Below, piece after piece: positions 1 to 32,024 of a stretch of 32,024 bases of DNA. The stretch's first letter is position 1. The number at the start of each line of letters is the position of its first letter. Source of the stretch: Clostridiales bacterium Firm_05 (lineage in GTDB: Bacteria > Bacillota > Clostridia > Oscillospirales > Ruminococcaceae); contig LVAK01000070.1 in assembly GCA_001604035.1 (NCBI GenBank), positions 1 through 32,024 on the forward strand. The letters are read 5' to 3'. The notes beneath the pieces were generated by a model, which saw nothing but the letters and a program-made list of their open reading frames with translations, had not been told where the DNA came from and did not search any database. A program made the position numbers and the translations under genes.

Positions 1-522
1 CAATGCGCCTCCCATAAGACCGGCGCTATGGACTGCCCGAACAAGTCTTCCATAAGCGGACTGATGCTGGAGCGGAGTATCCTCAGCGAGCTGAACTGTA
101 TCCTTGAAAAAAACTGCCGGCCTGAGAATATACGCATAGGCGATATCCGAAGTGACCGGCTGAAGGAGCTGGAAAAGAAGCTGTCAGTCCTCCTGGCAAA
201 GCAGAGCAATGCCAAGGATAGGCTTGTTAGAATGTATAAGGATAAGCTGGACGGAACGCTTTCTGATGAGGACTATTTCCTGTTCCGTAAAAGTCTCAGT
301 CAGGAGGAACAGGCTCTGTCTGTACTTATAGAAGATACCGTCCGTCAGATTGAGCTCTGCCGCAGTGAAGCTTCTCACATTGGAAAGAGCGATGTGATTG
401 AAAAGTACATCCCCTTAAACAAGCTTGATCGTACTGCCGCCGATGAGTTCATCGACTGCATCGAGATAGGTTTGGCAGACAAAAACGGCCTGCGTGAAGT
501 ACATATCCGCTGGAAGCTGTGA
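1..522 (+). CDS. Large serine recombinase, C-terminal fragment (cut by left edge)
   Basis: The frame is open to base 1, so only the C-terminal ~173 residues are present. The first residues visible have Cys/Cys spacing like the second half of a recombinase zinc beta-ribbon (Cys in the second codon, then DCPNKSSI). A long charged coiled-coil stretch follows (roughly 40-110), and the end reads DEFIDCIEIG...VHIRWKL. That ending is typical of clostridial large serine integrases, where a late IxxIxVG element is followed by a beta strand. Such enzymes move integrative elements or prophages by catalysis from an N-terminal Ser domain, which lies outside the window. A hairpin follows the stop. The gene is probably the last one of a mobile element whose boundary lies close by. 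Family assignment rests on the pattern of the C-terminus only. Confidence 0.72.
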   Translation, partial: QCASHKTGAMDCPNKSSISGLMLERSILSELNCILEKNCRPENIRIGDIRSDRLKELEKKLSVLLAKQSNAKDRLVRMYKDKLDGTLSDEDYFLFRKSLSQEEQALSVLIEDTVRQIELCRSEASHIGKSDVIEKYIPLNKLDRTAADEFIDCIEIGLADKNGLREVHIRWKL

Positions 523-578
523 ACCGGCCGATGCTGTCTGCCCGGAGGAGAAGCTTAAAGACGCTGTAAACGGGAGCA

Positions 579-610
579 GGGAAGGACCTTTCTTCAGAAA
601 GGTCCTTCCC
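579..610 (+). terminator. Strong 14-bp hairpin downstream of the recombinase
   Basis: A perfect 14-bp inverted repeat (579-592 with 597-610) closes on a TTCA tetraloop. There is no T-tract on either side, so it is terminator-like or a mobile-element end structure rather than a textbook intrinsic terminator. It sits between the recombinase stop and the convergent dockerin gene. The rest of 523-671 shows no gene. Confidence 0.55.
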
Positions 611-671
611 CGGGAAAACATATACTGCTATTAAATGTGATACAGTTATATTAAAAACTTATTATTGCAGA

Positions 672-2981
672 TCAGTCCTCAAGAAGAGTGCGCTGTACTT
701 TAAGAGCGTCCATAGGAGTTATTCCATCGCCGGTATTGTAGATATCAGCGTTGAACTCACCTCTTGAGTTGAGCTTGTATTTGTCAGGGTTGGAGATAGT
801 CTGCATTATGAGAACAGCATCGTTCATCTTGAGAACACCGTCGTCAGATGCGTCACCTGTACGTTCTGTTGGAAGAGGAGTATATACGTGTGCAGGTGTT
901 TTAGTGCCGTCTGCTCCCTCAGGGATAGCGTGCATAAGTTCTTCAGCAAAACCAAAGAGACTGTGATTGTAATTATCGTTGAATCGGTCGATCGTGCCGT
1001 ATTTTGAAACGTATATGCCTGCGAAGAGCGCATCTGAGCTGTCGCATGAAAGTCCGTTGTTGTTGCAGTCAAAGTGCTTTGAAAGGAATTCTATATCTGG
1101 CTCCCAGTCGAAGAAGTCCATATTACTGAAACATCTTTCAATATAGTTAGAGAAGCTGTCGTCAATAGGTCTGTATGTTTTTTCACGGTTATAAAGGATA
1201 CCTAAAATAGTAAGATCCATTTCGTCAAGATCTCCGTCGCCGTCCATGTCAGGTTCAGCTATCTCTCCGTTTTGAATTGCCTGTTCGTACATAGCATAGG
1301 TGTATTTCAGATAATTTGGATTCGGGCTGTGCCAGGTGAGAATATCACAATAATCATTGTAATTGACCAGACCTGCTTCGATAGCGAGAACTCTTGCTTC
1401 GCCAAGGTAACTATATCCGTATCCGTTGATACCTGACATATGCTCTATCATTTCATTTGTGAAATCGTCTGTAAAGCCTAATGAGGTCACTCTGTTATGG
1501 AAGTAATCATAGCAGAACTGAGGATCGAGCCATTCCTCTGAAAAATCATAGTTTTTCATAAAGTATCTTATCATATATGTTCCGATCGGACTTATGGAGG
1601 CATCAATAAATGGATGTTCTACAGTGTATTCGGCACAGTTTCTGATAGTTGTTTCATCAAGTGGGATCTCGTGGATATACTCATTCAAAGGTATTGATAC
1701 TCCGTCGATAGGTTCTTTGCCCAGAAGATCATCATAGTAATGCAGTTTCATCCAGCCTGGATTTCTATAATATACATTTTCGTAATTATCCAGAACAGCA
1801 GCATATGATGCTTTAACAATACCGCCCCATGAGCCGGCATAATCTGAGAATATCCAGAAATCAAAGCAATCCTTTATATCTGTGATACCGTCTTCATTGA
1901 AATCGAAACTTACATTGTTTTCCTTGTCATATTTTTCGGCGTAGCCGAATCCAAGAGTGCCGGGACGGCAATATGAAGCCATATACCAGCTATCAGATGC
2001 TATGCTGCCGTCGAGGGTACAGAAGTTGTTTATATCGTAGTCTGATGGTATTATTCCGTTATTGTTGTAATAGTAATTAAAAAAAGTCCAATCATTATAC
2101 TGAATGATCATTTCATCCGGATCGATAAGCTCTCCGTTTTCATCGAAATTCTCGCTGCCGATAATATTTATGCGTTCTTCCCTTGTAAAATATTTGGCAA
2201 AATTTCCGTTGTCATCATTGACTTCTTTGCGGCTTTGATTATCACATAAGAAAACTGCAAAGCAATCACGGATATCAAAATTTCCGTCTCCGTTCAGGTC
2301 AGTCCTGAGTTCACCGGAATCAAATTTTTCAAAATACTCCATATTGTCGGCGGCCGCATACCTATCCTCTCCATAGCGGACGATAGGCGAAGTGCTTACA
2401 GGAGCAGTATTTGTCATTGTAGATGCCGCAGCTAAAGCTGCTAAGAATTTTTTTATCATAGTTATTCCCTCCTCTTGGGTTATAGGTCTATAGTTTTCTA
2501 TATCATGTGACTTAACTGCGGAGGTTGTGACTGACGGCTTCTGATAAGAAACATATGCCGCAGTCGAGACCGCAGTGTCCGGAATTTTTTCTGCTCCGGA
2601 CTGTGAAGTGGTAGTAATGCTGCTGTTGCTTATAGCTGATACCTGTGGAATACTTACGGTGGATGTTTTGCTGCTTCCGTGAACTGGTGCGGCAGTAGTT
2701 ACCGTAACGGTATGTTCAGCGTTTTTATTTGTTACAGTTGTGCTTGGAACGATATTATCCATATCTTCTGAAGAGATGATGTTGCTGTGCTCCTCGAAGT
2801 CCTTGGAGGAAGCTTTGCTGAGTGCCCCACCGTTCCACAGTGCAAAGGCGGCAGCTGCTGCTGTGCAGACTCCGGCGGCTGCGGCAGTTATCTTTTTTAT
2901 ACGGACACTGCGTGCCTGCTTTTCGGCTATTATCTGATCGCCACGCTGTTTGACGATGGCAGCCATTTCTTTATAATCCAT
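672..2981 (-). CDS. Anti-sigma-like membrane protein fused in frame to a secreted dockerin protein
   Basis: 769 residues. Residues 1-30 are a short charged cytoplasmic segment, followed by one hydrophobic helix (about 30-50) and a Ser/Thr-rich linker (about 52-165). This layout is expected of a membrane anti-sigma factor, and the gene overlaps the upstream ECF sigma gene by 11 bp with its own AAAGGAGG site. From Met175 a second signal-peptide-like segment begins (MIKKFLAAL...). The large C-terminal part contains EF-hand/half-dockerin loops at 228-239, 360-371 and 578-589, a looser one near 638-650, and a terminal dockerin whose first loop is 710-721 (DASDDGVLKMND). No zinc anti-sigma motif is seen. 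The dockerin should bind a cohesin outside the cell. Anti-sigma function is inferred from position and topology. The second hydrophobic segment raises the possibility of two products (see the internal start). Confidence 0.75.
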   Translation of the reverse strand: MDYKEMAAIVKQRGDQIIAEKQARSVRIKKITAAAAGVCTAAAAAFALWNGGALSKASSKDFEEHSNIISSEDMDNIVPSTTVTNKNAEHTVTVTTAAPVHGSSKTSTVSIPQVSAISNSSITTTSQSGAEKIPDTAVSTAAYVSYQKPSVTTSAVKSHDIENYRPITQEEGITMIKKFLAALAAASTMTNTAPVSTSPIVRYGEDRYAAADNMEYFEKFDSGELRTDLNGDGNFDIRDCFAVFLCDNQSRKEVNDDNGNFAKYFTREERINIIGSENFDENGELIDPDEMIIQYNDWTFFNYYYNNNGIIPSDYDINNFCTLDGSIASDSWYMASYCRPGTLGFGYAEKYDKENNVSFDFNEDGITDIKDCFDFWIFSDYAGSWGGIVKASYAAVLDNYENVYYRNPGWMKLHYYDDLLGKEPIDGVSIPLNEYIHEIPLDETTIRNCAEYTVEHPFIDASISPIGTYMIRYFMKNYDFSEEWLDPQFCYDYFHNRVTSLGFTDDFTNEMIEHMSGINGYGYSYLGEARVLAIEAGLVNYNDYCDILTWHSPNPNYLKYTYAMYEQAIQNGEIAEPDMDGDGDLDEMDLTILGILYNREKTYRPIDDSFSNYIERCFSNMDFFDWEPDIEFLSKHFDCNNNGLSCDSSDALFAGIYVSKYGTIDRFNDNYNHSLFGFAEELMHAIPEGADGTKTPAHVYTPLPTERTGDASDDGVLKMNDAVLIMQTISNPDKYKLNSRGEFNADIYNTGDGITPMDALKVQRTLLED
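2457..2473 (-). promoter_or_regulatory. Internal ribosome site and ATG for a nested secreted dockerin product
   Basis: On the minus strand AGGAGGG (2467-2473) lies 7 nt before an in-frame ATG (2457-2459) at codon 175 of the 769-codon frame. The codons after it encode Met-Ile-Lys-Lys followed by a hydrophobic Ala/Leu run and a polar segment, as in a Sec signal peptide. Initiation here would give a 595-residue secreted dockerin protein lacking the anti-sigma-like part. Confidence 0.5.
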
Positions 2982-3525
2982 AATATACCGCCCCCTCCTT
3001 TGTCAGTTCTTTTTTTAGTATTTGCTTTGCCCTGTACAGCAGGTCTCTTACCTGTTTATTGGACTTGTTCATTATCTTTGCAGCTTCGTCGTTGGTGAAG
3101 TTTTCAAAGAATACCAGGCATATGGCCTGACTGTATTCGGGTTTCAGCTTTGAGACGATCCTGCGGAGGTCGGCCCGCATCTCGTCCTTGTCGACCTTCT
3201 TTTCTATATCATTCCCGTCGGAAATGTAATATGCTTCTTCGAGAGGAGTACAGGATAACTTCGAGAGCTTCCGTACTGAATCATAAGCCTTGTTTCGACC
3301 TATCGTGTATATCCAGGTCTTGAATGCGCCGCTGCCCTTGAAACGGGGCTTGTCAACGTAGAGCTTGACGAATGTATCGATAGCTGCCTCTTCGGCCAGC
3401 TGCATATCTCTGGTTATACTGTAAAGGTAATAAACGAGACCGTCTTTGTATTCTTTTATTATCTCATCGATAGCATCTTTATCTCCCGACAGGAAACGGC
3501 TGTAGCTACTTGAACCGTTATCCAT
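2971..3525 (-). CDS. ECF-type RNA polymerase sigma factor
   Basis: 184 residues, the usual ECF size. Region 2 spans about residues 7-65 (FLSGDKDAIDEIIKEYKD..., then an EEAAIDTFVKLY segment and FKTWIYTIGRN). Region 4 spans about 125-178, with a helix-turn-helix reading FTNDEAAKIMNKSNKQVRDL followed by YRAKQILKKEL. It directs RNA polymerase to a specific promoter set, normally held inactive by a cognate anti-sigma factor, here the overlapping downstream gene. The start is set by AAAGGAGGAACAGC-ATG. The operon is divergent from the GH5 cellulase gene across about 410 bp, so plant polysaccharide sensing is a reasonable inference but is not shown by the sequence. Confidence 0.9.
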   Translation of the reverse strand: MDNGSSSYSRFLSGDKDAIDEIIKEYKDGLVYYLYSITRDMQLAEEAAIDTFVKLYVDKPRFKGSGAFKTWIYTIGRNKAYDSVRKLSKLSCTPLEEAYYISDGNDIEKKVDKDEMRADLRRIVSKLKPEYSQAICLVFFENFTNDEAAKIMNKSNKQVRDLLYRAKQILKKELTKEGAVYYGL

Positions 3526-3661
3526 GCTGTTCCTCCTTTCGCAGGAAATATTTCCGTTTGTTACTTATACGAAAAAAATCAGGATGTTGTCGCAGTAAAA
3601 ATAAAAAAATCCCGGAAAATTTTTTCAGCGGCATTACTGAGCTTCGTTTTTCTTTATATAA

Positions 3662-3690
3662 AATATACCATATAAGTGCGGACAAATCAA
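3662..3690 (-). promoter_or_regulatory. Sigma-A-like promoter of the ECF sigma operon
   Basis: The minus strand reads TTGATT (3685-3690), 17 nt, TATATT (3662-3667), which would leave a ~130-nt leader before the ATG at 3525. If real, the sigma gene is at least partly transcribed by the housekeeping polymerase. I saw no clear ECF-type -35/-10 pair in the region. Confidence 0.45.
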
Positions 3691-3785
3691 TCACGCAGGC
3701 GTAAGAGCTGCAGCGTATAAATATTATCATATTCATTGATCGTCAATACAATTCTCCTAAAGCTACAAAAAAGCACCTTTTTTAT

Positions 3786-3836
3786 TGGTTAAAACCACCA
3801 AAAGAAGAGAAGATTATTCTACACGTCAAACGTGTA
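3786..3836. promoter_or_regulatory. Two candidate operator dyads upstream of the GH5 promoter
   Basis: Dyad one is TGGTT-AA-AACCA at 3786-3797. Dyad two is TACACG-TCAAA-CGTGTA at 3820-3836 with perfect 6-bp arms, ending 18 bp before the -35 of the GH5 promoter. The position suits a repressor or activator site, but no regulator can be named. Confidence 0.35.
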
Positions 3837-3854
3837 CAACATAGCTTGTTTTTG

Positions 3855-3883
3855 TTGACTTGTTTTGAGCAATGTGATAAAAT
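3855..3883 (+). promoter_or_regulatory. Promoter of the GH5-esterase gene
   Basis: TTGACT (3855-3860), 17-nt spacer, TAAAAT (3878-3883), with a predicted start near 3890 and a ~49-nt leader ending in an AAGGAGG ribosome site. It is a near-consensus sigma-A promoter. Confidence 0.65.
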
Positions 3884-3938
3884 GAAAATGAAATAGTGTG
3901 TGCAGGCACTATTAAATTAAAAAAGGAGGATGTTCACA

Positions 3939-6788
3939 ATGAGATCATTCATCAGAAGGACGGTAAGCATTGCCGCAGCTGCCGCCTGTATGCTGACGAG
4001 CCTGCATTTCACGTATATCACGGAAGTGAAGGAAGCTGACGCAGCAAGCGGCATGAACGCCTTTGAGATCACCCGTGAGATGAAGATAGGCTGGAATATA
4101 GGCAACAGCCTTGACGCAACAGGAGGTGCCGGTTATTCAGGCGTAAACACTGAGGTTAGCTGGGGCAACCCAAAGACAACTAAGGCGATGATAGACACAG
4201 TTAAGGCGAAGGGTTTTAATACGGTAAGAATACCTACCACATGGTATCCTCATCTGGACGGAAGCAACAACATCGACAGTGCATGGATGGCGAGAGTCAA
4301 GGAGGTCGTTGATTACTGTATCGACGATGATATGTACGTTATCCTAAATGTACACCATGAGGACTGGGTAAATGTTTCTCAGTTCAACGATCAGACCTAC
4401 CAGAATGCAGAGAAAAAGATCACTGACATCTGGAGCCAGGTGTCAGAGGAGTTCAAGGACTACGATCAGCACCTCGTTTTCGAGGGCATGAACGAGCCCC
4501 GTCAGACAGGAAATGCCGCTGTAAGTCAGTGGGGCAACGGTGAGGGCGACAACGGCTACTCATGGAACTATATCAACAAGCTCAATGCAAAGTTCGTTGA
4601 GACTGTCCGCAAGCAGGGCTCGTCTTCAAATAAGGAGCGTCTCCTTATGCTGCCAGGCTATTGTGCTTCTTCGGATATGAAGGCTATACGTGCAGTAACA
4701 TTCCCGTCAAACTGCGGAAATGTGGCTTACTCTGTACACGCTTATCTGCCATACTATTTCACAATGGCAGAGGATTCATATTCCAACCACAACTATCCCG
4801 GACAGAGCGGCTGGGGTGAAAATTATACCGAATCCATCAATTCCTTCTTCAGCGGCCTCAAACAGCTTGAGGACGAGAAGAATATCCCGGTAGTCATCGG
4901 TGAGTTCAGCGCTTCAAACTTCGACAATCTCAGCGCACGTAAGGCATGGGCAAAGGATTATATTACACAGGCTAAGAAAGCCGGTATTCCATGTATACTC
5001 TGGGATAATAACGTTGAGGGCGGAAACGGCGGTGAATCTCACGGCTATCTCAACAGAAGCAGCAATTCATGGTATTCAGCCTCAGAGGGTGTCATCGACA
5101 CTATGATGTCAGTTATCAACGACGATTCTATCCTCTGGGCAGGCAAGGCTGCTCCTGTCAGAACCACCACTACAACTACGACACCGATCATAACAACAAC
5201 TAAACCTGAGCCATCAGAGCCTTATCCATATGACAACTATTTTGTCAATGACTTTGAAAACGGCACTGATGACTGGTCCGGCAGGGGAAGCGCTTCTGTC
5301 AGCACAGATAAGAAGAACTACTACGCTGGCTCTTCCTCACTCTATGTTTCCGGCAGAGAGAAGGAGTGGAACGGTTGTGCAATACCGCTCTCATCTGATC
5401 TTTTTGTGCCCGGTGAGACCTACAGCTTCAGTGCGGCAGTCCTCCAGAAGAGCGGCTCGGATGTGACTATCCAGATGTCTCTCCAGCAGGGTGACGGCAA
5501 TGGGGCTTCCTACAATCATATTGCTGACTGCTCGGCAAAGAGCGGCGAATGGACAAAGATCGAGAACGTTGAGTTTACTATCCCTGATAAGAGCGGCGAT
5601 CTTATCCTTTACTTCGAGACTCCTGAGGGCTCAGGTGATCTCTGCGATTTCTATGTGGATCAGGTACAGGTCTCAAAGGCTAATGTTCCGTCAAAGGTAG
5701 TTACCGGTCAGGGAACTGTTGAAAGCTCAAATGTTGATCCTCAGCCTCACGGCAGCGGAAGTCTCAGCAAGGACGGCGTTATAAAGATAATGCCTATCGG
5801 CGATTCAATTACCTTCGGAATGGGCGATACCGGCGGATACAGAAAGTTCCTCTATCATTTCCTTAAGGAAAAGGGCTATACTCAGATCGATATGGTGGGT
5901 CCGGAGGGACAGAATTCTGCTTCCTTCAATTACAATGGACAGAATGTACAGTATGATGACAACAACGCCGGCTACAGCGGATATACTATCGTTCAGAAGT
6001 ATCCTATCCCGAGCTGGGGCGAAAACGGTCTCCTTGAAAAGCTCCAGAGCAAGAACGCTATCGCAAGTGCAAAACCTGATATCGTGCTCCTCATCATAGG
6101 TACAAACGATATGACTGCAAACCGTGATCTCAGCGAGTGCGAGACAGATCTTCACTCACTGCTGGATTATATCCTCAAGGATCTTCCCGCAGACAGTATG
6201 ATCTTCATAGGCTCCATACCTGAGTTTACCGCATACGGCGGAAACTCCCAGCGAGTTGCAAACTATAACAAGACTGTCAAGAAGGTGGCTGATGAATATG
6301 CTTCTTCCGGAAAGAACGTACAGTTTGCTGATGTTCACGGCTGCCTTAACGGCATGAGCGATATCGGCAATGACCAGCTCCACCCGAATTCCGGCGGTTA
6401 TGAGAAGATCGGTAAGTTCTGGGCAGGTATCATTGATAATTATGTTGCATCAGCTGCTCCGATAGTTACAACTACAACAACGACTACAACCACCACAACA
6501 ACTACTACCACTACAACAACAGCACCTCCTTCACCGCAGGCTACTGTATGGGGAGATGCAGATGATGACGGCGTTGTTAAGATGAATGATGCAGTCCTCA
6601 TAATGCAGGCTCTTTCAAATGCAGACCGCTACGGCCTCGAGGGAACTGACAGCACTCACATAAAACAGCAGGGATGGGTGAATGCAAATGTTTACGACAA
6701 CAGCACCAGCGGAATAACTCCACAGGACGCTTTGCAGATACAGAGATTCCTGCTTGGACTGGTGACGAGCCTTACTCCGAAAACATAA
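3939..6788 (+). CDS. Multidomain cellulosomal enzyme: GH5 - CBM - SGNH/CE3-like esterase - dockerin
   Basis: 949 residues from the ATG at 3939. An ATG at 3930 lies at the edge of the AAGGAGG ribosome site and is rejected. After a signal peptide (~1-37), a GH5 domain spans ~40-400 with GWNIGNSLDA, the acid/base Glu186 in MNEP and the nucleophile Glu322 in VIGEF. The pattern resembles subfamily GH5_4 (endoglucanase/xyloglucanase). A Thr-rich linker leads to a beta-sandwich CBM4/9/22-like module (~432-580). An SGNH hydrolase (~615-838) follows, with GDS (Ser623), GTND (Asn723) and DxxHPN (Asp812/His815), resembling CE3 acetylxylan esterases. An 18-Thr linker (844-861) joins the C-terminal dockerin (first loop 873-884). 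The enzyme should hydrolyse beta-glucan backbones and remove acetyl groups while docked on a scaffoldin. Confidence 0.93.
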   Translation: MRSFIRRTVSIAAAAACMLTSLHFTYITEVKEADAASGMNAFEITREMKIGWNIGNSLDATGGAGYSGVNTEVSWGNPKTTKAMIDTVKAKGFNTVRIPTTWYPHLDGSNNIDSAWMARVKEVVDYCIDDDMYVILNVHHEDWVNVSQFNDQTYQNAEKKITDIWSQVSEEFKDYDQHLVFEGMNEPRQTGNAAVSQWGNGEGDNGYSWNYINKLNAKFVETVRKQGSSSNKERLLMLPGYCASSDMKAIRAVTFPSNCGNVAYSVHAYLPYYFTMAEDSYSNHNYPGQSGWGENYTESINSFFSGLKQLEDEKNIPVVIGEFSASNFDNLSARKAWAKDYITQAKKAGIPCILWDNNVEGGNGGESHGYLNRSSNSWYSASEGVIDTMMSVINDDSILWAGKAAPVRTTTTTTTPIITTTKPEPSEPYPYDNYFVNDFENGTDDWSGRGSASVSTDKKNYYAGSSSLYVSGREKEWNGCAIPLSSDLFVPGETYSFSAAVLQKSGSDVTIQMSLQQGDGNGASYNHIADCSAKSGEWTKIENVEFTIPDKSGDLILYFETPEGSGDLCDFYVDQVQVSKANVPSKVVTGQGTVESSNVDPQPHGSGSLSKDGVIKIMPIGDSITFGMGDTGGYRKFLYHFLKEKGYTQIDMVGPEGQNSASFNYNGQNVQYDDNNAGYSGYTIVQKYPIPSWGENGLLEKLQSKNAIASAKPDIVLLIIGTNDMTANRDLSECETDLHSLLDYILKDLPADSMIFIGSIPEFTAYGGNSQRVANYNKTVKKVADEYASSGKNVQFADVHGCLNGMSDIGNDQLHPNSGGYEKIGKFWAGIIDNYVASAAPIVTTTTTTTTTTTTTTTTTTAPPSPQATVWGDADDDGVVKMNDAVLIMQALSNADRYGLEGTDSTHIKQQGWVNANVYDNSTSGITPQDALQIQRFLLGLVTSLTPKT
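6468..6521 (+). repeat. ACN codon repeat encoding an 18-Thr linker
   Basis: Eighteen consecutive threonine codons (mixed ACA/ACT/ACC/ACG) separate the esterase from the dockerin. A shorter Thr run separates the GH5 and CBM. These are flexible, probably glycosylated linkers whose length could vary in frame by slippage. Confidence 0.85.
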
Positions 6789-6811
6789 ATGAAATGACCT
6801 GAAGCAGGTGT

Positions 6812-6848
6812 GGCGTGATAAGAAAAAATCTTATCACGCCGCTTTTTT
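6812..6848 (+). terminator. Rho-independent terminator after the GH5 gene
   Basis: A 12-bp perfect stem (6812-6823 with 6829-6840), an AAAAA loop and six Ts (6843-6848), starting 24 bp after the stop codon. Confidence 0.92.
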
Positions 6849-7056
6849 ACATTTAAATATGTATATAAAGTGAATTGCGTAAATGTATATAGAATTTTCC
6901 GCTTGGGTAATAAAATAATTATACATTTGGCCGATTATGAAAAAATGCTGTCCGATAGGACAATATTGCTGCGAGCGTGCTATTTGGAAAGACTGGTACC
7001 TGGGTCCAAAGCATTGCTTCCGGCTTTCCTAAAATATATTTTGAAAGGATAATTTT
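6849..7056 (+). other. Intergenic leader of the peptidase gene, no gene seen
   Basis: About 208 AT-rich bases. I see no clear -35/-10 pair and no credible protein; a 60-codon frame here has no ribosome site. A possible weak fold occurs around 6984-7010 (TTGGA...TCCAA). The SD GAAAGGA (7043-7049) precedes the ATG at 7057. Confidence 0.4.
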
Positions 7057-8937
7057 ATGAAACACAGATTTTCAGCACTCGTTACATCACTTGCACTGAT
7101 AGCTTCTACAGCGGCAGTTATGCCCGCTGCTATGGCAGCTAACGCTGATGAGGTTTCTTACAAAAAAGTTGATCTCACAACTGATGAAGCTACAAAGGAT
7201 TTCTTCCCTGAGATCTTTAATCAGAGATCTCTCGGTTCGTGTGCATCAAGCTCCACCACATATTATCAGTTCACATATGAGACAAGGAAGGCAGTGTACA
7301 ATGATTATCTGAATGCACACAAGGATGATCCGGATCAGGAAAAGGTAAGAGAGGATGCAAAGAAGCTCCTCAACTTTACATACTCTCCGGCGTATACATA
7401 TCCGCAGATCAATGGAGGTGTTGCTAATGGATCATCGGAACAGGATGCATACGGACTTTTTAAGCACTATGGCGCCGTGAAAATGGAGGATCTTCCTTAT
7501 GACGGCGGTAAAGGTATCAGTTTTAAGGATGGAGATGTAGTAGGAGCTTATTATTTATACGAAAGCGTATATAATGATCTGACAGAAGCCGAAAAAGATC
7601 TGTTTGAAAAGTATGGCAATATGTACAGACGCAAGGGCGAATATATCTCCCAGAAGGAATACGATGATCTTTCGGTTGCTGATAAGAAGTATTACGTTCC
7701 GGTAAGCAATGATGCCGGTCGTTACTGGCGTATCCAGAGGATCTATAGAGCTGTTCCGAGAGACGAAAAGGCACTTTTTGAGGCTCTTAAGTGGAGATGC
7801 GGCTCTCCTGAAATCATTCAGGCAAAAACAATGACCGACAGGATCCCGGGAGTTGTTCCAAGAAAGTTCACTGATGAGGAGATAAAGGAGAATGATATAA
7901 AAGCTCTCCAGGATATCAAGACTGCTCTCGACAACGGAAATATAGTTGTTACATCTGCTTCTAAATTCAATTTTGATTCTTTTAAAACTAAGGTAAAAGT
8001 TAACGGAAAAGAAGAATGGGTAACATATCAGAATACAAATGAGATGGTAGATGGAGATGATTCGGGACATTCATTTACAATAGTCGGATATGATGACAGT
8101 ATCGGATTTGATATAAATGATGACGGTGATATTGAACCGGGCGAGAGAGGCGCTTTCAAGGTCGTTAATTCATGGGGAACCGGATATGCAAACGACGGAT
8201 ATATATGGGTAATGTATGATGCGGTATACAAAAAAAGCTTTGTCAACTGCCCTGCACCTACAGGAACTTTTATAACTCATGAGAACGATAAGGAGGTAGA
8301 ACATAACATTGAAAGGATCCCTGCTTTCAATGCGAGATTTGTTATCAATGTTGAGAAGAAGGATATAAAGCTCGTTACAGAAGTTGAACTTATGACAAAC
8401 AATTTCTATGATATATCTGTGGATAACTCCTGCGGAACCCATAAATTAGAATCCCCAAGAGCAAAGGGAACAACGAGCACTGTAGTTTACAGCGGCCCTG
8501 TTTTTTCCGATATCACTGAGCTCTGCTCTGATGAACGTGGAAACAGAGGAAACGGCAGATCATTCAGAGTGAATGTTAATAATGCAAATAAGGGCGGCAA
8601 TACAAAGGTCGTTATCAAGAATATCTATGTCAAGGACGATAAGGGCAATGTAGTTGCTGTTGAAAATATCACTCCAGACGATCAGGTAGCAGCTAAATTC
8701 CAGGCTGGCGGCGATGATACAAGCATTGACAGATATATTGATGTTCTTCTCCCAAGAGGCGATATGAACTACGACGGAAAGTTCGATGAAGAGGATTATG
8801 ATACAGTTGAAGCATACTATGCAGATCCTGAGAACAGTGATCTTTCTCTGTTCCAGATCGAGCTCCTTGATGCTAATGATGACGGAATAAACGATGAGAC
8901 AGACCTTGCAATTTTCAGAGACATCATGGTAAAATAA
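7057..8937 (+). CDS. Secreted papain-like (C1) cysteine peptidase with C-terminal dockerin
   Basis: 626 residues with a signal peptide (~1-28, cut near AMAAN). The catalytic set is visible. Gln56 and Cys62 (NQRSLGSCASSS) have the papain Q19/C25 spacing. His338 lies in DDSGHSFTIVGYDD and Asn371 in VVNSWGTGY. Between His and Asn lies an EF-hand-like acidic loop (352-363, DINDDGDIEPGE), an insertion I recall from other clostridial secreted C1 peptidases. An insert of about 120 residues (~150-270) is rich in Tyr and charge. The C-terminus has two textbook calcium loops, 569-580 and 605-616, forming a dockerin. It may process surface or cellulosomal proteins or attack plant protein; the substrate is not evident. 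The gene stands alone between a terminator and a downstream hairpin. Confidence 0.9.
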   Translation: MKHRFSALVTSLALIASTAAVMPAAMAANADEVSYKKVDLTTDEATKDFFPEIFNQRSLGSCASSSTTYYQFTYETRKAVYNDYLNAHKDDPDQEKVREDAKKLLNFTYSPAYTYPQINGGVANGSSEQDAYGLFKHYGAVKMEDLPYDGGKGISFKDGDVVGAYYLYESVYNDLTEAEKDLFEKYGNMYRRKGEYISQKEYDDLSVADKKYYVPVSNDAGRYWRIQRIYRAVPRDEKALFEALKWRCGSPEIIQAKTMTDRIPGVVPRKFTDEEIKENDIKALQDIKTALDNGNIVVTSASKFNFDSFKTKVKVNGKEEWVTYQNTNEMVDGDDSGHSFTIVGYDDSIGFDINDDGDIEPGERGAFKVVNSWGTGYANDGYIWVMYDAVYKKSFVNCPAPTGTFITHENDKEVEHNIERIPAFNARFVINVEKKDIKLVTEVELMTNNFYDISVDNSCGTHKLESPRAKGTTSTVVYSGPVFSDITELCSDERGNRGNGRSFRVNVNNANKGGNTKVVIKNIYVKDDKGNVVAVENITPDDQVAAKFQAGGDDTSIDRYIDVLLPRGDMNYDGKFDEEDYDTVEAYYADPENSDLSLFQIELLDANDDGINDETDLAIFRDIMVK

Positions 8938-8950
8938 TGATATAACTAAG

Positions 8951-8988
8951 ATACCGGCATTGCCTTTACTGGCAGTGCCGGTATTCTT
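8951..8988 (+). terminator. Hairpin terminator after the peptidase gene
   Basis: A 14-bp stem (8951-8964 with 8971-8984) containing one G-T pair and a TTTACT loop, followed by a short T-rich run. It lies between convergent genes and may serve both, although the T-tract is weak. Confidence 0.7.
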
Positions 8989-8995
8989 AATGAGC

Positions 8996-9667
8996 TTATT
9001 GTTCAAATCTGATGTGCGGAGCTATCTGGCGGAGCGTATTAAGCACGTTTTCCATATCTTTATGCTGAACGCTGTAGGTATGCTCCTTGCCCTGATCATC
9101 TTTCATAATAAGCATATCAAACTTTGTCTGGCTGTTTACGCCCTTTGATTCAAGGTATCTGTCTCCGATCCTGTTTGCTGCAACGGAAGTGGCTGTAAGC
9201 AGTGGATCACCAACTGTTATCCTGTGGTACCGACCGAAAGCGCCGGTTTTGACACTGCGGAGATCCTTTAGCTCCATGTAGCTTACAAGCTCAGCTCCGG
9301 AAACGATGAATTCGTCGGTCAGAAGCGTTGCAAAGGGCGCATTGCCCATGAGGGACTTTGCAAAATACCTGGGGGACCTCATGCCGTTATTGATCTTCAG
9401 AGCGAGGATAGCTGCATTGCCATAGCGCTGAAAGACCGGATGCTTCTTCACTCTTGCTGCTTTGATGATGAACCAGAGCAGAAGCATAACGCACAGGATC
9501 GTCAGGATAAGAAGTATTACCGAGAGCAGATTCGTCCAGCCAAGCTGTGAACCGCAGAAAAAGGCACTTCCGCCGACTATTGCAGTACCAATTAGAGTTG
9601 CAGTGACAGCTCCGGCAGCGCTGCCGGAGAGCTGGCTGTAAAAGGTCTTTTCAGTGATAGTTTCCAT
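8996..9667 (-). CDS. Two-helix membrane protein with cytoplasmic or surface C-domain, unknown function
   Basis: 223 residues from the ATG at 9667, preceded by AAGGAGGAGT. An upstream extension to 9694 lacks a ribosome site. Two transmembrane helices (about 17-39 and 45-70) are followed by Arg/Lys-rich residues, so the C-terminal ~150 residues probably face the cytoplasm. That domain (MELKDLRSVKTGAFGRYHRI...) has the alternating strand pattern of PH-like membrane-protein domains, but I cannot assign a family. It lies 53 bp after a second small membrane protein on the same strand, and both may be transcribed with the leucine-rich-repeat gene upstream. Confidence 0.7.
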   Translation of the reverse strand: METITEKTFYSQLSGSAAGAVTATLIGTAIVGGSAFFCGSQLGWTNLLSVILLILTILCVMLLLWFIIKAARVKKHPVFQRYGNAAILALKINNGMRSPRYFAKSLMGNAPFATLLTDEFIVSGAELVSYMELKDLRSVKTGAFGRYHRITVGDPLLTATSVAANRIGDRYLESKGVNSQTKFDMLIMKDDQGKEHTYSVQHKDMENVLNTLRQIAPHIRFEQ

Positions 9668-9702
9668 AATACTCCTCCTTAAAGTAAACTTCAATATCAG
9701 GA

Positions 9703-9718
9703 TAATATCTTGATATTA
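9703..9718. promoter_or_regulatory. Palindrome TAATATC-TT-GATATTA between two membrane-protein genes
   Basis: Perfect 7-bp arms with a 2-bp centre, and a further AATATC half-site near 9693. It is a possible operator or part of an AT-rich promoter for the 223-residue gene; no regulator can be named. Confidence 0.3.
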
Positions 9719-9720
9719 CG

Positions 9721-10146
9721 TTATTGTTTCTTTGCTTTTTTCACGATGAACACTATCAGGTGGAATACAGCACAAAGCAGCAGAAAAGCAAAGTATGCGG
9801 TGAATCCGTAGAGCAGGTACTCTATGCCGTTAAAGTCTAACCAGTCAGTTCTGCTTTTTTGTGGGATAAAGAAGTGACCGTTGCCTGAACAGACATAAGC
9901 CCATGCCGCAAGGAACAGTGTCGAATAGCCTGCGAACCAGGATATCAGCTTATTGATTTCCGGCCTTGATCTGCGATAGTGCCGGATGTAGAATATGAAC
10001 ATCGCTATCGGTATAGTCAGGAAGATAAAGGCTCCGACAGCCGAATCCTCATTTAGCACATATTCGTCAAAGCAGTCCCCCAGGGTAAGCAATCCCCAGG
10101 CGGCAAAAGCCGCTGCTATTCCGGCTAAAAAAGATCTGCCTTTCAA
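9721..10146 (-). CDS. Small integral membrane protein, about four helices
   Basis: 141 residues starting with TTG at 10144-10146, with a GAAAG-type ribosome site upstream (moderate). Hydrophobic helices lie at about 6-22, 37-54, 68-87 and 107-135, with Arg-rich (HYRRSRPE) and Lys-rich (KKAKKQ) inner ends. No family is recognised. It is 40 bp downstream of the leucine-rich-repeat dockerin frame and 53 bp upstream of another membrane protein, so a shared transcript is plausible. The TTG start is the least certain part. Confidence 0.65.
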   Translation of the reverse strand: MKGRSFLAGIAAAFAAWGLLTLGDCFDEYVLNEDSAVGAFIFLTIPIAMFIFYIRHYRRSRPEINKLISWFAGYSTLFLAAWAYVCSGNGHFFIPQKSRTDWLDFNGIEYLLYGFTAYFAFLLLCAVFHLIVFIVKKAKKQ

Positions 10147-10500
10147 GTTTTATCACTTCTTTCGGTATTATTTATGGGTTATATCTTTATAGCTCCTTTA
10201 CCTGTCCCAGCAGATACTGCTGTATCAGCAGGGCGTCCATAGGAGTAAGGGTGCTGGTCTCTCTGTCATGAACATTGGCGTAGGTCATTCCGGTTTCGGT
10301 TATTTTGGTATCGGCAGTACCGTCCGCAGAATACTTGTCCGGGTTGGAGATAGACTGCATTACCAGAACAGCGTCATTCATTTTGACATTGCCGTCGCAG
10401 TCAGCATCGCCGGCGAGAAATCTGTACCGGGCTTTGAACATATCGGGAATTATCTCTTCTGGACAGCCCTTGAACATATTGCGGGTATTCTGTTCTTCTG

Positions 10501-11355
10501 TAAAAGTGAAGCTGTCAATGTTGAGCGAGGTCATGGCAGAGCAGCCTTCAAACATTGAGTGCATATCTTCGACTTTTGAGGTATCAAAGCTGCTCAGATC
10601 GAGTGAAGCAAGTGATGAGCAGTTACGAAACATTTCAACCATATTAATTATGTTTGAAGTATCAAAGCTGCTCAGATTGAGTGAAGTAAGTGATGAACAG
10701 CCATCGAACATTCCATACATATTAATTACGTTTGAAGTGTCAAAGTTACTCAGATCAAGGGAAGTAAGTGATGAACAGTTATAAAACATTCCACCCATAT
10801 TCGTCGCTTTTGAAGTGTCAAAGTTACTCAGGTCAAGAGAAGTAAGCGATGAGCAGCCTTCAAACATTCCACCCATATCAGTTAATTTTGAAGTATCAAA
10901 GCTACTTAAATCAAGTGAAGTAAGTGATGAACAGTTGTGAAACATTGCACCCATTTCAGTTAATTTTGAAGTATCAAAGTTACTCAGATCAAGTGATGTC
11001 AGCGATGAACAGTTAGAGAACATATAATACATCCACACAATGTTTGATGTATCAAAGCTGCTCAGGTCAAGAGACTCAAGAGATTCGCAATTCATGAACA
11101 TACAATTTGCAGAATTTAGTTTTGAAGTGTTGAACGAACTCAGGTTGATTCTTTTCAGCGACCGACAACCGTAGAACATACCATCCATGTTGAAAACTTC
11201 TGAAAACTTCTGAAGTATCAAAACTGCTCAGGTCAAGAGATTCAAGCGATGAGCAATTATCGAACATGAAGCTCATATCAGTTACGTTTGAAGTATCAAA
11301 ATTACTCAGATCAACGGACTTAAGCTCGCTGCAGTGAGAGAACATTCTATCAGTT
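10501..11355 (-). repeat. Tandem 72-bp leucine-rich repeats
   Basis: About eleven units of 72 bp encode 24-residue repeats. At DNA level the neighbouring units between roughly 10600 and 11100 are very similar, sharing AGTGATGAACAG and TTTGAAGT.TCAAA blocks, which favours unit gain or loss and slipped-strand events. Confidence 0.85.
11191..11210. repeat. Perfect 10-bp tandem duplication causing the frameshift
   Basis: TGAAAACTTC occurs twice without a gap, followed by a partial third copy (TGAA). One copy must be removed to restore the reading frame, and the restored residues fit the 24-residue repeat consensus. Confidence 0.9.
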
Positions 11356-11704
11356 TTTTCCACATTTGATGAATCAGCCTTTGAAAGATCGATAGTTATA
11401 GCGTTCATATTTGCAAATAAGCGTCCGCAACTCCTTGGGAGTATCGCCCCTTCTTCTGCAACTATGTGCAGGGCGTCTTTGTATTCACTTACGTTTCTAT
11501 AAACTTGCCCGGCTTTAAGGGTGAGAGTTTTTGTTTCCTCGTCGTATTCTACGTTTGAGCTCTCTGCGTGTGCAGTTATGGTGCGTGAGGTCTCGGGGAC
11601 GAGAACTCCTGTGTTCGGCATACCCATGCCGATGACTGACATTGCGAGCAATATCGCTGCTGTTCTTCTAAAAGTCTTTTTCATAATTTTTACCTCCATT
11701 AATT

Positions 11705-11779
11705 AATAGTGTATTCAGGTCATCGTATGACACTTACACTTAATATACTTGCTTGAACTTGCCAAAGTGTAACACTATT
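11705..11779 (-). promoter_or_regulatory. Structured 5' leader of the leucine-rich-repeat dockerin gene
   Basis: The ~155-nt leader can fold: 11705-11712 pairs with 11772-11779 (8 bp), 11735-11741 pairs with 11765-11771 (7 bp), and a small dyad GTCAT-CGT-ATGAC lies at 11719-11731. A separate 22-bp A7T7 palindrome sits at 11779-11800. The folding was done by eye; no known riboswitch class is recognised. Confidence 0.35.
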
Positions 11780-11845
11780 CTGAAAAAAATTTTTTTCAGA
11801 GCCGTTTTTATCGGTGTTCATTGCATAATGGAGGGGTGTACACTC

Positions 11846-11874
11846 ATTATAGCACGCTTGGTATAGAGTGTCAA
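11846..11874 (-). promoter_or_regulatory. Perfect consensus promoter upstream of the leucine-rich-repeat gene
   Basis: The minus strand reads TTGACA (11869-11874), exactly 17 nt, TATAAT (11846-11851). The next start codon downstream is ATG 11684. The full match to the sigma-A consensus implies strong, probably constitutive or repressor-controlled transcription. Confidence 0.8.
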
Positions 11875-11918
11875 ATTTTTTTCGGCGGAGGTATTGGGGG
11901 TGAGGGGAGGAGACTTGT

Positions 11919-12104
11919 TTAGTATGAGCCGCCTTGTCCTGCGTCCAGGATGATAGTTGGCGTTTCGCTGCTCATATCTGTCATTGCCACAGGCAGCGCA
12001 TTCCTGCCGGCTTTTTCGGTTATTCTGGATGAGGCAAAGATGGTGAGCAGAGCACATCCGGACAGGACTGCTCCGCTGATTATCCTTCTGCGGATATTGT
12101 ACAT
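11919..12104 (-). pseudogene. 61-codon stub resembling the N-terminus of a CwlD-like amidase
   Basis: ATG 12104 follows AGAAGGAGATAATATT, a very good ribosome site. The product has an Arg-rich start, one hydrophobic anchor (~8-25), a short spacer and then TPTIILDAGQGGSY-stop. Membrane-anchored N-acetylmuramoyl-L-alanine amidases (CwlD type) start the same way, with an anchor, a ~25-residue spacer and then VLDAGHGG, where the His binds zinc. Here that His is Gln and translation ends three residues later. I find no continuation in other frames downstream. The best reading is the 5' remnant of a deleted amidase gene. The alternative is a genuine short exported peptide beside the two-component system (an LSGC lipobox-like stretch occurs at 14-17). 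Confidence 0.45.
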
Positions 12105-12144
12105 AATATTATCTCCTTCTGCATTATGCGATAATGTTTACTAA

Positions 12145-12150
12145 ATTATA
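12145..12150 (-). promoter_or_regulatory. Perfect -10 element for the 61-codon frame
   Basis: TATAAT on the minus strand, with TTGTAA about 19 nt upstream as a weak -35. It gives a ~33-nt leader to the ATG at 12104. It lies just after the terminator of the histidine kinase gene, so the stub has its own promoter. Confidence 0.45.
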
Positions 12151-12172
12151 TTCGCATCCGCCTTTATTATTA

Positions 12173-12208
12173 CAAAAAGCCCGGTCAGCCGTTTTCAGGC
12201 TGACTGGG
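12173..12208 (-). terminator. Terminator of the two-component operon
   Basis: On the minus strand an 11-bp stem with one A-C mismatch (12198-12208 with 12180-12190) and a short loop is followed by C and five Ts (plus strand A-run 12174-12178). It begins 34 bp after the kinase stop. Confidence 0.75.
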
Positions 12209-12241
12209 AGCTTCTTTATTTCAGCAGCACTGCCGGAAGAG

Positions 12242-13531
12242 TTATTTTCTTCTTGCAGTCTTTGAGCAGCGGACATCAAAGCAAACGCCGTCTTCAGTGC
12301 GCCTTGCGGTTATCTGCCAGCCGTGGAGCTCAATGAGATCCTTTGCCAGTGAAAGGCCTATTCCGGTATTTCCGTCACGGCCGGTATAGAACCGCTCGAA
12401 CAGATGCGACAGAGTATCATCCGACAGGGGCTCGCAGTCATTGGAAATGCAAAAGCCTCCGCTGCCGCAGGATACGCTTATCTTTGTACGTGCGTATTTC
12501 AGGGCGTTTGTGAGCAGGTTTGATATGGCGTGCTCAAGCTTGTCCGGATCAGCAGCGACTGTTGTCGGCATAAGGTCAAGTGAGACCTCCAGCCCACGGC
12601 TGAGAACAGTTCCCTCAAATGGCATAAGGCAGTCCTGTATAAAGCCTGAAAGCTCGATATCCTCACGTTCAAGGGAAACGGAGCCGCTTTCGATCTTAGC
12701 CATGCATAGTATCTCTTCCACCAGCCGGCTCATTTTTTCGGTCTGAGCAGCAATAGTTCTTCCGGTGCGCTTGTAGTCGGTGATGACGCCGGTCTCAATC
12801 CCCTCGGCATAGCCTCTAATGGAGGTAAGGGGCGTTTTCAGCTCGTGAGAGGTGTTCTCGAAGAACTGCTTCTGTGCAAGCTGGTTCTGTTCCAGTTTTT
12901 TTCCGGTATAATAGCCGGCTGCGCTGCCAAGGGCTCCTATGATAACGGCTGAGATAAGGAAGACGATGTTGATGCGCCTTATCATTCCAATTTCACCGGT
13001 TATATCGATATAGGCGATCATTCCCTTGTAGCTGCCGCTGGTGTCGTATTGACCGATGAGATCAGGATCACCTTCTTGAAACGTATAAGTATCGGATTCA
13101 ATGGCGGTATCGTTAAAAGCCTCATCGTCTATATCGATAGAATCATCAAAGCCGAATACATAGGTCTCAGAGAACAGCTCATCGCTGTCCCTGAACAGAA
13201 CATAGTAGCTGTTATCACCTATATCAGCCTGCTTTATGGTATCCGTTTCGATATCGCTGCACCATTTTATTATGGATTTTTCCTTCTGGGTGTAATTGGG
13301 GTACAGCAGATTTTCTTCAGTATCCTCAAAAAGCAGGATCACCTCCGGCTGGTACATGGGAAGGTCAGTGATATCTGAGACATCTACAACAAAGGCGTAG
13401 TTAAGCGCTTCTTCGGCGTTGTGTCTCATCCTTTTGCGTACTATGATGTTGAAGGTGACTGTCACTATCAGCATCAGCACAAGAACGACACATCCTACCA
13501 GTACAGCTATTTTCCAGCAAAGCTTATTCAT
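12242..13531 (-). CDS. Sensor histidine kinase (HisKA/HATPase)
   Basis: 429 residues. TM1 is about 8-30, an extracellular acidic sensor domain about 35-185, and TM2 about 187-208. The H-box is FFENTSHELKTPLTS with phospho-acceptor His229, the N-box includes NLLTNALKYA (Asn342), and the G-box is GNTGIGLSLA (387-396). It autophosphorylates and passes phosphate to the response regulator encoded just upstream, whose stop overlaps this start by 8 bp (ATGAATAA). No HAMP domain is evident between TM2 and the H-box. The ligand is unknown; the neighbours are surface proteins. Confidence 0.95.
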   Translation of the reverse strand: MNKLCWKIAVLVGCVVLVLMLIVTVTFNIIVRKRMRHNAEEALNYAFVVDVSDITDLPMYQPEVILLFEDTEENLLYPNYTQKEKSIIKWCSDIETDTIKQADIGDNSYYVLFRDSDELFSETYVFGFDDSIDIDDEAFNDTAIESDTYTFQEGDPDLIGQYDTSGSYKGMIAYIDITGEIGMIRRINIVFLISAVIIGALGSAAGYYTGKKLEQNQLAQKQFFENTSHELKTPLTSIRGYAEGIETGVITDYKRTGRTIAAQTEKMSRLVEEILCMAKIESGSVSLEREDIELSGFIQDCLMPFEGTVLSRGLEVSLDLMPTTVAADPDKLEHAISNLLTNALKYARTKISVSCGSGGFCISNDCEPLSDDTLSHLFERFYTGRDGNTGIGLSLAKDLIELHGWQITARRTEDGVCFDVRCSKTARRK

Positions 13532-14216
13532 TTTCTGCCTCCAGTTTGTATCCGTAGCCCCATACTGCTGCTATTTTCACCTTGCTGCCGCAGGCCTTCA
13601 GCTTTTGCCTGATCCTGCGGACCGTTTCGTCAGTAACTCTTGTTTCGATGTCGGTCGCTTCGATGCCCCATACCCTGTCAAGCAGCTCGTCACGGGACAC
13701 GGCAACGCCGGTATGCTTCATAAGACACCCAAGCAGGGAGAACTCCGTCATTGACAGGGACATCGGTTTCCCGGCGCAGGTAACGGTATGGTCAGACTCG
13801 GAAAAGATCAGGTCGCCGAATGTGCTTATCTGAGCAGATGGAGTCTGTATCATCTCCATACGGCGCAGCAGAGCCTTTATGCGTATCACCAGAAGGGAAG
13901 GTGAGAATGGCTTTATAAGGTAATCATCTCCGCCAAGCATGAAGCCACGCATATGGTCTGTCTCACTTTCTTTTGCTGTGAGTATGACTATCGGCACATT
14001 GGAAATGCTTCTGAGCTGCTTGCAGATAGTGAGGCCGTCTGTTCCGGGCATCATTATATCGAGCACCACAAGATCACTGGGGGATTCCCGGAAGGCTTCA
14101 TACAGCTGGTCTCCTGTGGGGAATGTCCGTACTTTAAAGCCGGCATTCTGCAGAAATTCCTGCATAACGTCAAGTATATCCTGTTCATCGTCTGCTGCAT
14201 ATATCAGCTTTTCCAT
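13524..14216 (-). CDS. OmpR/PhoB-family response regulator
   Basis: 230 residues from ATG 14216 with GGAGG 5 nt upstream; an extension to TTG 14228 would place the start inside the ribosome site. The receiver domain (1-~115) has the acidic pocket D9/D10, phospho-acceptor Asp53 (VVLDIMMPG) and Lys in LIKPFSP. A winged-helix DNA-binding domain follows (~130-228), ending in the VRRIRQKLKACG recognition helix and VWGYGYKLE wing. It forms a two-gene operon with the overlapping kinase gene. The targets are unknown; adjacent surface-protein genes on the same strand are candidates. Confidence 0.95.
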   Translation of the reverse strand: MEKLIYAADDEQDILDVMQEFLQNAGFKVRTFPTGDQLYEAFRESPSDLVVLDIMMPGTDGLTICKQLRSISNVPIVILTAKESETDHMRGFMLGGDDYLIKPFSPSLLVIRIKALLRRMEMIQTPSAQISTFGDLIFSESDHTVTCAGKPMSLSMTEFSLLGCLMKHTGVAVSRDELLDRVWGIEATDIETRVTDETVRRIRQKLKACGSKVKIAAVWGYGYKLEAENE

Positions 14217-14238
14217 ATGTACCTCCAAACACGGAATA

Positions 14239-14283
14239 CCTGTCCGGAAACTCCGGACAGGCCCACTGCTGTATTTTATTATA
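14239..14283 (-). promoter_or_regulatory. Promoter -10 and leader hairpin of the two-component operon
   Basis: A minus-strand TATAAT (14278-14283) without a good -35 would start a ~55-nt leader. That leader contains a perfect 9-bp hairpin (14239-14247 with 14253-14261, AGTTT loop on the RNA strand) a few bases before the ribosome site. No T-tract follows, so it is more likely a leader structure or operator than a terminator. Confidence 0.4.
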
Positions 14284-14324
14284 TCATTATTGGTGTGTTA
14301 TTTTACTTGATCTAAAGCGTTGTT

Positions 14325-15758
14325 TCAGATGATATCGTCGTCTGTGGCAACTTCATAGCTGCCGCAGAATACGATGTTGTCATTGCCGTATGCCTGATCG
14401 TAAAGCTGTGTAAGGCGCTGGATGAGCTGATCCATTTCATCCTGATACTGAGCATATCCTGCCTCGATCTCTTCATCTGAGAGATCCTCCTTGCCGTCGA
14501 GAACCAGTGCATCTATCTCTGAGAATCTGTCGATGATCTGCTGATATTCAGCATACTCCTCTTCTGTCAGTGCATTTTCAAGGAGTTCGTCATCGAAGGA
14601 GAATTCCTCGCACCATCCAGCTTTCTGCTCCAGCTCGGTCATTCTTTCATATATCTTGTCCAGCTCTTCCTGGTGCTCTGCATAGAAAGCGTCATATTCT
14701 TCGTCAGAATATTCTCTGTCCTCAGGGAAAGCTTGTGCGTATATATCGTCAAGCTTATCAAAGAGAGCGTTGAGCTCGGCTATCTCATCCTCAGTCAGAT
14801 CGCCGTAGTCCATATCGATATCTGAGGTTACTTCAAATTCTGTGATCCAGCCGGCTTTCTGCTCCAGCTCGTTAATTCTGTCAAAAAGCTCCTGATTGTC
14901 TGCTTCTATAGCATCATAGACCTCGTCCGACCATTCTTCGCCGTCCGGAAAGGCTTCATCGAAGAGAGCGCAGAGCTTGTCGTAAAGGCCGTTGAGCTCA
15001 TCTATCTCATCCTCGGTCAGATCGCCGTAGTCCATATCGATATCTGAGGTTACTTCAAATTCTGTGATCCAGCCGGCCTTCTGTTCCAGCTCGTTAATTC
15101 TGTCAAAAAGCTCCTGATTGTCTGCTTCTATAGCATCATAGACCTCGTCCGACCATTCTTCGCCGTCCGGGAAGGCTTCATCGAAGAGAGCGCAGAGCTT
15201 GTCGTAAAGGCCGTTGAGCTCGGCTATCTCATCCTCAGTCAGATCGCCGTAGTCTATATCGTCAAAGCCATAATAGAAGTCAGAATACAATCCGGCTTTT
15301 TCCTCAAGCTCAAATATCCTGTCGTTGAGATCGTCAAGCTCCTCCTGATGTGCCTCGTAGAAGGCGTTGTATTCCTCGTCTGTATACTCTGTGCTGTCAT
15401 CTGGAAACGCTGTCATGTAGATAGCTGAGAGCTGATCGTAAAGATCGTTCAGCTCAGCCTGCTCCTCTTCAGTAAGAGCAGAAAGATCCAGATCGCCTGA
15501 GAAAGTGAACTGTCCGTCTTCGTCATCGGAGAATTCAAATGTGGAAGTTACAACACAGCAGCTGTTATTATCGGCAGCGGAAGTTGTGATAAATGTGAAG
15601 GGATCGTCCTCAGTGCCTATGCCTGTTACTTCGGAAACAGAAACTGCGGCAGTTGTTGTTTCCGGCTCGCTGTATGCTGCTGATGATGCAAGGGAATTTA
15701 CCGGGAGTGCAGCTGCGAGAGCGGTGATGCATAATGTTTTGATAATATTTGTTTTCAT
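14325..15758 (-). CDS. Secreted acidic protein made of ~74-residue helical repeats
   Basis: 477 residues from ATG 15758 with CAGGAGG 8 nt upstream; the frame extends further but without a ribosome site. A signal peptide (~1-28) and a Thr/Ser-rich low-complexity region lead into about five repeats at roughly 92-171, 172-245, 246-319, 320-395 and 396-460. Each repeat follows L(T/S)E(D/E)E..ELN.LYD.L...F.EAFPD....SDE.Y.A......EL.DRI.ELEQKAGW. The composition is strongly Asp/Glu-rich and helical. Repeats 2 and 3 are almost identical. No anchor, dockerin or known enzyme domain is seen. I do not recognise the family; a binding or structural surface role, or calcium binding, is possible but unproven. 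Confidence 0.85.
   Translation of the reverse strand: MKTNIIKTLCITALAAALPVNSLASSAAYSEPETTTAAVSVSEVTGIGTEDDPFTFITTSAADNNSCCVVTSTFEFSDDEDGQFTFSGDLDLSALTEEEQAELNDLYDQLSAIYMTAFPDDSTEYTDEEYNAFYEAHQEELDDLNDRIFELEEKAGLYSDFYYGFDDIDYGDLTEDEIAELNGLYDKLCALFDEAFPDGEEWSDEVYDAIEADNQELFDRINELEQKAGWITEFEVTSDIDMDYGDLTEDEIDELNGLYDKLCALFDEAFPDGEEWSDEVYDAIEADNQELFDRINELEQKAGWITEFEVTSDIDMDYGDLTEDEIAELNALFDKLDDIYAQAFPEDREYSDEEYDAFYAEHQEELDKIYERMTELEQKAGWCEEFSFDDELLENALTEEEYAEYQQIIDRFSEIDALVLDGKEDLSDEEIEAGYAQYQDEMDQLIQRLTQLYDQAYGNDNIVFCGSYEVATDDDII
14796..15239 (-). repeat. Two near-identical 222-bp tandem units
   Basis: Units 14796-15017 and 15018-15239 differ at only about six positions by eye (~97% identity), mostly without changing the protein. 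A third register starts at 15240 and diverges quickly. This is a recent in-frame duplication of one 74-residue repeat. Confidence 0.9.
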
Positions 15759-15768
15759 AGCGAAAACC

Positions 15769-15833
15769 TCCTGAATGATAATTTTGTTGACCGTTTCTCT
15801 TGGTCTGTATATATCATAACATATCATTCAGGA
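15769..15833. repeat. Perfect 12-bp inverted repeat spanning the upstream region of the repeat-protein gene
   Basis: TCCTGAATGATA at 15769-15780 and its exact complement at 15822-15833 are separated by 41 bp. The gene-proximal arm overlaps the AGGAGG ribosome site. It could be an mRNA hairpin hiding the ribosome site, a pair of operator half-sites, or an invertible element. The stretch 15834-15890 shows no other feature. Confidence 0.6.
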
Positions 15834-15890
15834 TAAGTCCCCGTAATTGTGTAATGAAATTGTCACAAAAGTGTCAGAAGTGCAGAGAAG

Positions 15891-17768
15891 TCACTGCTGC
15901 TGATCTTCCTTACGGCGGAGAACTCTTGAGCGCCATACTGCCGCAAGTCCGGATAGCGTTGCTGCAAGTGCTGCGGCAAGTACAAGGATATCCTTAGGGG
16001 AATTGTTTCCGGTCTGGGGAAGATCTACTGTATATCCGGCGGAATCCGTTCCTATTCCTGTTGACGGATCAACGGTGTAAACTTCCAGGAGCTTTCCGTT
16101 CTTATTGTACAGTGCTATAACATAATTATCTGCTGAGGCTGACAACACCTTTGCAGTTACACCGGTGAGGCCTTTTCTGTCCTGGTAGTCCTTTACAGCC
16201 CAGCTGCAAAGCCTTCCGGCGGTATCATCGGCAGTGGTGACAGTCGTTGTTGTTGTTGTAGCGGCAGTTGAAGTGCATAAGGTTGTGGTTATTACTTCCG
16301 GATCAGTGCAGACGAATTGTATGCCGTAATCCGAAGCGTAGCGCTCAGCAGCGGAATCTCTGCTGCCGTAAATTGCGGTTTTATTGCTGTATGTCAGATA
16401 AGTACCGTCACAGTAGGTGTAGCCGAAGGCATATTCGCCTATAGTTCCGACAGTATCCGGTATGCTGATATGATCCAGGGCTGTACAGTTTGTGAAGGCT
16501 TCATAGCCTATAGCGGATAAACCTTCCTGAAGCTCAACTCTTTCAAGACTGCTGCATCCGCAGAAAGCATAGCTGCCTATAGTATTCAGGCCTTCGCTGA
16601 AGGTGATTTCTTTAAGTGAAGTACAGCCGGAAAAAGCTGAATCTTCGATGCTGCGGACAGAGCCGGGAATGACTATTGCTTCCAGCACATCACATTCAGC
16701 AAATGCTGCCTTTCCGATCTCTGAGAGCGTATCGGGCAGGGTGACAGTGCGAAGATAATTCAGCCCTTTGAATGAGTAAGGACCGATGCCGGTAACTCCG
16801 GAACTGATGACTATATTGGTTATCCCGTCTGAGAAGTCCTGCCATGGCGGAGTGACACCGGATGAATAGTCCGGCATATCGCCGCTGCCATTGATAGAAA
16901 GGGTGCCTGTGCTCTTTTCAAATGTCCATGACATCGATGAGCTGAGGACACCTTCTGCACTATCCGGAATATCGGGCTGAGTGCTGATGATATTGAATTT
17001 GAATCTCCAGCTCTTGGCGTATTTCTGGGCAGCAGACTTGTCATATCCGGTTATCTCAAAGTTTTCATATTTTGTGTAGTCGTACAAATCGTCAATGAGC
17101 TGGCATTTCAGACCAAAAGCGGTTTCAGCTATTTCTTTAAGACTCTGGGGGAGAGTAACTGAGGAGAGTGCGCTGCAGTTGCTGAAAGCGTTATCAGCAA
17201 CCTCTGTTATCCCTTCATTGAATGTCACATTTTTCAGCGATGAACAATCAAAAAAGGCGGCCGGCCCGATGTAATTCAGAGATGAGGGGAATGATATCTC
17301 CTTTAATGAGGAACAATCTGCAAATGCTCTGCCATTTATTGTATATGTGTTTACAGGGATGTTTACTGTTTCAAGGGCTGAACAGCCATAGAATGATGAC
17401 TCATCGATTTTGTACAGAGAGTCAGGCAGCTCTGCTGATCTTAGCGCTGTGCAGTCTAAAAATGAATAGCTGCCGATAGATGATATACCGTCCTGGATAC
17501 GGACAGCGGTTATCTCATCTCTGAGAGCGTACCAGGGAGAGAGCAGCTTGCAATTGTAAGCTGACGGATGATCGTAGTCGGTCATAGCGCCTGAACCTGC
17601 TATGAGGAGCAGGCCTGTTTCGGTGTCAAAGCTCCAATGGGCATTCTGACCGCATTTTCCGCTCATAGCATCAGCTGATACAGAATACGCACTGCCGGCG
17701 CACAGGAATGAAACTGAGCTGCTGCTCAGGATACAGGAGGCTAAAAGGGCGATCGCTTTTTTCGTCAT
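15891..17768 (-). CDS. LPXTG-anchored BspA-like leucine-rich-repeat surface protein
   Basis: 625 residues from ATG 17768, with AAAGGTGAG upstream; an ATG at 17786 overlaps this ribosome site. A signal peptide is followed by two blocks of LRR_5-type repeats with the pattern IGSYSFLDCTALRSAELPDSL. Each block is preceded by a WSF/WTFE..TG.L.I.GSG.M.DY module (two modules, near 50 and 290). A Thr-rich linker (~485-510) and a small domain lead to LPQTG (583-587), a hydrophobic helix and an RRKEDQQQ tail. This is a complete sortase cell-wall sorting signal, so the protein is covalently bound to peptidoglycan. It is likely an adhesin or protein-binding surface protein. The upstream repeat-protein gene lies on the same strand, 132 bp away. 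Confidence 0.93.
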   Translation of the reverse strand: MTKKAIALLASCILSSSSVSFLCAGSAYSVSADAMSGKCGQNAHWSFDTETGLLLIAGSGAMTDYDHPSAYNCKLLSPWYALRDEITAVRIQDGISSIGSYSFLDCTALRSAELPDSLYKIDESSFYGCSALETVNIPVNTYTINGRAFADCSSLKEISFPSSLNYIGPAAFFDCSSLKNVTFNEGITEVADNAFSNCSALSSVTLPQSLKEIAETAFGLKCQLIDDLYDYTKYENFEITGYDKSAAQKYAKSWRFKFNIISTQPDIPDSAEGVLSSSMSWTFEKSTGTLSINGSGDMPDYSSGVTPPWQDFSDGITNIVISSGVTGIGPYSFKGLNYLRTVTLPDTLSEIGKAAFAECDVLEAIVIPGSVRSIEDSAFSGCTSLKEITFSEGLNTIGSYAFCGCSSLERVELQEGLSAIGYEAFTNCTALDHISIPDTVGTIGEYAFGYTYCDGTYLTYSNKTAIYGSRDSAAERYASDYGIQFVCTDPEVITTTLCTSTAATTTTTTVTTADDTAGRLCSWAVKDYQDRKGLTGVTAKVLSASADNYVIALYNKNGKLLEVYTVDPSTGIGTDSAGYTVDLPQTGNNSPKDILVLAAALAATLSGLAAVWRSRVLRRKEDQQQ

Positions 17769-17829
17769 AACTATCTCACCTTTCATTTATTATTCGTTGT
17801 TGTTGCCGGTGGAATATATATTTAATATA

Positions 17830-17858
17830 AGTATATCATGAAAATGTTCATAACGCAA
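17830..17858 (-). promoter_or_regulatory. Promoter of the LPXTG protein gene
   Basis: The minus strand reads TTGCGT (17853-17858), 17 nt, TATACT (17830-17835). A dyad TGACA-ATA-TGTCA lies upstream at 17883-17895 and could be an operator. The rest of 17769-18000 is AT-rich with no gene; a 67-codon frame there has no ribosome site. Confidence 0.5.
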
Positions 17859-18000
17859 TACTTGCGGGAAAAATGTATATAATGACAATATGTCAATATA
17901 TATTATAGTTATATTCGACAGGATATATACCCTGAGTAAAAACGCCGCCGTTACTTTTGACAGTATGTCCCTCTTATCGCAGTTACAGAGCAAATTTGGC

Positions 18001-18029
18001 TTGACATATAAATAATATTGTGTTACAAT
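18001..18029 (+). promoter_or_regulatory. Promoter of the polysaccharide cluster
   Basis: TTGACA (18001-18006), exactly 17 nt, TACAAT (18024-18029), with a predicted start near 18036. It is the only strong promoter found ahead of the cluster and probably drives the whole gene run. Confidence 0.8.
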
Positions 18030-18035
18030 TAAATT

Positions 18036-18221
18036 CGTGAATTATGCTTTATACGTTTTTTCAGCGGTGCGGACAGGCGGTCTGGCAGGCATATGATAAT
18101 GTCTCGGAGCAGTCTGTTATGTTTTGAAAGTTCATGTGGCCGCAGCTGAACAGTTGCATGGTGAAGCATATTTTTTATGGTGAAGTCTTAGGTAGTTTAG
18201 TAAACTGAAAGGTATGAGTGA
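18036..18221 (+). other. ~186-nt untranslated leader of the polysaccharide operon
   Basis: No coding frame with a ribosome site until AAAGG at 18208-18212. A short dyad GTTCA...TGAAC occurs near 18129-18151. No JUMPstart/ops element or known riboswitch is recognised. Such long leaders ahead of surface polysaccharide operons often carry antitermination control, which is inference here. Confidence 0.4.
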
Positions 18222-19058
18222 ATGGAAATGTCAGAAGAAAAAACATTGTCTCCCGTACAGGTCCATGTTATGGATCTGCTTCATAAGCTTATAGAGATGT
18301 TTGAGGAGGAGAATATCTCCTATTATATCCTCGGCGGCACAATGCTCGGTGCAGTAAGACACAAGGGATTCATCCCATGGGATGATGATGTAGATATCGG
18401 AATCGAGAGAAAAGACTATGAGAGGTTCCTTAAGACCTGCCGCAGCAAACTGCCGGATTACCTAAAGATAAGGACTTACCGTGACAAGTCCTATCACCAT
18501 TACTACTATGCAAGAATAGTGGATACCCGCTATCATATAAAGAGAATGGGCAGCATAAAGGAGAGACAGGAAGAACTCTGGATCGACCTTTTCCCACTGG
18601 ATGGTATGCCTGACGGAAAGATCAGGACACTTATCCACAAGGCTCGTCTCCTTACTGTAAGGCTCATGTACCATATGTCCTGCTTCGATAAAGTAAATGT
18701 AAAGCGTCCCGGACGCCCGCTTATGGACAGGATGATAATAAAGTTCCTTATGATAACACATCTCGGAAAATCATGGAACAGCAAGAAACTGCTGGATAAA
18801 ATAGACAAGCTGCTGAAGAAGTATCCTGTTGAGGATTCAAACTACGTCTTCAACTTCATGGGAAGCACTCACGCTTTCAGAGAGATATTCAGCAAAAAAT
18901 GCTTTGGTAAGGATACAAAGTACCAGTTCGAGGATATGATGCTGGTAGGCCCTAAGGAATATGACGAGTACCTTTCAAAGCTCTACGGCGATTATATGAA
19001 GCTTCCGCCGGAGAGCGAGAGAAATGTCCACGCTGAGGAATTTGTTGAAAAGATCTGA
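18222..19058 (+). CDS. LicD-family phosphotransferase 1
   Basis: 278 residues; ATG 18222 is 9 nt after AAAGG. The LicD core is clear: YYILGGTMLGAVRHKGFIPWDDDVDIG (residues ~34-60, catalytic acidic cluster D54-D56/D58) and a C-terminal LYGDYMKLPPE. LicD proteins transfer phosphocholine or other phospho-alcohols from CDP carriers to cell-surface glycans at the cytoplasmic face. This is the first of three paralogues in the cluster and the promoter-proximal gene. The alcohol transferred cannot be read from sequence. The presence of two cytidylyltransferase-type proteins downstream supports a CDP donor. Confidence 0.92.
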   Translation: MEMSEEKTLSPVQVHVMDLLHKLIEMFEEENISYYILGGTMLGAVRHKGFIPWDDDVDIGIERKDYERFLKTCRSKLPDYLKIRTYRDKSYHHYYYARIVDTRYHIKRMGSIKERQEELWIDLFPLDGMPDGKIRTLIHKARLLTVRLMYHMSCFDKVNVKRPGRPLMDRMIIKFLMITHLGKSWNSKKLLDKIDKLLKKYPVEDSNYVFNFMGSTHAFREIFSKKCFGKDTKYQFEDMMLVGPKEYDEYLSKLYGDYMKLPPESERNVHAEEFVEKI

Positions 19059-19108
19059 GGCACAGCAATATTTCCTGCATAAAGTTTGGTATGAGGAGTA
19101 AGTGAACA

Positions 19109-20002
19109 ATGAGACTTCATGATGTATCAAAGGGTGCGTCATCAGACGATACGCCGGTACTTACAGAGCAGCAGCTCAGGGATATCCAGCGTGTATCGCT
19201 CATGATGCTTGATGATATCAATGAGATATGCCAGAAATATGGGCTCAGGCTCTATATCATCGGCGGCACAGCTATAGGTGCATTGCGCCACAAGGGCTTT
19301 ATCCCGTGGGATGACGATATCGATATCGCCATGACCAGAAAGGATTACCTTAAGCTGGCTGATGCCATGAGGGCGGAGCGCAGCGATAAGTATACAGTTT
19401 CCGACGCAAGGGATAAGGAGAATTACGGACGTCTCATCCCGAAGGTACGCCTTAAGAATACTACCTACCGCACTGTCCTTGAAAAGGATCTGGATGACTG
19501 CGGTGTAAGGATAGATATTTTTCTTATCGAGAATACCTATGACAGCAAGCTGCTGAGGACTCTCCACGGCGGTATGTGTATGTTCTTCGGCTTCGCACTT
19601 TCCTGCCGCAGACTGTGGATGCACTACGATGAATTCAGCAAGCTCTCAGGCGGATTATCATTCAAGGTTAAGTCAGCTTTCGGTATGCTTTGCAGCTTTG
19701 CTTCCATTGAGCGCTGGGCAAAGTGGACAGATTGGTGGTATTCCTGCTGTAAGAAGGAAGACTCAGTCTACGTTACACTGCCTTCTGACGGAAAGCATTT
19801 CTTCGGTGAACTGGAGAAAAGAAAAAAGCTCCTCAAGGGCGGAAAAGTTGACTATGAGGGAAGAGAATTGCTCGTTCCCGGAAATACAGATCATTATCTG
19901 AGAAAGCACTACGGCGATTATATGAAGATACCGCCGAAGGATAAGCAGCTCAGGAGCAAATATCTTGAATTTGATCTCGGTGCATACGGTACCGGTGAAT
20001 AA
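19109..20002 (+). CDS. LicD-family phosphotransferase 2
   Basis: 297 residues; ATG 19109 with GAGGAG about 10 nt before it. It has an N-terminal extension of ~20 residues, then LYIIGGTAIGALRHKGFIPWDDDIDIAM (D68-D70/D72) and a C-terminal HYGDYMKIPPKD. It is a nucleotidyltransferase-fold phosphotransferase like its neighbour but clearly divergent, so it is probably specific for another acceptor or donor. It lies 50 bp after LicD 1. A ~100-bp gap with a hairpin separates it from the aminotransferase gene. Confidence 0.92.
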   Translation: MRLHDVSKGASSDDTPVLTEQQLRDIQRVSLMMLDDINEICQKYGLRLYIIGGTAIGALRHKGFIPWDDDIDIAMTRKDYLKLADAMRAERSDKYTVSDARDKENYGRLIPKVRLKNTTYRTVLEKDLDDCGVRIDIFLIENTYDSKLLRTLHGGMCMFFGFALSCRRLWMHYDEFSKLSGGLSFKVKSAFGMLCSFASIERWAKWTDWWYSCCKKEDSVYVTLPSDGKHFFGELEKRKKLLKGGKVDYEGRELLVPGNTDHYLRKHYGDYMKIPPKDKQLRSKYLEFDLGAYGTGE

Positions 20003-20036
20003 TGCTTACTATTTATAATATATAAGGGTTTGTGTG

Positions 20037-20085
20037 TAGCCCGATAATACTGTAGTCAGCAGCCGGGCTATGCTAATAATTTTTT
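20037..20085 (+). promoter_or_regulatory. Intercistronic hairpin with T-run
   Basis: A 7-bp stem TAGCCCG/CGGGCTA (20037-20043 with 20064-20070) has a 20-nt loop that can form a small CTG/CAG inner pair. TTTTTT lies 10 nt after the stem (20080-20085). It could be a leaky terminator or processing site that reduces downstream expression. A TATAAT at 20014-20019 lacks a good -35. Confidence 0.35.
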
Positions 20086-20101
20086 GGGAGAGGTTTTGTC
20101 A

Positions 20102-21178
20102 ATGATCAATTTTACGGTGGGACCTGTACAGTCAAGCGAAAAGGTCAGAATGATAGGAGCTGAAAACGTTCCTTATTTCCGTACACCCGAATTTTCCGCA
20201 GTAATGCTGGAGAATGAGAAGCTTATCAAGGAATTTGCCGGAGCAGAGGAAAATGCGAGAGCTGTGTTTATAACAGGTTCCGGTACCGCTTCAATGGAAG
20301 CATCAGTAATCAATATGTTCGGTAAGGAGGACAAGCTCCTCATCGTTAACGGAGGAAGCTTCGGAGCTCGCTTCGTTGAGATCTGTGAGATACACGAGAT
20401 CCCTCATACCGCTATCATGCTTGAGCATGGAAAGAAGCTTACCCAGGATATGCTCGATAACTACAGAGGACAGGGCTTTACAGGCTTCCTTGTAAACCTC
20501 CACGAAACTTCCACCGGCGTACTCTATGACGCTGATATGATCGGAAGATTCTGCCGTGAGGAAGGACTTCTCCTTGTAGTTGACGCAATAAGCGCTTTTC
20601 TTGCCGATCAGTTCAATATGGCTCAGGTCGGCGCTGATATAATGATAACAGGTTCCCAGAAGGCACTTGCCTGCCCTCCCGGTATATCCCTGATAGTCAT
20701 GTCAGAGCGTGCTGTGTCAAGAATAGAGAGCAGAAAGGTAAGCTCATTGTATTTTGACCTGAAGAGCGCCCTCAAGAATGCTGAGAGAGGACAGACTCCA
20801 TTCACTCCTGCTGTAGGTACGCTTTTACAGATAAACGCAAGACTCAAGGAAATAAAGGAAAGCGGCGGAGTTGAGGCTGAACATAAGAAGATAGCAGCAC
20901 TTGCTGCTGATTTCCGTGAGAGGATAGCTGATCTTCCTCTTGATATATGTTCAGAGTCGCTTTCAAACGCAGTTACTCCTCTTGCTGTACGCAACTGCTC
21001 TGCATATGACATATTCATGATAATCAAGGATGAGTATGATATGTGGATATGTCCAAACGGAGGAGATATGCGTGATAAGATATTCAGAGTAGGACATATC
21101 GGATGTCTTACTGTTGAAGACAATAAAAAGCTTTCAGATGCGCTTCATGATCTCGTAAAGAGAAATATTCTTAAATAG
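20102..21178 (+). CDS. PLP-dependent class V aminotransferase (PhnW/AGXT-like)
   Basis: 358 residues from ATG 20102 with GGGAGAGG 8 nt upstream; an alternative TTG at 20084 precedes that site and is rejected. The fold-type I class V features are visible: an N-terminal VGPVQSS (like TPGP), [10 protein letters not shown] (~58-67), [15 protein letters not shown] (Asp161, pyridine N contact) and [11 protein letters not shown] with Lys187 as the likely Schiff-base lysine. The closest well-known relatives are 2-aminoethylphosphonate-pyruvate and alanine-glyoxylate aminotransferases. Inside a LicD/cytidylyltransferase cluster it probably aminates a small aldehyde or ketone that becomes a polymer substituent. 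The substrate is unknown. It is followed 11 bp later by the dehydrogenase gene. Confidence 0.88.
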
Positions 21179-21189
21179 GAGATAAAAGT

Positions 21190-22125
21190 ATGAAAATAAT
21201 CACTCATGATATGATAAAGGGCCTTGGTCTCGAACCGAATCTCTGGTTTGAATGGGCAGATACCGTATTAAAGAACAAGCATCTCTATACTATGCCCGCA
21301 AAGACAAGCCTTCACTTCGGCAGTTCATACTTCAATACAATGCCAAGCATCCTTCCTCCCGAAAACGTTATGGGCGTGAAGGTGGTAGACAGATATCTCG
21401 GAAGAATACCTTCTCTTGACAGCCAGCTCATGCTCTACAGATATGAGGACGGTACTCCTCTCGCTCTCATGGACGCAAGCCTCATCACTGCTATGCGTAC
21501 AGGTGCTGTTACAGTTCACGCTATGGAGACATTTGCAAATCCTGATTTCTATGAGGTAGGAATAATGGGCTTCGGAAATATAGGCGTTGCAACTATGGAG
21601 GTGCTCACAGCTCACTTCTCAGCAAAGCCTATGAAGATAAAGCTCCTCAGATACAAGGATCATGCAGAGCGCATAAAGGAAAGATACAGCAGATTCAGCA
21701 ATATTGAATTTGTTATAGTTGATACAGTCAAGGAGCTCATCGTCAACAGCGATGTTGTTATCTCCAGTATTACCTATACCGAGGAGCTTCTCGGCGAGGT
21801 AGAGTGGTTCAAGAAGGGCGTTCTCGTTATCCCTGTACATTTAAGAGGATTCCAGAACTGCGATACAGAGTTCGATAAGGTATACGGCGATGACTACGGT
21901 CAGGTAAAGGGCTTCAAGTACTTCAACGAATACAAATACTTCGCAGAGACATCAGAAGTCCTCAGAGGCGAGAAGGTCGGCCGTGAGAACCACGATGAGA
22001 GGATACTTTCCTACAACGTTGGTATGTCACTTCATGATATATTTGCCGCTTCAAAGATCTACCAGTACTTCGGCGACGTTAAGGATGAGCTTTCATTAGC
22101 TCCCCATGATAAGCTCTGGCTCTGA
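21190..22125 (+). CDS. Ornithine cyclodeaminase / mu-crystallin family dehydrogenase
   Basis: 311 residues; ATG 21190 after AGGAGATAAAAGT. The family motif LMDASLITAMRTGAV (~93-107) is followed by a Rossmann NAD(P) fold with GIMGFGNIG (124-132). Members include ornithine cyclodeaminase, alanine dehydrogenase and SbnB-like enzymes that oxidise or reductively couple amino acids. The tight spacing to the aminotransferase suggests they act in one pathway, for example converting an amino compound to or from its imine or keto form. I cannot assign the reaction. The stop lies 16 bp before the chosen start of the next gene. Confidence 0.85.
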   Translation: MKIITHDMIKGLGLEPNLWFEWADTVLKNKHLYTMPAKTSLHFGSSYFNTMPSILPPENVMGVKVVDRYLGRIPSLDSQLMLYRYEDGTPLALMDASLITAMRTGAVTVHAMETFANPDFYEVGIMGFGNIGVATMEVLTAHFSAKPMKIKLLRYKDHAERIKERYSRFSNIEFVIVDTVKELIVNSDVVISSITYTEELLGEVEWFKKGVLVIPVHLRGFQNCDTEFDKVYGDDYGQVKGFKYFNEYKYFAETSEVLRGEKVGRENHDERILSYNVGMSLHDIFAASKIYQYFGDVKDELSLAPHDKLWL

Positions 22126-22141
22126 AATGGGGTGTGATCAT

Positions 22142-23476
22142 TTGGTAAAGGTCATTACTTACGGCACTTATGATCTGCTTCATTATGGCCATATCCGCTT
22201 GCTTGAACGTGCAAAGGCACTTGGCGATTATCTTATCGTCGGAGTAACATCTGATGACTACGATAAGTCAAGAGGCAAGATAAATGTCCAGCAGTCTCTG
22301 ATGCAGCGTATCGAAAATGTCAGATCCACCGGTCTGGCAGATGAGATCATCGTTGAGGAGTATGAGGGACAGAAGATAGATGATATAAAAAAATACGGCA
22401 TCGATATCTTCACAGTCGGTTCGGACTGGAAGGGGATATTCGATTACCTCAATGAATACTGCAATGTGGTATATCTTGACAGGACACAGGGCATCTCCAG
22501 CTCTGACCTTAGAAAGAAACAGCGTGCTCTGGATCTTGGACTTGTGGGCAATTCACGCTTCCTTGAGAAGGTGGCTTCACAGGTGAAAATGGTCAACGGC
22601 ATCAATCTCAGCGGTATCTGCACGGATTCTCCGGAGGATATCGGCAGGGAAGTCATGAATATACCGTTTGTTACAAGAGACTATGATGAGCTCCTGACAA
22701 AGTGCGATGCGGTATATGTTCATTCTACTCCAAAGGAGCACTATGAACAGATAGAAAAGGCGCTTCGTGCCGGAAAACACGTTCTCTGCGAGGCTCCTAT
22801 AGCAATGTCCGGAGAACAGTGGGATAATCTTCAGAAGCTGGCCGAAGAAAATGGAGTAAGACTTATGGATGCTCTGAGAACGGCTTACTCTATGGCATAT
22901 CGCCGCCTTATACTCATGGTCAAGGGCGGAAAGATCGGCAATGTGGTTTCTGTTGACGCAACCTGCACCAGTCTTAAGGATCTGAATACAGATGATATCC
23001 AGCGTAAGTGGAACAGCATCTGCGACTGGGGCCCAACAGCCCTGCTGCCTGTATTCCAGCTCCTCGGTACTGATTATACCGAAAAGAGCATAGTCAGCCA
23101 TTTCGTAGGCGAGAACAAGGATTTTGACGCTTTCACGAAGATATCCTTCGTATACACCAACGCCGTGGCTTCACTTAAGGTCGGCAAGGGCGTTAAGTCC
23201 GAGGGCGATCTGGTCATTTCAGGTACAAAGGGCTATGTATATGTACCTGCTCCCTGGTGGAAAACGGATTACTTCGAGGTAAGATACGAGGATCCGCTGG
23301 AGAACAAGAGGTATTTCTACCAGCTTGACGGCGAGGGCATCTGTATGGAACTCGCTGTATTTGCAAGATCTATAACGCAGTCGCAGTCTCTTTATGCTGT
23401 TGAGCCAGACGTATCAAAGGCTATATGCGAGATCATCAATGACTTTAATGAGAGGAAAGGCGTCCGCATTATATAG
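22142..23476 (+). CDS. Cytidylyltransferase fused to a Gfo/Idh/MocA oxidoreductase-like domain
   Basis: 444 residues from TTG 22142, chosen because the TagD-like domain begins at VKVITYGTYDLLHYGH and GGGGTG lies ~8 nt upstream; in-frame ATGs at 22106 and 22127 are alternatives. The N-domain (1-~130) has the HxGH motif (14-17) and RTQGISSSD (114-122), as in glycerol-3-phosphate/ethanolamine-phosphate cytidylyltransferases. The C-domain (~131-444) looks like Gfo/Idh/MocA (GLVGNSRFLEK, VHSTPKEHYEQIEKALRAGKHVLCE, WGPTALLP). The usual EKP motif reads EAP (217-219), replacing the catalytic-site Lys with Ala. The N-domain should make a CDP-alcohol. The C-domain may alter or bind it, or may be inactive. 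Confidence 0.88.
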   Translation: MVKVITYGTYDLLHYGHIRLLERAKALGDYLIVGVTSDDYDKSRGKINVQQSLMQRIENVRSTGLADEIIVEEYEGQKIDDIKKYGIDIFTVGSDWKGIFDYLNEYCNVVYLDRTQGISSSDLRKKQRALDLGLVGNSRFLEKVASQVKMVNGINLSGICTDSPEDIGREVMNIPFVTRDYDELLTKCDAVYVHSTPKEHYEQIEKALRAGKHVLCEAPIAMSGEQWDNLQKLAEENGVRLMDALRTAYSMAYRRLILMVKGGKIGNVVSVDATCTSLKDLNTDDIQRKWNSICDWGPTALLPVFQLLGTDYTEKSIVSHFVGENKDFDAFTKISFVYTNAVASLKVGKGVKSEGDLVISGTKGYVYVPAPWWKTDYFEVRYEDPLENKRYFYQLDGEGICMELAVFARSITQSQSLYAVEPDVSKAICEIINDFNERKGVRII

Positions 23477-23481
23477 TTCGG

Positions 23482-23504
23482 CTGCCCGGATATCCGGTCG
23501 GCAG
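23482..23504 (+). other. Intercistronic hairpin before LicD 3
   Basis: CTGCC (23482-23486) pairs with GGCAG (23500-23504), with an inner CGG/CCG stem and a small bulge. There is no T-tract. It may affect RNA processing or stability in the 56-bp spacer. Confidence 0.3.
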
Positions 23505-23532
23505 TATATGATTATATGGAGTGCTTAGATCA

Positions 23533-24384
23533 ATGGATAAACATAATATGCTTTCACTTCAGGATACACAGCGTGTATACCTTGAACTGATGAAGGAATT
23601 CGATAAGATCTGTAAAGATAATTCGCTAAGATATGATCTTTGCGGAGGAACCCTGCTGGGCGCAGTAAGACACGGCGGCTTCATCCCATGGGATAATGAT
23701 ATCGACGTTGCTATGCCACGCCCGGATTTTGAAAAGCTCATGAAGCTCGATATGAAGAAAAAGATAGATCTTCCGCCGGAAAGAGAGCTCATCTCCCTTA
23801 TAAACGGAAAGTTCCTGCGCCAGTTCGGAAGATATATCAGAACGGATGTTGCTAAGGAAGCAGGTATGAAGGACAATACAGACTGCCGTTTTCTTGGCAT
23901 AGACATCTTCATTGTTGACGGTATGCCTGCAAGTGATACCGCAATGAAGACGCAGTCCTTCCGTGTAAAACAGATGAGAAGATTTCTCCATACCAGCCTT
24001 GAAAGAAGAGGCACCAGCCGCAAGGGCAAGGCTGCCGCTTTCGTGAAGGATCTTTACAGACCGCTGCTCAAGGCTGTTGGCAGCAGGAGACTTGCTGTCC
24101 GCCTTGATAAGATCTGTAAGAAGTATCCATTCGGTTCTTCGGAGTACGTGGGCTGTGTGAACGGTATGTACGGAATAAAGGAGAGGTGGAAGAAGTCGGA
24201 TATGCTTCCGCAGGCAGACTATAAGTTTGAGGACTGCGTATTCAGAAGCTATGCCAACTATAAAATATATCTCGGCAACCTTTACGGAGACTTTATGAAG
24301 CTCCCGCCCGAGGACAAGCGTGTTCCTCATGGTTCGGAACACTATTGGGTGAATGAAGTGAAAAATGTTGAGGAGGAATCATAA
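23533..24384 (+). CDS. LicD-family phosphotransferase 3
   Basis: 283 residues from ATG 23533, which has GGAGTG 9 nt upstream; a GTG at 23521 lies inside that ribosome site. The core reads YDLCGGTLLGAVRHGGFIPWDNDIDVAM, so the acidic cluster is D54-N55-D56-D58 instead of DDD. The C-terminus has LYGDFMKLPPEDK. As with the other two it should transfer a phospho-alcohol to the glycan. The Asp to Asn change is a conservative variation also possible in active relatives, so inactivity is not implied. The stop overlaps the next start by one base (TAATG), so translation is coupled to the cytidylyltransferase gene. Confidence 0.9.
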   Translation: MDKHNMLSLQDTQRVYLELMKEFDKICKDNSLRYDLCGGTLLGAVRHGGFIPWDNDIDVAMPRPDFEKLMKLDMKKKIDLPPERELISLINGKFLRQFGRYIRTDVAKEAGMKDNTDCRFLGIDIFIVDGMPASDTAMKTQSFRVKQMRRFLHTSLERRGTSRKGKAAAFVKDLYRPLLKAVGSRRLAVRLDKICKKYPFGSSEYVGCVNGMYGIKERWKKSDMLPQADYKFEDCVFRSYANYKIYLGNLYGDFMKLPPEDKRVPHGSEHYWVNEVKNVEEES

Positions 24385-25097
24385 TGACAGTTGCTTTATT
24401 AACAGCGGCAGGCTCAGGCACGAGAATGAAACAGGATATACCAAAGCAGTTTATCCATGTTGAGAACAAGCCTATAATCATCCATACAATGGAAGCTTTC
24501 CAGAATCATCCTGCTGTTGATGCTATAATCGTAGTTACTATCCCTTCATGGATAGACGTTGTAAAGGCTTATGCCAAGCAGTTCAATATAACAAAGCTGC
24601 GCTGGGTGGTTCCCGGCGGAGCTACAGGACAGGAGTCTATCCTCAACGGTCTCAAGACACTTGAGGCCGAGCTTGATCCTGAGGATATAGTAATGGTACA
24701 TGACGGAAACAGATGTATGGTATCAAGCGAGATCATCTCCAACAGCCTTGCTACCTTCAAGAAGCACGGAAGCGCTGTTGCAGCTATACCATGTGTTGAG
24801 GCTGTATTCCGCAGCAGCGATGACGGTATATCATCAACAGTTTCTATCCCGAGAGAGCAGCTCTTCCGCACACAGACTCCTCATACCTATACCCTCGGAA
24901 AACTGCTCTGGGCTCACGATGAAGCAAAGAAGCGCAATATCACTGAAACTGCCGCTTCATGCACCCTTATGCAGAGCCTCGGAGAGGTAGTGTATTTCTC
25001 TCAGGGATCTGAGGAAAATCTGAAAATAACAACAGTTGACGATATTATGATATTCAAGGCTCTTCTGAATACCAAAAAAGATAACTGGCTGAAATAA
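24384..25097 (+). CDS. IspD/TarI-like cytidylyltransferase
   Basis: 237 residues with a GAGGAGG ribosome site. The family signature is present: LLTAAGSGTRM (6-15), PKQF (20-23), GATGQESILNGL, MVHDGNRCMVSSE and a late KITTVDD. IspD makes CDP-methylerythritol and TarI makes CDP-ribitol. HDGNR in place of HDAAR/HDAVR and the cluster context argue for a polyol- or other phosphate-specific enzyme supplying a LicD donor rather than isoprenoid synthesis. No TarJ-like alcohol dehydrogenase is adjacent; an SDR epimerase follows 14 bp later. Confidence 0.9.
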   Translation: MTVALLTAAGSGTRMKQDIPKQFIHVENKPIIIHTMEAFQNHPAVDAIIVVTIPSWIDVVKAYAKQFNITKLRWVVPGGATGQESILNGLKTLEAELDPEDIVMVHDGNRCMVSSEIISNSLATFKKHGSAVAAIPCVEAVFRSSDDGISSTVSIPREQLFRTQTPHTYTLGKLLWAHDEAKKRNITETAASCTLMQSLGEVVYFSQGSEENLKITTVDDIMIFKALLNTKKDNWLK

Positions 25098-25111
25098 GAG
25101 GTAAGTATCCT

Positions 25112-26149
25112 ATGAATTACTGTGATAAGTATTTTAGCGAGCTTGAAAAGATCGCTGTTATTCCGGAACTTGCAGAGCTGGACGGAAAAAAGCTGCTGGT
25201 GACAGGCGCCAGCGGCCTTATCCTTTCACCGCTGGTTGATGCACTCTGCTACGCTAATGAAAAGAATATACTTCACGTTGATATATATGCTGCGGCACGT
25301 ACAGAGGAAGAGATAAGCAGCAGGTTTACTGCTTATTACGGCAAACCGTGGCTGCATTACGTTTATTATGATGCAGTCAAGCCTGTGGAATTCGATTTCA
25401 AGGCTGATTATATCATACACGGCGCCAGCAATGCACATCCGGCAGCATATCTCTCTGAACCTGTAGAGACCCTGTTGGCTAATGTTGTGGGCGTTAACGA
25501 GCTTCTTAAGTATGCCCATACCGCTGGTACTAAAAGGGTCCTTTATATTTCGTCCAGTGAGGTATACGGAAAGAAAGAGGCGCACCGCCCATACAACGAG
25601 GACGATTACGGATTCATCGACATCCTCAATACCCGTGCCTGCTACCCGTCAGGAAAAAGAGCTGCTGAGACGCTCTGCGTTTCATACTATCAGCAGCATA
25701 ATATAGAGACTGTTATCGTCCGTCCGGGACATATCTACGGCCCGACTGCAACTCCTATGGACAGCCGTGCTACTGCACAGTTCGTAAGAGACGTTCTTGC
25801 CGGAAAGGATATCCTTATGAAGAGTGCCGGAAGCCAGCTCAGATCCTATTGCTACTGCATGGACTGCGCTACTGCTATACTCTTCGTGCTCCTCAAAGGT
25901 AAGCCTACTGAGGCATACAACATATCCAACCGTGACTCTATCGTAAGTATCAGACAGATAGCTGAGGAGATCGCAAAGGCCTCCGGTAAAAAGGTCGTGT
26001 TTGAAGAGGCATCAGAGTCTGAAAAGAAGGGCTATAATATGATGGACAATTCCAGCCTTACCTCAGATAAGCTGGAAGGCCTTGGCTGGAAGGCTTCATA
26101 TTCTCTTGAGGACGGCGTAAAAAGTACCATCGATATCATGAAGGGATAA
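25112..26149 (+). CDS. NAD-dependent epimerase/dehydratase (extended SDR)
   Basis: 345 residues. The Rossmann motif is VTGASGLILSP (30-40), where the third Gly of GxxGxxG is Leu38, an uncommon variation. Catalytic-type SSSEVYG (147-153) and Y178-x3-K182 (YPSGK) are followed by VIVRPGHIYGPT and a C-terminal NISN region. The pattern resembles UDP-glucuronate decarboxylases and dTDP-glucose 4,6-dehydratases. It likely modifies a nucleotide-linked sugar, or possibly the CDP-linked compound made by its neighbours. A ribosome site (AGAGGTAAG) precedes ATG 25112. It is 3 bp from the glycosyltransferase gene. Confidence 0.88.
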   Translation: MNYCDKYFSELEKIAVIPELAELDGKKLLVTGASGLILSPLVDALCYANEKNILHVDIYAAARTEEEISSRFTAYYGKPWLHYVYYDAVKPVEFDFKADYIIHGASNAHPAAYLSEPVETLLANVVGVNELLKYAHTAGTKRVLYISSSEVYGKKEAHRPYNEDDYGFIDILNTRACYPSGKRAAETLCVSYYQQHNIETVIVRPGHIYGPTATPMDSRATAQFVRDVLAGKDILMKSAGSQLRSYCYCMDCATAILFVLLKGKPTEAYNISNRDSIVSIRQIAEEIAKASGKKVVFEEASESEKKGYNMMDNSSLTSDKLEGLGWKASYSLEDGVKSTIDIMKG

Positions 26150-26152
26150 GAT

Positions 26153-27121
26153 ATGAGTAAAATATTATCTATTTCGATAGCTGCATATAATGTAGAGACA
26201 TATATCCGCAATACTCTCGATTCTCTCATTGATCCTGAGATCATTGACGATATAGAGGTGTTTGTAGTCGATGACGGCGGTAAGGACGGAACTCTGGATA
26301 TAGTAAAAGAGTATTCCGATAAGTATCCCGGCTCAGTTTTCGGCGTGCATAAGGAGAACGGCGGATACGGTTCCGTTATCAACAAGAGCGTCGAGCTGGC
26401 AACAGGAAAGTACTTCAAGCAGCTTGACGGAGATGACTGGTTCGATACCGAGAACCTTAAGAAACTGGTGGCTCTCCTGAAAACTATCGACACCGATGCT
26501 GTTTATACACAGACTAATGAGGTGTACGAGGGAACTGATAAGATCGTTAACAGTGATCTTTTCGCAAATCTTGAGGAGGGCAAGCATTCATTCTCTGATG
26601 CTGACTTCCAGAAGCCAATCTCCATGCATTCAACTACAGTAAAGACAAAGATCCTCAAGGATATGAAGCTCAGCATTACTGAGCACTGCTTCTATACTGA
26701 TGTTGAGTATGTCAACTTCCCGCTCCCTTATCTCAAGTCTTTCTATGTATGTCATTTCCCTGTATATATGTACAGACTGGGCAGAGAGGGACAGAGCGTC
26801 AGCCCTGAGGGTATCAAGAAGCACTATAAAGAGCATGAGAAGGTGTTCTTCCATATAGCTGACGTTTACAACTCCCTGAAGGACAAGAACAAGAAGAAGC
26901 TCCTGATGCTCAGACTTCGCAAGGAAGTTGCTTCGCAGTGCAAGTACTATTGTATGCTGGACAGAAGCGCTGAGAACAAGAAGCAGCTCAAGGAATTTGT
27001 GAACAGAGTTGAAGAGGTCTGCCCGAGAGCACTTTCAGAGGCAAAGAAGTACAGCAGATTCGTAAAGCTCCTTTGCGGATCAAAATTCATGCTGTATCCG
27101 TTTATGAAGAAGTTTATGTGA
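26153..27121 (+). CDS. GT2-family glycosyltransferase
   Basis: 322 residues. GT-A fold signatures: LSISIAAYNVETYI at the N-terminus, VVDDGGKDGT (39-47), HKENGGYGSVINKS and the metal-binding DGDDW (92-96). It is cytoplasmic or membrane associated and adds a sugar to the lipid-linked repeat unit. The C-terminal ~100 residues are basic and helical, consistent with membrane contact. It is the only clear glycosyltransferase in the window, so others, including the priming transferase, must lie to the right or elsewhere. The ribosome site AAGGGATAAG lies within the end of the preceding gene. Confidence 0.92.
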   Translation: MSKILSISIAAYNVETYIRNTLDSLIDPEIIDDIEVFVVDDGGKDGTLDIVKEYSDKYPGSVFGVHKENGGYGSVINKSVELATGKYFKQLDGDDWFDTENLKKLVALLKTIDTDAVYTQTNEVYEGTDKIVNSDLFANLEEGKHSFSDADFQKPISMHSTTVKTKILKDMKLSITEHCFYTDVEYVNFPLPYLKSFYVCHFPVYMYRLGREGQSVSPEGIKKHYKEHEKVFFHIADVYNSLKDKNKKKLLMLRLRKEVASQCKYYCMLDRSAENKKQLKEFVNRVEEVCPRALSEAKKYSRFVKLLCGSKFMLYPFMKKFM

Positions 27122-27143
27122 TCTATCCCACAGGAGACAGACC

Positions 27144-28388
27144 TTGAAGATAAAATTAAAACGAGAACTTAGTTTTTCTCTGAATTGTAATATGAGCGCC
27201 TATGACTTTCTGTTCTGGGTGGCTTATATCCCGTGGCTTTTCTGGTATGCCATAAAAGCCACTACTTTTTCGTATTTTTTACCCGAAGTCACTACAAAGC
27301 TCATATCCCTGTATGTAATAGGAGTGCTTGCTGTAAGGTGGTTCGTAAAGGGAAGATATACGATAAGGCGTGCAGCCATAACGGGAATATTCTTCGGCGG
27401 CTTTACGATAAGCTATATAATAACGTCGAGAATAACCTTTATCGCTACCATGTTCGTCATACTGTCGGCATATGACGTCAACTTCCGGAAGATAGTCAAG
27501 ATCAGTCTTGCAATATTCCTGTCTGTGATGTTCATGGCCATTGCGTGCAGCAAGGTGGGGATAATAGAGAACCACATTTTCATTCAGGAAGGCCGAACAA
27601 GAGAGTCGCTGGGATATACTTACGCCGGACTTATAAACGTCATGTTCATGAACTGCTTCTACATGATAATGTATCTTCTCGGTGATAAGATGAAGTTGTG
27701 GCATTGGATCATTGGTATAGGATTGATGTCTTTTTTCTATATAAAAACACAGACAAGAACGGATATGTTTATAATACTGGGACTGTTCGTACTTTGGCTG
27801 CTCTTGTTAAGAAGAAAGACATTTACTACCGACAGATTCATATTCAAAGCAGCAGCTACGCTTATTTATCCGTTTGTGGCTGTTCTTAGTATAGTGCTCA
27901 CGTTTATCTATAACGATAGGAACAGAACATGGCAAAAAATAAATGAAGCTCTCTCAAGCCGTCTGAACCTTGCAAGGAAAATGTATCTCAAAGAGGGCTA
28001 TAACCTCTTCGGACATGATATAGAGCTTGTCGGAAATACATCTGTATTGGTCGGAAACAAGCGTGAATCCGATTACAATTATATCGATAACGGATATCTT
28101 CAGGTAGCATTCCTTTACGGTTTATTCACACTTGGCGTACTTGTCATTGCATATACTGTTGTCACAAGGTATGCTGCGAAGAATAACGAAAAATATCTTA
28201 TGGTATGGCTCTGTATGAATGCTATAGAGAATTTCATATATCCAAATCTTATAAATCCTGATTATAATATTCTTTGTATGCTGCTCGTTATAACACATAT
28301 CCACATTATCGATCAGCAAATACCGGGAGTGATGAATAGATTATTATGGCAAAAGAAGCGAAAGAAAATAAGGCTAAAAAGAGGATAG
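27144..28388 (+). CDS. Wzy-like polysaccharide polymerase
   Basis: 414 residues beginning with TTG 27144, 7 nt after AGGAG. About ten hydrophobic helices are separated by a large loop (~265-320) containing SSRLNLARKMYLKEGYNLFGHD and YNYIDNGYLQVAFLYG. Such a loop pattern is typical of O-antigen/EPS polymerases, which link repeat units on the outer membrane face. Sequence in this family is poorly conserved, so assignment rests on topology, loop motifs and the flippase nearby. The end overlaps the next gene by 43 bp. Confidence 0.82.
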   Translation: MKIKLKRELSFSLNCNMSAYDFLFWVAYIPWLFWYAIKATTFSYFLPEVTTKLISLYVIGVLAVRWFVKGRYTIRRAAITGIFFGGFTISYIITSRITFIATMFVILSAYDVNFRKIVKISLAIFLSVMFMAIACSKVGIIENHIFIQEGRTRESLGYTYAGLINVMFMNCFYMIMYLLGDKMKLWHWIIGIGLMSFFYIKTQTRTDMFIILGLFVLWLLLLRRKTFTTDRFIFKAAATLIYPFVAVLSIVLTFIYNDRNRTWQKINEALSSRLNLARKMYLKEGYNLFGHDIELVGNTSVLVGNKRESDYNYIDNGYLQVAFLYGLFTLGVLVIAYTVVTRYAAKNNEKYLMVWLCMNAIENFIYPNLINPDYNILCMLLVITHIHIIDQQIPGVMNRLLWQKKRKKIRLKRG

Positions 28389-29383
28389 AGTATATCGATA
28401 TCGCTAAAGGCATAGCTATAATACTCGTTATAATAGGACATACTGTTCCTGACGGAAGTTTCCTGAAGGATTATATATATGGCTTCCATATGCCGCTGTT
28501 CTTTTTGGTGAGCGGATATTTCTTCAAGGAGCGTCCTGTGAAGGAATATGTCCGCAAGCAGGGCGTAAGGCTGATGGTGCCATACGCTGTAACTGCTGTC
28601 GGAATCATTGCACTCAGTGCCGGAAAGAAGGTACTGCGGCGAAACTGGCCTGAGGCGATACGTCTTTTTAAGGTGCAGTCACTGGCGGCGGTTTACGGAA
28701 GCGGAATGGATATGCCGCTGTATCGTGGAAGCAGCACCATAATCCCTGATATAGGTGCCATATGGTTCCTGCCGGCAATATTCTTCGGACTGCTGATACT
28801 GAATCTATCATTGAAATGCCGCCATTCATGGGTGGTAGTGCTTATATCCGCTGCTGCCGGTATGATATCCGTCCACTTCGTATGGCTGCCGATGAGTATA
28901 CAGCCCGGTATGGTAGCCGTAGTTTTCCTGTACACAGGCTATCTCAGCAGAAAGTACCAGCTTATTGAAAAAGTGAGCAGGGTATGGATAGTACTTGTAT
29001 CAGTGCCGCTGACGTTTGTCGGACCGTATATATGCGGATGTACTATATTAGCTTCAAACAGCTACAGATACGGCCCGGTGAATCTGCTGTTTGCTTTTCC
29101 TGGTATGCTGGTCATATTGTATATTTCCAAGGTGATAGAGGTACATTCCCCCAAGCTGAACGGCTGTTTCAGATTCTTCGGTGCGGACACACTCATAATA
29201 CTTTGTACCCACTGTCTGGAAATGAAAGGCCTTACACTGTGGCGTGTCAGAGATAATCTTGCCGCAAGATATGCTGCATATGCAGCAGCCGTGTATCTGG
29301 CTGTTATTGTTATAAGAGTTGTGGGAGCGGCAATTGCTGTGTTCCTCAAGCGTAGGATCAAGCTGCTGCAAAAAATATTCTGA
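28346..29383 (+). CDS. Acyltransferase 3 family membrane protein
   Basis: 345 residues; ATG 28346 lies inside the end of the polymerase gene (43-bp overlap) with GGGAG rather far upstream, so the start is moderately certain. The family hallmark YIDIAKGIAIILVIIGHT appears at ~16-33, followed by YGFHMPLFFLVSGYFFK and about ten helices. Members transfer acetyl or other acyl groups to surface sugars across the membrane. It probably O-acetylates the polymer repeat unit. The basic, lysine-rich N-terminus is cytoplasmic. Confidence 0.88.
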   Translation: MAKEAKENKAKKRIEYIDIAKGIAIILVIIGHTVPDGSFLKDYIYGFHMPLFFLVSGYFFKERPVKEYVRKQGVRLMVPYAVTAVGIIALSAGKKVLRRNWPEAIRLFKVQSLAAVYGSGMDMPLYRGSSTIIPDIGAIWFLPAIFFGLLILNLSLKCRHSWVVVLISAAAGMISVHFVWLPMSIQPGMVAVVFLYTGYLSRKYQLIEKVSRVWIVLVSVPLTFVGPYICGCTILASNSYRYGPVNLLFAFPGMLVILYISKVIEVHSPKLNGCFRFFGADTLIILCTHCLEMKGLTLWRVRDNLAARYAAYAAAVYLAVIVIRVVGAAIAVFLKRRIKLLQKIF

Positions 29384-29425
29384 TGACAATTATTAGAAAT
29401 ACTGATGACCTGTCAGGAGGATCAA

Positions 29426-30922
29426 ATGGTAAAAGCAGACACCAAAAAGCCAAAATCCATAAAGCTTAATTTTATAATGAATACGATACTGACAATGTCG
29501 TCGTTCATTTTCCCGCTGATAACCTTCCCCTATGTTTCCCGTGTCCTGGGACCGGCAGGAACAGGAAAGGTCCAGTTCGCACTTTCATTTATATCCTACT
29601 TCACGCTGGTGGCTCACCTTGGCATACCGACCTATGGTATAAGAGCCTGTGCAAGTGTAAGAGACGACAGGAAGAAGCTGTCAAAGACAGTCCACGAGCT
29701 CCTCATCATAAACCTGATAATGAGCCTGCTGTCATACATAGCCTTCTTCATAATCATATTTACAGTGCCTAAGCTTCAGGACGACAGACTGCTGTACATC
29801 ATAGTAAGCTTCAATATACTCCTTACCTCGATCGGTATGGAGTGGCTGTACAAGGCTCTGGAGCAGTACACATATATCACCATAAGATCTATAATCTTCA
29901 AATTCATTGCGCTGCTTGCAATGTTCGCACTTATACGTGAGAAGAACGACTATGTGATCTACGGCGGAATATCCATATTTGCAGGTGTTGCCTCAAATAT
30001 ATTCAACTTCATACATGTTCACAGGTTCATTGACATGAAGCCGATGAAGGACTACAATGTAAAGCGACATCTCAATGCTGTCGGTATATTCTTCGCAATG
30101 TCATGTGCAACTACGATATATACCCACCTTGACACCGTTATGCTGAAGTTTATCACTACGGATACGGATGTCGGATATTACGGTGCGGCAACGAAGATAA
30201 AAACTATCCTCGTCAGTGTTGTAACATCCCTTGGTACAGTTCTCCTGCCGAGAGTTTCCTATTATGTCAAGAACGGCCAGACCGAGGAGTTCAAGAGGAT
30301 CAGCAAGAAGGCTCTCAACTTCGTTATACTTCTCGCCTCGCCACTTACAGTTTACTTTATGATGTATGCCAGCCAGGGCATACGCTTCCTCTCTGGTAAA
30401 GGCTACAGCGGCGCTATAGTACCAATGCAGATAATTATGCCAACTCTGCTTCTCATTGGTCTGAGCAATATACTTGGTATACAGATACTCGTTCCTCTTG
30501 GTAAGGAGAAGATAGTGCTGTACTCTGAGATAGCAGGTGCTGTTGTTAATCTTATACTCAACGCCGCACTGATCCCGCTGCTGAAATCATCCGGCGCTGC
30601 TATAGGTACACTTGTAGCGGAATTTGTCGTTCTCCTTGTGCAGTACATCTACATCAGGAAAGATGTTATCGATGCAATAAGGAAGATAAGCTTCGGTAAG
30701 ATCATTGCTGCACTTATCCTTGCAGCAGCAGCTTCATTCTGGGTTCCGCTGGTCTTAGGTTCGCTGGGACTGAGCACAATGATCAGAACATTTGTCATCC
30801 TGGCAGTATCCGGCAGCCTTTTCTTCGGAGTATACGGAGTGTTCCTGCTCATTAGTAAGGAAGAGCTGACAAACGAACTGTTCTGGCAGATGCTAAGAAA
30901 AAAGAAAGGGAGTAAAAAATAA
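29426..30922 (+). CDS. Wzx-type polysaccharide flippase (MATE/MOP superfamily)
   Basis: 498 residues from ATG 29426 with CAGGAGG 5 nt upstream; an ATG at 29405 precedes this site. It begins with a typical basic segment, then FPLITFPYVSRVLGPAGTGKVQFALSF, a strongly conserved start of Wzx proteins, and has about 14 membrane helices. It flips the lipid-linked repeat unit to the outside, feeding the Wzy-like polymerase. Its stop shares one base with the glf start. Confidence 0.93.
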   Translation: MVKADTKKPKSIKLNFIMNTILTMSSFIFPLITFPYVSRVLGPAGTGKVQFALSFISYFTLVAHLGIPTYGIRACASVRDDRKKLSKTVHELLIINLIMSLLSYIAFFIIIFTVPKLQDDRLLYIIVSFNILLTSIGMEWLYKALEQYTYITIRSIIFKFIALLAMFALIREKNDYVIYGGISIFAGVASNIFNFIHVHRFIDMKPMKDYNVKRHLNAVGIFFAMSCATTIYTHLDTVMLKFITTDTDVGYYGAATKIKTILVSVVTSLGTVLLPRVSYYVKNGQTEEFKRISKKALNFVILLASPLTVYFMMYASQGIRFLSGKGYSGAIVPMQIIMPTLLLIGLSNILGIQILVPLGKEKIVLYSEIAGAVVNLILNAALIPLLKSSGAAIGTLVAEFVVLLVQYIYIRKDVIDAIRKISFGKIIAALILAAAASFWVPLVLGSLGLSTMIRTFVILAVSGSLFFGVYGVFLLISKEELTNELFWQMLRKKKGSKK

Positions 30923-32024
30923 TGTATGATTATCTTATAGTCGGCGCTGGACTTTACGGCGCTGTATTCGCACAGCAGGCTAAAAAAGCCGGCAAGAGCG
31001 TTCTCGTGATCGATAAGCGTCAAAATATCGCCGGAAATGTATATACAGAGGAAGTTGAAGGCATAAACGTACACAAGTACGGCGCTCATATCTTCCATAC
31101 CAACAACAAGAAGGTCTGGGACTACATCACAAAATTTGCGGAGTTCAACCGCTTCACCAACAGCCCTGTTGCAAATTATAAGGGCGAGCTGTATTCGCTT
31201 CCGTTCAATATGTATACCTTCAATAAGATGTGGGGGGTAGTTACTCCTGAGGAGGCTGCTGCAAAGATAGAGGAGCAGCGCAAGGAGATCACCGGCGAGC
31301 CAAAGAATCTTGAGGAGCAGGCTATATCACTGGTCGGCCGTGACATATATGAGAAGCTCATAAAGGGCTACACAGAAAAGCAGTGGGGACGTGACTGCAA
31401 GGAGCTTCCGGCATTTATCATAAAGCGACTGCCTGTGCGCCTTACATTCGACAACAACTACTTCAACGCTTTATATCAGGGTATACCTGTGGGCGGATAT
31501 ACCAATATGGTGGCAAATATGCTGGAGGGCATAGAGGTTCGCCTGAACACTGATTATTTCGGCGATAAGGCCGGATTTGATGCAATGGCTGAGAAGGTGG
31601 TATATACAGGCCCTATCGATGCCTACTTCAATTTCAGCCTCGGTACACTTGAGTACCGTTCTGTGAGATTCGAGAACGAGCTTCTGGATAAGCCTAACTT
31701 CCAGGGCAATGCAGCTGTGAACTATACCGACAGGGAGACACCCTGGACACGTATAATTGAGCATAAGTGGTTTGAATTCGGCAAGGATAAGAATGGAAAT
31801 GATCTGCCGAAAACAGTTATCAGCCGTGAGTATTCCTCTGAGTGGAAACCAGGCGATGAGCCATATTATCCCGTTAACGACGAAAAAAATGGTGCTCTTT
31901 ATGCCGAGTACAAGAAGCTTGCTGAGAAGGAGAAGAACATCATCTTCGGCGGACGCCTTGGCGAGTACAAGTACTATGATATGGACGCAGTTATCGCTGC
32001 GGCACTTGATAAGGCTGAGGAAGA
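30922..32024 (+). CDS. glf: UDP-galactopyranose mutase (cut by right edge)
   Basis: At least 367 residues from ATG 30922 (AGGGAG upstream), running open to the end of the window; usual length is about 370-390, so it is nearly complete. It has the FAD Rossmann motif IVGAGLYGA (6-14), DKRQNIAGNVYTE, the substrate-site KYGAHIFHTNN, SLPFNMYTF, TEKQWGRDCKELP, and the late GGRLGEYKYYDMDAVI. It converts UDP-galactopyranose to UDP-galactofuranose, so the cluster's polymer probably contains galactofuranose. It is translationally coupled to the flippase gene by a one-base stop/start overlap. Confidence 0.97.
   Translation, partial: MYDYLIVGAGLYGAVFAQQAKKAGKSVLVIDKRQNIAGNVYTEEVEGINVHKYGAHIFHTNNKKVWDYITKFAEFNRFTNSPVANYKGELYSLPFNMYTFNKMWGVVTPEEAAAKIEEQRKEITGEPKNLEEQAISLVGRDIYEKLIKGYTEKQWGRDCKELPAFIIKRLPVRLTFDNNYFNALYQGIPVGGYTNMVANMLEGIEVRLNTDYFGDKAGFDAMAEKVVYTGPIDAYFNFSLGTLEYRSVRFENELLDKPNFQGNAAVNYTDRETPWTRIIEHKWFEFGKDKNGNDLPKTVISREYSSEWKPGDEPYYPVNDEKNGALYAEYKKLAEKEKNIIFGGRLGEYKYYDMDAVIAAALDKAEE

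Follow-up and report, generated by a model that had tools for sequence, protein, structure and literature searches.

A single reading frame that appears to encode a membrane-bound regulator and a free secreted dockerin protein in Ruminococcus

Introduction

The DNA analyzed here (hereafter the window, the whole stretch of 32,024 nucleotides from contig LVAK01000070.1 of Clostridiales bacterium Firm_05) contains a long open frame that begins like an anti-sigma membrane protein, ends in a dockerin and, in between, carries a second Shine-Dalgarno sequence followed by an ATG. The question raised by this locus is whether one protein or two are made from it. Nested genes that share one frame are already a known kind, and so are anti-sigma sensors that carry external domains; here, we propose that in fiber-degrading gut bacteria of the genus Ruminococcus one frame appears to encode a membrane-bound regulator together with a free secreted dockerin protein.

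Materials and Methods

Relatives were sought with a profile built from 28 nested N-termini; since this profile starts at the internal Met, conservation of that Met and of the signal peptide is partly given by construction. The profile does not extend to the ribosome site, although this site had already been noticed when the 28 seeds were chosen. At 1e-6, matches were obtained in 95 of the 125 genomes of the genus, and about 100 further loci were fetched out of the profile matches listed, so that all family counts are lower bounds. In total, 139 loci were read, among which 12 (L069, L078-L085, L087, L168, and L182) had no kept match, and 129 non-redundant matches were retained, leaving out those that began after model position 8 or duplicated an earlier match over their first 150 nt. 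In each match, the Met closest to the profile start, at a distance of no more than 8 residues, was taken as the internal one.

Matches with at least 150 open in-frame codons upstream (n = 107) were taken as one-frame loci, and those with 40 or fewer (n = 18) as free-standing relatives; three fell in between (41-149 codons: L058, L123, which is cut by a contig end, and L145) and belong to neither class, while one, L186, is without a Met and stands outside all counts. Start strength was scored as pairing with a 16S rRNA tail that occurs in the window's genome. Pairing, recoding, GC3, folding, and dS played no part in finding the family.

Results

The locus comprises the following features (positions in the window):

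672..2981 (-): whole frame, anti-sigma-like membrane protein with a dockerin, 769 aa, open over 769 codons
3000-2994 (-): ribosome site of the whole frame, AAGGAGG
2829..2888 (-): first membrane helix, located by eye at about residues 32-51; best 19-residue hydropathy 1.74
2478..2828 (-): Thr/Ser-rich linker, about residues 52-168, from the sequence
2467..2473 (-): internal Shine-Dalgarno AGGAGGG with a 7-nt spacer to the internal ATG, -12.8 kcal/mol
2459-2457 (-): internal ATG, codon 175
672..2459 (-): nested gene for a 595-aa dockerin protein, predicted to be secreted
2388..2459 (-): signal-peptide-like N-terminus of the nested product, from the family alignment; weak in this copy
900..2327 (-): EF-hand-rich helical region, limits approximate, from an AlphaFold model (mean pLDDT 73)
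684..860 (-): C-terminal dockerin of the R. flavefaciens group 1 type, from sequence and fold
2971..3525 (-): ECF sigma factor gene, 184 aa; Pfam Sigma70_r2 and Sigma70_r4_2 and TIGR02937, above cut-off

An initial annotation had described the AGGAGGG, its 7-nt spacing and the ATG at codon 175 within one open frame, and all of this was borne out by the sequence. Its anti-sigma-like membrane start likewise stood: the N-terminus of the 769-aa frame consists of a short charged end, the membrane helix and the Thr/Ser-rich linker, and the ECF sigma gene overlaps the start of the frame. The dockerin was also confirmed, the C-terminus being a two-loop dockerin by sequence and by fold. Indeed, the R. 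flavefaciens group 1 dockerin 5m2o_B matched it in sequence (E 1.9e-14) and, in Foldseek, in fold (TM 0.76 normalized by the 74-residue target, E 0.024), and the dockerin of a GH5 cellulase encoded next door in the same window shares 56% identity with it. A scaffoldin cohesin is the likely partner of this domain, because group 1 dockerins were crystallized with ScaB cohesin, as the entry titles of 5m2o and 5m2s state.

On the nested product, Pfam Dockerin_1 reached 21.9 bits, below its cut-off of 22.9, with an inner EF-hand as the best stretch; a dockerin-like pair lies at profile positions 48-114, in the EF-hand-rich region. The AlphaFold model of this product (m82a3280a724d; mean pLDDT 73, pTM 0.64, 22 sequences) is almost wholly helical, with residues 2-35 at pLDDT < 50. 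When it was compared against the PDB with Foldseek, the probable matches were dockerins only, the best having an E of 0.0075 (5m2s_B), and none reached 0.001 or better.

An ECF sigma gene lies directly upstream of the frame at 106 of the 107 one-frame loci, all except L148. Grouped by their similarity to four query sigmas, these genes fall into four classes (A to D) with 61, 22, 13, and 10 loci, and in the one sigma examined per class both sigma-70 regions, 2 and 4, score above the Pfam cut-off. In the 104 loci with a usable first start, for which only candidates within 70 nt of the sigma stop were considered, the chosen start overlaps or abuts that stop in 92%. Behind the cytoplasmic end, a single membrane helix is predicted from hydropathy alone, with a median of 1.92 and values of at least 1.6 in 95% of the 107 loci. 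No anti-sigma domain was matched in the window's frame by Pfam or NCBIfam, nor by Pfam in four relatives, one per sigma class; no RsgI domain was among the matches of the window's frame, which has neither the RsgI N-terminal domain nor the SigI partner that together mark the RsgI family. In this context, gene position and topology are what point to an anti-sigma activity of the full-length protein.

The same one-frame layout was observed at 107 fetched loci in 51 genomes of the genus, including six loci in the window's own genome. The closest relatives retain the same open frame, L219 (a Ruminococcus MAG) with 80% identity over residues 1-769 and L055 with 62%, and R. flavefaciens ATCC 19208, Y1, YAD2003, and MA2007 carry copies at 32-34% identity. 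At the stricter threshold of 1e-15, 297 genomes sampled from the taxonomic family, to look for spread beyond the genus, gave a match in the window's own genome only, and the four other same-genus genomes shown in that sample gave none. A sequencing or assembly artefact, or a stop-loss fusion recent to this genome, has practically no probability left, since these homologues rule it out. The initial annotation had offered two explanations, a frame with two products and a stop-loss fusion of recent date. The first gained support from a ribosome site conserved at the nucleotide level across the 107 loci, and the recency of the second did not hold, as the layout is kept at a mean column identity of 20% between nested N-terminal parts (28 sequences), in 51 genomes and with four sigma classes. 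Among the homologues, a single frame is present at the 107 loci, and the nested part is a separate gene in the 18 free-standing relatives. All 18 of the latter have a ribosome site (median -12.0 kcal/mol), and none has a sigma gene upstream within the at least 2 kb searched.

At the internal ATG of the 107 one-frame loci, pairing with the 16S tail averaged -10.78 kcal/mol, against -5.16 (sd 0.26, best -5.80 in 200 runs) when the same seven residues were recoded with the family's codon usage. Restricting the set to 58 representatives below 50% identity gave -10.96 against -5.09 (sd 0.37, best of 500 runs -6.09), and the mean was still -10.5 over 35 clusters at 35% identity. Pairing at -6 or better was found in 94 of the 107, compared with 8% of the remaining in-frame Met in these frames, which number 1,544 and have a median of -1.85. 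Homologues consistently devoid of the site and the signal peptide, which the initial annotation had named as evidence against itself, were therefore not what the family presents.

Furthermore, the site is written by varied residues and in varied registers (ERS, EGS, EGR, RRV, EEG, EGG, and QGG), and the Arg of the ER motif is encoded by AGG in 60 of 64 cases, as opposed to 18% elsewhere. These observations bear on a reading in which proteolytic cleavage of the full-length protein releases the free form, ERSxxMKK being a motif of the protein. ERS is indeed the set of residues seen most often, and in L073 and L076 it persists where the codons are AGA and the site is weaker, even though the motif as such was rejected by the recoding, codon and register tests. 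Since the residues vary while the nucleotides stay, and the start-like dips in GC3, folding and dS described below have no place in it, we regard proteolysis as very unlikely.

Synonymous divergence in 17 disjoint pairs (the first 22 of 30, minus five from clades without the site) was 0.13 over codons +1..+8 of the internal start and 0.23 at the ribosome site, lower than in the linker (0.41) or downstream (0.37). GC3 at codons +1..+5 was 0.19, where 0.46 is expected; as a point against, the free-standing relatives are without this dip (0.449, where 0.457 is expected). Mean folding energy in 40-nt windows was -2.8 when centered 10 nt ahead of the ATG and -3.1 at the ATG itself, compared with -5.3 to -6.3 at 40-150 nt upstream, and no special RNA structure was detected at the window's internal site (z -0.87). 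By these comparisons, selection acts on the internal ribosome site at the level of its nucleotides. The family thus shows a second start with a ribosome site, conserved beyond what the residues of the outer protein need, as in-frame nested genes do.

In strength, the two starts are close, with medians of -12.7 for the first and -12.2 for the internal one (n = 104) and the internal start equal or stronger in 34, although, among the candidates close to the sigma stop, the best one was picked as the first start, a choice that favors it. As a control, 962 internal Met in 162 other frames from the DNA of the fetched loci (stop-to-stop, at least 250 codons, some perhaps not genes) included seven with a site at -10 or better and 12 judged signal-peptide-like by a simple rule, and none with both; in the window alone, 19 other frames with 127 Met gave one, two and none, respectively. 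Both features occur together in 84 of the 107 family members, the window's gene included. Ten control anti-sigma homologues with other outer domains showed some moderate internal sites (best -9.6, in L079), and by eye no signal-peptide-like sequence followed the two internal in-frame starts that scored best in each homologue.

The internal site is not kept everywhere. Pairing is above -6 in 13 of the 107 and above -6.5 in 16, which corresponds to eight changes on the tree (with L215 labelled by hand as retaining the site, since a better start lies three codons earlier), and L186 has GTC where the start codon is expected; consequently, the nested product seems dispensable and lost in some lineages. 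Loss of the ribosome site coincides with loss of the A-x-A (Fisher p 7.5e-5), an association that on independent pairs stands at about 3:0 (median p 0.25, not significant). It could be argued that the locus makes the full-length protein alone and that its internal site and signal peptide are left over from an old gene fusion, as the one-frame layout and the eight changes to a weak site imply that the full-length form can dispense with the site. However, such relics would have decayed at this divergence, and the suppressed synonymous change together with a site far beyond amino-acid needs makes this reading improbable, if less so than proteolysis.

The connection between the two parts was also preserved. 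Linker lengths, measured from the sigma stop, were compared in 30 disjoint pairs of relatives (out of 32, the two dropped involving two-member loci): 10 are equal, and 19 of the 20 others differ by a multiple of three, L141/L152 being the sole pair that does not. Net length differences were used because many linkers are too diverged for free nucleotide alignment, in which gap remainders of 0, 1, and 2 occurred in 116, 66, and 42 cases. Linker dN/dS was 0.60, below 1 (17 pairs). By these measures, the reading frame of the linker is conserved too. In L058, as sequenced, the frame is broken in the linker and the nested gene retains its own ribosome site and signal peptide; given that none of the 18 free-standing genes lies just behind a sigma gene, this is the only sigma-linked case seen out of frame.

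On a FastTree tree of the nested parts, in which several long branches are perhaps misplaced, the sigma label (four classes, free-standing, and three small leftovers) requires 28 changes where the minimum is 7, and well-supported branches alone force 13 changes for class A, 8 for B, 8 for C, and 3 for D. Therefore, the cassette was apparently rejoined repeatedly to different sigma/anti-sigma types; as judged from this tree, it seems to have been joined many times to different pairs.

Regarding the signal peptide placed at the internal start by the initial annotation, the patterns seen across the family are signal-peptide-like and the window's copy is weak. By sequence patterns, 102 of the 107 have a signal-like start and 93 a loose A-x-A, and the first five residues carry on average 1.77 Lys/Arg and nearly no acid. 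The median 19-residue hydropathy of the internal segment is 1.36 (at least 1.6 in 11% and below it in 89% of the 107), whereas the corresponding segment reaches 1.71 in free-standing relatives and 1.77 in the signal peptides of ordinary dockerin proteins (n = 10, after one of the 11 found, a frame of L058, was dropped). The window's own segment, at 0.94, is among the weakest and is without a clear A-x-A directly after the core, for which reason the assignment is less sure here than for the family.

The initial annotation had further argued that, read as one chain, a second hydrophobic segment would return the dockerin to the cytoplasm, a claim that now appears doubtful. By the positive-inside rule, positively charged residues stay on the cytoplasmic side, and the Lys pair of the internal segment would then face outside, against that rule. 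Two products might still be made with this segment acting as a second membrane helix, so that the full-length dockerin lies inside and only the nested product meets cohesins, and both that earlier topology argument and the moderate hydropathy speak for it; nevertheless, 11% of internal segments reach 1.6, compared with 95% of first helices, and ordinary signal peptides stand at 1.77. Considering these values and the Lys residues on the side that would face outside, we hold this reading to be rather unlikely, yet the least so among the alternatives. The segment is moderately hydrophobic, bears Lys and is met after a helix, and the dockerin of the full-length form is thus most likely outside the cell.

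Discussion

Two products from one frame are well supported by the comparisons above, and we infer the making of both proteins, their topology, the anti-sigma activity and the sensor role. Taken as a whole, it is highly probable that one mRNA frame yields a full-length anti-sigma-like protein with an external dockerin and an internally started, free secreted dockerin form. Initiation at the first ATG would give the full-length protein, with a cytoplasmic end, one membrane helix, the Thr/Ser linker and an external EF-hand/dockerin part, the signal-peptide segment most likely being carried across the membrane as part of the linker. Initiation at the internal Shine-Dalgarno/ATG would give the EF-hand/dockerin part alone, with its own Sec signal peptide, to be secreted free. 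As an alternative to the internal start, an internal promoter was considered: between the two starts, 2981-2460 (-) holds a single 9-of-12 promoter-like match (2956-2929), which adjoins the first start. Over 600-3950, both strands included, 19 such matches were counted, against 8.7 in shuffles, so that a promoter may yet lie in this interval.

The full-length protein probably acts as a sensor of cohesin or cellulosome state. The free form would share or compete for the same cohesins, so that the sensor could read the balance between enzymes and seats, and a coupling of signaling to cellulosome state is plausible. A bolder and distinctly speculative version, to which we give some but little credence, holds that the tethered form and a free decoy with the same dockerin, made at a set ratio, constitute a ratio-reading sensor that reports vacant cohesin seats, and that the mobile cassette is the missing regulator of Ruminococcus cellulosomes. 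On that view, ribosome site, signal peptide, EF-hands and dockerin would move as a unit among the four ECF sigma/anti-sigma types.

SafA-C30 is an in-frame gene within a gene that arises by internal initiation. IF2 alpha/beta and SsaQ are others, as the available part of one source describes (PMC11005335), and they resemble the present family in that a second start in one frame gives an N-terminally shorter protein. In contrast to these, the internal start described here opens a Sec-type signal peptide, so that the short form should go outside, free, and it is kept across a large family of paralogues that are linked with sigma/anti-sigma pairs of four types. The lysA gene of mycobacteriophage Ms6, with a second endolysin embedded in frame (PMC3111421, in part), is similarly a gene lying fully inside another; unlike the present case, it specifies a phage lysis enzyme, and that part of the source states no signal-peptide switch of place.

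With the SigI/RsgI biomass sensors the family shares the order of a sigma gene followed by a one-helix membrane protein whose external domain faces the plant wall. A genome has more than one of these paralogous sensors, in Acetivibrio between 7 and 14, according to the text available (PMC11557425), and SigI is described in part of another source as region 2 plus a different C-terminal domain (PMC6056542). Here, by contrast, the sigma factors have sigma-70 regions 2 and 4, RsgI domain matches are absent, and the external part ends in a dockerin and has a nested form in addition. The dockerin proteins of R. flavefaciens, sorted into groups 1-6 (PMC2930009, in part), are alike in their C-terminal group 1 type dockerin, their signal peptide and an otherwise unknown domain; the difference is that here such a protein continues the frame of a membrane protein of anti-sigma-like type. 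Neither PMC2930009 nor PMC4081043 has the word 'sigma' in its main text. A description of a nested secreted-dockerin/anti-sigma layout was not found in the portion of the open-access literature covered, and what seems new, within that scope, is an inner start that opens a signal peptide and is linked to ECF sigma genes and dockerins.

If true, this would be a large conserved bacterial family of genes nested within one frame, the second start turning a membrane-tethered product into a secreted one. It would also supply a concrete candidate for the regulation of Ruminococcus cellulosomes, as RsgI receptors are used only by Acetivibrio-type cellulosome producers, according to the part of the source available (PMC11557425). 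A dockerin protein with no other known domain, labelled P-Doc-1 on 2D gels in the available part of PMC3672088, might or might not belong to this family. Moreover, a gene caller that retains the longest frame alone would be expected to name one protein and hide the secreted form.

Homologues of the two parts of the frame

In genome G035, the linker frame of the homologous locus L058 (L058:3110-5411) is broken, and the break splits a 133-codon anti-sigma frame from the nested dockerin gene, which is intact and retains its own ribosome site. Eighteen secreted relatives of the nested protein are free-standing, with at most 40 open codons upstream in the same frame (L072, L075, L136, L138, L139, L142-L144, L146, L147, L150, L151, L153, L155, L159, L163, L166, and L170), and a search covering at least 2 kb upstream of each turned up no sigma gene. 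Furthermore, sigma-linked homologues of the anti-sigma part were identified in L012, L078, L079, L080, L081 (two), L082, L083, L084, and L085, having a similar helix and Thr-rich linker and carrying different, unnamed outer domains; in none of them was there a nested start that leads into a signal peptide.

Among family members, the internal ribosome site was weak (pairing energy to the 16S tail above -6.5 kcal/mol) in L171, L172, L174; L176, L180, L190, L192, L195; L191, L196; L206; L137; L073; L076; and L181, several of which also lack the A-x-A cleavage pattern of the signal peptide. These members are natural losses and serviceable controls.

Other genes in the window

28-522 (+): 164-aa ORF at the edge of the contig
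3930-6788 (+): GH5 cellulase with CBM_4_9, GDSL esterase, and dockerin
10187-11699 (-): DUF285/LRR dockerin protein, in two overlapping frames
18222-30922 (+): surface-polysaccharide-like gene cluster
22106-23476 (+): cytidylyltransferase fused to a GFO/IDH/MocA oxidoreductase, within this cluster

The GH5 cellulase gene and the sigma gene are divergently oriented, and a match to a sigma-70-like promoter occurs at 3855-3883. For the contig-edge ORF, a Pfam search matched nothing at E 0.001. The signal-like start of the DUF285/LRR protein is in frame 11076-11699 (-) and its dockerin in frame 10187-11221 (-), as if the gene's frame were broken within the repeats. The polysaccharide-like cluster encodes an IspD-type cytidylyltransferase, a class-V aminotransferase, and an ornithine-cyclodeaminase-like enzyme, together with genes that we take to be LicD-like.
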